Positions 1 to 64,000 of a stretch of 64,000 nt of DNA are shown piece by piece (positions within the stretch are counted from its first letter, which is position 1; every line of letters starts with the position of its first letter). The stretch is from assembly GCF_003675875.1 (NCBI RefSeq), contig NZ_RCDI01000004.1, forward strand, positions 248,001 through 312,000, in the 5' to 3' direction. The notes beneath the pieces are model-generated. The model was not told the DNA's origin and ran no database searches. It saw only the letters and a program-made list of their open reading frames with translations. The translations under genes were made by a program, and so were the position numbers. The stretch is from Halostella limicola. Its GTDB lineage: Archaea; Halobacteriota; Halobacteria; Halobacteriales; Natronoarchaeaceae.

Positions 1-2
1 AA

Positions 3-68
3 CAGGTCGGTCTTGACGCACCGCACCCGCCAGAACCGGGCGCGCTCGAACTGAAGGGCCCAGCATGA
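3..68 (+). CDS. 3' end of an upstream gene, possibly ParA-type partition ATPase (partial)
   Basis: An open frame enters from the left edge and ends at TGA 66-68. It encodes 21 residues ending GALELKGPA. The stop overlaps the start of the next gene in an ATGA, which is usual for translationally coupled haloarchaeal genes. The next gene has the look of the small acidic protein that often follows parA on haloarchaeal plasmids, so a ParA C-terminus is a reasonable guess. Too little of the protein is visible to prove it. Confidence 0.45.
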   Translation, partial: QVGLDAPHPPEPGALELKGPA

Positions 69-484
69 CGGGGTTCAAGGATGGTGCGGCATCGGACTCT
101 CCCTTTGGGAGCGATGACGATAATGACGAGGGGGACGACGGGGACGGGTTACAAACTGAAACCACTGAGAACAACACCGATGCCGGTAATGATCAACCCT
201 CAGGTACCGATAATTCGAACGACGAGAAGGAAAGGCCAAGCTCTGACGGTTTGCCTTGGATCTACCAGCGAAACAGCATTACTGACGGCCGCGAGAAGAC
301 GGTCCAGCTCCATCTTCAATCGTCGACACTGGACGAACAGCGAGAGGCAAAAGCGGGCGTTGAGCAACGTCTTGGGGAATCAGTGAAGAAAGCAGACCTT
401 CGCGAGGCGGCCCTCCTAGTTGGCCTGGAAAATTTGGACGAGGTCGCGTCGACTCTGAGAGAGTGGGGCTACGATATTGATTGA
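65..484 (+). CDS. Acidic protein downstream of putative parA; partition-associated type
   Basis: A 139-residue protein. The first ~60 residues are low-complexity and rich in Asp, Glu, Asn and Ser. The last ~75 residues form a compact part starting at WIYQRNSITDGR and ending in EVASTLREWGYDID, with a predicted helical section (KKADLREAALLVGL). This layout, a disordered acidic head with a short conserved tail, resembles small proteins encoded after parA on haloarchaeal plasmids. That is remembered family knowledge, not tested here. Translation is probably coupled to the upstream gene through the 4-base ATGA overlap. A role as DNA-binding or ParA-partner protein is inference. Confidence 0.6.
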   Translation: MTGFKDGAASDSPFGSDDDNDEGDDGDGLQTETTENNTDAGNDQPSGTDNSNDEKERPSSDGLPWIYQRNSITDGREKTVQLHLQSSTLDEQREAKAGVEQRLGESVKKADLREAALLVGLENLDEVASTLREWGYDID

Positions 485-844
485 TGAGCTAAAACCGTAG
501 ACATACACCTCATACAACTGGCGTTTCTGTGGGTGGTATCGATATAGGTAGGAGAAGGATCTCTTATTCGATTTCGTCAGAAGAAACGAACACCTATGAA
601 ATTATTTACTCTTTAGATCAGTTTCTGTTGAGTAAATCAGATTGTATTCTGTTCCTATAACCTCTCTTCAGCACCATTTTACGGCCCTATTCATGTAATC
701 GTCCCTGCCCCATTCAATAGGCCCATAAGGTCGCCTGCGTCATGACGTACTGGTCTTTACAGTCGTATTTCCGTAATCTGTAGTCTCACGTGTTTCTCTT
801 CTCTTTTAAAAAGAAACCCGAACGATAGTTATGATATTGAACTA

Positions 845-863
845 TATTTCGATATACGAAATA
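845..863. promoter_or_regulatory. Palindrome TATTTCG-N5-CGAAATA, copy 1
   Basis: Perfect inverted repeat with 7-base arms and a 5-base ATATA centre. It shares its core TTTCG-N5-CGAAA with three further sites before the IclR gene at 1393. Spaced dyads of this size suit a dimeric winged-helix regulator. Assignment to the IclR protein is inference. Confidence 0.55.
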
Positions 864-952
864 CAGTGAATACGACTCCCCATATCAGTCATTGTGATAA
901 TTTTACAAATTTCTATGGCCCAATCGATTGTTAGGTGTTGCCATGGATCTTG

Positions 953-967
953 TTTCGACTCTCGAAA
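953..967. promoter_or_regulatory. Palindrome TTTCG-N5-CGAAA, copy 2
   Basis: Perfect 5-base arms around ACTCT. The outer bases no longer pair, so this is a weaker member of the same motif set as the sites at 845, 1266 and 1344. Confidence 0.45.
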
Positions 968-1265
968 TCATTCGTAAGTATAGTTAGTAGTAGAGATCGC
1001 CTCTCCTCTGAAACTCGCAATAGAGATCTCCTTCATAGAGAGTCCTGTGAGCGGTATCTGAGTTACTGGGAGGGAAGTCGTTTCGAGAGAGGAAGTTATG
1101 TTCGCACAGCGCTGCTGTGACCTGTTTCTTCCTTTCGTTCTTTAAGCCAATTCGCATCTACGAAACAGAGGCGACTTAGACCTAATTAGGTTCTTTTTCG
1201 ACAATCTCACCGTATACTGGGCTCTTTGTGCTCCTTATTGCGTCTCTGATATTCCCCTTCAGGGG

Positions 1266-1286
1266 GTATTTCGCTCCTCGAAATAC
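1266..1286. promoter_or_regulatory. Palindrome GTATTTCG-N5-CGAAATAC, copy 3
   Basis: The longest copy, with perfect 8-base arms around CTCCT, about 107 bases before the IclR start. It has the same core and same 5-base spacing as copies 1, 2 and 4. It is the best candidate for an IclR operator. Confidence 0.6.
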
Positions 1287-1343
1287 CTAAACTGGCTGAA
1301 AATTTTCTATAAAACCCCTCATGAGTGAGTGGCTGAGACAATC

Positions 1344-1362
1344 TATTTCGATGAGCGAAACA
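1344..1362. promoter_or_regulatory. Palindrome TATTTCG-N5-CGAAACA, copy 4
   Basis: Arms TATTTCG and CGAAACA around ATGAG, with one outer mismatch. It lies 30 bases before the IclR start codon, close to where the transcript start would be expected. That position fits autorepression, which is inference. Confidence 0.55.
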
Positions 1363-1392
1363 ACTATGTCATATACTCCCATGTGATGAACT

Positions 1393-2223
1393 ATGCAACC
1401 GAAAAAAACGGCGGAGACGATAGAAACAACCGAACGATCACTCGATATCGTCCGTGAGGTACAGGAACAGGGAGGTGCGACTATCGGGGAGATCGCGGCA
1501 GAGTTTGATATCTCGAAAAGTACAGCTTACAAGCATCTTGCGACACTAAATTCACGTGGCTATCTCGTTAAAGAGGGTGATCGATACCAGATTGGCCTGA
1601 AGTTTGCGAACCGGGGCGAGTACGCAAGAGCTCGGAAGCCAGGCTATCGAATAGCGGCCAGAAAAGTCGATGAACTAGCAGAGCGGACAGACGAAGAGGT
1701 GGACTTTGTTGTTGAGAATGATGGTCGGGCCATGACGGTCCATCTCTCGTACGACCCAAATAATCCCTATCAGGAGAAGAGCGTCGACCAATCTAACAAG
1801 CACTGGCGGACAGGAACGTACTATAACCTCCATTGTATCGCAGCAGGCAAAGCAGTACTTAGTACGCTTCCAGATGAGGAGATCGAGGCGATAATCGAAA
1901 GGTGGGGACTGCCAGAGCGAACTAATCAGACAATCACCGACCCCGAGGAGCTGTACGACGAAATCGAAACAATTCGCGATAGGGGTTGGGCATACTCAGA
2001 AGGCGAATACGTGGAAGGACTCGCAGCAATCGCAATGCCAGTTTACGAGCCAAATGGGGATCCACTTGGTGCGTTAGCCGTGAACGGTCCGGCCTACAAT
2101 CTTCAAGGAGAGACTCGCTATGATGAGATCCGGAAGGTGTTATCCGATGTTGTTGCATCGTTCGAAGCTGAATTAGAGGATGTCGACTATCCTGATTCGT
2201 TCGCTGAAGGCCGTATGCTGTAG
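1393..2223 (+). CDS. IclR family transcriptional regulator
   Basis: A 276-residue protein of usual IclR length. Residues ~12-70 form the winged helix; the recognition part reads SKSTAYKHLATLNSRGYL. Residues ~85-260 form the effector-binding domain, with a segment like AAGKAVLSTLPDEEI that matches the IclR ligand domain. It stands at the left edge of a catabolic cluster (2.9-20 kb) in which it is the only obvious regulator, so it probably senses the cluster substrate or an intermediate. Four TTTCG-N5-CGAAA dyads lie upstream and may be its own operators. The effector is unknown. Confidence 0.88.
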   Translation: MQPKKTAETIETTERSLDIVREVQEQGGATIGEIAAEFDISKSTAYKHLATLNSRGYLVKEGDRYQIGLKFANRGEYARARKPGYRIAARKVDELAERTDEEVDFVVENDGRAMTVHLSYDPNNPYQEKSVDQSNKHWRTGTYYNLHCIAAGKAVLSTLPDEEIEAIIERWGLPERTNQTITDPEELYDEIETIRDRGWAYSEGEYVEGLAAIAMPVYEPNGDPLGALAVNGPAYNLQGETRYDEIRKVLSDVVASFEAELEDVDYPDSFAEGRML

Positions 2224-2509
2224 CTTTCGGAGAGAAGAATTGGAACGATCTATTGCTTTCCCTCGAGAACAGATAATACGTCCAAGAGGGTGAAATGAAT
2301 ACTGGTCAGGTCAGGGTAGTGTCTTAAGTGAACCTCCCAGCAATAAGACCATCTCTTCTGTGAGTTGACCTAAACTACAATTTTTTGTTGGAGGTGGTTG
2401 TACGATTCACTATGACTGAGATCGTGACGAATAGATGCCCTATTCTGCCTGAAAGGAAAACTGAGAAAACTGACCAAGTTAGGGCAGCGATGAAAACGAG
2501 GACTGAGAC

Positions 2510-2926
2510 GTGATCGACACCGCGAGCGCGACTACCTATGCTTTTGGAGCAATGCTCCTTTACGGGGCTTGGAGTATCCTCGCCAATTACTCGTTAGAGC
2601 ATATGTCTGTGACGGCCGTACTGCTAGTCACCTATGTCGTCGCTCTTGGAGTAATATTCGCGCTTGACCCGGGTGTCACAGATGACATTCAGTTGGGGTG
2701 GGGCTTGGTGTTCGCGGTTGGCACTGGGATAGCACTTGCATTTGGAACTGTCCTCTACTACCAATCGGTGAGCATGGGTAAGTTGAGCATCATCCCCGCC
2801 ATTCCTGCCCTGTACTTCGTCGTTAGTACAGTCTATGGGATCACAATACTTGATGAATCTATGACGGCAATGCAACTTCTAGGGATCGTCATGGCCTGTG
2901 TTGCAGTCGGCCTATTAACGCAATAG
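2510..2926 (+). CDS. EamA/DMT-family small membrane transporter
   Basis: A 138-residue hydrophobic protein with four to five membrane segments, equal to a single EamA domain. The motif WSILANYSLEHMS near the start and ALYFVVSTVYGI near residue 103 are typical of this fold. Single-domain forms act as dimers. The start is a GTG at 2510; an ATG at codon 15 is an alternative but would cut into the first membrane helix. Its position between the IclR regulator and the acyl-CoA genes suggests it moves a metabolite of that pathway, either in or out. Substrate is unknown. Confidence 0.7.
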   Translation: MIDTASATTYAFGAMLLYGAWSILANYSLEHMSVTAVLLVTYVVALGVIFALDPGVTDDIQLGWGLVFAVGTGIALAFGTVLYYQSVSMGKLSIIPAIPALYFVVSTVYGITILDESMTAMQLLGIVMACVAVGLLTQ

Positions 2927-2931
2927 CGGAT

Positions 2932-3738
2932 CTACATACCTGACCACTCAGGGTCGCGATCCTCCTCGAAAGCGGCAACACCCTCTGCATGGTCATCCGT
3001 CCAGAGGAGTGGTTGGTAGGCTTGGAGTTCATAATCAAGTCCCTCCGCGCGAGACATTCCTTTTGTTGTATTGACCACGTTCTTGGTTGCACGGACGGCC
3101 AGTGGGGGCTTGGAAGTAAGTTTGTCCACGAAATCTGAGACTCGGTGCTCAAAAGTGTCGACAGGGACGGCGTCAGTCAGAAGTCCGTCTTCCAGCGCGG
3201 TCTCAGCGTCAAGACGTTCCCCGGTCATACAGAGCTCTTTTGTCCGGGCCGGGCCCACGAGCGGTTGAAGACGTTGAGTTCCTCCACCAGAGGGGAATAG
3301 ACCAATATCTACTTCGGGAAAACCCAGTTCGCTACGCTCACTCGCGATTCGGAAGTCACAGGCTAGCGAAAGTTCCAGCCCAGCACCCAGACAATAACCA
3401 TCTATTTTCGCTATAACTGGCGCATCATAAGACTCGATAGCGCTGGTTGCAGTCCGCCAAGCACGTTCTTCCACAGGGTAGGTTTTCGCCTCAAATTGAG
3501 AGACATCGTAACCGGCGGAAAAGGCGCGGTCGCCAGCGCCCTGAATCACTACGGCACGGACGGCTACGCCGTCTCCCTCGTCATCTCGATCACGACAAAT
3601 CTCGATAGCATCTGCGATACCCTCTAGCATAGTGTTTGAGAGGGCGTTCAGTTTGTCTGTTCGATCGAAGGTCAGGGTAGCCACCCCTCGGTCAACGTCA
3701 AAATCAAACCGGAGGTGATCACTTTCGAGGTTCGTCAC
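2932..3738 (-). CDS. Enoyl-CoA hydratase/isomerase (crotonase) family protein
   Basis: Crotonase-fold enzyme expected to hydrate a 2-enoyl-CoA. Seen are the oxyanion-hole segment RAFSAGYDVS, the GAGLELSLACD segment and FPEVDIGLFPSGGGTQRL. Glu occurs at both positions used by true hydratases. I chose the GTG at 3738 (268 residues, VTNLESDHL...). An ATG at 3786 would add a basic 16-residue leader unlike this family. It is divergent from the VOC protein gene with a short gap and belongs with the acyl-CoA dehydrogenase and acyl-CoA synthetases nearby. The last bases meet the end of the DMT transporter gene. Confidence 0.85.
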   Translation of the reverse strand: MTNLESDHLRFDFDVDRGVATLTFDRTDKLNALSNTMLEGIADAIEICRDRDDEGDGVAVRAVVIQGAGDRAFSAGYDVSQFEAKTYPVEERAWRTATSAIESYDAPVIAKIDGYCLGAGLELSLACDFRIASERSELGFPEVDIGLFPSGGGTQRLQPLVGPARTKELCMTGERLDAETALEDGLLTDAVPVDTFEHRVSDFVDKLTSKPPLAVRATKNVVNTTKGMSRAEGLDYELQAYQPLLWTDDHAEGVAAFEEDRDPEWSGM

Positions 3739-3818
3739 AATACCGTGTGTATCGGGCAACAACAAAGGTCTTCTGCGGGGGAACACTCAAGGGGAATAGT
3801 CTGCTAACGGTAGGGTAG

Positions 3819-4286
3819 ATGACAGGCACTGACCCACCGACGGATGTCCGCGTGGACCACGTCGGCGTGGCTGTCGAGGATGTTATTGACGAATCGCTAT
3901 TCGACCTCCTAGGTGTATCGCTTGCGGACCGTGGTCTCGGTCCAGGTGAGGCTTTTCGATATCACTACTACGAACTTGGGGATGCCAGCCGTTTGGAACT
4001 CATTGAGCCAGTAGCAGATGAGTCGTTCCTGACGGACTATCTTGAACGCTATGGGGAGGGCGTCCACCACGTAACATTGGAGGTTGGCGATCTCGAAGAG
4101 ATGATCTCCCACCTCAGAGATCATGACGTACGCGTAGTCGATTACGAGGAACTCGACGAGTTCGTCAATGCCTTCGTGAGTCCGGCCGATGCAAACGGCG
4201 TCCTCTATCAGCTAGTTGAATACCATGAGTCGTTCGACAATCCGATCGGGGGTTGTGCCCTATCTCATGCAGCGTCACAGCACTGA
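3819..4286 (+). CDS. VOC-family protein, methylmalonyl-CoA epimerase-like
   Basis: A 155-residue protein with two beta-alpha-beta-beta-beta repeats of the vicinal oxygen chelate fold. Visible metal-ligand positions are His in DHVGVAVED, Glu in LELIEPV, His in GVHHVTLEV and Glu in LYQLVEY, the set seen in methylmalonyl-CoA epimerases. Those enzymes interconvert the R and S forms of methylmalonyl-CoA. The gene is divergent from an enoyl-CoA hydratase gene and precedes the importer genes. Within this cluster it could act on another 2-substituted acyl-CoA. Family call is firm, substrate is not. Confidence 0.75.
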   Translation: MTGTDPPTDVRVDHVGVAVEDVIDESLFDLLGVSLADRGLGPGEAFRYHYYELGDASRLELIEPVADESFLTDYLERYGEGVHHVTLEVGDLEEMISHLRDHDVRVVDYEELDEFVNAFVSPADANGVLYQLVEYHESFDNPIGGCALSHAASQH

Positions 4287-4396
4287 GGACCCCACGCTAC
4301 CAGAACAATTATGTTCCGGCCCCCGGTTTGGGATGACATGGAATGGCACAGTAAATGGACAAACGGTATTCGGGTCAGACCCGGTCAAGAGTAACT

Positions 4397-5521
4397 ATGG
4401 CAAAGCTACGCACCGAGAACTTGGTAAAGAGATTTGGTAACCTAGTCGCTGTTGACGATGTCTCGCTATCGGTTGAGGATGGTGAACTCTGGTGTCTGCT
4501 AGGTCCAAGTGGCTGTGGGAAGTCAACGACCCTACGGATGCTAGGAGGCCTCGATCAGCCAACTGACGGATCGATCCTCATTGGCGATGAAGAGGTCACG
4601 CAAGCCCAACCCTACAACCGAAACACTTCGATGGTGTTCCAGAGTTGGGCGCTATTCCCGCACAAGACGGTCCTTGAGAACGTCACATTCGGACTCAAGA
4701 TGGATGGAGTTGGGAAAGAAGAGCGAATCGAGCGTGCCGAGGAATATCTTGAGATGGTCCAAATGGGTGAGTTCACAGATTCATCGCCACGGGACCTGAG
4801 TGGTGGCCAGCAACAGCGTGTCGCACTCGCTCGGTCGCTGGCGATGGATCCAGACGTCCTCCTTCTGGACGAACCGTTATCGAATCTCGATAAGCGTCTG
4901 CGCGAGGAAATGCAGATTGAGCTCAAACGGATCCACGACGAACTGGACAAGACGATGGTCCACGTAACGCACGACCAGGACGAAGCGTTCACGCTAGCAG
5001 ACCGTATCGGGATCATGAACGCAGGCGAGCTCGTTCAAGTGGGTAAACCACGGGAAGTATACGCTAATCCGAAGAACCAATTCATCGAAGAGTTCCTAGG
5101 CGATACAAACTTCCTATCGACTACGGTGACGAAGGTTGGAGCTGACCGGATCGCTGTTAAGACGGAGAGCGGCGATAGTTTGGATATCCCTGTGTCCGAT
5201 GCGACTTCCGTCACAAAGGGAGACATAGTCACCGTCTCACTGCGCCCGGAGATCCTCTCCATCGAGACTGAGACTGCAACAACTACCAATGCAGTTCGCT
5301 CGGACGGTGCTGGCGGACAGAACTCGTTCCAAGGCGAAGTTACAACCGCGCTATATCGCGGTTCGTCTATCCGTCACTATCTGGATGTTGGCGGACAAGA
5401 ACTATTCATCGAACGGGACGTAGGTCGCGGTGAGAATCTTGGGTCGGGTGATGTCGTTACGATCACTTGGGACCCTGCCGATGTCCTTTGCTTTGACGAA
5501 AACGAGGAGCGACTTGCCTAA
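4397..5521 (+). CDS. ABC transporter ATP-binding protein, PotA-like
   Basis: A 374-residue ATPase of the spermidine/putrescine/iron (PotA/FbpC) class. Walker A GPSGCGKST is at 36-44, signature LSGGQQQR near 134-141, Walker B VLLLDEP near 154-160, followed by the switch HVTHDQDEA. A C-terminal TOBE-type part (about 230-374) is present. I used ATG 4397 because the sequence conserved in the family starts at MAKLRTENL; an in-frame ATG at 4355 would add 14 unrelated residues. It is followed after 2 bases by the first permease, so the three genes form one operon. The matching binding protein is at 11753-12895. Confidence 0.88.
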   Translation: MAKLRTENLVKRFGNLVAVDDVSLSVEDGELWCLLGPSGCGKSTTLRMLGGLDQPTDGSILIGDEEVTQAQPYNRNTSMVFQSWALFPHKTVLENVTFGLKMDGVGKEERIERAEEYLEMVQMGEFTDSSPRDLSGGQQQRVALARSLAMDPDVLLLDEPLSNLDKRLREEMQIELKRIHDELDKTMVHVTHDQDEAFTLADRIGIMNAGELVQVGKPREVYANPKNQFIEEFLGDTNFLSTTVTKVGADRIAVKTESGDSLDIPVSDATSVTKGDIVTVSLRPEILSIETETATTTNAVRSDGAGGQNSFQGEVTTALYRGSSIRHYLDVGGQELFIERDVGRGENLGSGDVVTITWDPADVLCFDENEERLA

Positions 5522-5523
5522 CG

Positions 5524-6435
5524 ATGAGCATCTCGAACCTTTCACCCATCGACCGATTCGGGCGACTGCTCCAACGGGGTTCGACCCGAGCAAAGCTACT
5601 GTTAGTTCCCCTGACCGTTTTCGAGACTATATTCTTCATAATTCCGCTATTATACCTTCTGCGGATCAGCCTCTATGAGCCTGCTTCCTCGGGCGCCTAC
5701 GTTGAGGGTACTTGGTCTACTACGAGCTATGTGAACATCGTTACATCATCGTTCATTCACGACATCCTCTTGTTCACGATCAAGCTAGCCGTCATCTCAA
5801 CGATTATCACGGTCGTCATCGCCTTCGCTTATGCCTATGCTATCTGGCGAGCTGGTGGAATCAAGCAGACTATCCTGCTGTTCGCGATGGTACTTCCACT
5901 CCTGACGACCCTCGTCGCGAAACTGTACGCGTGGGTGCTGTTGCTAACGCCCAATGGGACCGTCAACGAGTATCTGCTCAGCGCAGGACTCATCAGTCAA
6001 CCAATGGAACTGATGAATAATTTCCTTGGGACGGTCATCGGTCAAGTGTATATCTGCCTGCCTTACGCCGTCCTCGCTATCTATAGCGTCATGAGTACCT
6101 TAGAGTGGGATACTGTAGAGGCGGCCCAAGACCTAGGTGCGAGTCGACCCCGTGCCGTGCTTGAGGTCGTCGTTCCGGGAGCAATGCCGGGCGTCGCCGT
6201 GGCTACGGTCATTACTTGGGCTTGGGGTGTTGGCGCCTACGCTGCGCCATCACTACTCGGCTCAAGTTCTGAGCGTACGTTTGCGATTGAGGTTGAGAAT
6301 CGCATGTTGTCTCAATTCAACTGGCCAGAGGCTAGCGCAATGGCCTTGCTGATCCTACTGTTCGTGTTAGTCAGCGTAATGTTGCTGTTCAACTTCCTGA
6401 ACCGCTACGGCGGGGGTGAACAGGCCAATGTTTGA
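5524..6435 (+). CDS. ABC transporter permease, PotB-like
   Basis: A 303-residue protein with six predicted membrane helices. The cytoplasmic EAA loop reads EAAQDLGASRPRAVLEVVVPG and docks on the ATPase. It is the first of two permeases in the operon 4397-7231. Similar permeases import spermidine, putrescine, iron or small organic acids, so the substrate cannot be read from this gene alone. The cluster context favours an amine, amino acid or organic acid that feeds the aminotransferase and decarboxylase. Confidence 0.85.
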   Translation: MSISNLSPIDRFGRLLQRGSTRAKLLLVPLTVFETIFFIIPLLYLLRISLYEPASSGAYVEGTWSTTSYVNIVTSSFIHDILLFTIKLAVISTIITVVIAFAYAYAIWRAGGIKQTILLFAMVLPLLTTLVAKLYAWVLLLTPNGTVNEYLLSAGLISQPMELMNNFLGTVIGQVYICLPYAVLAIYSVMSTLEWDTVEAAQDLGASRPRAVLEVVVPGAMPGVAVATVITWAWGVGAYAAPSLLGSSSERTFAIEVENRMLSQFNWPEASAMALLILLFVLVSVMLLFNFLNRYGGGEQANV

Positions 6436-7231
6436 GCGAGAGAGGCTGGAGTCTTGGCTGTTCAAGGCTTTCTATGGCTTCGTAGTGCTCGGAATGTTAG
6501 CACCATTAGCTGTTGTAGTCTCAACCTCCGTGGCGAAGTCTGGTGATCTCACCTTCCCCCCGGAACAGATCGCATTTGTCTGGTACGAGGAGTTCCTCAA
6601 TGACAGACGGTGGATGCGAGCTCTGACCAATAGTGCCATCACTGCAACGGCTACTATGGTGCTTTCAACGACGCTCGGAGTTACAGCAGCCTTGGGTGTT
6701 CGTGGCGCTTCCTCCCGCTGGTCGAACGTGATTGTCCCCTTAGCGCTACTGCCGCTACTCATCCCAGCAGTCGTCATCGGTGTCACACTGCTCATGTTCC
6801 TCAGCGAGTTCCAGCTTCAGCAGACCCATCTCGGCATTGTGCTGGCCCACTCCTTATGGGCCACGCCACTGGTGTTCTTCATCATGCAGGCCGTTCTCAC
6901 TCGATTAGACTGGCAATTGCGTGACGCTAGTATGGATCTGGGTGCTGGACCGCTGCGAACCTTCGGCGAGATCATTCTCCCGAACATCCGTCACGGTATC
7001 ATGGCGTCGGCTATCATCGCGTTTATCATCAGCCTACAGGAGTTCATAATGGCGCTGTTCCTGTCGGGCTACGCTACGAGAACCGTCCCGGTGCTGGCTT
7101 GGACATCACTTCGCCAATCGCTGAGTCCGCTGATTAGTGTCGTGACGACGGTGTTGATTCTGGCAGCTCTTGCGCTATTGATACCGGCGGCGTTCGTGCT
7201 TGGCCTTGAGCGACTCTCGAAGCAGCTCTAA
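6428..7231 (+). CDS. ABC transporter permease, PotC-like
   Basis: A 267-residue permease with six predicted helices and the EAA-type loop DASMDLGAGPLRTFGEIILP. It overlaps the end of the first permease gene by 8 bases. I prefer ATG 6428 because GGGGGTGA lies at a suitable distance in front of it; a GTG at 6416 is also possible and would add four residues. With the PotB-like subunit it forms the membrane channel of the importer. Confidence 0.85.
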   Translation: MFERERLESWLFKAFYGFVVLGMLAPLAVVVSTSVAKSGDLTFPPEQIAFVWYEEFLNDRRWMRALTNSAITATATMVLSTTLGVTAALGVRGASSRWSNVIVPLALLPLLIPAVVIGVTLLMFLSEFQLQQTHLGIVLAHSLWATPLVFFIMQAVLTRLDWQLRDASMDLGAGPLRTFGEIILPNIRHGIMASAIIAFIISLQEFIMALFLSGYATRTVPVLAWTSLRQSLSPLISVVTTVLILAALALLIPAAFVLGLERLSKQL

Positions 7232-7273
7232 GGCAGGCACTCACTGTTTCTGAAAATCTCAGAAGAAGAGCGC

Positions 7274-8764
7274 TCAGACTTGCTCGCGGAGAGCCTCCCG
7301 GTCAACTTTTCCAACGTCGTTTAACGGGAACTCGTCAACGAAATGGATGTCGCGAGGGTGCTTGTAGGCAGCCAGACTCTCTAAGCAGTGGTTCTGGATA
7401 GCCGATGGTGACACGTCTTCGTCAGTCCGATAGACCACTGCAACCGGTTTCTGACCCTTGCGATCATCGTCACGTCCTACAACGACCGCGCGGTCGATTC
7501 CATTGAGTTCCTCTATCGTTGTTTCGACCTCCCGAGGGTAGACGTTGTGACCACCACAGATGATTGTGTCGTCCATTCGATCGAGGATATAAAGGAAATT
7601 GTCCGCATCTCGTTCAGCAATGTCGCCTGTGTGGAACCAACCGTCGGTAAACGCTTCGTCTGTCTGTTCGGGACGACGGTAGTACTCCTCCAATAGTGGC
7701 CGACCGCGGAGACGGAGTTCCCCCGGCTCTCCTGGGGACTGTTCTTCGCCTGTCTCTGGGTCGACGATACTCGCATCGATTAATGGATCCTCAATTTGGC
7801 CAACACTGGGGAGACGACGCTCACGGTGGCGGTCTTCCCAGATTCCAGCTATGAACGTCTCGGTCATGCCGTACCCATTGAGAACGGGACATCCCAGTAA
7901 GGCTTCGGAGCGCTCAATGAGATCGACAGTGACGTCGGAGCCTCCGATCACGGCGGTGTGCATGGCGTCTAAATCATAACTACCGTCGTCAACACGGAGC
8001 CAGTCTTGGAACATTGTCGGGACGCCCGAAAAGAGGTTAATGTCGTATCGGTCAGTGGCAGTAAGCGTTGCTTCCGGATCCCAGCCGTTAGTGAGAACAA
8101 CTGTGCCCCCGGATTTCAGGGTCGCAGTAATGATGCTCATGCCAGTACAGTGGTACGCCGGCATCGCAGCAAGGAACCGGTCCCCAGCAGTGAGCTCGTA
8201 GGAAATGGCACAAGCGTCGGAAACAGCGATGACAGTATCGTGAGTATGGACGGCACCTTTCGGATAGCCGGTCGTCCCTGAAGTGTACAGCAATAGAGCC
8301 CGGACATCGTCTTTGGTCTTGGGAACGAAATAATCGGCTGAAGCCTTACTTATCTCGTCGTGGAAATCGATGCAGTTGACGCCGCCATCGACAGTCAACC
8401 ATGTGGTCTCAGCCGGTGTATGGTCTCGAATGCGACTGGCGACATTTTGTGTCGTCAGGACTGTATCAGGCGACGCTTCCGGGAGAATATGGCCGAACTC
8501 GCCCTCCCGGTACTCCGGATTAATAGGCGCGATCATAGCCTCCCTCGCGAGACCGGCGAGTGTTCCCACTACGAACTCGTATGAGTTCGGGAGTGCAAGT
8601 GCAACGATGTCACCGTGGTCGATGCCATGGTTGGCCAGAACATTCGCGGCGCGTTTCACGTCATCTAGGAGTTCCTCGTAGGTCCACGTCTCCTCTCCAC
8701 GCCGTACGGCCACGGCTTGAGGCTGCGCCTGCGCCTGCAGACGCACGTAACTCACGTAGTTCAT
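7274..8764 (-). CDS. AMP-forming acyl-CoA synthetase (FadD-like)
   Basis: A 496-residue ANL-superfamily enzyme. It activates a carboxylic acid with ATP and joins it to CoA. The P-loop LLYTSGTTGYPKGAVHTH is near residues 158-175, the NGYGMTET motif near 293-300, TGWFHTGDIAERD follows near 385, and the C-terminal lysine region ends PLNDVGKVDREAL. Length fits medium- or aromatic-acid CoA ligases. It lies convergent to the importer operon and divergent from the acyl-CoA dehydrogenase gene, so it probably supplies that enzyme's substrate. A second, different ligase lies at 18379-20061. Confidence 0.85.
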   Translation of the reverse strand: MNYVSYVRLQAQAQPQAVAVRRGEETWTYEELLDDVKRAANVLANHGIDHGDIVALALPNSYEFVVGTLAGLAREAMIAPINPEYREGEFGHILPEASPDTVLTTQNVASRIRDHTPAETTWLTVDGGVNCIDFHDEISKASADYFVPKTKDDVRALLLYTSGTTGYPKGAVHTHDTVIAVSDACAISYELTAGDRFLAAMPAYHCTGMSIITATLKSGGTVVLTNGWDPEATLTATDRYDINLFSGVPTMFQDWLRVDDGSYDLDAMHTAVIGGSDVTVDLIERSEALLGCPVLNGYGMTETFIAGIWEDRHRERRLPSVGQIEDPLIDASIVDPETGEEQSPGEPGELRLRGRPLLEEYYRRPEQTDEAFTDGWFHTGDIAERDADNFLYILDRMDDTIICGGHNVYPREVETTIEELNGIDRAVVVGRDDDRKGQKPVAVVYRTDEDVSPSAIQNHCLESLAAYKHPRDIHFVDEFPLNDVGKVDREALREQV

Positions 8765-8844
8765 CAGTCGGTGTACAATGACAGTGAGCGGGCAATGTAT
8801 TAAACGTTAGTTCCTGTACGAAGCACTCAGCACCTCGGGCTCCT

Positions 8845-8911
8845 CTTCAGATAATTATAACTAATCTATCATTGTCCTACCGGTAGGTATAATTGAGAGT
8901 GGCGGTAACAC
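8845..8911 (+). promoter_or_regulatory. Promoter region of the acyl-CoA dehydrogenase gene
   Basis: Two archaeal TATA-like blocks are seen before the start at 8912: ATAATTATAAC at 8851-8861 and GGTATAATT at 8885-8893. The first is at a distance that would leave a short leader. No clear dyad repeat is present here. Confidence 0.35.
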
Positions 8912-10054
8912 ATGCCTATGCGATTTACGGACGAGCAGCAGTTCATCCAGGAGCAGGTGCGTACATTTGCTGAGGAGGAGATCGCACCTGTGGCCGTTGA
9001 GTACGAGCGCGACGGAACGTATCCGTGGGACATCGTTGAGCAGGCGGCGACGATGGATCTGCTTGCCCCCCGATTCCCGGAAACCCATGGCGGCGCTGAT
9101 ATGGATCTTGTCACCGAGTTACTGGTCAATGAGGAACTCCACCGTGCAGACCCCGGAATCGCCGAAACGGTTACCTCGATAACGTTCGGCTGTGAGTCTA
9201 TCCTCGAACATGGTACCGACGAGCAGATCGAGCGATACGTTGAGCCGGCAATTGCGGGAGAGAAGGTCAGCGCTGTCGCCATGACCGAACCTGAGGCCGG
9301 TTCCGATTTCGGCAATATCCAAGCGACTGCCGAGCGCGACGGAGACGAGTACGTGATCAATGGCGATAAGGTGTTCATCAGCAACGGAACCGTAGCAGAC
9401 TTCGTTGTCGTTTACGCGCGAACTAGCACCCCCGACAAGCCTCATCGTGGGCTGTCAGCATTCATCGTAGAATCTGATACTGACGGGTTCGAGGCGACAC
9501 CCATGGAGGGGTTCCTCGGGCCATCGACAACCGACCTTGGCCAGTTATTCCTCAACGATGTTCGGGTACCTGTCGATGCGCGTCTCGGCGAGGAAGGTGA
9601 CGGCTTCTATCAGGCCATGGAATTCCTCGATGAGGGGCGACTTAACGTCGCCGTTTCGGCGGTTGGGGCGGCTCGAGGTGCGCTTGAACTACTGATCGAC
9701 TACGTGGACGAGCGACAGCAGTTTGGTGGACCCATCTCTGATAATCAGGCTGTCCGGCATCGCGTGGCGAACCTCCGATCGCGGGTGGAAGCAGCTCGAA
9801 CTCTGGTCTATGATACTGCTCAGGCTGTCGAAGGGGACCAGCCGGTCGATACAGAGCGGGTGGCTATGGCGAAGCTTGTGGCGACGACACTGTTCGAAGA
9901 GGTCGCTAGCGAGGCCGTGCAACTCCACGGCGGCTATGGCTGCTTTGACGAGTACCGTGTCGAGACATTCTTCCGCTTCTCGAAGATCCCACAGATCTAC
10001 GAGGGGACGAACGAAATAATGCGAGAAGTCGTAGGCGACGCGACCTTCAACTAA
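8912..10054 (+). CDS. Acyl-CoA dehydrogenase
   Basis: A 380-residue flavoprotein of normal length. It introduces a 2,3 double bond into an acyl-CoA and passes electrons to ETF. Seen are the signature AVAMTEPEAGSDFG near residues 125-138 and QQFGGPISDNQAVRH near 269-283. The C-terminal IPQIYEGTNEIMR carries the Glu used as catalytic base. The product would be the substrate of the enoyl-CoA hydratase at 2932-3738. It is divergent from the CoA ligase gene. Chain-length preference cannot be told from sequence. Confidence 0.9.
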   Translation: MPMRFTDEQQFIQEQVRTFAEEEIAPVAVEYERDGTYPWDIVEQAATMDLLAPRFPETHGGADMDLVTELLVNEELHRADPGIAETVTSITFGCESILEHGTDEQIERYVEPAIAGEKVSAVAMTEPEAGSDFGNIQATAERDGDEYVINGDKVFISNGTVADFVVVYARTSTPDKPHRGLSAFIVESDTDGFEATPMEGFLGPSTTDLGQLFLNDVRVPVDARLGEEGDGFYQAMEFLDEGRLNVAVSAVGAARGALELLIDYVDERQQFGGPISDNQAVRHRVANLRSRVEAARTLVYDTAQAVEGDQPVDTERVAMAKLVATTLFEEVASEAVQLHGGYGCFDEYRVETFFRFSKIPQIYEGTNEIMREVVGDATFN

Positions 10055-10077
10055 TCCCATTCCACGGTGGGGAGACG

Positions 10078-11502
10078 TTACTCACTATAGTTGATCGCCA
10101 CGGCCTTGGTCGTCGTCATCGACTCCAAGTGCCACTTACCCTTGAACTGTCCACCACTGCCACTCTCTTTGACACCGCCGAAGGGCAACTGATGCTCCCA
10201 GGCGTTGTTGGTTCCGTTAATTACGACGCCACCTGCCTCAAGATCGTCTGCAGCACGGTGAGCTCGTTGCAGCGAGTCGGTAAACACCGCTGATTGCAGC
10301 CCGTATCGCGAATCGTTGGCAACCGCGAGTGCCTCATCATAATCGGCGACTTCAAGAATAGGCGTCACAGGGCCAAATGTCTCCTCACGAGCAACGGCCA
10401 TCGACGCCTTGACGTCTGCTAGCACTGTCGGTTCCACGAATCTGTCACCCACCTCGCCGCCAGTCACGACCCGGGCACCAGCATTGACAGCCTCGGTAAT
10501 CTGTTCACGGACCGTCTCACGGACGTCATCGTTGATCGGAGGGCCGATATCGGTGTCTGCGTCGAGTGGATCACCCATGGTCAGGGCTGCAGTCTTTTTC
10601 GTGACCGCCTCAACGAGGTTGTCATGGATGCCTGGCGTGGCGAGTACGCGTTCAGTCCCCGAACAGGATTGCCCGCAGTTATAGTTGCTACCGAAGACGA
10701 CGTGTTCGGCTGCCGTATCGACGTCGGCATCGTCGAAGACGAGGACAGGGTCCTTCCCACCCATCTCGAGCAGACACTCTGCGCTGTGGCCAGCGGCGGT
10801 CACCGCGATCTCTTGTCCGACGCTTGTGCTGCCGGTGAATGCCACAAGGCGAATATCAGAGTGTTCTACCATTGCTGGGCCGACAGTGCTACCGTGCCCT
10901 GGAACGAGATTGAACGCGCCGTCGGGGAGCGGACTCTCCGCAAAGGCCTCGGCAATATAGTACCCGGTCAATGATGTCTCAGCAGCGGGCTTCCACACGA
11001 CCGGATTACCGACGGCGATAGCGCCACATAGATGGCCCATTGGAATCTCGAAAGGATAGTTCCAAGGTGTGATAATGGCCGTTGGGCCGTATGGTTCACG
11101 TCGAGTGAGGTTGAGGCGGTTTGGGGTCGTAGAGGTTGTGACCTCACCAAACAAGCGGATGGCGTCCTCGCCGTATGCACGAGCCGAGTGAACGCCTCCA
11201 TCAACCTCTGCTTGTGCCTCTGAGATCGGTTTGCCAACCTCTTTGGCGAGGCTGTCACTGATTTCGTCGGCGCGGTTCGCTAGGTGATCAGCAATGTCGC
11301 TAAGTGCATTAGCCCGCTCCTCCGCAGTCATCTTTTGGAGGGGATCAGCCGCCCGGCCGGCGGCAGCCACTGCCTCTTTGACATCTGAGACGGTGCTTGC
11401 CGGTACTTCAGCCAGTACGGTGTCGTCGAATGGTGATGTCACTTGGATCGAATTTTGACTATCGGATCCACGCCACTGGCCATCGATATACAAGTCGCGC
11501 AT
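10078..11502 (-). CDS. NAD(P)-dependent aldehyde dehydrogenase
   Basis: A 474-residue enzyme of the ALDH superfamily that oxidises an aldehyde to the acid. The Glu motif CLLEMGGKDPV lies near 240-250 and the catalytic Cys is in NCGQSCSGTERV near 273-284. ITPWNYPFEIP (NAD/substrate region) is near 140-150 and EETFGPVTPI near 370-379. In this cluster it is well placed to oxidise the aldehyde made by the TPP enzyme at 14474-16156 and so to provide the acid for the CoA ligases. It is convergent with the acyl-CoA dehydrogenase gene. Confidence 0.9.
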   Translation of the reverse strand: MRDLYIDGQWRGSDSQNSIQVTSPFDDTVLAEVPASTVSDVKEAVAAAGRAADPLQKMTAEERANALSDIADHLANRADEISDSLAKEVGKPISEAQAEVDGGVHSARAYGEDAIRLFGEVTTSTTPNRLNLTRREPYGPTAIITPWNYPFEIPMGHLCGAIAVGNPVVWKPAAETSLTGYYIAEAFAESPLPDGAFNLVPGHGSTVGPAMVEHSDIRLVAFTGSTSVGQEIAVTAAGHSAECLLEMGGKDPVLVFDDADVDTAAEHVVFGSNYNCGQSCSGTERVLATPGIHDNLVEAVTKKTAALTMGDPLDADTDIGPPINDDVRETVREQITEAVNAGARVVTGGEVGDRFVEPTVLADVKASMAVAREETFGPVTPILEVADYDEALAVANDSRYGLQSAVFTDSLQRAHRAADDLEAGGVVINGTNNAWEHQLPFGGVKESGSGGQFKGKWHLESMTTTKAVAINYSE

Positions 11503-11752
11503 GAATAGGGTCAGGACGAATAGGGGTATAAATCTTCGTCAGCGACCCAACTGAGAAGAATGAATCCTGTGAGTACCTGCACATCTAGATTTGTATCCTG
11601 AGTACTGCGCATCGTTAAGATCGGGAGTCAGTAGCCACGCCACATAGACTTCGTCGCGAACTTACGACGGGAGATAACAGAAAACGAAACATCGACCGGG
11701 AGGAAGGAATGGAGGCCCGTGCCTCTGACAGTGAATGGCCATCGACTCGGGC

Positions 11753-12895
11753 TTACGACGACTGTTTCGTCTCGTTGAAGTCTTGGTTGAATTTGTCTGA
11801 GTGGCTCGTGAGGTACTCCCAGTTCGGGAAGTTGAGTTGCTCTTCCATCTCCTCGTTCGTAGTCGGTAGGTCCTCCGCGACGAAGTCGGGATACTCACAT
11901 TCGGAGTGAGATTTGACTTCCCAACTCTCCTCGGACCATCGTGACTGGATTTCTGGATCAAGCAGGAAGTTCAGATAGTGTTCAGCCATATCTCGCTTGT
12001 CCGTACCTCTGACAACACAGAAATTGTCAAAGTACCCGCCAGTGACTTCCGGGACAACTAGATCGAGATTGGTGGAGTCGTCACGTGCCTTGATCTTTGA
12101 GGTCGCGTAGTAGTACTGTCCGATGTTGGCGATGCCCTGGCTCAGGTGTTCCCAAACCTCTGCGCCCGACGAATACCACGATGCAACGTCGAGACTAGAC
12201 AGCGCCTCCCACGGTGCGTCGTGGTACTGCTCATCGTACATTTCGTCAGTCCCCTCCAAGTCGTCAGCGATGATCGCGCCAATCTGCATCGGATAGGCAT
12301 AGAAGCCACCTTCGAGCGTAATCTTCTCTGCTTCGTCACTCTGAAGATCGCTCCATGATGTGGGGTCGAAGTCAATGTCAGAGTTGTACGGCATGGCAAT
12401 CGGCTCACCGTCAACAGGGACACCGTACTCGTTGTTGTCGCCGCGGAATTCCTTGAGGAACTGGTGGACGCCCTCATAGTTTGGTACGTTATCGTACCGG
12501 ACGGGTTCGAAAAGATCGTCACTTCGTCCCTGGTAGTAGAAGTAACCGTCAGTGATCGTGACGTCGTACGGTGGATTGTTTTCTGGGGCGCTCCGGATCT
12601 GGGAAATCAGCTCACTCCAGCCAGGGATAACTTCTAGCGTACCCCCGCTTTCCTCTTCGTACCACGGTTTGATCGTATTGCGGAATCGTTCCGTGTACTC
12701 ACCGCTCCAAGTGGTGACCCGAAGTGTTTGGCCGGCAAATGGCCCATCACCGCTGTTGGATCCGCCACCTCCGCCTGTACAACCTGCAAGACCGAGCGCT
12801 ATGCTTGTTCCAGCTGTCCCTAGAAACGCGCGACGGCCAAACTTCTTGGCTGTATTGGTCTCTGTCGAATTACAATAGTTGCTGTCCTGTGTCAT
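11753..12895 (-). CDS. Extracellular solute-binding lipoprotein, PotD-like
   Basis: A 380-residue binding protein. The N-terminus has a twin-arginine signal (FGRRAFLG, residues 19-26) and a lipobox LAGC with Cys 39, followed by a Gly-rich linker. It is therefore exported folded by Tat and lipid-anchored outside. The mature part resembles type 2 periplasmic binding proteins of the spermidine/putrescine class (for example TITDGYFYYQGRSDDLFEPV). No other binding protein lies near the PotABC operon at 4397-7231, so it is very probably its partner although encoded 4.5 kb away on the other strand. The ligand is unknown. Confidence 0.85.
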   Translation of the reverse strand: MTQDSNYCNSTETNTAKKFGRRAFLGTAGTSIALGLAGCTGGGGGSNSGDGPFAGQTLRVTTWSGEYTERFRNTIKPWYEEESGGTLEVIPGWSELISQIRSAPENNPPYDVTITDGYFYYQGRSDDLFEPVRYDNVPNYEGVHQFLKEFRGDNNEYGVPVDGEPIAMPYNSDIDFDPTSWSDLQSDEAEKITLEGGFYAYPMQIGAIIADDLEGTDEMYDEQYHDAPWEALSSLDVASWYSSGAEVWEHLSQGIANIGQYYYATSKIKARDDSTNLDLVVPEVTGGYFDNFCVVRGTDKRDMAEHYLNFLLDPEIQSRWSEESWEVKSHSECEYPDFVAEDLPTTNEEMEEQLNFPNWEYLTSHSDKFNQDFNETKQSS

Positions 12896-12909
12896 TGGCT
12901 ATCAAGCCA

Positions 12910-12926
12910 CGCTCAATTTATGAGCG
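12910..12926. promoter_or_regulatory. Dyad CGCTCA-N5-TGAGCG before the binding-protein gene
   Basis: Perfect 6-base arms around ATTTA, 15 bases before the start codon at 12895 on the minus strand. A TATA-like AAATACTTATG (minus strand, about 12938-12948) would place the transcript start close to this dyad. It could act as an operator. It has the same 5-base spacing as the TTTCG dyads at 845-1362 but a different sequence. Confidence 0.4.
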
Positions 12927-13029
12927 ATAGGAGGCATAAGTATTTGGGTCACTTAACCCTCCAATGTCCCTGAACACAGGGTAAAATACGAAATAAGCCA
13001 TAACCATTAACCTAATTCCACACATTGGA

Positions 13030-14415
13030 ATGAGTATGACAATTGGCCCGCCGCCTGCTGAGCTACACCTGTCTCAGCGGCCCCAAGTCGATCAATCACC
13101 ACCTGGTCCCCGTTCTCAGGAATTACTAACGGCCCAGTCCGACCTTGAAGCCAACACAGTTGCTTATCCAAAGAATCTCCCTATCGCCTTGGAGGCAGCA
13201 CGTGGTGCCACGATCCGCGACGCTGATGGAAACATCTATCTAGACTTCTTTGGCGGTATCGGCGTCGCAAACGTCGGCCACGCGAATCCCTACGTCCTCA
13301 CGGCTGTTCAGGACCAACAGGAGAATCTCATCCATACGATTGACTTCCCGACGGAAGCCCGTGTTGAGTTCATGGAGGCATTGGACAGTATCGCCCCGGG
13401 CAATCTTACAGGGTCAAACAAGATTGTGTTCGGTGGCCCCACTGGAACCAACGCGGTTGAGGCAACGATCAAACTCGCGAAATACAACACTGGCAATGCC
13501 GCATTGATAGGCTTCCGTGGGAGTTATCATGGCGGGACGGCCGGCGCGCTCAGTCTGTCGGCATGGTCAAACTACAAGAGCGACTACTCGCCGATGCTTC
13601 CAGATGTCGTCCATCTTCCCTATCCTTACCCCCTCCGGGAAGAGCGCTCACCGGAGGCTGCCGCCGAGCATGCCCTCAAAGAAGTGCAAGAGACAGTCGC
13701 TGGGGAACGCAGTGGGATTCCCGACCCGGCCGGTATCTGGATCGAACCTATCCAAGGTTCTGGTGGCGTCGTTGTTCCTCCTGAAGGATTCATGCAGGAA
13801 CTCGCGTCTATCGCCGACGAAAATGATGTGCCTCTCATCGTCGACGAGATTCAGACAGGAATGGGCCGTACTGGTGAGTGGTTCGCTTCGGACCACCACG
13901 GGATTACCCCCGATGCAGTCACTGTCGGGAAGGCAGTCGGTGGTATCGGGCTACCGCTTTCCGCAACCATCTATGACGAATCACTAGATACGTGGGGGCC
14001 TAGCGCCCATGCTGGTACTTTCCGTGGTCATGTCCCAGCAATGGTTGCGGGTACTCGAGCTATCGAATACATACGTGAGTACGATCTGCTCGATCGTGCT
14101 ACGGAACTCGGCGCATACCTTCAAGAGCGGTTGCTAGAGGCCGCAGACGGTAACTCCTACCTTCGAGAAGTTCGGGGCGAGGGACTACTTATCGGCGCGG
14201 AGTTTACCACCGCTGACGGACAACCTGATGCAGATTATGTAAGTGAAGTTCAAGCACGTTGTCTCCAGCAAGGTGTCATCGTTTGGAGCAGCGGCGTCGA
14301 GGGCAGTGTTCTCAGATTGCTCCCGCCACTAGTGTTGACTGATGAGCAGGCGCGCATTGGTACGGATATTATTGTCGACGTGATCGAGTCAGTGGCGGCC
14401 GAACGAGACAACTGA
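13030..14415 (+). CDS. Class III aminotransferase
   Basis: A 461-residue PLP enzyme, fold type I. Seen are the LDFFGGIGVANVGHANP segment near 76-92, a GFRGSYHGGTAG motif near 163-174, the Asp-containing LIVDEIQTGMGRTGEWF near 278-294 and the PLP-lysine segment AVTVGKAVGGIG near 301-312. Closest in look to diaminobutyrate or 4-aminobutyrate type transaminases. It would turn an amine or amino acid into an aldehyde or 2-oxo acid. It lies just before the TPP enzyme gene, 58 bases away, so the two probably act in sequence. Confidence 0.85.
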   Translation: MSMTIGPPPAELHLSQRPQVDQSPPGPRSQELLTAQSDLEANTVAYPKNLPIALEAARGATIRDADGNIYLDFFGGIGVANVGHANPYVLTAVQDQQENLIHTIDFPTEARVEFMEALDSIAPGNLTGSNKIVFGGPTGTNAVEATIKLAKYNTGNAALIGFRGSYHGGTAGALSLSAWSNYKSDYSPMLPDVVHLPYPYPLREERSPEAAAEHALKEVQETVAGERSGIPDPAGIWIEPIQGSGGVVVPPEGFMQELASIADENDVPLIVDEIQTGMGRTGEWFASDHHGITPDAVTVGKAVGGIGLPLSATIYDESLDTWGPSAHAGTFRGHVPAMVAGTRAIEYIREYDLLDRATELGAYLQERLLEAADGNSYLREVRGEGLLIGAEFTTADGQPDADYVSEVQARCLQQGVIVWSSGVEGSVLRLLPPLVLTDEQARIGTDIIVDVIESVAAERDN

Positions 14416-14473
14416 CAACCGAACGAATTTTGTTGCGGCGTATCGAGGTGTCTGTATATCGTTCACACCCACC

Positions 14474-16156
14474 ATGCCAGATGATGATTACACTGGGGCG
14501 GACCTGTTCGTTGATGCCCTTGAGCAGTATGGCGTCACGCACTTGTTCGGTAACCCGGGAACGACGGAACTGCCACTCATGCAGTCCATCGCAGGCTCAT
14601 CCTTGGAGTATGTCCTAGGACTACACGAGGATATTGCCGTAGGGATGGCAAGCGGTTACGCTGCAACACGCCGTTATCAGTCTCACCGTGAGGATGTGAA
14701 TCCTCTCGGAGTAGTAAATCTCCACGTAGCGCCGGGACTAGCACACGGTCTTGGAAACATTCAGAATGCGGCTTGGACCGGCGCCCCGCTTCTCGTCACT
14801 GCTGGTAACCATAGTACTGACTTCCAGCACGAGGAGCCGATTCTCTCCGGTGATCTAGTAGAGATGGCCAAGGAGTACTGCAAGTGGAGTGCAGAGGTCC
14901 AAGATGTCTCAGCTCTACCAACAATGATCCGTAGGGCGGTCCGGACAGCGCTTGCGCCGCCGACTGGCCCCGTCTTTCTCGGACTCCCGATGGACGTAAT
15001 GATGGAATCAACTGATGCTGACCCAGAACGGATCGGCGCCATCCCCAGCGGTGGACGAGGCGATCCCAAACAGATCGCTGCGGCAGCCGAAGCACTCGAA
15101 AGTGCTGACGATCCGGTACTCGTTTTAGGCGACCGCGTCGCCCGCTCTGGTCATCAGGCCATCGCAGCGGGCGTTGAGTTAGCGGAAGCGACAGGCGCTG
15201 CCGTATACAGTGAGATGGTCACCTGCGAGATCAACTATCCGCCGGATCACGACCAGTGGGTTTCGTTCGTCTCGCCTGGCCCAGAGATGGCACGTACGGT
15301 GTTTGACGCCGACGCGTTGGTCTTTGTGGGTTGTACGACCAATACCCCGTATATTCCCTACGACGAGCCTTACATTCCAGATGAGGCGACCACCATCCAC
15401 GTCAACGCTGACAGCTGGGAGATTGGCAAGAATCAGCCCGCAGATGTCGCCGTCGTCGGCGACCCTGGGGAAGTAATGAGTGAAATCGCATCGGCAGTCA
15501 ACGTCACCAGAGAAGAGCAGGAGCGCCGTAAGGACATGATCCCAGAACGTCGTGAGGTAGCCCATGAGTTCCTTCACACCGAGCGAGAGGACCGCTCTGA
15601 CGGTAGCATATCAAAGGTAGCACTGGCGGATGCACTCGCTGAGACCGTTCCGAACTCATATGTCGTCAACGAGAGCAACACCAGTAAGTATGCATTGCTC
15701 ACGCGATGGCAGCTTGAGCCCGAGCAGTTCATCTCGAACAAGAATGGCGGACTTGGGTATGGCCTGCCAGCGACGGTCGGCGCAGCCGTTGCGATGACTG
15801 AACGCGACGATGGCGGGCGACCGGTCGTCGGTTTCATCGGTGATGGATCCTACCTCTATTACCCACAGTCTCTATACTCGGCGGCCCGCTACGACCTTGA
15901 CCTCACCGTTGTTGTCCCTGACAACCGAAATTACCGTATCCTGAAAGACGGCATGCTGAACATCTTTGGCGGCACCGATGAGGATCACGAGTACGTGGGG
16001 ATGGATTTCGAACCGGGCGTCGACCTGGTAGAGAATGCCGAGAGTCACGGAGCTACGGGAATGCGTGTCACTCAGCGCGATGGCTTGCAGGAAACGCTGA
16101 CGGAAGCTGCTGAGACGGATGGACCAGTAGTCGTTGACGCCATAGTCCACGACTGA
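14474..16156 (+). CDS. TPP-dependent decarboxylase-like enzyme (benzoylformate decarboxylase / acetolactate synthase family)
   Basis: A 560-residue thiamine diphosphate enzyme with the full three-domain layout: Pyr domain 1-170, middle domain about 190-350, PP domain about 370-560. The cofactor-activating Glu is in LHEDIAVGMASGYA. The metal/TPP motif begins GDGSYLYYPQSLY and ends near VPDNRNY, where the usual Asn-Asn reads Asp-Asn. The N-terminal FGNPGTTELPLM is typical of 2-oxo-acid decarboxylases such as benzoylformate decarboxylase. It probably decarboxylates a 2-oxo acid formed by the aminotransferase upstream, giving an aldehyde for the ALDH. A carboligase role cannot be excluded. Confidence 0.82.
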   Translation: MPDDDYTGADLFVDALEQYGVTHLFGNPGTTELPLMQSIAGSSLEYVLGLHEDIAVGMASGYAATRRYQSHREDVNPLGVVNLHVAPGLAHGLGNIQNAAWTGAPLLVTAGNHSTDFQHEEPILSGDLVEMAKEYCKWSAEVQDVSALPTMIRRAVRTALAPPTGPVFLGLPMDVMMESTDADPERIGAIPSGGRGDPKQIAAAAEALESADDPVLVLGDRVARSGHQAIAAGVELAEATGAAVYSEMVTCEINYPPDHDQWVSFVSPGPEMARTVFDADALVFVGCTTNTPYIPYDEPYIPDEATTIHVNADSWEIGKNQPADVAVVGDPGEVMSEIASAVNVTREEQERRKDMIPERREVAHEFLHTEREDRSDGSISKVALADALAETVPNSYVVNESNTSKYALLTRWQLEPEQFISNKNGGLGYGLPATVGAAVAMTERDDGGRPVVGFIGDGSYLYYPQSLYSAARYDLDLTVVVPDNRNYRILKDGMLNIFGGTDEDHEYVGMDFEPGVDLVENAESHGATGMRVTQRDGLQETLTEAAETDGPVVVDAIVHD

Positions 16157-16182
16157 GAAAACGAGACCAACCCAGCTGACTG

Positions 16183-17169
16183 TCAGTAGTCGCCGAGGTG
16201 GTTGACGGTTGACTCCATCAGATCGGGATCGGCCGACCGAGGGAAGAACGCGACGACCTCGTCGGACGGGCCGTCGGCATATGCATCAAGCTGGTCATGG
16301 GCTTCGTCAGGTGTGCCGACGATAGCACTGCGGTTCAGGACCTCATCACTGACAGCTTCCGCAGCAGCACCGGGCCCATCCTCATGCCAAGCCTCACGGA
16401 CAGCGTCGGCGTTGTCGCCGTAACTTGCCTCAGAGAGGGAGCGATGATAGAAGTCACCCATCGCTCCAACGTAGAAAGCGATGTGATGGCGGACCGCTTC
16501 GCGGGCGGCCTCGCCGTCCTCGCTGATGGCGGCGACAGTGTTAGGTGAGACCGTGAGATCATCAGGGTCACGGTCCCGTTCCCTCGCACTGTCGACGAAT
16601 TCTTCATAGAGTTCAGCGATGCACCCTCTGGGAACGAAGATAGGCATCCAGCCGTCGGCGACGGCGCCACTCATTCGGACGTTAGACTCACCGAGTGCAC
16701 CGACATACAGTGGTACGTCGTCGGCCTCCCGATCAGCGCGGAATCGGAAGCCGTCAAGCTGGAACGCGTCGCCGTCGTGGGAGACGGTCTCTCCGGAGAG
16801 GACCTTTTGGATCACGCTGATGGTTTCAGCCGTGTAGCCGATAGGACGCTCGAAGTCCTCGCCGTGCCAGTTCTTAATCACAGCAGGACCGCTGGTCCCT
16901 AGACCCATGATGAACCGGCCATTGGTCGCCTCAGCAACCGTGGCTGCTGCTTGACCGAGTAGCGCAGGCGATCGGGTGTAGACAGGAACGATACCTGTTC
17001 CGAGGGTCACGTCGTCGGTGAGCTGTGCCAACTCACCGAGGACAGTGAATGCTTCCCATCCCCAGGTCTCGCCAACCCAGACGGAGTCAAGGCCGACCTC
17101 CTCTGCCTGAACGGCGAACGAACGCATCTGGTCGTAGGCTAGATCGCTGACGTTGATTCCGACTCTCAT
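16183..17169 (-). CDS. LLM-class F420-dependent oxidoreductase (luciferase-like)
   Basis: A 328-residue TIM-barrel protein of the bacterial luciferase/mer superfamily. The start MRVGINVSDLAYDQM and the segment VTLGTGIVPVYTRSP near 55-70 are characteristic, as is NGRFIMGLGTSGPAVI near 82-97. Archaeal members close to methylene-tetrahydromethanopterin reductase use coenzyme F420. Sequence alone does not settle F420 versus FMN. It is convergent with the TPP enzyme gene and may reduce or oxidise an unusual intermediate of the pathway. Confidence 0.8.
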   Translation of the reverse strand: MRVGINVSDLAYDQMRSFAVQAEEVGLDSVWVGETWGWEAFTVLGELAQLTDDVTLGTGIVPVYTRSPALLGQAAATVAEATNGRFIMGLGTSGPAVIKNWHGEDFERPIGYTAETISVIQKVLSGETVSHDGDAFQLDGFRFRADREADDVPLYVGALGESNVRMSGAVADGWMPIFVPRGCIAELYEEFVDSARERDRDPDDLTVSPNTVAAISEDGEAAREAVRHHIAFYVGAMGDFYHRSLSEASYGDNADAVREAWHEDGPGAAAEAVSDEVLNRSAIVGTPDEAHDQLDAYADGPSDEVVAFFPRSADPDLMESTVNHLGDY

Positions 17170-17386
17170 GCTATCTCCCCGCTATAGCAGACTACCAAAC
17201 CCGTCTTTCTACACGACTGTCTAGTCAATACCGCGTCTCGGTCTACCATGACACAATGGACCCGGTACGCGACATTATAGCTTGGGGTAGAGACGTTGAA
17301 AGTGATCCATAGGTGGTGTGCTTGCCGCTGCCAGCGTCGCTGTACCGGGGCAAACACGTATGTGATAGCCGGTCCCACTGATAGAC

Positions 17387-18375
17387 ATGACAGCCCAGCG
17401 GTCAGTCCGTGTTGTTCATCTCGATCCAGACGGCTTCGCGGATCTTGACGTAGAACGGGAACTGTTTGAACGGGAACTCGGAGAAGTTGTATTTGATGAA
17501 GTAGATGCTTCGGGTACAGCTATCGGTGAATGCGTCGGTGAAGCCGACGTTCTCCTAACGCATTATGCGTCAGTTCCGGTTGAGGCGCTGGATGCTACAA
17601 ACTGTTCAGTCGTAGCTAGGTACGCAACTGGCGTAGACGGGATTGACGTGAATGCTGCAACCGAACGCGGCGTTGCTGTAACGAATGTCCCGAGGTATTG
17701 CGATGAGGAGGTGGGCGAACACGTGACCGCTCTGGCGCTTGCACTCCTCCGATCGCTCCCACAAGCTGATGCCCAGACTGCATCGGGGATTGGGACTGGA
17801 GAGAGATACAGCGACCCCGCGCCATCCAAGGACTCACGTTCGGATGTTTCGCCTTTGGACGGAAGGCAGCAGCGGCAGCCGACCGAGCCGCAACTCTCGG
17901 ATTTAATGTGGTGGCCCATGACCCGTATGTCGACGACTCAGATCTACGGAGCAGAGGGATTGAACCCGTCTCATTCGACGATCTCATCGGCAGAAGCGAT
18001 GTCCTCTCACTGCACGCGCCGTTAACTGAAGAGACTGAAGGCGTTATCAATGCGGACCAATTTGAGCGGCTACCTGAGGATGCAATCCTGATCAATACTG
18101 CCCGCGGCGAGATAGTCGATGAGGACGACCTAGTTGAGGCATTGGACAAAGGGACGCTGTCTGGAGCAGGACTTGATGTGCTAGCGGTGGAGCCACCACA
18201 ATCTGAGAATCCTCTCCTCGGTCGAGATGATACCATCGTGACCCCGCATGCAGCCTGGTACTCTGATGAGGCGTTAGAACGAGTCCGTAACCGGGGGACT
18301 AAGAATGCTATCGCAGCACTGCGTGGTGAGGCTACTGAGGGCATCGTTAATCCCGACTCTTTAGAACACCGCTGA
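17387..18375 (+). pseudogene. D-isomer specific 2-hydroxyacid dehydrogenase, frameshifted
   Basis: Two reading frames together make one dehydrogenase. The first runs from ATG 17387 to about 17788 and ends normally in ALLRSLPQADAQTAS. After the G run at 17785-17788 the family sequence continues in another frame: DWDWREIQ, TFGCFAFGRKAAAAA, then VVAHDPYVDD. Catalytic segments INTARGEIVDEDD, DVLAVEPP and VTPHAAWYS are intact. Adding one G restores a protein of about 330 residues. Either a true single-base deletion or a sequencing error explains it. The glycine motif is slightly unusual (GCFAFG). If functional it would link a 2-hydroxy acid with the 2-oxo acid used by the TPP enzyme. Confidence 0.8.
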
Positions 18376-18378
18376 TTG

Positions 18379-20061
18379 TCAGTCCAGTCCTTCCCGCTCC
18401 CGGAGAGCACCACGGCGGATCTTTCCCGTTGTCGTCCGAGGGAGTTCGTCTGTGAACTCTATTTCTCGAGGGTACTCGTACTTGGCAAGTTGGGATCGTA
18501 CGTGTGACTCAATTTCACCCGCAAGTTGATTTGAGGGGCTGATGCCGTCATAAACCATAACGAAGGCTTTCGGAACTTCGTCCCGGAGGTCGTCAGGAAT
18601 ACCAATGACGCCGGCGTCGCGGACTGCCTCGTGACTGGTGACAGCGTCTTCGACTTCCGCTGGTCCGATACGGTAGCCAGCGCTAATGATGACATCATCA
18701 GCCCGTCCGTGGAAAGCCACGTAGCCGTCTGAATCAATGGAAACAAGATCCTCGCAACGAAGCCAACCCTCTTCCGTCACTTTCGCCGCTGTCGCCTCAG
18801 GCCGATTCAGATACTCAGTAAAGCAGAGAGGTGTATCAGTATGGATTGCCAGTTCGCCTATCTTGCCTGGTTCGTCGAGGACATCACCTGTCTCCGGATC
18901 GAGAACCGCCACCTCAAATCCGGGTGATGGACGACCTATGCGTCCTTTGCGATGGGGGACTCCAAGGACTGTGCAGTCACCGATTCCCGCTGGGGCTTCC
19001 GTCTGACCATAGGCTTCGTGGACGACAGCGTGTGAGAAGGTTTTTTCGGCCCAATCAACGAGGCTATCGCTGAGTGCCGTGCCGCCACTGCCTATGACAC
19101 GGACCGAGGAGAGGTCAAATTGTTCAGCCAGCTCCTCCTCTTCTCGCATTAGACGGAGCGCCGTCGGCGGGACCCACTGAACGGTGATGTCATACTCGTC
19201 AATAAGGGCAAACTCCTGTTCTGGAGTGAATCCGTTCCGATCGTGGAGGACTACTGGAATTCCGTAGAACAGACCTGGGAGCACGACATCAAAAAGGGAC
19301 TGAACCCAAGACAGCTCTGAGACGGCGCGGTAAACCTCTGTTTCGTCGATAACAAGATCATGTAGGGTTAGCGAGGCAGGTAGCACTCCGAGTAGAGATC
19401 CGTGTCCATGTACGACACCTTTTGGCGCTCCTGTTGTCCCACTGGTGTAAAATATAATAGCTGGATCGTCAGGGACAGTTGTACTCGTCTCGAAATCACC
19501 AGATCCAGTGGCGATTGCCTCTTTCAGAGGCACTTCTGGGTCGGTTGCGTTAATCTCATCTCCAGTCAATTGAACACGGAGCGATTTAATCAATGGGGCT
19601 ACCTCACGGTACGCGTTTACGTTGTCGGCGTAAGCGAGTATCCCTGACGGAGCTGCATCGTTAAGGCGGTTACGCAGGCCGTCTGGTCCAAGTAGTACAC
19701 TCACTGGAACCGAGACTGCTCCGAGTTTCCAAGTCGCTAGATTGGCAATAAGTGTTTCCGGACGTTGTGACCCGCTGATGGCGATCCGATCTCCTTTCTC
19801 GATTCCCTGTCTATGGAGATAGCTTGCTAAGCTATTTGACGCCGATTGGAGGTCTCTAAATGTTAGATCGACTTTCGCTCCGTCTCTGGTAGTTGCATGG
19901 ACTGCAGTTCGATCCTGTTGGGCTGTCCATCGATCGCAGACATATGTTGCCAGATTAAAGACCTCGGGGACATCCCATTCGAAAGCTTCCCGGAGAGAGT
20001 CAAAACTTGTCCATTCCTGTCGGTCAAAACGGTAGGCTTCAGGTGTCGGCGGAGATACCAT
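18379..20061 (-). CDS. AMP-forming acyl-CoA synthetase (acetyl/medium-chain type)
   Basis: A 560-residue ANL enzyme. The P-loop IIFYTSGTTGAPKGVVHGHG is near 203-222, the VHEAYGQTEA motif near 335-344, GRADDVIISAGYRIGPAEVE near 448-467, and the C-terminal lysine region RTTTGKIRRGALR near 543-555. The layout resembles acetyl-CoA or medium-chain acyl-CoA synthetases more than the FadD-like protein at 7274-8764. It ends 3 bases from the frameshifted dehydrogenase gene, with which it is convergent. Together the two ligases suggest that the pathway makes more than one acid, or has different chain lengths to activate. Confidence 0.88.
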   Translation of the reverse strand: MVSPPTPEAYRFDRQEWTSFDSLREAFEWDVPEVFNLATYVCDRWTAQQDRTAVHATTRDGAKVDLTFRDLQSASNSLASYLHRQGIEKGDRIAISGSQRPETLIANLATWKLGAVSVPVSVLLGPDGLRNRLNDAAPSGILAYADNVNAYREVAPLIKSLRVQLTGDEINATDPEVPLKEAIATGSGDFETSTTVPDDPAIIFYTSGTTGAPKGVVHGHGSLLGVLPASLTLHDLVIDETEVYRAVSELSWVQSLFDVVLPGLFYGIPVVLHDRNGFTPEQEFALIDEYDITVQWVPPTALRLMREEEELAEQFDLSSVRVIGSGGTALSDSLVDWAEKTFSHAVVHEAYGQTEAPAGIGDCTVLGVPHRKGRIGRPSPGFEVAVLDPETGDVLDEPGKIGELAIHTDTPLCFTEYLNRPEATAAKVTEEGWLRCEDLVSIDSDGYVAFHGRADDVIISAGYRIGPAEVEDAVTSHEAVRDAGVIGIPDDLRDEVPKAFVMVYDGISPSNQLAGEIESHVRSQLAKYEYPREIEFTDELPRTTTGKIRRGALREREGLD

Positions 20062-20390
20062 ATCAACTCTGCATAGGGCTTACACTATATAGGTGCGGAC
20101 CCGCGATAAACTCCGTATTTGCCGTCTGTCAGTAATGGTGAGATCTGGGAATCGGATGGACAGGGTACTTTGGGGCTGGATCTTTGAAGACGCAGTCGGC
20201 GGTTACATTGACTCGGCCTTGAAGGTCCTAAACTGGTGTAGGCCGCTGAAATCCTTAGGTTTGTAGTCACCTGCCTACTCCTCTTCAGATATCTATATTG
20301 ACTTCCGGGAAACTGGGAGGACGACACGAATAGCCCGATGGTGATCGGTTTGTAGATGACCCTGTTAATGACTGGATTGGGAGCTAATCT

Positions 20391-20417
20391 TAGATATCTT
20401 AGTTAGATCTCTAAGTT
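20391..20417. repeat. Tandem and palindromic TTAGATMTCT units
   Basis: Two similar units, TTAGATATCT and TTAGATCTCT, follow each other with three bases between them. The 27 bases together are an imperfect palindrome with four mismatched pairs. It could be a binding site for the HTH protein encoded at 20670, but the distance of over 250 bases weakens this. Confidence 0.3.
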
Positions 20418-20512
20418 AAGAATCTGTGTTCGATGTACTGGGCAAGAACCAGAACGAAGGGAACTACACTGATTCGTCGTCACCACCAATTACAGAACTG
20501 CTAATTCTGGTG

Positions 20513-20550
20513 TAGTCTCAACTTCTCTGCTCGTTTGGAAGTTGAGACTA
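20513..20550. repeat. Perfect 13-base inverted repeat (hairpin)
   Basis: Arms TAGTCTCAACTTC and GAAGTTGAGACTA pair without mismatch around a 12-base loop. It is not followed by a T run, so it is not an obvious terminator. It may be an operator, a small structured RNA or the scar of a mobile element. It lies 120 bases before the HTH/PemK genes. Confidence 0.5.
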
Positions 20551-20669
20551 GCCATCTCAATGCATACGGTTCTCGAACTGGTTTATGGCTACGGGTGAAC
20601 AATTTCCTTCGGCATTTTCGTAGCTTTCACACCTAACTCTCTTTACAGAGCATACCGTATCTCCATTCA

Positions 20670-21044
20670 GTGATGTCCATCGACCGAGATACCTTTGAGA
20701 ATACGAGCGAGGACGAGCTTGAAGAACTCTCCGTGCCTAATCAAGTCCTCGGGTTTCTCGACGCCAACGAAGATCGCGCGTTCAAGGCTCGCGAAATCGC
20801 CTCCCAGATCGGCGTCGACGAGGGCGCAGTTAGCACTGCGCTCTCCCGACTAAAGGATCGCAACCTCGTTGAACACAAGGCTACGTACTGGGCAATAACC
20901 GACGATGCCGAGCGGCTTGACGGATACAGTGGGTACGAACGCGCGACCGCACTGTTCAACGAGCAACTCGGTACAGAGGACGAGGAGTCCTGGCGGGAAC
21001 ACGCACCCAGCGAGCCGCACCCCAGTGTCGAGGACGAACGGTGA
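20670..21044 (+). CDS. Winged-helix protein, putative antitoxin of a PemK-type module
   Basis: A 124-residue acidic protein. Residues ~20-80 form a winged helix (VLGFLDANEDRAFKAREIAS, then VDEGAVSTALSRLKDRNLV). The tail is polar and acidic. It overlaps the toxin-like gene by 4 bases in an ATGA, so the two are translationally coupled. Haloarchaeal genomes often have such MarR-like HTH genes before PemK/MazF genes, where the HTH protein is thought to repress the pair and neutralise the toxin. The upstream region may be its operator. A start at the second Met is equally possible. Confidence 0.7.
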   Translation: MMSIDRDTFENTSEDELEELSVPNQVLGFLDANEDRAFKAREIASQIGVDEGAVSTALSRLKDRNLVEHKATYWAITDDAERLDGYSGYERATALFNEQLGTEDEESWREHAPSEPHPSVEDER

Positions 21045-21390
21045 CCGACGAAGACCCTCCGATCTTCGAGCGTGGAGATGTCGTCTACGGCGATGATCCA
21101 TTCAAGGGTGACGAGGACGCTCGGCCCTGGCTCATTCTCTCGAACCATGAGGGACGGCCGTTTCACGGCGAGCAATACATCGCGCTGACGTTGACGTCGA
21201 AATCCTGGATGGACGGCCTCATCGACATTCCCGAGGAGAGTTGGCTTCGTGGCGGTACGCCAGACGAGAGCCGGGTCATCCCCTGGGTGTACAATCGATC
21301 GGTCACGAGGATATCGATTTCTGGCAGGGCCGTCTGGCGGATGATCTCGTCGATACCGTAACTACTGCTCTCGTCAACGAACTTCGGTAG
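21041..21390 (+). pseudogene. PemK/MazF-like toxin, frameshifted near its end
   Basis: PemK/MazF-type toxins are endoribonucleases that cut mRNA. The frame starting at 21041 encodes GDVVYGDDPFKGDEDARPWLILSN-like sequence, with the beta-barrel start and the RPWLIL strand typical of the family. After VYNRSV (about 21300) the family-like ending HEDIDFWQGRLADDLVDTV, followed by TTALVNELR and a stop at 21388-21390, continues in another frame. One missing base explains it. In the uncorrected frame the protein is 106 residues with a foreign basic tail (TRISISGRAVWRM). Loss of the C-terminal helix probably inactivates the toxin, unless the shift is a sequencing error. Confidence 0.7.
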
Positions 21391-21583
21391 CGAATTTTGA
21401 GCACTCACGCTTCTACGCGTTACAGCTTTTCCTGACTGTAGTCTCATCTTCACGACGGGCATATTCTGTATAGCGACATATGATTTAGAAACGCGAATTA
21501 GAGAAGAATCGTACAGCTCTCTGCCGATTCTACAGTGGAAACCTGGTGTATGAGTCCACTCACGTTTAGCCTGAGAAACAGCA
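21391..21583. other. Short non-coding stretch before the integrase remnant
   Basis: About 190 bases with no supported gene. The antisense open frame 21163-21684 overlaps the toxin gene and the integrase remnant, and its product has no recognisable features. Confidence 0.4.
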
Positions 21584-21769
21584 GTACATTCTAGTGGGTC
21601 GACGCTGTACGGTAACCCGACAAGATGGAACCTAGCCAGAACGACGCTACTTCTGGTCACCACCCGGAAAACTCTATTCGTCACATTTATCGACGAAAAA
21701 GCTGACCGCCATCTACGAGGAAGGAAGCACTTAGTTCCTATGCCACTCGAACGTATAATTCCAAAGTGA
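21584..21769 (+). pseudogene. Remnant of the 5' end of a tyrosine recombinase gene with its upstream region (copy 1)
   Basis: Bases 21584-21650 match 37600-37666 at 59 of 67 positions by eye, starting AGTACATTCTAGTGGG. The remnant still has ATG 21625 and MEPSQNDATSGH, but the frame stops at 21703-21705. Weaker similarity continues to the codons for LERIIP at about 21769 and then ends abruptly before the SDR gene. It is a broken copy of the integrase seen at 37642-38676. The two copies flank 16 kb of DNA, which suggests they mark borders of an inserted or rearranged segment. Confidence 0.7.
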
Positions 21770-21780
21770 AATAAAAGAAA

Positions 21781-22608
21781 TTATTGGAGATTTCCACCAC
21801 CGCTAACGCGTAGAATCGTTCCGGTGACGTAGCTCGCTCGATCGCTGGTTAAGAAGAGGACGCCATCGGCTACATCGGAAGGTTGGCCAAGTCGCCCCAT
21901 CGGCCGTTCGTTGCCCCATTCGTTGAGAACAGACTCTGCAGTCTGATCGGGATCGTCTCCGGCGATTTGTTCGGCTTGGTAATGCACTTGAGAAGTGTGC
22001 GTAATATCGGTTGAAACAGCATTCATTCGGATGCCGTCACTTGCTAGTTCATGAGCCATTCGCCAAGTAAGGCCGTTAACTGCTGTATTAGAAACAGAAT
22101 AGAGCCTCCCACGTCCACTTCGCCGATCAGCCGTCTGACTTGTGACGTTCACTATCGCACCATCAATACCTTCCTTCTTCATGTGGTCAGCAATGAGTTT
22201 AGATGTCTGATACTGGGAACGTACATTGACATCCATCGTGTAATTCCAATCATCAAGAGAGGCCTCAACCATGGATTCTTCCTCGGGCCATACCGCTGCG
22301 TTGTTGACAAGGATATCCACTGTTTCGAACTCATCGATCGCGGTTTCGACCATTGCTTTGACCTCGGCTGACTCTCCCATATCTGCTGGAACACCAATCA
22401 CGGAGCCGGATTCATTGATGTGGGGGGCAGTCTCTAATGATTCGATTTCGTCTGTTGTCTCTTTGACGGAATCTTCACTACGTGAATTAACCAGAACGTT
22501 CGCACCTGATTCATAGAAAGCTTCTGCGATTCCTCGTCCAATACCGCGAGTCGAGCCAGTTACAATGACGGAGCTGTCACTGAAATCATAATTGGCTGTT
22601 CCAACCAT
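21781..22608 (-). CDS. Short-chain dehydrogenase/reductase, catalytic Lys replaced by Asn
   Basis: A 275-residue classical SDR. The cofactor motif TGSTRGIGRGIAEAF is at about residues 17-31, LVNNAAV near 101-107 and NVTSQT near 153-158. The active-site segment reads RLYSVSNTAVNG, so the YxxxK motif has Asn in place of Lys (codon AAT). The Lys normally positions the ribose and lowers the Tyr pKa, so activity may be weak or lost. The C-terminal SGGGN tail is normal. It is the first gene inside the 21.6-37.6 kb segment and is divergent from the glycerate kinase gene. Substrate is unknown; sugar or polyol oxidation would fit. Confidence 0.82.
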   Translation of the reverse strand: MVGTANYDFSDSSVIVTGSTRGIGRGIAEAFYESGANVLVNSRSEDSVKETTDEIESLETAPHINESGSVIGVPADMGESAEVKAMVETAIDEFETVDILVNNAAVWPEEESMVEASLDDWNYTMDVNVRSQYQTSKLIADHMKKEGIDGAIVNVTSQTADRRSGRGRLYSVSNTAVNGLTWRMAHELASDGIRMNAVSTDITHTSQVHYQAEQIAGDDPDQTAESVLNEWGNERPMGRLGQPSDVADGVLFLTSDRASYVTGTILRVSGGGNLQ

Positions 22609-22725
22609 ACTATCTGTTTTTCTTTTCCAGTGAAAAAGAGTTTCGGCAGGTGGCCATCTTATCGAATTACTCAGTGAAGGTTGTAGTGTATACTGATTTT
22701 GGCCCTTCTCATCCGCTAAATGAGC

Positions 22726-22740
22726 AGGTTTATTTATCGA
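22726..22740 (+). promoter_or_regulatory. TATA-like box before the glycerate kinase gene
   Basis: AGGTTTATTTATCG gives a TATA-like element at 22729-22737. It is about 30 bases before the small upstream frame at 22764 and about 145 bases before the kinase start. This supports a transcript that carries the small frame as its leader. Confidence 0.4.
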
Positions 22741-22763
22741 GATGTTCCATTCACGGGAGTAGT

Positions 22764-22880
22764 ATGCAAACTACCCGCGTGGATAGGAGAGCGGAATCTA
22801 TATCGATCGAAGAAGGAATGATATTGGCATCGTTAGTTCGGAACAATAAGGATGCACCAACACATGGTTACACTTTATGA
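22764..22880 (+). CDS. 38-residue upstream open frame coupled to the glycerate kinase
   Basis: ATG 22764 opens 38 codons (MQTTRVDRRAESISIEEGMI...) whose TGA overlaps the kinase ATG as ATGA. The TATA-like box lies at a suitable distance before it. It may be a leader peptide or simply a short coding gene that couples translation. No family is recognised. An extended reading from 22650 has no support. Confidence 0.35.
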   Translation: MQTTRVDRRAESISIEEGMILASLVRNNKDAPTHGYTL

Positions 22881-24214
22881 CTGAATACACTGAGACGAAG
22901 GTCCGTTTTGAGAGGTCGGAAGATATCACGTCGGAAGAAGCGCTTGCGCTTGATTGTTTAGAAGCAGGTATCGAAGCAGCAGATCCTAATCAAGCTGTAC
23001 AGCGTGCAATTTCCATCGAGGATGGCTCGTTCAAGGTCGGTGGCAATGCGTATGACCTTGATCGGAAGCTTATCGTCGTCGGTGGTGGAAACGCAGCTGG
23101 ACACGCGGCTAGTGCTCTCGAAGATATCCTCGGTGAACACTTAGACCGCGGTGCTGTGGTGACGGACAAATCTGTGGAAACCGACCATATAGAAACGCTT
23201 GATGGCGATCATCCAGTTCCCAGTCAGCAGGGAATGGAAAGTACTGAAACTGTTCTCGATCACGCTCATGGGGCGACTGCGGACGATATCGTTATAGCTG
23301 TCATTGCAGGTGGCGGTAGTGCACTAATGCCTGCTCCTGTTGGGAAACTGTCTATCGATCAACTACAGACAGTCACGGAATCTCTGCTTCAAAGCGGAGC
23401 TGATATCCATGAAATAAACACCGTCAGGAAGCATCTATCGGCAGTTAAAGGTGGGCAGCTCGCGCGAGTCGCTGCACCCGCGACCATAGTCAGCCTAGTC
23501 TTCAGCGACGTCGTCGGAAACGACCCGAGTGTCGTGGCGAGCGGTCCCACGGCACCAGACGACACGACGTTCGAAGATGCCTTAGCAGTGCTCGAACGGT
23601 TCGATATCGATCCCCCTCGTACCGTCGAACAATATCTTCGTGCCGGATCAAGAGGAGACCACCGTGAAACCCCAAACGCCGACGCGTCGTGCTTCGAGTC
23701 TACTTCGCAACACATTATCGCCGACGGATACACAGCGATCTCGGCTGCCGCAGAGAGGGCAGAACAGAACGATTACCGTTTTAGTATTCTTTCTTCCCGG
23801 ATTCGTGGTGAGGCCCGCGAAGCGGCGCGCTCGCACGTCGCTATTGCCGAGGAGGTGATTTCGACAGGGCATCCAGTTGAACCCCCTGTCGTGCTGATAT
23901 CCGGTGGGGAAACGACTGTCACCGTCTCCGGTGATGGCACCGGTGGTCCAAATCAAGAGTTTGCTCTTTCCGCAGGCATCGAAATCGACGATATAGACAT
24001 TACCGTTGCGAGCGTTGACACGGACGGACTTGATGGTTCCACGGACGTGGCCGGTGCGATTGTTAACTGTGATACTGTTGACGATACTTCCAGTGCGAAG
24101 CAAGCACTCCGACGAAACGACGCCTATCCGTATCTGGAAAACGCCGGTGCGCTTCTCTCCTGTGGCCCGACAGGTACGAACGTGAATGACCTGCGCGTGG
24201 TTATCGTTCAATAA
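22877..24214 (+). CDS. Glycerate 2-kinase (MOFRL family), copy 1
   Basis: A 445-residue kinase of the GckA/MOFRL family, which phosphorylates D-glycerate at carbon 2 to give 2-phosphoglycerate. Residues ~65-130 hold LIVVGGGNAAGHAAS and DGDHPVPSQQG, and VIAGGGSALMPAP lies near 152-164. TVRKHLSAVKGGQLAR and VFSDVVGNDPSVVASGPTAP follow. The C-terminal MOFRL domain contains VLISGGETTVTV, GGPNQEFALS and DTDGLDG. It may be coupled to a small upstream frame. It runs head-on into a second kinase of the same family and overlaps it by 7 bases. Confidence 0.88.
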   Translation: MTEYTETKVRFERSEDITSEEALALDCLEAGIEAADPNQAVQRAISIEDGSFKVGGNAYDLDRKLIVVGGGNAAGHAASALEDILGEHLDRGAVVTDKSVETDHIETLDGDHPVPSQQGMESTETVLDHAHGATADDIVIAVIAGGGSALMPAPVGKLSIDQLQTVTESLLQSGADIHEINTVRKHLSAVKGGQLARVAAPATIVSLVFSDVVGNDPSVVASGPTAPDDTTFEDALAVLERFDIDPPRTVEQYLRAGSRGDHRETPNADASCFESTSQHIIADGYTAISAAAERAEQNDYRFSILSSRIRGEAREAARSHVAIAEEVISTGHPVEPPVVLISGGETTVTVSGDGTGGPNQEFALSAGIEIDDIDITVASVDTDGLDGSTDVAGAIVNCDTVDDTSSAKQALRRNDAYPYLENAGALLSCGPTGTNVNDLRVVIVQ

Positions 24215-25554
24215 CTGTCGACTTCGTCGACGATGAGGATATGGATATCGTTAACGTTTGTCCCCGTCGTACCGAGTTTGACGAGGTCGTCACGTCGGGA
24301 GAGATAATCAAAGGTATCGTTAGCATTGAGTGCATCCCAAGCCTCTTGTTGCTCACTACCAGTTTCGCCATCAACGACTGCGCCACCTACTTCTGCAAAC
24401 CCGTCGAAGCCGTCGGTAGCTACACTTGCCAGAGCGACGTTAGTTTTGAGACGCTGCTGGAATTCGATAGCAGAACTTAGGGCGAACACTTGATTTGGAC
24501 CAATATCGGAGCGACGGGGAGTCATGATAGTCGTCTGCCCGCCGGAAATGAGCGCGAGTGGGGGCTCAACTGGGATGTTCGATACGCGGCACTCCTCAGC
24601 AGCGGCGACATGTGCCTTGGCAATTTCGCGTGCGTCTCCACGTAGACGCGACGAAAAGAGTAACGTATTGAGTCCTCTGGTCTGCGCGTGATCGCGTGCC
24701 GCTTTCAGTGCCGTCATTCCGTCGGCGAGAACGTGGTGAGAGACACGGTCAAAAATGGTCTCACCTGGTTTTGGAGTCTCCTCAACCCGTCCCTTGCTGC
24801 CACGTTCAAGATGTCGGTACACGCGATCGGGGACATTAACGTCGTGTTGTCGCAGTACTCGGAGTGCATCATCGAACGTCGTCGTGTCGGGTGCAGTAGG
24901 ACCACTTGCAACTGCCCCGATCGGATTTCCGACGACGTCGCTGAAGACTAGGCTGACTACGTTTGCAGGCGCTGCAGCGGCCGACAGTTTGCCGCCTTTG
25001 ATTGCAGAAAGGTGCTTACGAACGACGTTGATGTCTTCGACTTCTACACCTTCACTAAAGAGAAGACGTGTAAGTTCCTGGAGATCTGTGAGTGAGACAT
25101 CCGCAACTGGTGCCGAGAGAAGCGGACTGCCGCCGCCGGAGACTACCGTCAGGACAAGGTCTTCTCTATCGGCCTCTTCGGTCAATTGTAGAACTCGGCG
25201 TGCACCAGCCATGCACTGTTCGTTCGGAACGGGGTACTCTCCCTCTACAACTTCCACGTGCTGAGTTGGGACCGGATCATCTGTGACGACGACTCCTTCC
25301 GAAATCTGGTCTCCGAGAAGGGTTTCAAGTCTTGCTGCAACGTGGCCTGCGACGTTTCCACCCCCCACAAGAATGATATCCCCGTACTCATGGAGGTCGT
25401 AAGTCGTTCCGTCGATCTGGAGTCGGTTCTCATTCACCGAGAATTTGTCTTTGAGGACTGCCTCAGGATGAGCGGCGTCGATACCCGCCTCGACGCATTC
25501 TATCGCCAACTCCCTTGCGGGAGTGCGAGCGAGTCGGTCTCGGTTTTCGATCAT
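24208..25554 (-). CDS. Glycerate 2-kinase (MOFRL family), copy 2
   Basis: A 448-residue paralogue of the kinase at 22877-24214 with the same blocks: ILVGGGNVAGHVAARL, VVSGGGSPLLSAPV, VVRKHLSAIKGGKLSAAAAP, VFSDVVGNPIGAVASGPTAP and, in the MOFRL domain, ALISGGQTTIMT and VATDGFDGFAE. The N-termini and the spacing differ, so they are not a recent copy of each other. The last bases overlap the convergent kinase gene. One may use D-glycerate and the other a related acid or hydroxypyruvate. It follows the ABC importer genes in the opposite orientation group and may share their regulation. Confidence 0.88.
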   Translation of the reverse strand: MIENRDRLARTPARELAIECVEAGIDAAHPEAVLKDKFSVNENRLQIDGTTYDLHEYGDIILVGGGNVAGHVAARLETLLGDQISEGVVVTDDPVPTQHVEVVEGEYPVPNEQCMAGARRVLQLTEEADREDLVLTVVSGGGSPLLSAPVADVSLTDLQELTRLLFSEGVEVEDINVVRKHLSAIKGGKLSAAAAPANVVSLVFSDVVGNPIGAVASGPTAPDTTTFDDALRVLRQHDVNVPDRVYRHLERGSKGRVEETPKPGETIFDRVSHHVLADGMTALKAARDHAQTRGLNTLLFSSRLRGDAREIAKAHVAAAEECRVSNIPVEPPLALISGGQTTIMTPRRSDIGPNQVFALSSAIEFQQRLKTNVALASVATDGFDGFAEVGGAVVDGETGSEQQEAWDALNANDTFDYLSRRDDLVKLGTTGTNVNDIHILIVDEVDSY

Positions 25555-25614
25555 ACTGAGGAATAGAGTGGCGGGGTCATAAAACTCCTCAGCCGACGAT
25601 GAGCGGAGATTTGC

Positions 25615-26484
25615 TCAATTCGCCAGCTGGAAGCCCCGTAGCAGGTACCGCTGCAGGAAGTAGACTAGTAGGAGCGGAGGAACCGCAATAAGGGCGCTTG
25701 CGGACAGAATGGCACCCCAGTCAACAGCGTTCGACTCTGTGAAGAAGAGTACACCAACCGGAAGTGTTCGAAGCGACGGATCCTGCATGAGGATATTCGC
25801 CATCGTGAAGTCATTCCAGGAAACGGCAAACGAGAAGATGGCGACTGCGACGAGCCCCGGTTTCGCCATGGGTAGTGCGATACCGAAGAAACTCTGCATA
25901 CGACCAGCGCCGTACATCCACGCGGACTCTTCTAGACTGATCGGTATCGTCTGGAAGAACTGCCACATCAACCAGACGCTAAACGGAACAGTGAGTGCAG
26001 ACTGTGCGAGAATGAGTCCGACGTACGTGTTTGTGAGACGAAGTGAGAACCACAGCAGGAACATCGGCATCACGAGCAGGATCGGCGGATACATATACGA
26101 GAATATAGTTGTCTGTGCGATCTGTTTCTTGAACGGCAGTTCAAGTCGGGTCAACGCGTAGCCTGCCAGCGTTGAGGTTATGATCGTGACAGCCATTACG
26201 CCGATCGCGACGATGATGCTGTTCAGATAGAACCTCAGGAACTGGGAATCGAACAGAAGTGCGTTGAAGTTTTCGAGCGTTACCTCGTTCGGCAGGTAGA
26301 ATACTTCTCCCGAGTAGAGTTCCGATCGAGGTTGGAGTGCAGACTTGGCCATCCAGTAGATCGGGAAGAAGTACACGATACTCATGGCTACGAGAAGACC
26401 ATAGAGTGAATAGCGCTTGAGCTTCTTCCGGCGATCCCAATCTACTGCTTCCCCAGTTCCGATGATGTCGTCGACAACGCTCAT
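25615..26484 (-). CDS. Carbohydrate ABC transporter permease, MalG/UgpE-like
   Basis: A 289-residue permease with six predicted helices. The EAA loop reads EESAWMYGAGRMQSFFGIALP. The N-terminal soluble stretch (MSVVDDIIGTGEAVDWDRRKK) precedes the first helix. It is the last gene of the operon binding protein, permease 1, permease 2. Its start overlaps the stop of the preceding permease gene by one base. These subunits usually import sugars, sugar alcohols or glycerol phosphates in haloarchaea. Confidence 0.87.
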   Translation of the reverse strand: MSVVDDIIGTGEAVDWDRRKKLKRYSLYGLLVAMSIVYFFPIYWMAKSALQPRSELYSGEVFYLPNEVTLENFNALLFDSQFLRFYLNSIIVAIGVMAVTIITSTLAGYALTRLELPFKKQIAQTTIFSYMYPPILLVMPMFLLWFSLRLTNTYVGLILAQSALTVPFSVWLMWQFFQTIPISLEESAWMYGAGRMQSFFGIALPMAKPGLVAVAIFSFAVSWNDFTMANILMQDPSLRTLPVGVLFFTESNAVDWGAILSASALIAVPPLLLVYFLQRYLLRGFQLAN

Positions 26485-27425
26485 TATGTCGCCACCTCCT
26501 CGGCCGGATTGAATATACGCATATAGGCGATTCCACCCAAGACGAGCAGGAAGAACAGAAGCGTTGACGCGGCGAGCGCGAGCCCCATCCGATACTCAAC
26601 GAAGGCGATCTCATAGATGAAAATTGGGAGCGTCGTGGTGGCTTCTGCCGGTCCCCCTCTGGTGAGAATCCAGATGATATCGAACTTGTTGAACATCCAG
26701 ATGCCTCGAAGCAGTAACACCAGCAGAATGACGCTACGAATGTTTGGTAGCGTTACATCGCGGAACTGCTCCCAAGCATTTGCGCCGCACATTCTCGCTG
26801 CTTCGTAGTGGGTTTCGGGAATCGACTGTAAACGTGCAAGTACCATCATAACGATGAACGCCGTGAACTTCCAAGAGTTTGCAACGATTAATGATGGCAT
26901 CGCCCACGTTTCACTTCCGAAGAAAGATACCGGATCGTTGGCAAGACCCGTATCTTGGGCGAGGTTACTCATCACGCCGAGCTGCGGGTGACCCATCCAC
27001 GTGAATACCATTCCGACTACGATAGTGGGAATGAGATACGGGAGTAATGCCACTGCTCGAGCCAGAGCGATTCCTTTCAATTGTTTATTCAGGAGTAACG
27101 CTGTCGGGATGGCAAGCAGAAGCTGAAGGAACGTTGATCCCAGCGCGAAGTAGAGTGAGCGCCCGAGCGAATCCCAGAACCCAGCATCTCCGAAGAGGAG
27201 TGCTTCGTAGTTCTGGAACCAGATGAATTCTTGATCGAGACTGAGTGTTCCCATCGCGAACAGGGAATTGTACAGGGCCCAAGCGACTGGGAGAAACACG
27301 ACGAATACGACGAGCGCGACGACTGGGAACAAGAAGGTCGCACCAAGGAGCCTATCACTCTCTATCCATCGCTCGCGGATGCCATCGGGCATGTATTCAA
27401 CAAACTTTGCTGTAGAGATCGTCAT
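26484..27425 (-). CDS. Carbohydrate ABC transporter permease, MalF/UgpA-like
   Basis: A 313-residue permease with six predicted helices and an EAA loop EAARMCGANAWEQFRDVTLP. It starts within the last 4 bases of the binding-protein gene and ends at the first base of the next permease gene, so the three are translationally coupled. Together with the UgpC-like ATPase at 28975-30123 they make one complete importer. Confidence 0.87.
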   Translation of the reverse strand: MTISTAKFVEYMPDGIRERWIESDRLLGATFLFPVVALVVFVVFLPVAWALYNSLFAMGTLSLDQEFIWFQNYEALLFGDAGFWDSLGRSLYFALGSTFLQLLLAIPTALLLNKQLKGIALARAVALLPYLIPTIVVGMVFTWMGHPQLGVMSNLAQDTGLANDPVSFFGSETWAMPSLIVANSWKFTAFIVMMVLARLQSIPETHYEAARMCGANAWEQFRDVTLPNIRSVILLVLLLRGIWMFNKFDIIWILTRGGPAEATTTLPIFIYEIAFVEYRMGLALAASTLLFFLLVLGGIAYMRIFNPAEEVAT

Positions 27426-28819
27426 TCTTTGAGGCTCTGGAGAGTATCTCGAAGGTTATCTGCCGCACTGTTCACGGCTTGTTCCGGTGCGACACCGTTG
27501 ATATTCATCTCATAGAGAAGGGTCCCGAGATGCTGGCTCGTGAATAGTGACGGACCGTATTCATTGTACGGATCAGTCTCGCCACCCCAGCTAACACCCT
27601 TCTCGAAGGACTCTCGAACCACTTCGAGATCTCGCTCTGAGAAGTTACCCGCGATGAAATCATCTTCTCTATAAGCATCCATCTCCACGATACTCGTCAT
27701 CGTCGGGAAGTTGTGGACAGGCCCAACGGATGTCAGGAAGTCGATGACACGGTTCTCTCTGGCCGTGAATTCGATAAACTGTCTTGCTTCTTCCTTGTAT
27801 TCTGCGTCCTGCATCAGTACCCAGCCGCCGCCATTGTTGATGAAACTCTCTGTTCCGTTATGAACGGGGAAGTGGGGTCGAACGTTCTGCGTCTGATCAG
27901 GCGTATTATTGATGACCTGCAGCTTGGCGCGAGGTCCGTAGATGCAGTGTGCTGAATTCCGGGAGACATACGACTGGAGGATGTCGCCCCATTCGAAGTC
28001 TCCTGCCTCCGGTGAATACTGGTGGAGTTCATTCAGGAACTCGGCGGTCTCGATCGCCTTTTGCTTATTTTCGCCCTGATCAAGTGCGATCTGGACTTCC
28101 CCGTCCTGTCGGGTTGCGACGTTCCCACCGTTGCTCTTCAGGAAATTCCAGAACGTGAACGATGAAAGTTCTGAGCTGGCGCTCGGGACAACAGTCCCAA
28201 ACATATCGTCGGAGTTGATCTCTTGTGCGATTTCGAGGTATTCGTCCCACGTGAGTCCCGCCGAACTCTCAAGATTGTACTCTTGGTAAACGTCCTCCCA
28301 ATACCAGACCTGTGTCGGATTCGTCCACAGCGGAACAGTGTAGTCGTCTCCATCTATTGCCAGTCGAACGTTCTCTGGTATGCTACCATTGTATTCCTGT
28401 TCGAACGTTCCGATCAGATCTTCGACAGACTCCAACTGATCGCGGGTTGCGAGCTGTGCCGCTTGTCCCGTGTCAAGCGTGGCCAGCTCGGGCGTATTCC
28501 CTGTCTGGATAAGAGTCGAGATACGTTCGGTCGGCGACAGACTGGTATAGTCCATCGTGACTGTGGTACCGGTCTCCTCTTCGAAGTCAGAAGCCATCTG
28601 GTCGAACCACTCTTTTGCCGCTTCGTTCGTTTCACCAGTAACGACGTGGACTTCCTCTTCACCACCATTACTACCGCCGCCTCCGAGCAGCCTCACGCAG
28701 CCCGAAAGCGCAGCGATCGTACTGCCTGCACTTGCTGCGAGGAATGAACGCCGACCAACTTTCGATCGCGATTCACTCGTCTGTCCATGGGCATCTCTAC
28801 CCGCACCTGCATCTGCCAT
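27422..28819 (-). CDS. Extracellular solute-binding lipoprotein, UgpB/MalE-like
   Basis: A 465-residue type 1 sugar-binding protein. A twin-arginine signal GRRSFLAAS (residues 22-30) leads to a lipobox ALSGC with Cys 41 and a Gly/Asn linker, so it is Tat-exported and lipid-anchored. Mature blocks such as VTMDYTSLSPTERISTLIQT and ANNGGGW-like INNGGGWVLMQDA are typical of carbohydrate-binding proteins. It begins the importer operon. A TATA-like TATTTAATATTAAT lies about 30 bases upstream, which predicts a leaderless transcript. Confidence 0.87.
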   Translation of the reverse strand: MADAGAGRDAHGQTSESRSKVGRRSFLAASAGSTIAALSGCVRLLGGGGSNGGEEEVHVVTGETNEAAKEWFDQMASDFEEETGTTVTMDYTSLSPTERISTLIQTGNTPELATLDTGQAAQLATRDQLESVEDLIGTFEQEYNGSIPENVRLAIDGDDYTVPLWTNPTQVWYWEDVYQEYNLESSAGLTWDEYLEIAQEINSDDMFGTVVPSASSELSSFTFWNFLKSNGGNVATRQDGEVQIALDQGENKQKAIETAEFLNELHQYSPEAGDFEWGDILQSYVSRNSAHCIYGPRAKLQVINNTPDQTQNVRPHFPVHNGTESFINNGGGWVLMQDAEYKEEARQFIEFTARENRVIDFLTSVGPVHNFPTMTSIVEMDAYREDDFIAGNFSERDLEVVRESFEKGVSWGGETDPYNEYGPSLFTSQHLGTLLYEMNINGVAPEQAVNSAADNLRDTLQSLKE

Positions 28820-28843
28820 ACAGCCAGTACCATTCGGGACGAC

Positions 28844-28857
28844 TATTTAATATTAAT
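28844..28857 (-). promoter_or_regulatory. TATA box for the sugar-importer operon
   Basis: TATTTAATATTAAT is centred about 30 bases before the start of the binding-protein gene on the minus strand. That spacing predicts transcription starting at or next to the start codon, as is common in haloarchaea. Confidence 0.55.
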
Positions 28858-28916
28858 GGTTATTTCTACGCCCTCCCCTCACTATTCTTTTAGGTCAGTC
28901 TCCCCCCATCGGAGGA

Positions 28917-28923
28917 TTTATAT
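28917..28923 (+). promoter_or_regulatory. TATA box for the importer ATPase gene
   Basis: TTTATAT lies about 27 bases before a palindrome starting at 28946. The predicted transcript start therefore falls on the palindrome, about 29 bases before the ATPase start codon. Confidence 0.5.
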
Positions 28924-28945
28924 CGGGCGGGGAAGCTTACTTGCA

Positions 28946-28962
28946 AGTGGTTCTCAACCACT
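28946..28962. promoter_or_regulatory. Palindrome AGTGGTT-CTC-AACCACT, likely operator
   Basis: Perfect 7-base arms around CTC. It sits at the predicted transcript start of the ATPase gene, 12 bases before the start codon. This is where a repressor would block initiation. The IclR protein encoded at 36313 is one candidate binder. Confidence 0.5.
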
Positions 28963-28974
28963 ATAGAGGACACT

Positions 28975-30123
28975 ATGGCAGCAATTCAAATCGATAACCT
29001 GCGAAAGGTGTATCGCGTCGCCGGGAATGGCGAAGTCGCCGTTGACGGCATCGACATGACTATCCAAGACGGCGAGTTCGTCACTATCGTCGGCCCAAGT
29101 GGTTGCGGGAAAACAACGACCCTCCGTTGTATCGCAGGGCTCGAAGAACCGACTGAGGGGACAATCACGATCGGGAGCGAAGAGGTGACAAAGAAACCGC
29201 CGCAGCGACGGAACCTTTCCATGGTCTTTCAGGATATCGCGTTATACCCGCACATGACTACGCGGGATAATATCGCTTATCCAATGAAACTCGAAGACGT
29301 TCCAAAGGACAGCCAACAGGAGAAGATCCAGAAGGCGACAGAAACGCTCCAGATTAGTGAGCTACTCGATAAGATGCCGAGTGAACTCTCTGGTGGTCAA
29401 GCTCAGCGAGTTTCGCTCGCGCGTGCCATCGTCCGAGACCCAGCTGCCTTCCTGCTAGACGAACCGATGAGTGACCTTGACGCGAAGCTGAAGATGGAGA
29501 TGCGAAAAGAGTTCGGTAAGATTCACCGAGAACTCGACGCGACGATGGTCTACGTTACTCACGATCAGGAAGAGGCAATGACGCTCTCCGACAAACTCGC
29601 GGTCATGAACGACGGCCGCGTCGAGCAGTTCGGGAGTCCAGATCACATTTACCAGAATCCAGCTAACGTATTCGTCGCACAGTTCATCGGAAGTCCGAGT
29701 ATCAATCTCCTCGACGTGACGCTCGATTCTGTTACGTCCAAAGAAGTAACTGTCAAACTAGAGACTGGAGAACGCATCTCCTTCCCGTTTGACCCAGATT
29801 TCAGTGCGGAACCGGACGATCTGCCTCAAAACTTGGTTCTTGGATTCCGGCCGCGCCATACGAGAGTTTTCGCTCCTGAGGACGCCGACACTGGTATCCA
29901 GGCCAAGACAGTCCTCAACGAGCCTATCGGAGACGAAGTCATCCAGTATCTCGAGGGCCCCCAAGGCGAACTCCGGGCAGTAATTCCACGTAACGAGATA
30001 ATCGACGAAGACGAGGAGACTCTCGTCCAAGTACAGACATCGGGCACGTTCCTCTTCGACCGCGAATCCGGTGAGCGAGTCATTCGAGGTCGCGAGGAGA
30101 CGCAGCCGGTTCTTATATCGTAG
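28975..30123 (+). CDS. ABC transporter ATP-binding protein, UgpC/MsmX-like
   Basis: A 382-residue ATPase. Walker A GPSGCGKTT is near 41-49, the signature LSGGQAQRVSLARA near 139-152, Walker B AFLLDEPMSDLD near 160-171, then VTHDQEEAMTLS. The C-terminal ~130 residues form OB-type regulatory folds as in UgpC and MalK. It is divergent from the operon for its binding protein and permeases, sharing a 155-base control region with two TATA boxes and one palindrome. Confidence 0.88.
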   Translation: MAAIQIDNLRKVYRVAGNGEVAVDGIDMTIQDGEFVTIVGPSGCGKTTTLRCIAGLEEPTEGTITIGSEEVTKKPPQRRNLSMVFQDIALYPHMTTRDNIAYPMKLEDVPKDSQQEKIQKATETLQISELLDKMPSELSGGQAQRVSLARAIVRDPAAFLLDEPMSDLDAKLKMEMRKEFGKIHRELDATMVYVTHDQEEAMTLSDKLAVMNDGRVEQFGSPDHIYQNPANVFVAQFIGSPSINLLDVTLDSVTSKEVTVKLETGERISFPFDPDFSAEPDDLPQNLVLGFRPRHTRVFAPEDADTGIQAKTVLNEPIGDEVIQYLEGPQGELRAVIPRNEIIDEDEETLVQVQTSGTFLFDRESGERVIRGREETQPVLIS

Positions 30124-30145
30124 CCGTTTCTGGATATTTTCTGTA

Positions 30146-31201
30146 CTACTTCGGGAACATAACGTCGTATTGGCGTCCTAAGTCTTCTAACGTCCCCACC
30201 ACGCCAGGGCCGAGCGGAATCCCGCTTCGTTCTCGTTCTTTACGGGTTTCTGCCTCAATCTCCCCAGGTAGCTTGACCTCTTTGATGCCCTCTTGTGTTC
30301 GGGTCGCCTTCAGTTCCTCTACTAAACGGTCGATATCAGCCTTGAATGCGTCAATATCTCGGAAAGCACTAGGATCGATCGCACCGACGAAGTGTCCGAC
30401 CCTCTGGGGCCGTGAGTAATCGTCGTAGAGTGAATCAACCTCGGGGCTTGTCCCCATCGACGAGAGAACGCCTGAACAGACATCAACGAGGAGTCCGAGT
30501 CCGTAGCCCTTTGGACCACCCGCTGGGCGGAGTGCGTGGACTTCTTCAGGAGCAGTTGTGGGTTGGCCTTCTTCATCGATCGCCCAGTCATCCGGTATCA
30601 TTTCTCCTTCTTCTTCGGCAACATGTATTTTGCCTTTTGCGACGACGCTGGTAGCCATATCCAGGGTAATTGGGAATGAGAGATTCGTTGGAATAGAGTA
30701 GCCTAGCGGATTCGTCCCGAAGAACGGATCTATTCCGCCGAAGGGTGCGACGTTCGGCCCGACGTTAGTCATCGCGAGACCAATACAATCCACGGAAGCA
30801 GCCTGCTGAGTGTAATAGGCTGCTGTGCCGAAATGGTTGCTGTTCTGGACGATTGCGAACGCGGTGCCGGTTTCCGCTGCAGCTTCTACGACGGTATCCA
30901 TCGCTTTCGCAGTAGCAACCTGACCGAGGCCGTCGTCGGCATCCACAATGACGGCCGAGGGAGAAGGACGTTTCACTGTCATCTCGGGATCGGCATTGAA
31001 GCCGCCTCCTTCGATGTTTTTCACATACGGCTCTAGTCTCACGACTCCGTGTGAGTCGACTCCGCGAAGGTTCGCGGTGACGAGTGCGTCGCTGACGATT
31101 CGTGCGTGCTCGCTATTGAGTCCTGCTTCTTCGAAGACCTCTCGGGCGAATTGCTCGAGAGACTCTGCAGAGAGGCGGACGTGTTCCTCTGGCTCAGACA
31201 T
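30146..31201 (-). CDS. Ldh-family NAD(P)-dependent oxidoreductase (malate/lactate dehydrogenase type 2)
   Basis: A 351-residue protein of the family that holds malate, L-lactate, sulfolactate and ureidoglycolate dehydrogenases, unrelated to the classical LDH fold. Diagnostic parts are ANLRGVDSHGVVRLEPYV near 44-61, NSNHFGTAAYYTQQA near 121-135 and DPFFGTNPLGYSIPT near 158-172. These enzymes oxidise 2-hydroxy acids to 2-oxo acids. In this cluster a C3 or sugar acid is the likely substrate. A small dyad CAGTGC-N4-GCACTG lies just upstream. Confidence 0.85.
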   Translation of the reverse strand: MSEPEEHVRLSAESLEQFAREVFEEAGLNSEHARIVSDALVTANLRGVDSHGVVRLEPYVKNIEGGGFNADPEMTVKRPSPSAVIVDADDGLGQVATAKAMDTVVEAAAETGTAFAIVQNSNHFGTAAYYTQQAASVDCIGLAMTNVGPNVAPFGGIDPFFGTNPLGYSIPTNLSFPITLDMATSVVAKGKIHVAEEEGEMIPDDWAIDEEGQPTTAPEEVHALRPAGGPKGYGLGLLVDVCSGVLSSMGTSPEVDSLYDDYSRPQRVGHFVGAIDPSAFRDIDAFKADIDRLVEELKATRTQEGIKEVKLPGEIEAETRKERERSGIPLGPGVVGTLEDLGRQYDVMFPK

Positions 31202-31211
31202 GATTGTGACT

Positions 31212-31227
31212 CAGTGCTGGCGCACTG
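31212..31227. promoter_or_regulatory. Dyad CAGTGC-N4-GCACTG before the Ldh-family gene
   Basis: Perfect 6-base arms around TGGC, 10 bases before the minus-strand start at 31201. A TATA-like TTTATTAG lies further upstream at about 31250. It may be an operator; the arms are short, so chance cannot be excluded. Confidence 0.3.
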
Positions 31228-31284
31228 TAGCAATCGGACTCAGCATTACCGAACTAATAAAGTCCGGGGTTACGGCAGAGATAA

Positions 31285-32304
31285 CTACGTTCGGATGTCG
31301 TACCCGGCGTCAGCGAGCGCCGAGTTAGGAAGTTCTTCCCCGTGAAGCCCTGCTACGATGTTCTCTGCAGCCATACGAGCCATCTTATCTCGGGTTCCGA
31401 CACTCGCGCTGCCAAGATGCGGTAAAACGACAACTCGTTCCGGCGCGAGGTTGAGTAGAGGATGGTCCCCTGGCAGGGGTTCGGGATCAGTGACATCCAG
31501 ACCTGCCCGTTTGATTTCGCCGGAATCGAGTGCTTGGATCAGAGCATCTGTATCGACGACCTCTCCCCGGCTCGTATTGATGAGAACGGCGTCTTCCTTC
31601 ATCCGTTCGAACTCCACAGTACTGACGAGCCCCTCGGTTTCCTTCGTTAGCGGGACGTGAAGCGAGATGAAGTCAGAGCACTCGAACACGACATCGCGAT
31701 CAACATATTCAATGTCAACCCCGTGGTTTTCCAATTCAGCCTCCGTCTCCGGTTTGCGCGATCGGCTGGAGTAGATTACGTCCATACCGAAGCCCGCACC
31801 CCGCCGAGCGACAGCTGTGCCGATGTTGCCTAGACCGACGATACCGAGCGTCGTATCGTGAACGTCCTGACCGGTAAGCAATGTTGGCTGCCATGTTTCC
31901 CACCGCCCCTCCCGGACGTAGTGGTGACCTTCGATGGTCCGACGAGCACATGTCATCATGAGCGACCAAGCGAGGTCTGCCGTCGTTTCAGTAAGTACGC
32001 CAGGTGTGTGACCGACATCGATCCCCCGCTCTGCCGCAGCATCTAGATCGATGTGGTCGTAGCCGACAGAACATGTGCTGACGACTTCCAGGGAATCAGA
32101 TGCGTCGAGGACCTCTGCATCGATGTTATCGGTGAGCAGACAGAGGAGCGCATCTGCTTCGAGTTCCTGTAGGCTGGTGATAATACGTTCCTTCGATGGA
32201 GGGAGTTTTTTCTCCCACGTATGTACCTCGTAATCTGCTTCGAGCATATCGAGGCCTGCTTCAGGGATCTCACGAGTTACGTAGACGGCTGGGCGTGAAA
32301 CCAT
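31285..32304 (-). CDS. 2-hydroxyacid dehydrogenase, glyoxylate/hydroxypyruvate reductase type
   Basis: A 339-residue D-isomer dehydrogenase. The nucleotide motif GIVGLGNIGTAVARR is near 153-167. Catalytic Arg is in INTSRGEVVD, Glu in DVTDPEPLPGDHP and His in VLPHLGSASVGTR. The N-terminal YVTREIPEAGLDML is typical of glycerate dehydrogenases. It would reduce hydroxypyruvate to D-glycerate, which the two kinases could phosphorylate. It lies 83 bases before the Ldh-family gene on the same strand. Confidence 0.87.
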   Translation of the reverse strand: MVSRPAVYVTREIPEAGLDMLEADYEVHTWEKKLPPSKERIITSLQELEADALLCLLTDNIDAEVLDASDSLEVVSTCSVGYDHIDLDAAAERGIDVGHTPGVLTETTADLAWSLMMTCARRTIEGHHYVREGRWETWQPTLLTGQDVHDTTLGIVGLGNIGTAVARRGAGFGMDVIYSSRSRKPETEAELENHGVDIEYVDRDVVFECSDFISLHVPLTKETEGLVSTVEFERMKEDAVLINTSRGEVVDTDALIQALDSGEIKRAGLDVTDPEPLPGDHPLLNLAPERVVVLPHLGSASVGTRDKMARMAAENIVAGLHGEELPNSALADAGYDIRT

Positions 32305-32408
32305 ACACCTCGGACTGGATCTGACTTGGAGAATAATCTGGAGAAAGAGGACTTTCTTGCCAATAAAGGAGGTACATTTACATCTTCAGGGTCGGTGGTT
32401 CGTTACGT

Positions 32409-33122
32409 ATGTCGGAAGAGTTGACCATCGAGTACGAGGGCCTCTCAGCATTCAGCATTGAAAGCAGCAATACAAGCTTGATCGTAGATCCGTGGCTCGA
32501 ACCAGCTTGGATAGACGCTACCGTCGATGACTTCGAACACGTCGATTACGTCTTCGTCACTCATGGAGCACATGACCACCTCGGATCTACATACGAGATT
32601 GCAGATCGTTCAGGTGCCACCGTCATTACGGAGCCGGCTGTCGCAGACCATCTTACCAGCCTTGGTTTATCCGACGATCAGGTGCAGTCCATGGTGTGGG
32701 GTAACCGTCTTGAACTATCAGAGTTGGGTGTCCGTGCACTGGAAACGAGTCACATCTCCTACTTCGAGTCGCAGGGTGAACACGTGACAGGAACAGCACT
32801 TGGATTCCTCTTTGAATTCGAGTCCCGGACCATTTACTACCTTGGTGACACTGCCTTGTTCTCAGACTTGGAAATGTTCGGAGAGCGATATGATCCGGAT
32901 GTAGCGCTTCTTCCGGTCGGTGCAGCACCAGGCGCTCTTGCCCCTCTCCCTCCAGACGAAGCAGCGACAGCTGCCGATTGGCTGGATATCACGACAGCGA
33001 TCCCTGTTCATTATGTTCCAGATGATGGTACACCCGAAGTATTCGAAGCTGAACTTGGCGACCTTGACTCTGACGTTAACTCGTTCATTCTCGAACCGGG
33101 TGAATCACTGACACTCTCATAA
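32409..33122 (+). CDS. MBL-fold metal-dependent hydrolase, UlaG/UPF0173-like
   Basis: A 237-residue metallo-beta-lactamase-fold protein. The metal site starts with FVTHGAHDHLGS near residues 49-60, and IYYLGDTALFSDLEMF near 139-154 gives the central Asp. ITTAIPVHYVPDDG holds the last His. UlaG-type members are lactonases of sugar acids (L-ascorbate 6-phosphate), and UPF0173 members have no settled role. A lactonase step would suit this cluster. A TATA-like ACATTTACATC lies about 35 bases before the start. Confidence 0.75.
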   Translation: MSEELTIEYEGLSAFSIESSNTSLIVDPWLEPAWIDATVDDFEHVDYVFVTHGAHDHLGSTYEIADRSGATVITEPAVADHLTSLGLSDDQVQSMVWGNRLELSELGVRALETSHISYFESQGEHVTGTALGFLFEFESRTIYYLGDTALFSDLEMFGERYDPDVALLPVGAAPGALAPLPPDEAATAADWLDITTAIPVHYVPDDGTPEVFEAELGDLDSDVNSFILEPGESLTLS

Positions 33123-33181
33123 CGGAGTTCTCTGCCAAAACCCAAGCACTTTTCCGGTTCACAAACTACTTCAGAATCGTT

Positions 33182-34279
33182 ATGGCAAACCAAGCCAAGG
33201 CTGCAGTCCTGCGAGAGATACGCAAACCGTCAACCGAACCTCTCTCCGTGGAGGAGTTCGATATTCCAGATGTAGGTGATGAGGATATCCTACTGAAGAT
33301 GGATATGGCAGGAGTTTGTGGAACTGATGTCCATATCCTCCACGACAAAGTTCCGGGCGTGGTAACACCATCTATACTTGGCCATGAGAACGTTGGCACG
33401 ATAGAAGAACTGGGAGAGAATGTAGAGACAGACGCACGTGGCGAACCACTCTCCGTCGATGACCGTATCGTAGTACTGCCTGCATCCTGCCGAGAGTGCT
33501 ACAACTGTGTTATCCTCAATGACGAGTCGAAATGCGAGAACCGAACAAGTGTCGGAGGATGGCTGGATGCCGATGAACACCCACATTTTGTCGGAGGGTT
33601 CGGTGAGTACATCTTCCTCACGGACAACTACGAGGTCGTAAAGATCCCGGATGATATCTCCGATGAAGCTGTTGTGATGGGTGATGCCATCCGAATTGCT
33701 GTTCACGGGTTCGATATTATCGATGGGATCGATTATGGCGCCGACGTGTTGGTCCAAGGTCCCGGTCCAGTCGGACTAGCAGCAATCGCGATGGCTGAGG
33801 ATAGCGGCGCAGGCCAGATTATCGTCACTGGAGCACCGGATGAACGCTTGGAACTTGCAAAGAAATTCGGTGCCGACCATACTATCAGCATCGACAACGT
33901 CGAGGAGGAGGACCGAATCGACCAGGTGTTGGACCTAACTGATGGCCGGGGTGTCGATACGACGCTTGAGGCAACTGGCTTCCCACCGGCGGTCCGAGAG
34001 GGATTAGAAATGACCGGCATTAACGGCCAGTACCTCATTATGGGTCACTACGGCGACGCAGGAACCGTCGAACTCAACCCACACGAGATCAATCGGAAGC
34101 AGATCTCAGTTGATGGTGCGTGGTCTGCAGCGACGAAGCACTTCGTCCAAGCACTACCACTGCTCCGTCGCTTCCCGTGGGAGGAGGCAGTGACTGATTA
34201 TTACTCACTGGATGAGGTGAACGAAGCCATCCAAGCTATGGAAGGGATGGAGACCGTCAAAGCTGTTATCGAGCCGTAA
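33182..34279 (+). CDS. Zinc-dependent alcohol dehydrogenase (MDR family)
   Basis: A 365-residue medium-chain dehydrogenase. Catalytic zinc ligands appear in AGVCGTDVHIL and ILGHENVG. The structural zinc cysteines are in SCRECYNCVILNDESKC. The Rossmann part has VQGPGPVGLAAIAMAEDSGA. Members oxidise sugar alcohols, sorbitol, threonine or sugars. It follows the UlaG-like gene by 59 bases on the same strand and may be co-transcribed with it. Substrate is not evident. Confidence 0.85.
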   Translation: MANQAKAAVLREIRKPSTEPLSVEEFDIPDVGDEDILLKMDMAGVCGTDVHILHDKVPGVVTPSILGHENVGTIEELGENVETDARGEPLSVDDRIVVLPASCRECYNCVILNDESKCENRTSVGGWLDADEHPHFVGGFGEYIFLTDNYEVVKIPDDISDEAVVMGDAIRIAVHGFDIIDGIDYGADVLVQGPGPVGLAAIAMAEDSGAGQIIVTGAPDERLELAKKFGADHTISIDNVEEEDRIDQVLDLTDGRGVDTTLEATGFPPAVREGLEMTGINGQYLIMGHYGDAGTVELNPHEINRKQISVDGAWSAATKHFVQALPLLRRFPWEEAVTDYYSLDEVNEAIQAMEGMETVKAVIEP

Positions 34280-34290
34280 CGTTTCGTTGG

Positions 34291-35292
34291 CTACTCCTTT
34301 ACTTCTGGAAGAACCTCATCACCTAACCGTTCGATAGCTGTGAGCGGTTCGGGGCTTTTATTCGAATAAACGAGTGAATCGAACTCGTCGGCATAGTCGA
34401 GTGACGTTTCGATGATCGGTTCCGTTTCCGTTGTGATAAAGAAAGTATCCTCAAGGACTTCCTCGCGGAGCATACGACCATGTTTCTCGATGACGCGAGG
34501 ATCAGCAATACCCTGATCGAAGAAGATATCCATTGCGTTTCCGCCCCATCGACGGCATTCTTCGATCAGTGCATCATGGTCATCACCGAGCGCGAAGGGA
34601 AGTTCAAGTACGAGTTCAATATCATCTGGGTCACGATTGGCGCGTTCGGCACCCTTCCGCAGGCCGCGTTTTAGAGCATCAATGCGGTCCTGATCAGGTT
34701 GTCCGATAGTCCACAACGCATCAGCGTATTGACCAGCGACAGCAGCTGATTGTGGACCGAATGCAGACATATAAATCGGAGGTGATGGGTCAGGGTTCGT
34801 GTAGAGTTTCGCCTCCTCAAGCGACCAGAATTCGCCGTCATAGGTATTGAACCCATCTTCATCCCAGAGCATTCGAAGGACCTTCAGGCCTTCCCGCGTG
34901 CGTTCACGGCGCTCTGGGTACTCTGGCCAGTCGTAGCCAAGGGGGATCGTGTTCATTGCCTCTCCAGTACCAACACCTAGTCGAGAACGACCCGGATACA
35001 TCGCCTGTAGTGTAGCGAACGCTTGTGCAACTATACCGGGGTGATACCGTTTCAGAATGGGTGTCACAGCTGTTCCAAGAGTAACTTCGTCGGTTACTTG
35101 ACCAGCTGCTGCAAGCCACATCCATGCAAATCCACAGTGGGCATCCGTATCGAACCAAGGATGGAAGTGGTCGCTGGTCCAAATGGAATCAAAACCTACA
35201 TCTTCTATCAACTGGGCCTGTGTGATCAACTCGTTCGGATGATACGACTCCTGCAGGGTCTGGAATCCGATCTCTTGGAAGCCAGGCATCAT
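34291..35292 (-). CDS. LLM-class F420-dependent oxidoreductase, Fgd-like
   Basis: A 333-residue luciferase-like TIM barrel. The N-terminal FDSIWTSDHFHPWF near 34-47 and LGVGTGEAMNTIP resemble F420-dependent glucose-6-phosphate and related sugar dehydrogenases. Blocks YPERRERTREGLKVLRMLW and PPIYMSAFGPQSA are also typical. The family oxidises a hydroxyl or hemiacetal and gives F420H2. It is convergent with the zinc dehydrogenase gene. In this cluster a sugar or sugar-acid derivative is the most natural substrate. Confidence 0.8.
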   Translation of the reverse strand: MMPGFQEIGFQTLQESYHPNELITQAQLIEDVGFDSIWTSDHFHPWFDTDAHCGFAWMWLAAAGQVTDEVTLGTAVTPILKRYHPGIVAQAFATLQAMYPGRSRLGVGTGEAMNTIPLGYDWPEYPERRERTREGLKVLRMLWDEDGFNTYDGEFWSLEEAKLYTNPDPSPPIYMSAFGPQSAAVAGQYADALWTIGQPDQDRIDALKRGLRKGAERANRDPDDIELVLELPFALGDDHDALIEECRRWGGNAMDIFFDQGIADPRVIEKHGRMLREEVLEDTFFITTETEPIIETSLDYADEFDSLVYSNKSPEPLTAIERLGDEVLPEVKE

Positions 35293-35392
35293 CCTTACGG
35301 AGGATGACTACCCCTGTAAAACTACGTTTCCGAGCAGGCATTTCGTTTGCCGGCGACAGCGCACCCATTCAATCAGACGAAGAACTACTCGA

Positions 35393-36145
35393 TTAGATTT
35401 CCTTGATATCGTGTTTGTTATACCGCTCTTGGAAGTTATTTATATCATATATATACTCTCCCTCTTTTATTCGTTCTAGCATTTCTTCTTCAGCATCTAA
35501 TTTCTCCTGAGCGGCGGCAAGTACTTGCTCCGCATTTTCTGGTTTGACAATGGCGACGCCTTCATCATCTCCAACGACGATATCACCAGGCTCCACGGTC
35601 AGGCCACCACAGGAGACAGCCACATTGATTGAACCAGGATGTGACTTGTAGGACCCTTTTGGACTCACAGCACGCGCGTAGACGGGATAATCGAGCTCTT
35701 CGATCTCTTCGATATCCCGTACAGCGCCATCCAGAACGGTCCCTTTGAGTCCATGTGTTTTACAGGAGGTAGATGCGAGTTCGCCCCACAGACCGGCCTC
35801 AGTGTACTCATTTGCGTCGATAACTAAGATATCGCCAGGTTCTGCCATTGTGATGGCCTTATGTGCCATCAAATTATCTCCTGGGTATGTTTTCACGGTG
35901 AGAGCAGTGCCGGCCATTCTGGCATCATCATACACGGGCTTGATGGAGTGTGACATTGTATTCTCGTATTTCGATGTCACATCTGAAAGCACTGCTGTGG
36001 GAATCTCTTTGAACTTCTCAACAAGATCTTTCGGTGGTCGGTCTATATCTGAGATTACCTTGTGCATCGGTACACGGAATCCTGTGCGGACAGCGACTTT
36101 AATCCCTGGCTTTTCTGTGCTAATTGCCACCATGAGTCTTCCCAC
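35393..36145 (-). CDS. RraA-like protein (4-hydroxy-4-methyl-2-oxoglutarate aldolase family)
   Basis: A 250-residue RraA-fold protein. The active-site pattern is visible as GLWGELASTSCKTHGLKG followed by TVLDGAVRDIEEI, with the Arg-Asp pair of the aldolases. GDIVVGDDEGVAIVK closes the core. Family members cleave 4-hydroxy-2-oxo acids or decarboxylate oxaloacetate. Here a retro-aldol step that produces pyruvate or hydroxypyruvate is plausible. Starts at 36145, 36133 or the Met of MHKVISDID are all possible. It is divergent from the IclR gene, a common layout for a regulator and its target. Confidence 0.8.
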   Translation of the reverse strand: MGRLMVAISTEKPGIKVAVRTGFRVPMHKVISDIDRPPKDLVEKFKEIPTAVLSDVTSKYENTMSHSIKPVYDDARMAGTALTVKTYPGDNLMAHKAITMAEPGDILVIDANEYTEAGLWGELASTSCKTHGLKGTVLDGAVRDIEEIEELDYPVYARAVSPKGSYKSHPGSINVAVSCGGLTVEPGDIVVGDDEGVAIVKPENAEQVLAAAQEKLDAEEEMLERIKEGEYIYDINNFQERYNKHDIKEI

Positions 36146-36312
36146 GATACGGGATAAAGTCTAGAAATATCATTTTCTATGAAGGCAGTAGAACCCTTCT
36201 ATCGTGCATTTCTTTATTTCTTACTTAATACTCCTAAATATATCCTGAAAGCCTAAAACTCATTCCGTATTATGGGACAAGGTTTTTGTTACCGTCTGTT
36301 CACACTTCTTGT

Positions 36313-37014
36313 ATGGTAAACGCGATACGGAAGTCAGTGCGGATAATTGAGGCACTTGCTGAACATCAAATGACAACAATCTCTACATTAGAGAAAGAGC
36401 TTGAGATTCCCAAGAGTACTCTCCACCGTCACCTACAAACAATGGAACAGGAGGGACTTGTCGTCAATGAAGCCGGTCAGTATCGGCTAGCACTTCGATT
36501 TCTCAATTTTGGCGAGCAAGCTCGCCGACAAAATAGTCTCTTGACCATTGCAGAAGTCGAATTAGACGATATTACGGAAGAGACTGGCCATGAATCCTAT
36601 CTTGTGGTTGCAGAACACGGCCACGCAGTGTACATCTATGGATCAAACCAATCCCAGTCCGTTAAGGGAGAGATCTTCCCCGGGAAGTATACTCCCTTAC
36701 CAGCTACTGCTGCCGGACGCGTACTTTTGGCTGGGATGTCCTTATCTACCAATGACGAACTGTTGGAGAGTGATTCGTCTGAACTTCCCCTTCAATCAAT
36801 TCGAAACCAGAACTATGCTCTAAAAACCGGAGATGAAGAGACAAGCCGTTGGGAGATTGCTGTACCAATTTGTAATCAAGATGGTCACATCCAAGCAGCA
36901 GTAAGTGTCTCTGGTGATATGGCCGACCTGGGTCGTGAAACCATCAGTGATAGACTCATCGAGCGTGCTCAACAGGCGGCACACCGAATTGAAATAAAGT
37001 CTGGATATACGTAA
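36313..37014 (+). CDS. IclR family transcriptional regulator
   Basis: A 233-residue IclR protein. The winged helix covers residues ~3-65, with the recognition part IPKSTLHRHLQTMEQEGLV. The effector domain follows, with GHESYLVVAEHGHAVYIYG and AAGRVLLAGMS. I chose ATG 36313; a TTG at 36286 would add nine residues that do not fit the family. It is divergent from the RraA-like gene and is the only regulator inside the 21.6-37.6 kb segment, so it probably controls the sugar-acid genes. Confidence 0.87.
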   Translation: MVNAIRKSVRIIEALAEHQMTTISTLEKELEIPKSTLHRHLQTMEQEGLVVNEAGQYRLALRFLNFGEQARRQNSLLTIAEVELDDITEETGHESYLVVAEHGHAVYIYGSNQSQSVKGEIFPGKYTPLPATAAGRVLLAGMSLSTNDELLESDSSELPLQSIRNQNYALKTGDEETSRWEIAVPICNQDGHIQAAVSVSGDMADLGRETISDRLIERAQQAAHRIEIKSGYT

Positions 37015-37641
37015 TTCCTTTACTATACTATTTATGTAATCCCGAATTCTGTCTATTGGTCAAAATGCATCTTACGATCATATAGCTGTAAAGGAATGGT
37101 TCAAGATGTATCCCTGGAGACATCGACATCACCGGCAATTTCGAACTCGGATGTAACGCAACGGATTTTCGCTACTCTTTTCTCTGCTGTATAGTTCAGA
37201 ATATATGACGTACTGAGTGCATCTCATCCTGCGAGCAGGATTTAACATCAGCCGAAGATCTGGCTCGCATGCAGATTGAAAAAGGACAGTAACTGACACG
37301 GCAGTTATAAACCTCTGTATAGTTTCCTTCTTTATAGACTGCTACCGTGCTTTTAGACCATATTATATAGAATGGGATTTCACATATTTCTTTAATCCTT
37401 CTATAAAATTATATATTAAAATATATTTCTAATATTTTCTATTGCAAGATAGGTTCTTTGCTGATCAATTTTAAAGTAGATCCCCTCGATAATAGGAATT
37501 TTTATATATAGTTATAAACTCTATTGGTGTTTCTACTATGCTGAATATGAGTTGTGATTGATGATTTAGGCCTCACACACATTTTGTCCAGAAAACACTA
37601 GTACATTCTAGTGGGCCGACGCTGTCGGGTAACCGGAGAAG
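37015..37641. other. Very AT-rich non-coding stretch at the compositional border
   Basis: More than 600 bases with no supported gene. Bases ~37320-37520 are almost only A and T in places, with repeated TATAT and TTTTAT runs, unlike either neighbouring region. It ends with the integrase-type upstream block at 37600-37641 that is shared with 21584-21624. It probably marks the border of an integrated segment. Confidence 0.55.
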
Positions 37642-37666
37642 TTAGAACTTAGCCAGAACGACGCTA
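37600..37666 (+). repeat. Integrase upstream repeat, copy 2 (partner of 21584-21650)
   Basis: Direct repeat with 59 of 67 identical bases to 21584-21650 by eye, starting AGTACATTCTAGTGGG and ending AGAACGACGCTA. It covers the region just before the integrase and its first codons. It may include an attachment or promoter sequence kept for function. Confidence 0.65.
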
Positions 37667-38676
37667 TTCCCGGGGTCAGCGGCCAGAAAACCCTTCTTGC
37701 CGCGCCCTTCGATGACTTCCTCGACGACAAGGCGACCGCGCTTCACGAAGATGGATCACGCTCCGGTTCCTATGCTGCCCAGCTCGAACGTATCCTCCCG
37801 ATGTGGATCGAATGGATGGAGGATCGGGGCGTCGCCTATCTGGAGGAGGTCGACGAACGAAGCCTCGCTCGCTGGACGAAGTACCTCTCCCGGTGCGTCA
37901 AGGCCGACGAGGGCGACTCCGACGGCGGTATCACCCGGGCGACCGCGTGGACGTACTACAACGCCGTCCGCGCGTACCTCGGCTGGTGCGTGACGTGGCG
38001 AGATCTCGACGCCAACCCGGCCGACGACCCGAAGCCACTCGACGCGATGCCCAACCGGCCGTCGCGGTCATCGGGGGACCAGCAGTTCTGGAGTCCGGAG
38101 CAGCGCCAGACGCACCTTCGCCACCTCGACGAACGTGCTCACGAGGTGATCGACGAGGACGGGTTCGCGCCCGTCTGTGACCGGGCACGGACGACCTTGA
38201 CCTGGAGGCCGGCACGATCGACGTGCTCGGCAAGAGCCAGAACGAGGAACAGGCGCCGCTCACCGACCAGCCCGTCCCGGCGCTGTCGACCGTTGGCACG
38301 ATGTCCTCGACCCAGCGGACGACTGGCCGTTGTTCCCAACGTTCCATCAACCGTCGCTGTGGGGTGCCGTTCGTGACGAGCTCCGCGATCGTGGCCACAA
38401 TGAGGACGCCGTCGACGGGATGTTGGAGGCGTATGACGACCCGCTTGACGCGATCCGCGAGAACGATTCGACGCCCCCAGCACTGTCAACGTCGGGCGGC
38501 AGGCGGCTGTTCAGGCGACTGAGCGATGCCGCAGATGTGGACACCAGCGACGACTCGAAAGACTACCTCACGCTGCACGGCGGTCGCCGCGGCGCTGGCG
38601 AGATGTACTACCGCGAAGCCGGCCACCCCGCTGCGCAGCGGGCGCTCCGCCACGCTGACCCCTCGACGACGTCTTC
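37642..38676 (+). pseudogene. Tyrosine recombinase (phage-type integrase), decayed
   Basis: Three frames together show a haloarchaeal integrase. Frame 1 (37642 to ~38185) has ELSQNDAIPGVSGQKTLL, a core-binding domain with AAQLERILPMWIEWMEDRG and TAWTYYNAVRAYLGWCV. Frame 2 (~38190-38285) has DLDLEAGTIDVLGKSQNEEQ. Frame 3 (~38290-38676) has DWPLFPTFHQPSLWGAVRDEL, then LTLHGGRRGAGEMYYREAGH and RALRHADPSTTS. The usual ATG is TTA, about 30 residues holding the first catalytic Arg are missing between frames 1 and 2, and the protein ends before the catalytic Tyr. It cannot be active. Confidence 0.85.
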
Positions 38677-38860
38677 TCAGTGCCGTCGCGGGTGTCCTCG
38701 TTGGCGGCCGTCAGCGCTACCCCGCCGAAAGCATCGCTGGTCCCGGCCAGGTGATCATCTCGTCGTCGAGCGTGGCGATCACCACCGATGGGAACTCCGC
38801 AGAGTATTCATTGCCCGCTTCGTCGAAACTGAGACGAGCGTTCACTGTGGCGTGTGCCGA
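38677..38860 (+). other. Fragment after the integrase remnant
   Basis: About 180 bases with an open frame (LSAVAGVLVGGRQRYPAESI... to VACAE) whose stop overlaps the next gene's ATG as ATGA. The frame has no start of its own and no recognised family, though its codon use looks protein-like. It may be the tail of another gene broken by the integrase-associated rearrangement. Confidence 0.35.
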
Positions 38861-40306
38861 ATGAGTACTATGGAAGAGTACGACTTCCTCGCCATCGGAA
38901 CCGGATCAGGACTTGATGTCGCGAACGCGGCGGCGAATCAGGGGCAGTCAGTAGCGGTCGTGGAGAAGGGTCGTCTGGGTGGCACCTGTCTCAACCGCGG
39001 CTGCATCCCGTCGAAGATGCTGCTGTACCACGCCGAAGTGATGGAGACTATCGAGCGCGCGGACGAGTTCAAGATTGACGCCAGCGTAAACGACGTGGAG
39101 TTCGGTGAGATCGTCCGCGAAGTCAACGAGGACGTTCACGGCGACTCGGACTCGATACGGGAGGGCCTCCGGTCGTCGAACCGCATCGACCTCTACGAGG
39201 GCGAAGGTCGGTTCGTCGGCGATCGCACCGTCGAGGTGAACGGCGGCACGGACGACGGCGCCGAACTGTACGCGGACACCGTCCTCGTCGCTGCGGGGAC
39301 GCGCCCGTCGATCCCACCGATCGACGGCATCGACGACGTCGACTACCTCACCAGCAAGCAGGCGCTTCAGTTGGAAACGCCGCCGGACCACCTGGTGATC
39401 GTCGGCGGCGGCTACATCGCCGCCGAGCTGGGGCAGTTCTTCGGGACGTTCGGCAGCGATATCTCCATCATCGGGCGTCGGCCGACCCTGCTTCCGGACG
39501 CCGACGAGGAGGTCGCCGCCGAGTTCACCGAGCGGTACGCCGACCGCTTCGACCTCTACACCGGCTACGAAGCGACCGCCGTTTCCCAGACCGACGGAGG
39601 GATCACCGTCGAAGCGGAACCGTTCGCCGCGGCCGACGGCGGCGCGGCGACCAGTGACGCTGTGTCGGTCAGCGGCGACGAACTGCTGGTCGCGGCCGGG
39701 CGGGTTCCTAACACTGACACGCTCGACCCCGAGGCGGCGGGCATCGGAACGGACGAGTTCGGCTTCGTCGAGACCGACGAGTACCTCCGGACGATCGCGG
39801 AGGGAGTGTGGGCGCTGGGCGACATCGTCGGCGAGTACCTGCTGAAGCACAACGCCAATCACGAGGCACGGGCAGTCGTCAGCAACCTGTTTAGCGACGA
39901 ACTGACGCCCGTCGACTACTCGGCGATGCCGTTCGCCGTCTTCGCCTCGCCGGAGGTCGCAGGCGTCGGCTTGACCGAGCAGGAACTCCGTGCCGAGGGT
40001 CGCGACTACGCGAAGCGCACCTACCGCTACGAGGAGACGGCACGCGGAAGCGCGATGAAGGCCGAGGGGCTCGTGAAGCCGCTCATCGACCTCGACGGCG
40101 AGATCCTCGGCTGTCACATCGTCGGCCCGGAGGCGTCGAACCTGATCGAGGAGGTCGTCGTCGCGATGACGGCGGGGTCAGGGTCCGTGCAGGACATCCG
40201 CCAATCGGTCCACATCCACCCCGCGCTCTCCGAGGTCGTCCAGCGCGCGTTCTCCGGGCAGTTCCGGCAAGGCGGCCAGAGCCACGAACACGACCACGAT
40301 CACTGA
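38861..40306 (+). CDS. FAD-dependent pyridine nucleotide-disulfide oxidoreductase (Lpd/mycothione reductase-like)
   Basis: A 481-residue flavoprotein. The redox-active pair is in LGGTCLNRGCIPSKM near residues 37-51, the NAD domain has VIVGGGYIAAELGQFFG near 175-191, and the C-terminal acid-base motif is HIHPALSEVV. The chain ends in a His-rich tail SHEHDHDH. Candidates are dihydrolipoamide dehydrogenase, mycothione-type reductase or the haloarchaeal bis-gamma-glutamylcystine reductase. No 2-oxoacid dehydrogenase genes are nearby, which favours a thiol reductase. I used ATG 38861; the longer open frame from 38330 belongs to the dead integrase. Confidence 0.82.
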   Translation: MSTMEEYDFLAIGTGSGLDVANAAANQGQSVAVVEKGRLGGTCLNRGCIPSKMLLYHAEVMETIERADEFKIDASVNDVEFGEIVREVNEDVHGDSDSIREGLRSSNRIDLYEGEGRFVGDRTVEVNGGTDDGAELYADTVLVAAGTRPSIPPIDGIDDVDYLTSKQALQLETPPDHLVIVGGGYIAAELGQFFGTFGSDISIIGRRPTLLPDADEEVAAEFTERYADRFDLYTGYEATAVSQTDGGITVEAEPFAAADGGAATSDAVSVSGDELLVAAGRVPNTDTLDPEAAGIGTDEFGFVETDEYLRTIAEGVWALGDIVGEYLLKHNANHEARAVVSNLFSDELTPVDYSAMPFAVFASPEVAGVGLTEQELRAEGRDYAKRTYRYEETARGSAMKAEGLVKPLIDLDGEILGCHIVGPEASNLIEEVVVAMTAGSGSVQDIRQSVHIHPALSEVVQRAFSGQFRQGGQSHEHDHDH

Positions 40307-40430
40307 ATCTCCCTCTCGACAGGGGCTCCGTTCGATATATTCCCGACCGTGCTATCGTGCGACCGCCTTGACGAACGCTGTACACGCCCGCCGTCCCCTT
40401 TTGTAACTACCGGGCCACCACGCTACTGTA

Positions 40431-40787
40431 ATGGCGAAAGCAGCTATCGTGATTCTGGCAGGCACTGAGTCGCATACCGACACCGGCCGTCTCGTGAACG
40501 GGCTCGAAGCGGCGCGGGAGTTCGCCGAGAACCCGGACGACGAACTGGAGCTCATCTTCGACGGCGCCGGGACGCAGTGGATCCCGGAACTGGAAGACGA
40601 GGACCACGAGTACCACGACCTCTACCAGCCGCTGAGCGACGAGGCGGCTGCCTGTGACTACTGCGCCGGCGCGTTCGGCGTCGACGACGCCATCGCGGAC
40701 GCCGGCGTCGTCACCGTCGACGATAACGAGGGCCACCCCAGCATCCGCTCGCTCGTCGACGACGACTACGAGATCATCACGTTCTGA
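40431..40787 (+). CDS. DsrE-family protein
   Basis: A 118-residue alpha/beta protein starting MAKAAIVILAGTESHTDTGR, as in haloarchaeal DsrE-like proteins. A Cys pair occurs in ACDYCAGAFGVDD near 77-89, the place of the sulfur-carrying Cys in related proteins. It follows the disulfide reductase by 125 bases on the same strand, so both may handle thiols or sulfane sulfur. The precise role is unknown. Confidence 0.75.
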   Translation: MAKAAIVILAGTESHTDTGRLVNGLEAAREFAENPDDELELIFDGAGTQWIPELEDEDHEYHDLYQPLSDEAAACDYCAGAFGVDDAIADAGVVTVDDNEGHPSIRSLVDDDYEIITF

Positions 40788-41108
40788 ACGACAGGCCCGT
40801 TCGGGATCGCGCGGACCGGGACTTTGACCGTCGGGACCGACGACCTCGTTTTCGCGGCTATCACGACGATTCACCCCTCCCCGGACACTCCGAAGGAGGT
40901 TTCCCCTGCGTCCAGTCTCGCGACGCCGTCGCGGCAATCCTGACCACTCACACCGTGTCCGACCGGTCGAACGGATCCACGTCGGTTTCCCGGCGAGCTC
41001 GCGACGTCGCACTGGCACCGGACGGGACGCTAGCGACGTTGCCGGTACCGAACGCGAAGGCCGATCTCGGATCGGGATCCGGACGCGGACGCGCTCAGAC
41101 CCCGACCA
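40788..41108. other. Intergenic stretch without a supported gene
   Basis: About 320 GC-rich bases between two convergent genes. Open frames here (for example 40955-41188) encode Arg/Ser-rich products and are judged spurious. No clear terminator hairpin or repeat was found. Confidence 0.4.
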
Positions 41109-42524
41109 TCACGCGAGCTCGATCGTTCCGCGCATCGAGTTCGGATGGACCTGACAGTAGTACTCGGCCATCTCTTCGCTGGCGGTGAACGTGACTGTCT
41201 GGGTCGCCCCTTCCTGCTGAACGAACTCGGACGACAGCAGGTCCTCGCCGTTCGCGTCTTCGATCGCGAAGTTATGTTGGATCCCGTCGGCGTTCTCCCA
41301 GACGAGCGTGTACTCACTGCCGGCCTCCAGTTCGAGCGTCGGGTTAGTCGATCCCTCGATGGATCCGGGCGCCTGACCGATCCAGCCACCGGCCTCGCCG
41401 GCGAGTCGGAAGTCCGCTCCTTCGTCCGCGGCACCGTCGCCCGAGTCGTCAGCCGCCTCGTCGGTCTGTGGCTCCCAATCGGCGAAGGGCGCCTCCACGA
41501 GCGTCTCTTGCTCCCACATCGCGTGGATGAACGGCTGCGTCTCCCCGTTGGGGAGTTCGAACGCCGTCTGGACGGGTTCGAAAACGGGGCCGTCGGGCCC
41601 CGCGGTGATCGGCAGGACCACGCCGTGAGTGTGATGTACCTGTCCGGCGATCGTGTTCTCGGGCGCGAGCGGCATCTCCTCGTCGAGCGCGATCCGGTAC
41701 TGCTGATCGCGGACGGTCTGGGTCGTCATGATGTGCATCACCTTGTTCTCGTCGACGACCTCGCCGTCGACGAGGACGTTCCCCACGCCCCAGCAGGCAC
41801 CGTAGGTGTACACCTGCGGCATCAGCGGTGACCCGGTCCCGGTCTTCCCGTGGTGCCAGGCGTTGGTTATCACGCCGCCGCCGGTTTCGTACCCCGGGAT
41901 CGGCGGCTGGACGACGTGGTCGAAGTCGAGTTCGTACTCGTTGCCCGCGGGATCGGTGAAGCGAGTGTCGAGGTCGACGGTGTCCGCCGTCTCGCCGGGC
42001 GGCCCGCGGCGGTCGTACGGCTGGTTGTCGTGATACGTGACCGAGAACTCCCCGTCCGTTACCTCCGCGCGGTCGCTGTACAACGTGGGTTCGACGAACT
42101 TCTCCCGAGCGATCTCGTCGTCGATCGGTTCACGAGCCTGTTCGGGCGCGGCGACCAGAACCGGCAGGTCCTGAAGCAGCTGCGGGACCGCGTTCCCGAG
42201 CGGTTCGGGGAGCCCCTTGGCCTGCTCGATCCGCGATTCCAGGAGGTCGTTCCCGTGGCGCGGGGCGTCGGGCGTTCCGAACACGTGTGGACTCAACCGC
42301 CGTTCTCCCGGGAGCACCCAGTAGAACGTCTCGCCCGCTTCCTGTTCGACGGTGACGCGAAGTCCGCTTTCCTGCTCGTTGTCCTCTCCGTCCTCATCGA
42401 CTTGAGTCGTCGTTTCGGTTTCGTTCTGCGCCGGTGCTGCCGTGTTGGCCTGGCTGCACCCCGCGAGCGCTCCGACCGTCCCGATAGCGCCCAATTTCAG
42501 AACTCTCCGTCTCGTGTGCTCCAT
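41109..42524 (-). CDS. Tat-exported lipoprotein with C-terminal cupredoxin (halocyanin-like) domain
   Basis: A 471-residue protein if started at MEHTRRRVLKLG (42524); an upstream ATG at 42536 adds four residues. The twin-arginine motif and the lipobox LAGC (Cys 23) give a lipid-anchored exported protein. The last ~100 residues are a plastocyanin-like domain with copper ligands His in IQHNFAI, Cys in YYCQVHP, His in the same segment and Met in NSMRG. The N-terminal ~330 residues, rich in His and Tyr (for example WHHGKTGTGS, QVHHTHGVVLP), match no family I recognise. It may pass electrons to or from the denitrification enzymes encoded downstream. Confidence 0.78.
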   Translation of the reverse strand: MEHTRRRVLKLGAIGTVGALAGCSQANTAAPAQNETETTTQVDEDGEDNEQESGLRVTVEQEAGETFYWVLPGERRLSPHVFGTPDAPRHGNDLLESRIEQAKGLPEPLGNAVPQLLQDLPVLVAAPEQAREPIDDEIAREKFVEPTLYSDRAEVTDGEFSVTYHDNQPYDRRGPPGETADTVDLDTRFTDPAGNEYELDFDHVVQPPIPGYETGGGVITNAWHHGKTGTGSPLMPQVYTYGACWGVGNVLVDGEVVDENKVMHIMTTQTVRDQQYRIALDEEMPLAPENTIAGQVHHTHGVVLPITAGPDGPVFEPVQTAFELPNGETQPFIHAMWEQETLVEAPFADWEPQTDEAADDSGDGAADEGADFRLAGEAGGWIGQAPGSIEGSTNPTLELEAGSEYTLVWENADGIQHNFAIEDANGEDLLSSEFVQQEGATQTVTFTASEEMAEYYCQVHPNSMRGTIELA

Positions 42525-42621
42525 GGGGATACCCAATTATCGATAGTGATAAACTCCTGCTGGTGTCGTGTGACTGGCAGGCCAGAGCCCGGTAACTATA
42601 AGTTCGGGCTAACGAACGGTA

Positions 42622-42890
42622 CTAGGCTAGGGTTCGGAGACCGCGACAGAAGACCATCGGCGCGCCGTCCGCGTTCTTCCAGACGACCTCGTGCATCTGC
42701 CCTACCGTCAGCGTCAACGTCGGGTTGGACTCTCCCTCGATATCGGCGGGCCGTCTGCCGACCCAGCCGGTCGCCTCCCCGTCGAGTTCGATCCTCTCCG
42801 CTTCAGCGCCGTCGGTGGAACCGGGGACGCCGACGAGGAACCGCTGTATCGAGCTGTCCTTACTCGTCTGCAGAGAATCTCCTTTCGAGG
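42622..42890 (-). pseudogene. Remnant of a cupredoxin-type domain
   Basis: On the minus strand one frame reads ELDGEATGWVGRRPADIEGE and continues NPTLTLTVGQMHEVVWKNADG. This aligns directly with LAGEAGGWIGQAPGSIEGST and the following residues of the neighbour lipoprotein (41109-42524). It then breaks into CRGLRTLA and stops at 42622, before any copper ligand. No start codon is present. It is a decayed tandem copy of the end of that gene. It partly overlaps, in another frame, the small gene at 42860. Confidence 0.7.
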
Positions 42891-43048
42891 GTTCCGGATC
42901 CGTCTAGTTCCCAAAGAGCTCGATCGAGTAACTCCCAGAGGATGTATTGCTCGTAGTGTTGGGTCGCACAGTACTCACAGGGCTGTATCTCCTGCGCTAC
43001 CGCTTCGATCTCGTCTCCGTATTCCTCCCACAACGATTCGATCAGCAT
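42860..43048 (-). CDS. Small acidic protein with a C-x2-C pair
   Basis: 62 residues, MLIESLWEEYGDEIEAVAQE at the start, then a QPCEYCATQHYEQY segment. The composition is acidic and helix-rich as in real haloarchaeal proteins. The Cys pair with nearby His could bind a metal. No family is recognised. It lies between the cupredoxin remnant and the HTH-10 regulator, on the same strand as both. Confidence 0.5.
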   Translation of the reverse strand: MLIESLWEEYGDEIEAVAQEIQPCEYCATQHYEQYILWELLDRALWELDGSGTLERRFSADE

Positions 43049-43111
43049 AGATAGACCGTCCGTAGTGCTTTACCAAGGCTTTCGCTTTCTCCGACCGCGT
43101 ACGCTGGCAGC

Positions 43112-43846
43112 TTAGTCGGCAGTCTGTTCGTCCTGCGGCGTCTTTTCTACTTGCAGCGGATCGGTCGTCGAGGTCGCTGTGACCAGCCGCAAGTACTGTC
43201 CTGCATTTGTGAGGAGTTTGTTCTCCGCCTTCCGGAGGTGCTCTTCGTACGTCGAGCGAGCGACGGCGGTCTGATCGGCCAGTTCCCGCAGCGAGGTCTT
43301 CCGTGGTTGCTCGTAGTACCCTCTTTCCAGCGCTAACTGGAGCGCTGCCAACTGCCGGTCAGTGATGTCCTCGAACAACTGGTCGACCGGGGCCAGCATA
43401 CTATGGGGGATCTGCTTCTCCGAAATCGAGGTTTTCGAGAGCAGTTCGATCTCTCGGTCAGATCGCAGATCACCGAGCAGTTCCTGAATGTTCTCACCGT
43501 CGAATGCGATTACCGTGTAGTGCTCCCAGCCATGACGGTAGATCGTCGGCGACTGATACAGACAGTCGTGTTCCTCGAAGCGATCGATGATGGACTCCTC
43601 GAGTGAACAGAGACAAGACTGTGTGACGACGTGATACCCATCGTCGTCCTCCGATTCGTGAAGAATAGTTCCAATCTGACTGATATGGTCGAGCAATTCG
43701 TCAGTCGGTGTCGTCTCTGAGGTGATTTCGAGCACTTGGCAGTCGCTCAGCGGCCATTCGCGTATGGTCAAATCCGGATACTGCTCCGAGATCTCCCGAT
43801 ACGGACACTCGTGCTTGACGCGAATCGAGGCCTCGTACAGACTCAT
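43112..43846 (-). CDS. HTH-10 (Bat-type) regulator with several cysteines
   Basis: A 244-residue protein. The C-terminal HTH-10 domain is clear: FEDITDRQLAALQLALERGY, then the KTSLRELADQTAVARSTYEE segment. The N-terminal sensor part carries Cys in KHECPY, in SDCQVL and a C-x-C pair in QSCLCS followed after 14 residues by another Cys. Haloarchaeal HTH-10 proteins with Cys motifs, such as NarO and DmsR, control anaerobic respiration genes; the Cys spacing here is its own. I chose MSLYEASIRVKHE (43846). It is divergent from the rhodanese/MFS operon and near nirK. Confidence 0.78.
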   Translation of the reverse strand: MSLYEASIRVKHECPYREISEQYPDLTIREWPLSDCQVLEITSETTPTDELLDHISQIGTILHESEDDDGYHVVTQSCLCSLEESIIDRFEEHDCLYQSPTIYRHGWEHYTVIAFDGENIQELLGDLRSDREIELLSKTSISEKQIPHSMLAPVDQLFEDITDRQLAALQLALERGYYEQPRKTSLRELADQTAVARSTYEEHLRKAENKLLTNAGQYLRLVTATSTTDPLQVEKTPQDEQTAD

Positions 43847-43935
43847 ACGAACGACTTCGGTCTGAAGAGAATTAACAGTGCCGGTCATGTCCGGCAGCAC
43901 CCATATGCAAATATACCCCCTATTCTGGGATACTC

Positions 43936-45048
43936 ATGCAGACGATAACGCCGGAGGAACTCAGCGAACGGTTACGAAACGACGACGATGAGCCGCTCGT
44001 CCTCGATATTCGCCACCAAGAGGACTTCGAGGAGTGGCATATCCCGGGCAGTCTCAACGTCGATGTCTACGACGCCCTGATCGAAGATCCTGAACGGGCC
44101 AAGGAGGACCTATCCGATCTCCCCGATAAAGAACGAGTCGTCACTGTCTGTGCAGCGGGTGTCGTCTCACAGACTGCGACGGAAGTGCTTCGGGAGATGA
44201 ACTACGACGCAGTGACGCTCACGGACGGGATGAACGGCTGGAGCCGTGTCCACCGGCACGCGAGAGTTCCGGCCGACCTCGATGGCACGCTCGTTCAGGT
44301 CGCTCGTCCTGGGAAGGGCTGCCTCTCGCACGTCCTCGTCTCCGAGGATGAAGCCGTCGTGTTCGACCCGTCGCAGCACCTTGACGAGTACGAGGAGGTT
44401 CTGGATGCGTACGATGCCGACCTCGTCGGCGTCTTCGACACGCACGCCCACGCCGACCACGTCTCGGGTGCTGCGGAACTCTCCGACCGGCACGGCGTCC
44501 CCTACTACCTCCATCCGAACGATGCGCTCGCCATCGACGCGACGCCCCTCGAAGATGGGCAGACAGTGACTGTCGGCCATCTCGACGTCGAGGTTATCCA
44601 TACGCCCGGGCACAGCGAAGGGAGCGTGTCGTTCGTCGTGGGTGATGCAGCGCTGATAACGGGCGATACGCTCTTCCACGAGAGCGTGGGGCGCGTCGAA
44701 CTCGGCGTCGAAGCCGGCATCGAGGACTCTGACGTCGAACGGAACGCCGCGACGCTCTACGAGAGCCTCCAGCGTTTGCTCGACCGGCCGGACGATGCTG
44801 TGGTTCTACCAGCACACGATCCTGGCTCGCCCGAACCGCCCGTGGCCGTGACCCTTGGCGAGGTCAGAGAACAGAACGAGGACCTCGGACGCGACCGGGA
44901 GGAGTTCGTCGAGGAACTGGCTTCGGATATCCCGGACCATCCGCCGAATTTCGAGCGCGTCAAGCGAACGAACGTGGGAAAGGAATCAGTCCCCGACGAC
45001 GAACTTGCCGAACTGGAACTGGGGCCGAACAACTGCGCCGCCGAGTAA
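43936..45048 (+). CDS. Rhodanese plus metallo-beta-lactamase fusion protein
   Basis: A 370-residue protein. Residues ~1-100 are a rhodanese domain with LVLDIRHQEDFEEWHIPG and the active-site loop VTVCAAGVVS, which keeps its Cys. Residues ~115-330 are an MBL domain with FDTHAHADHVSGA, VIHTPGHSEGS and ALITGDTLFHE, as in persulfide dioxygenases. The combination suggests handling of persulfide or sulfane sulfur. It is 4 bases from the MFS gene, so they form an operon, and divergent from the Cys-containing regulator. Domain order (rhodanese first) is the reverse of many persulfide dioxygenase fusions. Confidence 0.82.
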   Translation: MQTITPEELSERLRNDDDEPLVLDIRHQEDFEEWHIPGSLNVDVYDALIEDPERAKEDLSDLPDKERVVTVCAAGVVSQTATEVLREMNYDAVTLTDGMNGWSRVHRHARVPADLDGTLVQVARPGKGCLSHVLVSEDEAVVFDPSQHLDEYEEVLDAYDADLVGVFDTHAHADHVSGAAELSDRHGVPYYLHPNDALAIDATPLEDGQTVTVGHLDVEVIHTPGHSEGSVSFVVGDAALITGDTLFHESVGRVELGVEAGIEDSDVERNAATLYESLQRLLDRPDDAVVLPAHDPGSPEPPVAVTLGEVREQNEDLGRDREEFVEELASDIPDHPPNFERVKRTNVGKESVPDDELAELELGPNNCAAE

Positions 45049-45052
45049 ATCC

Positions 45053-46342
45053 ATGAGTACGGGAACTGAACTCAAACAGGGAATCCGCGAACACCTCGGG
45101 CAGTTCTCACTGCACGTTCTGTTAGTGTTCGCCACCGGGTTGACCATCGGGTCGGAACGTACCGTCGTCCCCGTTCTGGGAAAGGACATTCTCGGCGTCG
45201 AGTCGTTCCTCGTTATCGGCTCGTTCGTCGTTTCGTTCGGGTTCGTCAAGGCACTACTTAACCTGTACGCTGGCAAGTGGGGCGAAGAGTACGGACGCAA
45301 GCCAGTCCTCATCCTCGGATGGGCAACGGCTCTTCCCCTCCCGATCATCCTTATTTTCGCCCCCAGCTGGGGCTGGATCACCGTCGGGAACATTCTGCTG
45401 GGTATCAATCAGGCGTTGACCTGGAGCATGGCGATCAACGCCAAGATCGACCTCGCAGGCCCCGAACAGCGCGGGCTGGCGGTCGGTATCGATGAGGCGT
45501 TCGGTTACACGGGCGTCGCCGTCGGTGCTTGGATAACGGGCGTTATCGCTGGGCAGTGGAACCTCCGGCCTGAACCGTTTTTCTTCCTCGCCGCCGTCGT
45601 GGGGTTGGCGTTCCTCATCTCGATTTTCCTGATCAAGGAGACTGTCCAGTACGCGCAGGCAGAGGCTGACGACGATCATCACGATGCAAATCTTCCGTTC
45701 AACGATGTCCTGAAGCGAGCGACCTACGGTGACAAGACGCTGTTCGCTGCCGCACAGGCTGGCCACATCGAGAACTTCGTCGATACGTTGTTCTGGATCG
45801 CCGTCCCGCTCTACCTTACGACTCAGGGACTGGGCATCGCCGCAGTCGGCGTCGTCGTCGGCGTCCACAGTGCGATGTACTTCCTTCAGATTGCGACCGG
45901 TGGACTTGCAGACCGTATCGGTCGCCGGCCGCCTGTCATCTGGGGGATGTTCCTCGCAGGTGCCGGCGTCCTCGGAATGGTACTCGTCGAGGGCTACCTT
46001 CCCTGGGCCGTCTTAGCTGCCATCTCCGGACTGGGCATGGCGTTACTGTATCCCAACCTGATGACCGTACCCGGCGATGCAGCCCACCCGACGTGGCGGT
46101 CGGCAGGCATGGGCGTCTACCGGATGTGGCGTGACTCCGGATACGGCGTCGGCGCGATCCTGATCGGGCTCTCGATGGAATTCGTGAACGCGGAAGCCGC
46201 GTTCTACATGACTGCGGTTCTGATGTTCATTTCGGGCGCAGTCGTGTACGTATGGATGGAGGAAACACATCCCGACTTCGGTACGCACGAACCACCGGCT
46301 CCGGCCCCGGAGTCACCGACGGACGCGGTATACGAGGACTGA
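45053..46342 (+). CDS. MFS transporter
   Basis: A 429-residue protein with about twelve membrane segments. The MFS loop GKWGEEYGRKPVLILGWA near 73-90 and its second-half partner GGLADRIGRRPPVIWGM are clear. Start ATG 45053 lies 4 bases after the rhodanese gene; a longer open frame from 44855 overlaps that gene in another frame and is not used. It probably exports or imports the sulfur compound handled by the partner enzyme, perhaps thiosulfate or sulfite. Substrate is inference. Confidence 0.83.
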   Translation: MSTGTELKQGIREHLGQFSLHVLLVFATGLTIGSERTVVPVLGKDILGVESFLVIGSFVVSFGFVKALLNLYAGKWGEEYGRKPVLILGWATALPLPIILIFAPSWGWITVGNILLGINQALTWSMAINAKIDLAGPEQRGLAVGIDEAFGYTGVAVGAWITGVIAGQWNLRPEPFFFLAAVVGLAFLISIFLIKETVQYAQAEADDDHHDANLPFNDVLKRATYGDKTLFAAAQAGHIENFVDTLFWIAVPLYLTTQGLGIAAVGVVVGVHSAMYFLQIATGGLADRIGRRPPVIWGMFLAGAGVLGMVLVEGYLPWAVLAAISGLGMALLYPNLMTVPGDAAHPTWRSAGMGVYRMWRDSGYGVGAILIGLSMEFVNAEAAFYMTAVLMFISGAVVYVWMEETHPDFGTHEPPAPAPESPTDAVYED

Positions 46343-46588
46343 AATACGAACACTCACCGATGGTGACGGTTGGAAACACGCTCAGGATGCCCCAGAAAGA
46401 AACCGGGCGCGGATAGCAGACCGGCCAGTCCGGTTGAACACAATGTACAGAGCACGGTAGTGACAGTACCAAAAATAGTGCCCGGTGAATCAAGGGTGGA
46501 GAGGCTATAAATCGAGCCTTCTCGCTTCCTGAGAAACTGTATACCCCGTTATGTCCTCTCCATTCTTTTATAACATTGTGAACCACCC

Positions 46589-48031
46589 ATGAGTTCCGTT
46601 CCAACTACCACCCGACGACGCGTCCTGCAGAGTCTCGGCATAGCCGGCGCGGCAGCCGTCGCAGGCTGCGTTTCAGCACCGAGCGCCGACCTCGAAACCG
46701 CTCCACAGTCACCGAACATGAATTCCACACGATCACTCGAAACCGACCGCGTTGCAGCGAACCCGACCGCGATCCCGCCGCCGATCGACCGCAACAGCCC
46801 CGAGACCGTCAGCGTCGAGCTGACGACGCTGGAGCAGGTGGCCGAGATCGAACCCGGTGTCACCTACACGTACATGAGCTTCGACGGCCGGATCCCCGGT
46901 CCGATGATCCGGGCTCGCGTCGGCGACCACGTCGAAATGACCGTCACGAACGACGAGGCCAACTCGATGCCCCACAACGTCGACCTGCACGCCGTCCGCG
47001 GCCCGGGCGGCGGCGCGGAGGCGTCGATGGTGGCTCCCGGCGAGACGAAGACGTTCACGTTCAAGGCAACCTATCCCGGGTTGTTCGTCTACCACTGCGC
47101 CGTCCCGAACATGGACTACCACATCTCCAGCGGGATGTTCGGCGCGATCCTCGTCGAGCCCGAAGAGGGACTGCCGGCGGTCGACCACGAGTTCTACCTC
47201 GGGCAGCACGAACTCTACACGACGGGCGACGCCGGCGAGGAGGGACACCACGACTTCGACTTCGAGGCCATGGCGGCCGAGGACCCCACCTACGTGCTGG
47301 TAAACGGGGAGAAGTACGCCATCGGCCCCGACGGCTACAACGAGATGCGGATGCGGACGGGCGAAACTGCCCGCGTCTACTTCGTCAGTGGCGGTCCGAA
47401 CCTCCTCAGTTCGCTCCACCCGATCGGTTCGGTTTGGGACGAGGTCTACCCGCAGGGCGGCATCGGTGGCGACGTCCACCGGAACGTCCAGACGACGCCG
47501 GTCCTGCCGGGATCGACCACCATCGCGACGCTGCAGGCACCCGTCCCCGGTCCGATCAAGCTCGTCGACCACGCCCTCTCGCGGGTGGCCCGAAAGGGGG
47601 CTCTCGCTGTCATCGACGTCCAGGGGTCGCCGAACAGAGACGTGTTCGACCCCGGAACGGAGGCCAGCGTTACCTCGCGCGGGTCCGACGGCCTCGATGG
47701 CTGGTTCGACGACGTAGACAACTACGACGGCATCGTCGACCGGACCGGTGAGGACGAGGTCTCCGTACAGGTCGGGTCGCAAGCCAACGGCGGTGGGTTC
47801 GGATTCGGTCCCGCCGCCGTCAGCGTGTCACCCGGGACGACCGTGGTCTGGGAGTGGACCGGCGAGGGCGGGAGCCACGACGTTCAGGCCGACAACGGCT
47901 CCTTCGCCAGCCAGATGACCGACGAGGCCGGCCACTCGTTCGCCCACACCTTCGACGGAACCGGGACGACGAAGTACTACTGCATGCCCCACAAAGCGAT
48001 GGGTATGAAAGGCGCCGTCGTCGTGGAGTGA
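46589..48031 (+). CDS. nirK: Copper nitrite reductase with fused C-terminal halocyanin domain
   Basis: A 480-residue exported enzyme reducing nitrite to nitric oxide. The signal has RRRVLQSLG (from residue 9) and lipobox VAGC with Cys 27. NirK domain 1 has HNVDLHA with the catalytic Asp and ligands, VYHCAVPNMDYHISSGMFG with type 1 Cys, His and Met; domain 2 has the type 2 His in SSLHPIGS. After residue ~375 a halocyanin domain follows with GSHDVQ, YYCMPHKAMGMKG giving His, Cys, His and Met. The fused domain could deliver electrons directly. A TTTATAAC box lies about 20 bases upstream. It stands alone on its strand. Confidence 0.9.
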   Translation: MSSVPTTTRRRVLQSLGIAGAAAVAGCVSAPSADLETAPQSPNMNSTRSLETDRVAANPTAIPPPIDRNSPETVSVELTTLEQVAEIEPGVTYTYMSFDGRIPGPMIRARVGDHVEMTVTNDEANSMPHNVDLHAVRGPGGGAEASMVAPGETKTFTFKATYPGLFVYHCAVPNMDYHISSGMFGAILVEPEEGLPAVDHEFYLGQHELYTTGDAGEEGHHDFDFEAMAAEDPTYVLVNGEKYAIGPDGYNEMRMRTGETARVYFVSGGPNLLSSLHPIGSVWDEVYPQGGIGGDVHRNVQTTPVLPGSTTIATLQAPVPGPIKLVDHALSRVARKGALAVIDVQGSPNRDVFDPGTEASVTSRGSDGLDGWFDDVDNYDGIVDRTGEDEVSVQVGSQANGGGFGFGPAAVSVSPGTTVVWEWTGEGGSHDVQADNGSFASQMTDEAGHSFAHTFDGTGTTKYYCMPHKAMGMKGAVVVE

Positions 48032-48175
48032 GTGTTCGCTCACTGCCCGGCGATTCCGACGCCCAGCGTGACTTTTCCTTCGACCTGTCCGGTCAGTCCC
48101 CTGTGAATCGCCGGTAAAGCGTCGCGACCGACAGTCGCGGCGCGCCAGAGCCTGCGTAGAAAGAAATGTACCGTT

Positions 48176-48313
48176 TCAGCGGATCAGTTCGTCGATGAAT
48201 AGCTCGACGTACTCGGTGAATGCGACGGTCGGCGTCCCGGGCAGATACACCGGAACGTCGGACTCCTGGATCGGTACGTTAGTGATCGAATCTCTGGGTT
48301 CGGTTGCGTCCAT
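48176..48313 (-). CDS. 45-residue hypothetical protein
   Basis: An ATG at 48313 on the minus strand opens 45 codons: MDATEPRDSITNVPIQESDV at the start and FTEYVELFIDELIR at the end. The composition is acidic with good haloarchaeal codon use. A GCATAAAGC box lies about 25 bases upstream. No family is recognised. The rest of 48032-48444 shows no gene. Confidence 0.45.
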   Translation of the reverse strand: MDATEPRDSITNVPIQESDVPVYLPGTPTVAFTEYVELFIDELIR

Positions 48314-48444
48314 GAGTCACTTTATCGCCAGAGTGCTTTATGCATTCCTAAACAATGTTGTGGTATTTGAAACCAATAATCATAGAAGACCAATTCCATG
48401 TGGCCTGGCGGGGGCTTCTACAACCGAGTACCGTTTCTGAACTC

Positions 48445-49305
48445 CTAACCGTCGCTTGCCGTCTCCGCCGTCGTCGACGTGCTAGTCGTACGGCTCGCAT
48501 CGATAGCGCGGAGAAACCGTCCCATCAAGAGCAGGCTCATAGCAGTTAGCACCCCGAAGATGAGTATTTGCGGCAGCGGGACCGGTTGCCCGTCCCGAAC
48601 CATAAACCAGGCCATGGCCAGGACCGCACCACCCAGCGTCGCTACCTTCACGAGGAGTACCGCCGTAAAGGCGTAGCCCCACGCACGTCGCTTCCAGTGT
48701 AGATACGCGGTGAGCGCGAACGCGGGGAGGATGATCCCGAGATCGAACGAGTAGATGACGGACGTCGGGAGTCCCGCCTCGGTGATACTGGCGGGCGTCG
48801 TTCCCGCGAGCGTCGCCGGGAGGATCTCAGAGAGCCAGAGGGACCCGATCAGAACGACGAGCAGCACCTGGAACGCTACGTACGACCGTACCGACGAGTC
48901 GCCGACGGCGCGTTTGAGCGCGTCGGCATCGAGGCGAGCCATCCCGCCGACGAAGGTGAACAGCGTCAGCCACAGCAGCGTCGTGTACACCAGGTATAGT
49001 TCGTTGAACGCGGTCATGAACGAGTACGACGCGTAGGTGTACAGCAGGTAGCCGGTCACGCCGAGCCACGTGACGTACCCCCGCAGTGAACCGCGGGTCG
49101 CGTAGAACAGCGAGACGGCGAAGGCGGGCACGGCCACGGCGAGCGTCAACAGGTCCTGGCCGTAGACCTGCGGGAGGAGCACGGGGGCGTCGCGGTAAAA
49201 CCCGGGCACGAACAGTCCGACGCCCGTCGCAACGACTGTCAGGATGAGTATCGCGACCGAGGCGGCGACGTACGCCCGAGGAAGCGGTGAGTTTCGGACC
49301 GTCAT
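48445..49305 (-). CDS. Multi-pass membrane protein of unknown function
   Basis: A 286-residue protein with about eight hydrophobic segments. Examples are VAASVAILILTVVATGVGLF near 12-31 and LLVVLIGSLWLSEILPATLA near 147-166. The tail is Ser/Thr-rich and soluble. It overlaps the flavodoxin gene by 4 bases and is therefore in the same operon. No family is recognised with certainty. Confidence 0.7.
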   Translation of the reverse strand: MTVRNSPLPRAYVAASVAILILTVVATGVGLFVPGFYRDAPVLLPQVYGQDLLTLAVAVPAFAVSLFYATRGSLRGYVTWLGVTGYLLYTYASYSFMTAFNELYLVYTTLLWLTLFTFVGGMARLDADALKRAVGDSSVRSYVAFQVLLVVLIGSLWLSEILPATLAGTTPASITEAGLPTSVIYSFDLGIILPAFALTAYLHWKRRAWGYAFTAVLLVKVATLGGAVLAMAWFMVRDGQPVPLPQILIFGVLTAMSLLLMGRFLRAIDASRTTSTSTTAETASDG

Positions 49306-49889
49306 TCGGCGTTCCCGACTCCCGCGTTAGCGGCCGGTACGGGGACGCCCAGGCGCCCCTCGACGAACGCGGCGACGTCGTTCGCGAAGTCCTCGACAGC
49401 CTGCCAGTCGGTGAACTCGGCGTCCTTCGACGTGTCGAGACCCGGCATCTCCCGCTTCACGACCTGTTTGACCACGAACCGCTTGAGGAAGCCGAACCCA
49501 GAGAATCGCAACGCGCCGCCGAACTGTGCGATCCGATCCGGGTGCCACTCGGTCTCGTCCAAGAACGCCTCGACGTAGCCAGCCGCCTGCTCCTTTCCCT
49601 CCTCGGTCGCCGCCGACATCGACACCTGGAAGAACGCCGTCGGGCGACCCGAGAGCGCGTCTCGGTTTGCAGTCACGAAGTCTGTGACGGCCTGCTGGTG
49701 TTTCCCGCCGTGAATGGACGCGCCGACCAGTACCGAGTCGTACTCCTCGACGGTGAGGTCAGCGGGCTTCTCAACAGCGTTCACGCCGGTCGCGTCGTGT
49801 CCGCGATCGGTGAGCACACCGACGATACGGTCGGCGATAGTTGCGGTCTGTCCTACCCCAGTTCCGTAGTATACGAGGAACGAAACCAT
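49302..49889 (-). CDS. Flavodoxin-domain protein, HemG-like
   Basis: A 195-residue protein from MVSFLVYYGTGVGQTATIAD; the longer open frame adds 8 residues that do not fit. The FMN phosphate loop YGTGVGQTA is near residues 7-15. GASIHGGKHQQ and the C-terminal SGFGFLKRFVVKQVVKREMP segment resemble oxygen-independent protoporphyrinogen oxidase HemG. Anaerobic haem synthesis would suit a denitrifier. It is translationally coupled with the membrane protein that follows. The HemG role is inference from family likeness. Confidence 0.75.
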   Translation of the reverse strand: MVSFLVYYGTGVGQTATIADRIVGVLTDRGHDATGVNAVEKPADLTVEEYDSVLVGASIHGGKHQQAVTDFVTANRDALSGRPTAFFQVSMSAATEEGKEQAAGYVEAFLDETEWHPDRIAQFGGALRFSGFGFLKRFVVKQVVKREMPGLDTSKDAEFTDWQAVEDFANDVAAFVEGRLGVPVPAANAGVGNAE

Positions 49890-49947
49890 AGAGAGCGATT
49901 GGGCTGCAAACACGATAAGGATAGCTAGGCGGGATCTGACGACGGTG

Positions 49948-50334
49948 TCACCGCCGATGGTTCCCGCGTCGACTCGACCGCCCCAACCAAACGTACGTAA
50001 GAACGGCAGTGGCCATACCGGCGCCGACGGCGAGCACGAGCGACGAGACGACGCTGCGCTGGACCGCGACCGTCGCGAGGATCAGGACGGCGAGGAAGAC
50101 GACCCCGAACCCGGTAGTCGCGACGGCGATTCGCCGGTGCTGCCCACGGGCATCCTCACTGAGGCCCACGTAGACCGCTGCGGCCACGCTGACGCCTGCG
50201 ACTAGCCCCACGGGAAGGCCGAGGAACAGGGAGAATTCGATCCACGGGAGAGCGAGTTCGGTCACCGCGACGCCGACGACGACGAACGCGGCGAATCCGG
50301 CGGCGAGGGCCATCGCGAGGGGTTTCATCTGCAT
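49948..50334 (-). CDS. Small membrane protein, four helices
   Basis: A 128-residue protein with four hydrophobic stretches (AMALAAGFAAFVVVGVAV, IEFSLFLGLPVGLVAGVSVA, VATTGFGVVFLAVLILATVA, VVSSLVLAVGAGMATAVLTY). The ends are polar. It is upstream of the flavodoxin gene on the same strand, 58 bases away. Similar small haloarchaeal membrane proteins lack a known role. Confidence 0.65.
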   Translation of the reverse strand: MQMKPLAMALAAGFAAFVVVGVAVTELALPWIEFSLFLGLPVGLVAGVSVAAAVYVGLSEDARGQHRRIAVATTGFGVVFLAVLILATVAVQRSVVSSLVLAVGAGMATAVLTYVWLGRSSRRGNHRR

Positions 50335-50501
50335 GGTCGTCGTACGTCGTGTCCGTTTGAATAACTATCTGTTACCGGAGCGATGCTGCGGCCTCGACCA
50401 GCATCGGGGGAGATGTGCCCTTTGATCCCGTCTCTGTTCGCTGTCTGCAGGGAGCAGTGTCGGGCAAGCCGTCCGCCCGAAACGGGTGAAAGAGTGTCTG
50501 C

Positions 50502-50702
50502 TCAACTCCTGGCCTCGATCCGTTCGACCGCGAACAGGCCGTCGTCGGTGAGAACGGAGCGAACGCGACCGTGCCACGCTTTTGTGAACGTCGCGCGCTC
50601 CTCGCCGGTCGCCGACCCGTCCCTGCAGACTAACGGACAGCGATCACTCACAAACCGCTTCCAAGGTCCCGCGGACTCGCTCGCTGGGAGCGGTAAGTTC
50701 AT
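50502..50702 (-). CDS. Possible small protein, weakly supported
   Basis: From ATG 50702 a frame of 66 codons ends in FTKAWHGRVRSVLTDDGLFA, then VERIEARS. This last part has coding-like composition; the first part is less convincing. It would be divergent from the DUF211 gene with a 26-base gap. The rest of 50335-50728 shows no gene. Confidence 0.25.
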   Translation of the reverse strand: MNLPLPASESAGPWKRFVSDRCPLVCRDGSATGEERATFTKAWHGRVRSVLTDDGLFAVERIEARS

Positions 50703-50728
50703 GCGGGTCACCGTACATAGAACTGACA

Positions 50729-51019
50729 ATGGGAAACCTTCGACGCGTAGTACTCGACATCTTGAAACCACACGACCCACCGCTTTTGGAGTTCACGGAA
50801 CAGCTCTCGGCCATCGATAGCGTTACAGGGATATCGTCCTCGCTTATCGAACTAGACCAGAAAGTCCAGAATGTTAAGCTCACGATCGAGGGAGAGGACT
50901 TGGACTACTCCGCCATTGAGGAGGAGGTCAGTGAACTGGGTGGAACTGTCCACTCGATCGATCAAGTGGCTTACGGGGAGTACGTCGTCGAAGAGCGACG
51001 CACCCTGCAGGATGGTTAA
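50729..51019 (+). CDS. DUF211 family protein
   Basis: A 96-residue protein, MGNLRRVVLDILKPHDPPLL at the start, as in all DUF211 proteins. The central part QNVKLTIEGEDLDYSAIEEE and the HSIDQVAYGE tail also match. DUF211 proteins are small ferredoxin-like archaeal proteins that form oligomers and may bind calcium or another metal; the role is not settled. Seven bases separate it from the VIT-like gene, so the two form an operon, which fits metal handling. Confidence 0.85.
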   Translation: MGNLRRVVLDILKPHDPPLLEFTEQLSAIDSVTGISSSLIELDQKVQNVKLTIEGEDLDYSAIEEEVSELGGTVHSIDQVAYGEYVVEERRTLQDG

Positions 51020-51025
51020 CCGATC

Positions 51026-51607
51026 GTGTCTAAGAAAAGACAACTTTTGCGGTCACTCCTCGGTCGAGAAGATGTCGTCTCGATCTCCCGACGATATTTC
51101 GTCTCGAACGGGTTTGACGGAACGTTGACGAGTGTGGGGGTCATCGTCGGCGCAGTCCTGTCGGGTGTGCCCGATGGGATCACAGTCATCAAGATAGGCC
51201 TCGGCGCTGCGGTTGGGCTAGGGACGTCTGCGGTCTGGAGCGTGTGGGAAATCGAACGCGCCGAGACGAAAGCAGAGATCCTGCGCATGGAAGAGGCGAT
51301 GTTAACCGACCTTGGAGATACCCGCGTTCAGCGCGAACAGCGAGGTGCACGTGTGATCCATGCGACGGCGAGCGGTCTCGGTCCGCTGATCGGTGTTCTT
51401 ATTCCGCTTGTCCCGTTTCTCTTCGAGGGATCCGTGTTCTCGATGGCGGAGGCGGGCGTCGTCGGGGTCATACTTGGGATCGCCGTCCTCGCCATCTTCG
51501 GCGCGTACATGGGCTCCATCTCCGGCCAGCGGTGGTACGTGTCGGCTATCCGGATGGGACTTGCCGGCCTGGTCGTCGCCGTGATCAACCTCTTCTTGCC
51601 CGGGTAG
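51026..51607 (+). CDS. VIT1/CCC1-like membrane protein
   Basis: A 193-residue protein started by GTG 51026. The first helix SNGFDGTLTSVGVIVGAVL resembles the DG-containing first helix of the VIT1/CCC1 family of iron and manganese transporters. A cytoplasmic loop of charged residues (ERAETKAEILRMEEAML) precedes three further helices. It is preceded by DUF211 in the same operon. Metal ions are the likely substrate, but several haloarchaeal members are uncharacterised. Confidence 0.75.
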   Translation: MSKKRQLLRSLLGREDVVSISRRYFVSNGFDGTLTSVGVIVGAVLSGVPDGITVIKIGLGAAVGLGTSAVWSVWEIERAETKAEILRMEEAMLTDLGDTRVQREQRGARVIHATASGLGPLIGVLIPLVPFLFEGSVFSMAEAGVVGVILGIAVLAIFGAYMGSISGQRWYVSAIRMGLAGLVVAVINLFLPG

Positions 51608-51640
51608 TAGTCGCAGTCCCCGTGCTTTCCCACGTCCGCT

Positions 51641-54331
51641 TCAATCGGCGCGCGTTCTCTGTGGATCGTCGCCATCGGCAGAACGCGTTGTCGCGTGATC
51701 GCTACCGGCGTACCGCCTGACGAGCCACCCGACCAGTACGAGTGCCGGCGTACCCAAGAGGAGTACGAGTCCCAGTAGCGCCCAGTCCGCTATGCCGAGT
51801 GGGACAGTCCCGAAGTACTCGTTCAGCGGCGTGTAGAGAACGGCCAGTTGGAGGCCCAGTGACGCCGCAACGGCGGCGGCGAGCCAGACGTTTGACAATG
51901 CGGGTGTCCTTCTCGTCCACCGGACGACGTACAGCTTGACGAACTCGAAGACGACGAGCCCGGTGAACACCATCGTCATCGCGTAGGGCGTGACCGCTGG
52001 CGCGCCGTCGATCACATAGAACATCAGGCCGAGCAGCAAGACTGTCGCGATCAATCCGGCCCCGCCGATGAACCCCACCATCTGACCGTCGATGATCCCA
52101 GCGTCTCGTTCCCGGGGGTCCCGCTCCATCACGTCCCCACCCGGGTCAGTACCGAGTGCCAGCGCCGGCAGACCGTCGGTGAGGAGATTGATCCAGAGCA
52201 ACTGAACGGCCGGCAGGATGAGGTACCCGAACAGCGATGCCAGAAATACGATCGCTACCTCAGCTACGTTGGCGCTGAGCAGATAGGCGACAAACTTCCA
52301 GATGTTGTCGAAGATGGTGCGTCCGCGTCTGATCGCGGCACGGATCGACGCGTAGTTGTCGTCCAGTAAGACGATGTCACTTGCCTGTTTGGCGACGTCC
52401 GTCCCTCGGACACCCATTGCGATGCCGACATCGGCGTTTTTCAGCGCCGGCGCGTCGTTGACGCCATCGCCGGTCATTGCCACGGTGGAGCCGTTCGCCT
52501 GGAGCGCCTCCAAGATCCGGACCTTGTGAGTCGGCTCAGCCCGGGCGAACACGTCGATTGCCTCGACGCACTCGCGAAGCGCCGCATCGTCGAGCGCCTC
52601 GATCTCCGCCCCGGTCATCACGTCGGACTCGATACCTACCCGGGACGCGATCGCGCGTGCCGTCGCGGGGTTGTCCCCCGTTATCATCTTCACGTCGATG
52701 CCCGCTCGGTTCGTGTCGGCGATCGCGTCGCGGACCTCTTCGCGTGGCGGGTCGAGCAACCCCTGCAGGCCGACGAAGACGAGGTTCTCTTCGGGCCCGC
52801 CCGCGTCGTCCCGGTCCTTGTACGCGAGCCCGAGTACTCGAAGCGCGCCCTCGGCGAACTCGTCGATCCGGGCTTCGATGTCGACTGTCGTCGACTCGTC
52901 AAGTTCAGCGGGTCCTGCCTGCGTGAGCACTCGTGTCGACCGCTCGAGCACGACTTCCGGGGCGCCCTTCACGTAGACGACTTCGTCATGGATCGTGGCC
53001 ATGCGCTTGCGCTCCGAGGAGAACGGCACCTCGTCGCGCCGCGGGCGGTCCTCGCGCCGACGGTCGACGTCGATGCCGCGCTCCGCCGCCGCTGCGACGA
53101 GCGCCCGTTCGGTCGGATCGCCCGAATCCTTCGTCGCGTCGTTGCAGACGGCGCCGATCTCGAACAACCGATCCAGTCGCTCTGCCAGTCCGTCCGCGGT
53201 ATCGGCGGTGGTCGTATCGCCGTGTTCGGTTTCGGTAGGAGCGTCCGCGCGCACTTCGGCCGTGGCCTCGTCAGCTCCGTTTCCGCCGACCTCGATCACG
53301 GTGTCGTGGACCCAGGCTGCCCGGACCTGCATTTCCCCCTCGGTCAGTGTTCCAGTCTTGTCTGTACAGACGACGTCGACGGCGCCGAGGGCTTCTACGG
53401 CCGGCAGCGTTCGGACGAGTGCGTTCTCGTCGGCCATCCCGCGGACGCCAAGCGCTAGCGTCAGCGTGACGACTGCCGGGAGCCCTTCGGGGACGGCGGC
53501 CACCGCAAGCGACACAGCGGTCAGTCCGGCCTGAACGAGTCCCCGGCCGTCGGCGAGGAGTAGAGCGACGACGAGGGTCGACAGCAGTATGACGCCGATC
53601 CCGAGACGGCGTCCCAACCGGTCCAGATCGCGCTGAAGCGGAGTGCGAGAGTCCTCGGCGTCGACCAGCGCCGTCGCGATCTCGCCGACCTCCGTTTGCA
53701 TTCCCGTTTCGACGACGACGGCGACCCCCCGTCCGCGAGTAACGTTTGTTCCTTTGTAGGCCATGTTCTCCCGCTCGGCGAGCGGTGTCCCGGTATCGAC
53801 CGTTCCCGTCGTCTTCTCGACGGGGACGCTCTCGCCGGTTAGCGGCGCTTCATCTACTTCCATGTTCGCTGCCTCGACGAGTCGCGCATCGGCTGGGACG
53901 ACGTCACCCTGCTGGAGAACGACGACGTCGCCAGGGACGAGCGCCGTCGAGTCGACGGACCGTTCGTCCCCGTCACGGCGGACGGTGATTTCCGGAGTCG
54001 CCATGTCGCGGAGAGCTTCGAGGCTCTGTTCCGCACGGTATTCTTGCACGAACCCAAACACGCCGTTCAGCAGCAGGATGCCCCCGATGAGGACGGCGTC
54101 GACGACGTGACCGATGGCAAATGAGAGGGCGGCCGCGACGAGCAACACCCAGATGAGTGCGCTTGCGAACTGCGCGAGAAAGATCGCAAGCGCTCCCCGT
54201 CCCTCCTCTCCCGTTATCTCGTTCGGCCCCGATCGCTCGCGTCGCTTGCCGGCCGTCGTCGCGTCCAGCCCCGCCGGCGTCGTGTCCAGTTCATCGTAGA
54301 TCTCGTCGAGGGAACGTGCGTGCCAGTTCAT
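51641..54331 (-). CDS. P2-type cation-transporting ATPase
   Basis: An 896-residue P-type ATPase. The actuator motif [10 protein letters not shown] is near residue 160, the TM4 motif AVPEGLPAV near 285, the phosphorylation site [11 protein letters not shown] near 323-333, and the hinge [12 protein letters not shown] near 620-631. PEGLP in TM4 and lack of CPx or N-terminal metal-binding domains exclude a copper/zinc exporter. Ca2+, Na+ or Mn2+ transport is likely. It is convergent with the VIT-like gene. Confidence 0.87.
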
Positions 54332-55311
54332 GTGGGATCAGTCGGCCCTACCGATTGGAACACACAGCCGTTTTACCGGGCTGTCTCCACCCGTTCGATC
54401 GTGTTACCCATCGCGACACCGTTACGGTAATTTCGGTACAGTATCCGTGCCTATTAGATTTCGGTGGCAAAGGTGGACGCGAGCAGGGTCTGACAGACCT
54501 CCGTCCGGGGGGTTCTTCGAAGATCGCTGGCGGTGGAATTTGAGAACTAACATCCGCGAGACACGCACCTGGAACTCCGCCCCCGAAACGGTCGTGCTAA
54601 TCGCGATGAGTCATGCGTTTTGGATGGTGGCGATCGCTCCCTCCACTCCTGCGTCCACCCCCGAGTTGGCTTGCTCCGGTTGTCTTCGGATCCGGACTCG
54701 TCGGCGGCCTGCTCCCGGACCATGACGCGTGGGTACCGACTCGATTCTACCTCCGGCGAACACTCAACACGGGGTGGTACGACGTACCAGATTCACGAAG
54801 CCGATATCCGAGCGGGCCAACACCGACGAAACGATAGTGGTCGGAAAAATCTTGTACTTCTGCTAACCTTCGCTACTACATCTATGAAAATCATTTATAA
54901 TGTACATCCGATAGAAGCCCCTCGCTGAGCTGTCGCGAGAAAGGTGTACGATTCGAAAGAATACCCAACAGAGTGGGTGAAGAACAGGTTCGGGGAAATA
55001 TATTTACAGGATTAGTATCGTAATTCCTGTCCGTCGGGCTCCACTACTGTCTGTAGTTGCCATTACCCACTTTGTATTTTTCAAACGCATATCCGGATTT
55101 AATTAGAATTCCACGATCTCCGCCCCAGCCGTTCCTATTGTTCGCGAGATTTCTCTACGACTCGGGAGGGGGTCCAGCGACGATAAACTCGACAGGCCCG
55201 GAATCGGCCTTTCGTTCCGGACCAGCGTTGACGGGTAATCCGGATCGCCTCGGGTGTGGAACCAATATCTGACGATCAAGAAGGACGGCGTTCCCGTCTC
55301 GGCCGACGAAC
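54332..55311. other. Long intergenic stretch without a supported gene
   Basis: About 980 bases between two minus-strand genes. Open frames at 54330-54928 give Pro/Arg/Ser-rich products in several overlapping frames and are not supported. Bases ~54850-55110 are AT-rich, with ATTTATAATG at about 54892 and AATATATTTACAGG near 54998. A short coding-like stretch (WNQYLTIKKDGVPVSADELK, about 55257-55340) may be a gene remnant next to nosY. Confidence 0.45.
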
Positions 55312-56148
55312 TCAAGCGCTTTCCGCGAGATGTGAGGAGCTAGTCCAGGCGGTGATCGCGGCGGCCAGCAGTGACGTGACGGCCCAGAGACAGAGGGACA
55401 GGACGCTCACGAGGGGCGCCGCCGGTCTGACGACCGTCGTCGCGACGGGCGCGGCGACGTACGTCATCACCAGACCGCGGTACGCACTGACCGGGCTCAA
55501 CGCCAGGTACCACGGCAGGATGCTTTCGCCGATGATCCCGCCGGTCAGTCCGAAGAGGATGGCGAGGTCGAGTCCGATAGCGACCGCCACGGTGAGCGTC
55601 AGCGCCGTGACGAGCCCGCGCCGCGCGGACCTGGCCAGCGTCGACAGGAGGACCATCAGCGCGAGAAACACGGCGGCGAACGCGGTCGTCAGAACGACGA
55701 ACCGGAGGTAGTAGACGGGCGAGTCAAGCCCGGAATACTCCGCCAGCACCGCCGCGGGTGGACTCGCAAACGACACCGTCGCGCCGGCGACGAGAAGCGA
55801 CCCCGCCACGACGAAGAGCGTCCACGCCAACCGGCCGCAGTAAATACCCATGACGTACGAGCCGGCGTCGAGTGGGTACGTCTGCAGGACGCTCGTTTCT
55901 CCGCGCTCGCGGTCCGCGAGCACCGCACGATAGCCGACGGCCGCTGTCAGCGCCGGGACCAGAAGCTCGACGGGCATGAGCAGCGTCAACGTCAGCGGCA
56001 CGTAGCCGCTGGTCTCGCTGATGGCTCCGATACCGACGATGATCGCGAAGAAAGCGGCGGCGAGCAGCCATATCGTCCGACTCCGCCGTAGCGTCGTCAC
56101 CTCGCGTTCGAGGACGGTCGCAAAGTGCTCTGCATCCGCCATCGTCAC
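55312..56148 (-). CDS. nosY: ABC transporter permease, NosY-like
   Basis: A 278-residue protein with six predicted membrane helices. The start HFATVLEREVTTLRRSRTIWLLA is typical of NosY-type permeases, and VLADRERGETSVLQTYPLDAGS follows the second helix, as in the ABC-2 family. With NosF and NosD it forms the complex needed for copper or sulfur supply to nitrous oxide reductase. It overlaps nosF by 4 bases. The gene symbol rests on the neighbouring nosF and nosD. Confidence 0.82.
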   Translation of the reverse strand: MTMADAEHFATVLEREVTTLRRSRTIWLLAAAFFAIIVGIGAISETSGYVPLTLTLLMPVELLVPALTAAVGYRAVLADRERGETSVLQTYPLDAGSYVMGIYCGRLAWTLFVVAGSLLVAGATVSFASPPAAVLAEYSGLDSPVYYLRFVVLTTAFAAVFLALMVLLSTLARSARRGLVTALTLTVAVAIGLDLAILFGLTGGIIGESILPWYLALSPVSAYRGLVMTYVAAPVATTVVRPAAPLVSVLSLCLWAVTSLLAAAITAWTSSSHLAESA

Positions 56149-56894
56149 TTCTCCTCCGTTCCGGTCTGTACTGCCGGGGTGGGCCCGACGGTGGCGAGGA
56201 ACGCCTCCGACAACGAGTCGGTGTTCGTTCGCTCGAGAAGCTCCGCGGGCGTCCCGTAACTGACTGCGGATCCGTTGTCGAGGACGACGATTCGATCGGC
56301 GTCCGCGGCGTAGCTCAGGTCGTGTGTCGTCAGGAAGATGGCCGTCCCCTCGTCTGTCTGCGCCGCGGCGACGTCGAAGATCTGTTTCGTCATCCGCGGG
56401 TCGAGACCGCTCGTCGGCTCGTCCAGGATGACCAGCGACGGGTCACCGAGAAAACTCTGTGCGAGACCGAGCAGCCGCCGCATCCCGCCGGAAAGCGCAT
56501 CGACGCGTCGGTCACGTACGTCCCCGAGGCCAACCCGGTCGAGCACGGTACCGACGTCGACAGGAGTTGCTAGCAAGTCGGCGTAGAACCGGAGCGTCTC
56601 CTCGACCGAGAACGCGGGGCGAAACCGGGGGGTCTGCGGAAGGTACCCCACCTGTCGTTCGCCCCGGGCGTCGAGCGAGATCTCCCCGCTGTCGGCGCGG
56701 CGCAGCCCGGCGACGATTTCCGCGAGCGTCGTCTTTCCGGAGCCGTTCGGCCCGACCACGGCGGTTATCGACCGCCGCGGGACCTCGAACGAGACCCCGT
56801 CGAGCACCGACACGGCGCCGAAAGAGTAGTCCACGTCGTCGACCGTCAGGAGCGGGGCGGACTGCGCGGTCGTCTCCCGACTCGTTTCGCTCAT
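56145..56894 (-). CDS. nosF: ABC transporter ATP-binding protein, NosF-like
   Basis: A 249-residue ATPase with Walker A GPNGSGKTT near 49-57, signature LSGGMRRLLGLAQSF near 134-148, Walker B SLVILDEPTSGLD near 152-164, then TTHDLSYA. The short form and GGMRR signature suit NosF. It is divergent from nosD with a 105-base gap and overlaps nosY. It powers the NosDFY complex. Confidence 0.84.
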   Translation of the reverse strand: MSETSRETTAQSAPLLTVDDVDYSFGAVSVLDGVSFEVPRRSITAVVGPNGSGKTTLAEIVAGLRRADSGEISLDARGERQVGYLPQTPRFRPAFSVEETLRFYADLLATPVDVGTVLDRVGLGDVRDRRVDALSGGMRRLLGLAQSFLGDPSLVILDEPTSGLDPRMTKQIFDVAAAQTDEGTAIFLTTHDLSYAADADRIVVLDNGSAVSYGTPAELLERTNTDSLSEAFLATVGPTPAVQTGTEEK

Positions 56895-56999
56895 CTAGTC
56901 GGCAGTGACGCCCCGCCCGGTCCTAAGGCTGGCGCTCCCCCGCGGACGGGCTGATCCCGGCGATGCGTATATAGCGACCGCCGGCCTAAGTTTCGCGTA

Positions 57000-58946
57000 A
57001 TGCACTCGCGTCACCTCGCTGTGGCGTTCTCTGTTCTCGTCGTTCTCGGGGCGCTCCCGTTCGCGATCACGCCTGATACCGAAACGGGGTCAGTCCCGTT
57101 CGAGCAGACCAAACAAACGGGGCTGCCGGACAACGTCGTCCGCGAGGCCGAATCTTCCGATCTCGTGATCCCGAAAGCGGAGGTGTACTACTCGCAGTAT
57201 CGCTACGTGATGGGCTACTACGGCGTCACGTCGCTCGTCGCCGCGCTGCGTACCCAGGAGCCCGAGGCGTTCGGTTCGCCGACGCGGATCTACGTCTCCG
57301 ATTACGCCGGGATCGACCTCTCGCTGACCGACGACGGCCACCTTCGGGCGCCGCCCACTGCGCCGACGAAGTGGGTCCGCGCGGACGAGGCGTACTTCGT
57401 CGTCGGGAGTAACGCCACGATCCCCACGCGCGACGCCGCCATCGTTCCGTTTTCCACCCGGACGGACGCCGCCTCCTTCGCTGACCGGTACGGCGGCGAA
57501 GTGCGACGGTGGGACGCAACGCAGCGGGCTTCGACCGGTCGTCTGGGGCGATCGTCGGCGGACTGGCGCGAGGTCGTCGACCAGCGACGGGATCGAGCGA
57601 ACGCGACGGTAGCGAGGGCGGAAGCGTTGCGCGACCGTCCGGTTTCCGTCGTGGTCGGCCGCGACGCGGCGACCGTGGCCGACGCCGTCGAACAGGCGCC
57701 GCCGAACACGACCGTTCGCGTGCCCTCCGGAACGCACCGGGTCGACGACCTTCGGGTCGAGAAGCCTCTCACGATTCGCGGTTCGGGCGCGAACGAGACC
57801 CGCCTCGTCGGCGACGGGAACGGTAGCGTGATCACGGCCGAGGCCCCGCGAACGGCCGTCGCGGACCTGGCGATAACGGGGGTCGGCGACAACAGAAGCG
57901 GGCGCGACCGGTCCGTCGACGTCCCCGTCAACGAGAGCGCCTGGAACTACGACATCTGGAAGGTCCACGGCTACGGTGACGCGGCCGTCGTGTTCGACAC
58001 CGCCGGGGGGTCGCTCGTCTCGTCCGTCCGGATGAACACGACGTCGAACGGCGTCGTCTCGCGCAACAGCCCCGGAACCGCGGTGACGAACCTCTCCCTG
58101 TACGGGACCAAGCGGTGGGAAGACGGGTTCATCGGCGTGGTCACGCTCGGGGGCCGGGCGGTCGTTCAGGACTCCGAGTTCTACGGCGGGAAGGTCGGCG
58201 TCTACGCCCACGAGTCCGACGGCGCCGTCGTCCGAAACGCGTCGATGGAAGGGATGATGGTCGGCGTCTTCGATTTCTACGGCATTCGGACGACGGTGCT
58301 CGATTCGAGCGTCGAGGACACGTGGAACGCCGTCTACGTCGAGCATCGCTCGTACGGCGCGGTCGTCGCCGGGAACGACCTCCGGAACAGTCGCAACGGC
58401 GTCCTCGTCACCGGGCAGGCGAACTACGTCGCGGACAACGTGGCCGTCCACAATCGGAACGGGATCAGCGTCCACGGGCAGTTCTCGACGTACGAACGGA
58501 ACGTCTTGGCGAACAACGTCCGGGGGGTTCGCGTTCTCTCGTTCTACCCGACGAACACGGTGACCGAGAACGACGTTCTGGCGAACGAACGACCGGCCGA
58601 GATCGCCGGGTTCAACATTCAACACGTCTGGCGAGGGAACTACTGGGAGGGTGCGCCCGGCATCGACGGCGACGGCGACGGGCGGCTGTCGCGGTCCTAC
58701 CGCGCGACCGGCGCGGTCGACGGCCGCATCGGAAGCGTCGATGGGACGCCCACTCTCGCCCGGTCGCCCGCGGTGACGTTCCTCCGGGAGTTACAGCAGG
58801 TCCTCCCGGGTCTCCGGTCCGGCGATATCGTCGACGCGCGCCCCCGCGCCTCTCCGACGCGTCCGGAGACCGTCCGGTGGGTCGAATCGACGTACGACGG
58901 CGTGGGGCGGCACTCGGACGACGACCCGTGGGACTTCAGGATGTGA
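57000..58946 (+). CDS. nosD: NosD-type beta-helix protein with N-terminal NosL-like region
   Basis: A 648-residue exported protein with an N-terminal hydrophobic signal (LAVAFSVLVVLGALPFAI). Residues ~45-185 resemble NosL: FGSPTRIYVSDYAGIDL, AYFVVGSNATIP and IVPFSTRTDAASFADRYGG. The Cys-containing copper motif of classical NosL is absent. Residues ~210-560 are a right-handed beta-helix with NosD-type repeats such as NDLRNSRNGVLVTGQANYV and NRNGISVHGQFSTYERNVL. NosD helps mature nitrous oxide reductase. It is divergent from nosF and nosY. No nosZ is seen here; the gene after it is a TnpB element. Confidence 0.85.
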   Translation: MHSRHLAVAFSVLVVLGALPFAITPDTETGSVPFEQTKQTGLPDNVVREAESSDLVIPKAEVYYSQYRYVMGYYGVTSLVAALRTQEPEAFGSPTRIYVSDYAGIDLSLTDDGHLRAPPTAPTKWVRADEAYFVVGSNATIPTRDAAIVPFSTRTDAASFADRYGGEVRRWDATQRASTGRLGRSSADWREVVDQRRDRANATVARAEALRDRPVSVVVGRDAATVADAVEQAPPNTTVRVPSGTHRVDDLRVEKPLTIRGSGANETRLVGDGNGSVITAEAPRTAVADLAITGVGDNRSGRDRSVDVPVNESAWNYDIWKVHGYGDAAVVFDTAGGSLVSSVRMNTTSNGVVSRNSPGTAVTNLSLYGTKRWEDGFIGVVTLGGRAVVQDSEFYGGKVGVYAHESDGAVVRNASMEGMMVGVFDFYGIRTTVLDSSVEDTWNAVYVEHRSYGAVVAGNDLRNSRNGVLVTGQANYVADNVAVHNRNGISVHGQFSTYERNVLANNVRGVRVLSFYPTNTVTENDVLANERPAEIAGFNIQHVWRGNYWEGAPGIDGDGDGRLSRSYRATGAVDGRIGSVDGTPTLARSPAVTFLRELQQVLPGLRSGDIVDARPRASPTRPETVRWVESTYDGVGRHSDDDPWDFRM

Positions 58947-59110
58947 CGGTGGTGATCTAATCGCCGACGACTATCTTTCTGCGAGGAGAGAATCCCGCCG
59001 TTTACGGCGGGAGTGAATCCGACAACGCGGATGCCAACCACCGTCGATGGCAGGTTGGATATTCAATGCCAATCCACACTATTAAGTCGGTTTGTCTACA
59101 TAGGCTATAC

Positions 59111-60361
59111 ATGGCGGTTGAGGACACTCGCACCTACGTTGGTTCTATCCAGAACCAGCGACAGGTCAGCGATGACCTCGATTCGCTCGGAGATTCCGCC
59201 TCAAAAATCTGGAACGTCGCACGCTGGACAGTCGACCGCATCTGGGACGCAACCGGCGAAATCCCAGATGAAGGCACGCTGAAAGCGTATATGAAGAACC
59301 AGTCATGCTGGAAAGATTTGAACGCACAATCCAGTCAGAAAGTCATCGAAGAACTTTCTGACGCTTTCCAGTCGTGGTTCGACCTGCGACAGAACGACCC
59401 AGAGGCAAACCCGCCCGGCTACCGCAAACACGGCGACACTCGACCGCATAGCACGGTCACGTTCAAAGCAGACGGGTTCAAACACGATCCCGAGAACAAC
59501 CGCGTCCGACTCTCAAAAGGCTCGAACCTCAAAGAATCGTGGTCGGACTTCATCCTCTGTGAGTACCAGACTCGCCCGGACGTTGACCTTTCGGAGGTCA
59601 ACAGGGTACAGAACGTTCGTGCCGTCTGGAACGGTGACGAGTGGGAACTGCACTTCGTCTGCAAAGTCGAACTCGAAACCACCGACTCCGTAGGCGACGA
59701 AGTGGCAGGTATCGACCTTGGCATCAAGAACATTGCCACGGTCGTATTCCCCAACGGATACGTGCTGTACCCCGGCAACACGCTCAAAGAAGACAAGCAC
59801 TACTTCACTCGAGCAGAGTACGATACTGAGGGGGAGAACGGGCCCTCGGAGAAGTCGATGTGGGCACGTCGGAGACTCGCGGACCGTGAAACGCACTTCT
59901 ACCACGCGCTTACGGATACCATCATTACGGAGTGTGTTGAACGCGGTGTTGGCACGCTCGCGGTGAGCTGGCCCGAAGACGTGCGAGAATCTGACTGGGG
60001 CAAGACTGGCAACAAGAAGTTGCACTCGTGGGCGTTCGACCGCATCTACCAGTACCTCGAATACAAAGGAGAGATTCGTGGCGTTGAGGTGCTGAAGGAA
60101 AACGAGTGGGACACCAGTAAGACCTGTTCACGGTGTGGTGACGACACGAAGTCGAACCGTGTCGAACGCGGCCTGTACGTTTGCTCGTCGTGCGAGTTGG
60201 TAGCCAACGCGGATTGCAACAGTGCGGAGAACATGCGACAGAAGATAACTCCGAGTCCTCACGGTGTGGATAGGAGTAACGGCTGTGTGGCACAGCCATC
60301 GATATGCCTGTTCGACCGCGAGAGCGGGACGTTTCGGACGAGAGAGCAGGCCGTGTCGTAG
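59111..60361 (+). CDS. tnpB: TnpB, RNA-guided nuclease family of IS200/IS605 elements
   Basis: A 416-residue protein from MAVEDTRTYVGSIQNQRQ. The RuvC part starts with EVAGIDLGIKNIA. The zinc finger has TCSRCGDD and YVCSSCELVANADCNSAENM, where the last Asp is the third RuvC residue. Between them, GTLAVSWPEDVRESDWG occupies the position of the usual catalytic Glu motif, so the Glu cannot be placed with certainty. TnpB proteins are programmed by an RNA from the right end of the element. Starting at 59066 would add 15 unrelated residues. Confidence 0.88.
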   Translation: MAVEDTRTYVGSIQNQRQVSDDLDSLGDSASKIWNVARWTVDRIWDATGEIPDEGTLKAYMKNQSCWKDLNAQSSQKVIEELSDAFQSWFDLRQNDPEANPPGYRKHGDTRPHSTVTFKADGFKHDPENNRVRLSKGSNLKESWSDFILCEYQTRPDVDLSEVNRVQNVRAVWNGDEWELHFVCKVELETTDSVGDEVAGIDLGIKNIATVVFPNGYVLYPGNTLKEDKHYFTRAEYDTEGENGPSEKSMWARRRLADRETHFYHALTDTIITECVERGVGTLAVSWPEDVRESDWGKTGNKKLHSWAFDRIYQYLEYKGEIRGVEVLKENEWDTSKTCSRCGDDTKSNRVERGLYVCSSCELVANADCNSAENMRQKITPSPHGVDRSNGCVAQPSICLFDRESGTFRTREQAVS

Positions 60362-60394
60362 ACCGGCAAATATCCCAACGTGCGGTACGGGAAG

Positions 60395-60414
60395 CCTCGC
60401 CGTAAACGGCGAGG
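60395..60414 (+). ncRNA. Right-end hairpin, possible omega-RNA scaffold
   Basis: An 8-base stem with TAAA loop close after tnpB. In characterised TnpB systems the guide RNA overlaps the end of tnpB and the right-end structure and takes its guide from the sequence just beyond. By analogy the RNA here would run through this hairpin and end in the bases after about 60420. No transcript evidence. Confidence 0.35.
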
Positions 60415-60537
60415 AGGATGTCACTTCGGCATCCGCGGTGAAGAACTCTCGCCTCGCTCACCGGCCGCCGAGGTCGTTCCGGTGGGAACTACTAAGCAAC
60501 CACGCGGCGAATCCCGGAACGGGAGGGTTCGATACAC

Positions 60538-60834
60538 ATGAGCGATTCCGAGGGCGACCGGGACGATCCGACGACGGTTCACTTCACCGATGGAACGGCG
60601 GAGGCGTACTCCGTGGTCGTGCGGCCGTACGACTCGAACTGGCTCTACGCGTTACGCCCGGACACGGCGGCGAACCACTGCGTACTCAACGCCGAGAACG
60701 TCACCCGTATCGAGGCCCAGACCGTCGCCCAACTCGAGGAGGGGGTCGGATACTGCGACTTCGACCGGCGCGACGGGATCGAGACCTTCGTCAGGCAGGA
60801 GAGCTGGATTGCGGTAGAGAACCACCGTGATTGA
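60538..60834 (+). CDS. Small hypothetical protein
   Basis: 98 residues, acidic. The core VHFTDGTAEAYSVVVRPYDS looks like a compact beta-rich domain, with a second half EEGVGYCDFDRRDGIETFVR. No family is recognised. The start ATG 60538 follows a GGGAGGG stretch. It lies alone between the TnpB element and the alcohol dehydrogenase gene. Confidence 0.55.
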   Translation: MSDSEGDRDDPTTVHFTDGTAEAYSVVVRPYDSNWLYALRPDTAANHCVLNAENVTRIEAQTVAQLEEGVGYCDFDRRDGIETFVRQESWIAVENHRD

Positions 60835-61064
60835 TGGCTGCCGCTCGCGGCTGCGATACTACCGCCGCTGAACGCGCTCGACGGCGGCTCGCACTCGATG
60901 CCCAGTACCTCTTAATCGCCGTGCCCCGGTAATCATCGGCGATTCACTCGCGTACTGTCACCGTTCAGGGGCCGCTGCCGAAGTCCCGCCCCGGTCACTA
61001 TGCCATCTGTATTATACAGGCCAAACTATAGGCTACCGGCGAGTAAACGAAAGGACGGGACGAT

Positions 61065-62117
61065 ATGAAATCATTCGTCATGAGGGAGATCGGGGAGACG
61101 GGCATCGTGGAGAAGGAGCGGCCCGACCCGGGTCCGGCGGACGCCGTCATCGAACCGACGGTCGGGTTGATCTGTACGTCGGACTGCCACACGGTTCACG
61201 GGGCGATCGGCGAACGCGAGGACCTCACGCTCGGGCACGAAGTCGTCGGCGTCGTCGACGAGGTCGGGAGCACCGTGGACGACTTCGAACCCGGCGACCG
61301 GGTGGCCGTCGGGGCGATCACCCCCGACTGGAACTCGGAGGCAGCCCAGGACGGGCACCCGTCGCAGTCGAACGGTCCGCTGGGGGGATGGAAGTTCGCC
61401 AACGTCAAGGACGGGACCTTCGCGGAGTACGTCCACGTCAACGACGCCGACGGGAACCTCGCGCACATTCCAGAGGACGTGACCGATCACGAGGCGGTCT
61501 ACACGGCCGACATGTTGAGCACCGGCTTCGCGGCGGCGGAGAACGCCGACGTTCCGGTCGGGGGGACGGTCGCCGTGTTCGCCCAGGGGCCGGTCGGGCT
61601 GATGGCGACGAAAGGCGCTGCCTTGCAGGGCGCGGGGGAGATCATCGCCGTCGAGACCGTCGAACAGCGAAAGGAACTCGCCAGAGCGTACGGCGCCGAC
61701 CACGTCGTGGACTTCGGCGAGGTCGATACGGTCGAAGAGATCACGGCACTGACCGACGGGCGGGGCGTCGATGCCGCTATCGAAGCGCTCGGTGCCGACG
61801 GGACGCTGCAGGACTGCATCAAAGTCACCAAACCGGGCGGGACCGTCTCCAACGTCGGCTATCACGGGGACGGCGAGTTCCGACACATTCCCCGCGAGGA
61901 GTGGGGCGTCGGCATGGCCGAGATCGACATCGTGACCGACCTCTGTCCCGGCGGGCGGCTCCGTATTCGGCGGCTGCTGCGAATGCTGGAGAACGACCGG
62001 GTCGACCCGACCGAGATGACGACCCACGAGTTCGCGTTCGACGAGATCGAAGAGGCGTTCCGGATGATGGACGAAAAGGAAGACGACGTCATCAAACCGC
62101 TCATCCGCTTCGAGTAG
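61065..62117 (+). CDS. Zinc-dependent alcohol dehydrogenase, NADP isopropanol-dehydrogenase type
   Basis: A 350-residue MDR enzyme much like the Thermoanaerobacter secondary alcohol dehydrogenase. Zinc ligands are Cys in LICTSDCHTVHG, His-Glu in LGHEVVG and Asp in YTADMLSTGF. The segment NSEAAQDGHPSQSNGPLGGW replaces the structural zinc loop, as in that group. The Rossmann part AVFAQGPVGLMATKG keeps a modified glycine motif. The end EWGVGMAEIDIVTDLCPGGR also matches. It probably interconverts secondary alcohols and ketones. A terminator hairpin follows the stop codon. Confidence 0.88.
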   Translation: MKSFVMREIGETGIVEKERPDPGPADAVIEPTVGLICTSDCHTVHGAIGEREDLTLGHEVVGVVDEVGSTVDDFEPGDRVAVGAITPDWNSEAAQDGHPSQSNGPLGGWKFANVKDGTFAEYVHVNDADGNLAHIPEDVTDHEAVYTADMLSTGFAAAENADVPVGGTVAVFAQGPVGLMATKGAALQGAGEIIAVETVEQRKELARAYGADHVVDFGEVDTVEEITALTDGRGVDAAIEALGADGTLQDCIKVTKPGGTVSNVGYHGDGEFRHIPREEWGVGMAEIDIVTDLCPGGRLRIRRLLRMLENDRVDPTEMTTHEFAFDEIEEAFRMMDEKEDDVIKPLIRFE

Positions 62118-62146
62118 GCCCGTCGAACGTCCGTTCGGGCCGTTTT
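62117..62146 (+). terminator. Hairpin and T run after the alcohol dehydrogenase gene
   Basis: GGCCC-GTC-GAACG-TC-CGTTC-GGGCC folds as a bulged stem and is followed by GTTTT. It starts at the last base of the stop codon. Form and place fit a transcription terminator. Confidence 0.5.
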
Positions 62147-62441
62147 CGCACCGGCGTGCGATATCGGGGGGTCGTCCCCTCTGCAAACTCTGCTCTGTCT
62201 CCCCGCAGTTCACCTCTTATCGGCCGTGGGCCGCTTGGTCGCCCAGCGAAAAGACCGAGAAGACCGCTGGCCAGGGACTCACGTCGCGGCGGCGAACAGG
62301 ACGAGACCCGTCATCGATACCGGGTGGAACCGAGCAAGATCAGCGGTACTTGGAGGCAATGCCGAACGTGACGGGCGAGAGTCGTCGCGGCCGGGAGACT
62401 TCGAAGACCTACGGCTTCGTCCCCGACTGTCCGAATCCGCC
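62147..62441. other. Intergenic stretch without a supported gene
   Basis: About 295 bases between two convergent genes. Open frames here are Arg-rich and unsupported. Confidence 0.4.
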
Positions 62442-62930
62442 CTACTGGTCGCTGCTCGATTGTTGGTGGAACGGATACGAAGGCGATTGCATATCGTGCT
62501 TGATGCCGGTTGATTCCTCGATCCGAAACCTGTAAAACTCGTTTCCTTCCCTCTCGTTTGCCGTTTCGATCACCCCCGGCCGCCAGATGGGCATTTGAGC
62601 ATCTGTGAGCTCCGATCGCTCCTCTTCGGAGAGTATCTCTATCGTCCCGGTTACGGAGACGCTCCGCCAGTGAAACATTTCGGCGTTGTACACGAGGAAG
62701 CTGGCGGGCTGGGACCGCGCGGAGAGGGCCGCCTTTCGACTCTCCTCCCCGACTACGTAAAAGAAATACAGGTGCGATCCCCCGTCGTATCCGTACGACA
62801 TCGGGACCAGATATGGCGCGTCCTCCGTGGAAAGCCCGAGGACCCCCTGGCTCTGATTCCTGAGGAACCTCTCGATCTCTTCGTCCCCCATCTCTCGTAG
62901 CCCGTACTCGCTGAGATGCTCGATCGTCAT
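62442..62930 (-). CDS. Pyridoxamine 5'-phosphate oxidase-like flavin/haem-binding protein
   Basis: A 162-residue protein with the split-barrel fold. The segments GVLGLSTEDAPYLVPMSYGY near 29-48 and HLYFFYVVGEESRKAAL near 53-69 are typical of haloarchaeal members. SVSVTGTIEILSEEER follows. Most members bind FMN, F420 or haem and are small reductases; the substrate is unknown. It stands alone. Confidence 0.8.
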   Translation of the reverse strand: MTIEHLSEYGLREMGDEEIERFLRNQSQGVLGLSTEDAPYLVPMSYGYDGGSHLYFFYVVGEESRKAALSARSQPASFLVYNAEMFHWRSVSVTGTIEILSEEERSELTDAQMPIWRPGVIETANEREGNEFYRFRIEESTGIKHDMQSPSYPFHQQSSSDQ

Positions 62931-63222
62931 CCCTACTCCGAGATTCCGGGGCGAGCTATATAATTTGTATCGGGTATTCTCTTATCATTTGCATCAGTGG
63001 ATACGGACTCGCTTGGGCTCGTAAGTCCTCCTGGCACACCGCCGGGACAGGAGACGCGCGGTACCGCGAGTCAGTGTCCGCGTTCTCGGAGCGCGTTCAT
63101 CGCGGTTTCCGCCCCAGTTCGTGATGCGCGAGTTGCGACGGTAGCCGCCAGCGCGGCCGGTGGTGACTTCCGCCGATCTCGGCGCGGCATATATTGATAG
63201 TTCCGGGCGGGATACTACAGGT

Positions 63223-63714
63223 ATGACGTTCGTCGTCCCTTTCGACGGATCGGAGATCTCAGCCGCGGCTCTCGGCAGAGCCGTCGAGTACGGAAGCGTC
63301 CTTGACGAGGATACCGTGGCGGTGAGTATCGTCCCCGAGCGGAAACGGTACGCGAGGGAGAAAGGCTGGATCCGGGAGGGCGAGACGTACGACGTCGACG
63401 CCGTCATCGAGCAACTCAGAGAGCAGGTGAGCCGTCTCGCTCCGGACGCCACCTTCGAGCACGAGCGGATCCGGGAGTACCCTCCCTCGGAGGAGATCGC
63501 GGACCACATCAGGCGGATCGCCGCTCGACACGATCCGACTGTCATGTTCCTCGGCAGCGAAAACGTGGGCAGCGTCATCACTCCTCTGACGAGCGTCGCC
63601 GCCAACGTTGCCGCCGAGAAGACGTACGACGTCTACATCGTGCGCCATCGCTCGCCCCCGGAGATCGAGGAGTTGGCGGCTCGTTCGGAGCGCTCCGGAC
63701 AGTCCGATTCGTAG
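63223..63714 (+). CDS. Universal stress protein (UspA-like)
   Basis: A 163-residue protein starting MTFVVPFDGSEISAAALGRA, the typical first strand and helix of UspA. The segment FLGSENVGSVITPLTSVAANVA replaces the G-x2-G-x9-G-S/T nucleotide motif in a degenerate form, so ATP binding is doubtful. The end PVYIVR-like YDVYIVRHRS is normal. I chose ATG 63223; a GTG/ATG further upstream adds 21 unrelated residues. Confidence 0.82.
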   Translation: MTFVVPFDGSEISAAALGRAVEYGSVLDEDTVAVSIVPERKRYAREKGWIREGETYDVDAVIEQLREQVSRLAPDATFEHERIREYPPSEEIADHIRRIAARHDPTVMFLGSENVGSVITPLTSVAANVAAEKTYDVYIVRHRSPPEIEELAARSERSGQSDS

Positions 63715-63852
63715 CGGACCATTGCCGTCACGGCGGACCAGACGATCGATTCACCGTTCACACGGGGGCACGCAGCGACGGCTGCTTCCCGGGCGAGAAA
63801 CGAGGTGACCGACGAGCCGCGACCGTACACGAACGGCGTCGACGCCGACGTT

Positions 63853-64000
63853 TCAGATACCGTATCGCTCCAACAGCCGGTCGGCGATGAACACCGCGCC
63901 ACCGATGACGACCCAGAGTAACGGAACGACGGCGAGTAGTACCACCCAGTGTGGGGCCGGCGTCGTTGCGGTGGTATGTAGCTGGCCGACCACCGACGGC
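63853..64000 (-). CDS. C-terminal part of a membrane protein (truncated by the window edge)
   Basis: On the minus strand an open frame enters from the right edge and stops at TGA (63853-63855). It reads PHWVVLLAVVPLLWVVIGGA followed by VFIADRLLERYGI, a single strong membrane helix and a short charged tail. No longer part is visible, so no family can be given. Confidence 0.55.
   Translation of the reverse strand, partial: PSVVGQLHTTATTPAPHWVVLLAVVPLLWVVIGGAVFIADRLLERYGI

Follow-up and report, generated by a model that had tools for sequence, protein, structure and literature searches.

A class II glycerate kinase takes hydroxypyruvate toward 2-phosphoglycerate in the tartrate (ttu) clusters of Agrobacterium vitis, and by 2007 every characterised member of this kinase class had been found to give 2-phosphoglycerate (PMC2063504). 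This comparison with the literature matches the last steps proposed here, with substrate entry and transport in the ttu clusters being unlike those of our locus. In haloarchaea, the oxidative pentose pathway of Haloferax volcanii resembles our proposal as a non-phosphorylative sugar oxidation with a lactonase, but it runs through dehydratases to alpha-ketoglutarate (PMC8551123; PMC9795676). Its pentonolactonase has been assigned to the SMP30 superfamily (PMC9795676), unlike the metallo-beta-lactamase fold encoded at our locus. The HMG/CHA aldolase, which the RraA-family lyase of the locus resembles, combines keto-acid cleavage with oxaloacetate decarboxylation (PMC5065237).

Comparable gene sets occur in bacteria. 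The cluster of Azospirillum sp. TSA2s reads RraA, Ldh, ADH, ALDH, TRAP transporter, glycerate kinase and D-2-hydroxyacid dehydrogenase. Azospirillum, Alkalihalophilus and Mesobacillus all combine RraA and an Ldh2-family dehydrogenase with a 2-hydroxyacid dehydrogenase, as our locus does. A glycerate kinase joins them in Azospirillum and Mesobacillus, whereas Alkalihalophilus has RraA, Ldh2 and a D-glycerate dehydrogenase without the kinase. These bacteria carry an Fe-ADH, an aldehyde dehydrogenase (ALDH) and other regulators where our locus has a Zn-ADH, an SDR and a UPF0173 hydrolase, and Azospirillum and Alkalihalophilus have a TRAP transporter where ours has a CUT1 importer.

The gene cluster of Halostella limicola and its counterpart in a second family

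The window, a stretch of 64,000 nucleotides (C5:248001-312000) in the 4.12-Mb genome of Halostella limicola, holds a cluster that open reading frames and family searches place at about 21.8-37.0 kb. An earlier note on this DNA had put it at 25615-36145. The importer, Ldh-family, hydroxypyruvate-reductase-type, metallo-beta-lactamase-fold, Zn-ADH and RraA-like genes that it recognised are borne out where it had placed them, but the interval was too narrow and left out an SDR-family dehydrogenase and an IclR regulator. The kinases it had listed are two class II (MOFRL) glycerate kinases, both outside that interval (22877-24214 and 24208-25554). The features are given below, with scores in bits and with percent identity to counterparts in genome G229; absence of a gene from the cluster refers throughout to family searches of its predicted proteins.

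21781..22608, minus strand, SDR-family dehydrogenase, glucose-1-dehydrogenase-like subfamily (PRK07231, 214.4 bits, cut-off 215; G229 74%)
22877..24214, plus strand, class II (MOFRL) glycerate 2-kinase, copy 1 (PF13660 and PF05161; solved relatives 1x3l and 2b8n)
24208..25554, minus strand, class II (MOFRL) glycerate 2-kinase, copy 2, convergent with copy 1 (PF13660 and PF05161; G229 59%)
25615..26484, minus strand, CUT1 ABC permease, UgpE/GlcU-like (G229 80%)
26484..27425, minus strand, CUT1 ABC permease, UgpA/MalF-like (G229 70%)
27422..28819, minus strand, extracellular solute-binding protein family 1 with a lipoprotein-like N terminus (PF01547; G229 73%)
28975..30123, plus strand, ABC ATPase of UgpC/MalK type, oriented divergently to the binding protein gene (PRK11650, 383 bits; G229 75%)
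30146..31201, minus strand, Ldh2-family 2-hydroxyacid dehydrogenase of malate/L-lactate/ureidoglycolate type (PF02615, 401 bits; G229 75%)
31285..32304, minus strand, glyoxylate/hydroxypyruvate reductase-type D-2-hydroxyacid dehydrogenase, HADH (PRK13243, 357.2 bits, cut-off 455)
32342..32357, no strand, palindrome AGAAA-N6-TTTCT, candidate operator between the divergent HADH and MBL genes
32409..33122, plus strand, UPF0173 metallo-beta-lactamase-fold (MBL) hydrolase (PRK00685, 153.5 bits, cut-off 144)
33182..34279, plus strand, zinc-dependent medium-chain dehydrogenase, Zn-ADH (PF08240/PF00107; G229 79%)
34291..35292, minus strand, LLM-family (luciferase-like monooxygenase) putatively F420-dependent dehydrogenase (nearest solved relative 1rhc)
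35393..36067, minus strand, RraA-family (HMG/CHA aldolase-like) lyase (PF03737; PRK09262, 195.7 bits, cut-off 179; G229 73%)
36163..36178, no strand, palindrome AGAAA-N6-TTTCT, candidate operator between RraA and IclR
36313..37014, plus strand, IclR-family regulator (PF01614/PF09339; G229 33%, same place)

Comparison with G229 puts the probable start of RraA near 36067, where the called frame reaches 36145, and that of IclR near 36313, where the called frame begins at 36286.

The distribution of the cluster is narrow. In a survey sample of 391 genomes of the class, the binding protein (at E<=1e-60) and the Zn-ADH (at E<=1e-85) were each matched in the same two, the host and G229, which belongs to another family; neither was found at those thresholds in four congeners and four further family members of the host. 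Counterparts exist in G229 for 12 positions of the gene set, and the binding protein, permeases, ATPase, Ldh2, hydrolase, Zn-ADH, RraA, SDR and second kinase are 57-80% identical, with order and strands kept. At the convergent position of copy 1, G229 has a kinase 47% identical to that copy, and its regulator slot is filled by an IclR protein at 33% identity. G229 differs from the window in missing the LLM gene, in having an extra AEC-type permease, and in its 2-hydroxyacid dehydrogenase, a different gene at a different site (by the SDR) that is 33% identical to the window HADH. Synteny with G229, together with restriction to two of the 391 genomes, argues that the cluster is a genuine unit, beyond chance.

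GC content is 0.50-0.56 over approximately the first 40 kb of the window, which includes the cluster, and 0.62-0.65 further on. LLM matches of identical score lie near the two ends of C5; with the patchy distribution of the cluster, they suggest that C5 is a circular megaplasmid of about 446 kb and that the cluster has spread horizontally. A plasmid is its probable carrier.

A recurring module around RraA and glycerate kinase

RraA, HADH and glycerate kinase genes also stand together in other haloarchaea, including G221 and G131, where genes adjoining RraA and glycerate kinase are 65-68% identical to the window HADH. The pAt plasmid of Agrobacterium fabrum groups RraA with a 2-hydroxyacid dehydrogenase and a glycerate kinase, relatives of Ldh2 occur near RraA in several bacteria, and when plasmids were searched with the Ldh2 of Alkalihalophilus, RraA lay nearby in all five of the best records, the query's own included. 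Taken with the Azospirillum and Mesobacillus sets, this distribution argues that modules of RraA, hydroxyacid dehydrogenase and glycerate kinase, some with Ldh2, are independently recurrent in haloarchaea, Alphaproteobacteria and Bacilli. In a tree of Ldh2 proteins, the RraA-linked members do not fall into a single group (three changes). A literature search, with most subscription journals outside its coverage, returned no paper describing RraA with hydroxypyruvate reductase or the module as such. The earlier note had proposed retro-aldol cleavage, C3 salvage and an end point at 2-phosphoglycerate; the gene architecture and the recurrence of RraA with HADH and glycerate kinase support this part of its reading, and C3 salvage is plausible.

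Assignments within the module vary in precision. The closest solved chains to HADH are glyoxylate and glyoxylate/hydroxypyruvate reductases. Ldh2 falls under every equivalog cut-off, and its best named models are ureidoglycolate dehydrogenases (312.8 bits against PRK15025, cut-off 356). RraA reaches 175.9 bits against TIGR02798 (cut-off 304.5). The motif E-x20-R-D, common to all nine RraA proteins that were compared, keeps the R-D catalytic pair of HMG/CHA aldolase, with Glu at the first position where the solved enzyme 3noj has Asp (D-x20-R-D). To our knowledge, the characterised RraA-type aldolases give pyruvate, and we infer that RraA here releases hydroxypyruvate. In both window kinases, Asn takes the place of T. 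maritima Lys47, which we take to be an active-site residue. The same Asn is found in four more haloarchaeal glycerate kinases encoded at RraA loci, and the exception among the haloarchaeal RraA-linked kinases examined is one of the two in G229.

A proposed route and its competitors

We tentatively propose a substrate-induced catabolic cluster that would carry a sugar-derived compound through hydroxypyruvate and D-glycerate to 2-phosphoglycerate, and we regard this scheme, taken whole, as roughly evenly poised. The likeliest substrates are aldonic (sugar) acids and sugars that are oxidised to such acids at the outset. From the gene content, synteny, residue motifs and module recurrence described above, we infer all of the reactions, the substrate and the step order. 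Uptake would proceed via the CUT1 ABC importer, and Ldh2 would turn the substrate into a 2-keto acid with its 3- and 4-hydroxyls retained. The Zn-ADH, the UPF0173 hydrolase and the SDR, for which a role in sugar or sugar-acid oxidation is possible, may assist this conversion. RraA, as a class II aldolase, would split the keto acid into hydroxypyruvate and a shorter aldehyde; the hydroxypyruvate reductase would then form D-glycerate, and class II glycerate kinase would form 2-phosphoglycerate, which would pass into lower glycolysis. The IclR-type regulator probably governs the divergent units through AGAAA-N6-TTTCT, and the LLM would be a lineage-specific addition, perhaps performing F420-linked redox on the aldehyde or an alcohol by-product.

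Since family searches identified no dehydratase among the genes of the window cluster, a non-3-deoxy keto acid yielding hydroxypyruvate is a better fit than a route to pyruvate and, with Ldh2 in RraA's own cluster, the simplest chemistry would oxidise a sugar acid at its C2 position before retro-aldol cleavage. Several observations count against the scheme: the release of pyruvate by known RraA-type aldolases, the replacement of Asp by Glu and of Lys47 by Asn, the other 2-hydroxyacid dehydrogenase in G229, the Ldh2 tree, and an operator found by inspection. Another is that the window cluster contains no aldehyde dehydrogenase for the second product, unlike the bacterial Ldh2 modules, where the presence of this enzyme favours an aldehyde product.

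If right, the proposed route would give a testable function to the recurring module of RraA, 2-hydroxyacid dehydrogenase and glycerate kinase (with Ldh2 in some), whose members have so far been named by family only in public annotation, and haloarchaea would be credited with a sugar-acid route that needs no dehydratase, in addition to the known oxidative pentose pathway. A broader claim is possible, though we think it doubtful: that this is a cross-domain, non-phosphorylative and dehydratase-free route in which an RraA-family aldolase frees hydroxypyruvate from a 2-keto sugar acid and feeds 2-phosphoglycerate, here with an F420-linked enzyme for the second product.

The main rival is a tartrate-type route for a C4 hydroxy-dicarboxylate, in which Ldh2 would form oxaloglycolate from tartrate or a related acid and RraA, working as a beta-keto-acid decarboxylase, would convert it to hydroxypyruvate, the precursor of glycerate and 2-phosphoglycerate. 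The same four enzymes would serve, and the whole C3 branch would run without a second product, which would explain the absence of aldehyde dehydrogenase. Precedents are the oxaloacetate decarboxylase activity of HMG/CHA aldolase (PMC5065237) and the kinase that follows hydroxypyruvate in the A. vitis tartrate clusters (PMC2063504), and related RraA clusters have carboxylate-type transporters of the Tct or TRAP kind. The importer here, however, is of the CUT1 sugar type, and the SDR, Zn-ADH and hydrolase would be left without a role, so that we consider this route unlikely. Improbable as well is a route for a sugar-like compound in which a dehydratase encoded elsewhere would supply RraA with a pyruvate-forming keto acid and the kinases would serve the other product, glycerate or tartronate semialdehyde, as in glucarate catabolism. 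Enolase-superfamily and DHDPS-family genes beside a related Ldh2 on a Halorubrum plasmid speak for it, but no dehydratase was identified in the window cluster or among the G229 genes identified.

The earlier note had read the locus as a new F420-dependent entry into sugar-acid catabolism, in which an Fgd-like sugar dehydrogenase would form a lactone, a UlaG-like lactonase would open it, and the remaining steps would follow. The LLM gene does share its strand with RraA, which it follows at a distance of 100 bp, and the two are probably co-transcribed. Its product keeps Fgd1 His40, Trp44 and Glu109, which we take to be catalytic, as H42, W46 and E111, and the host genome contains cofE for F420 synthesis, so F420 use by LLM is possible. 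Against the F420-dependent LLM subfamily TIGR03557 (cut-off 210.4) the protein scores 204.1 bits. However, its score against the Fgd model TIGR03554 is 188.7 bits (cut-off 420), and Lys198, Lys259 and Arg283 of Fgd1, presumably phosphate-binding, are replaced by Q198, D259 and T283. It shares its fold family and the catalytic His/Trp/Glu with Fgd1 (3b4y) and with Adf (1rhc), an F420-dependent alcohol dehydrogenase; Adf is its best solved relative (246 bits), with Fgd1 at 184 bits.

The G229 locus bears on the same point. There, Zn-ADH adjoins RraA with about 90 bp between them and without an LLM gene, and no G229 protein matches LLM at E<=1e-80 among the matches listed. Because G229 retains the pathway genes without LLM at the locus, an F420 entry step is unsupported, and it was rejected on this synteny and on the replaced residues. 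The haloarchaeal LLM relatives at the four loci examined (L111-L114) are in unrelated contexts, none of them a sugar-acid one. We conclude that LLM is an accessory, putatively F420-linked dehydrogenase outside the entry step.

The lactonase fares similarly. Against the UlaG model PRK11709 the hydrolase scores 23.7 bits (cut-off 306), and that identity was rejected on this score; it passes the UPF0173 model, and its nearest solved relatives are UPF0173 proteins. Its HxHxDH metal motif is altered to HxAHDH (THGAHDH) in both the window and G229, with one histidine replaced, whereas solved UPF0173 proteins read THGHFDH and THGHGDH. THGHADH is retained by two haloarchaeal relatives whose genes neighbour other LLM genes. 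With this motif in a UPF0173 protein, lactonase activity is only a guess, and a lactonase role is at best weakly possible. F420-dependent entry is very improbable, and a tempting, unsupported claim is removed. An allantoin or glyoxylate-type role, with Ldh2 as ureidoglycolate dehydrogenase and with HADH and glycerate kinase as the glycerate arm of glyoxylate use, draws on the best named Ldh2 models and on the glyoxylate-reductase-like HADH, but it is scarcely credible given an Ldh2 score under the curated cut-off, no ureide-cleaving gene identified in the cluster, and a CUT1 importer and RraA that it would not account for.

A candidate operator

The palindrome AGAAA-N6-TTTCT occurs twice in the window against 0.04 expected, in the divergent HADH/MBL and RraA/IclR regions, and three times in the whole 4.1-Mb genome, where the backward control pattern does not occur. 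The third copy is inside an open reading frame that, judged by eye, resembles an MgtE-type magnesium transporter. Because the pattern was selected after looking through inverted repeats, its pairing in the divergent promoters is only suggestive of shared regulation of the units. A search for a 16-mer common to most intergenic regions did no better than shuffles. The RraA/IclR region of G229 has a repeat of its own, GTTTCGCC-N2-ATGAAAC, which occurs there twice and differs from that of the window.

RraA neighbourhoods and a similar locus on the replicon of the sugar-acid cluster

A neighbourhood built around RraA is common across haloarchaea, with examples at loci L103, L115-L117 and L122, several of which also carry type I 3-dehydroquinate dehydratase-like genes. 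A further catabolic locus (L142), situated on the same replicon as the sugar-acid cluster, is similar to these RraA/IclR/epimerase neighbourhoods but, unlike them, has no RraA that we could identify within its span of G000:C5, about 355.6-368.0 kb. The gene contents are as follows.

L103, L115-L117, L122: IclR; Zn-ADH; epimerase-like NAD(P)-oxidoreductase; MBL-fold hydrolase; Tct transporter
L142, G000:C5 about 355.6-368.0 kb: IclR; secreted protein (twin-arginine-like start); AEC-type permease; glycerate kinase 3; two Zn-ADHs; NAD-epimerase-like gene

Repeats between RraA and IclR in G229

In G229, a haloarchaeal genome of another family with a syntenic cluster, GTTTCGCC-N2-ATGAAAC occurs twice between RraA and IclR (L100 9799-9815 and 9922-9938). 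This repeat is a possible operator, and it is not the same as the candidate operator of the window.

Probable replicon form, and features of the window

Matches to the luciferase-like monooxygenase (LLM) family with equal scores lie close to each end of contig G000:C5 (1956-2861 and 447939-448844), which suggests that the replicon is circular, measures about 446 kb, and is represented with terminal redundancy in the contig. Within the window, GC content increases from 0.50-0.56 to 0.62-0.65 at about 40000, a compositional boundary immediately right of the cluster. The 2-hydroxyacid dehydrogenase at 17387-18025 is truncated, with only the N-terminal catalytic domain followed by unrelated sequence, and looks like a broken gene. 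The second LLM-family gene of the window (16183-17169; PF00296) has a neighbourhood different from that of the 34291-35292 gene.
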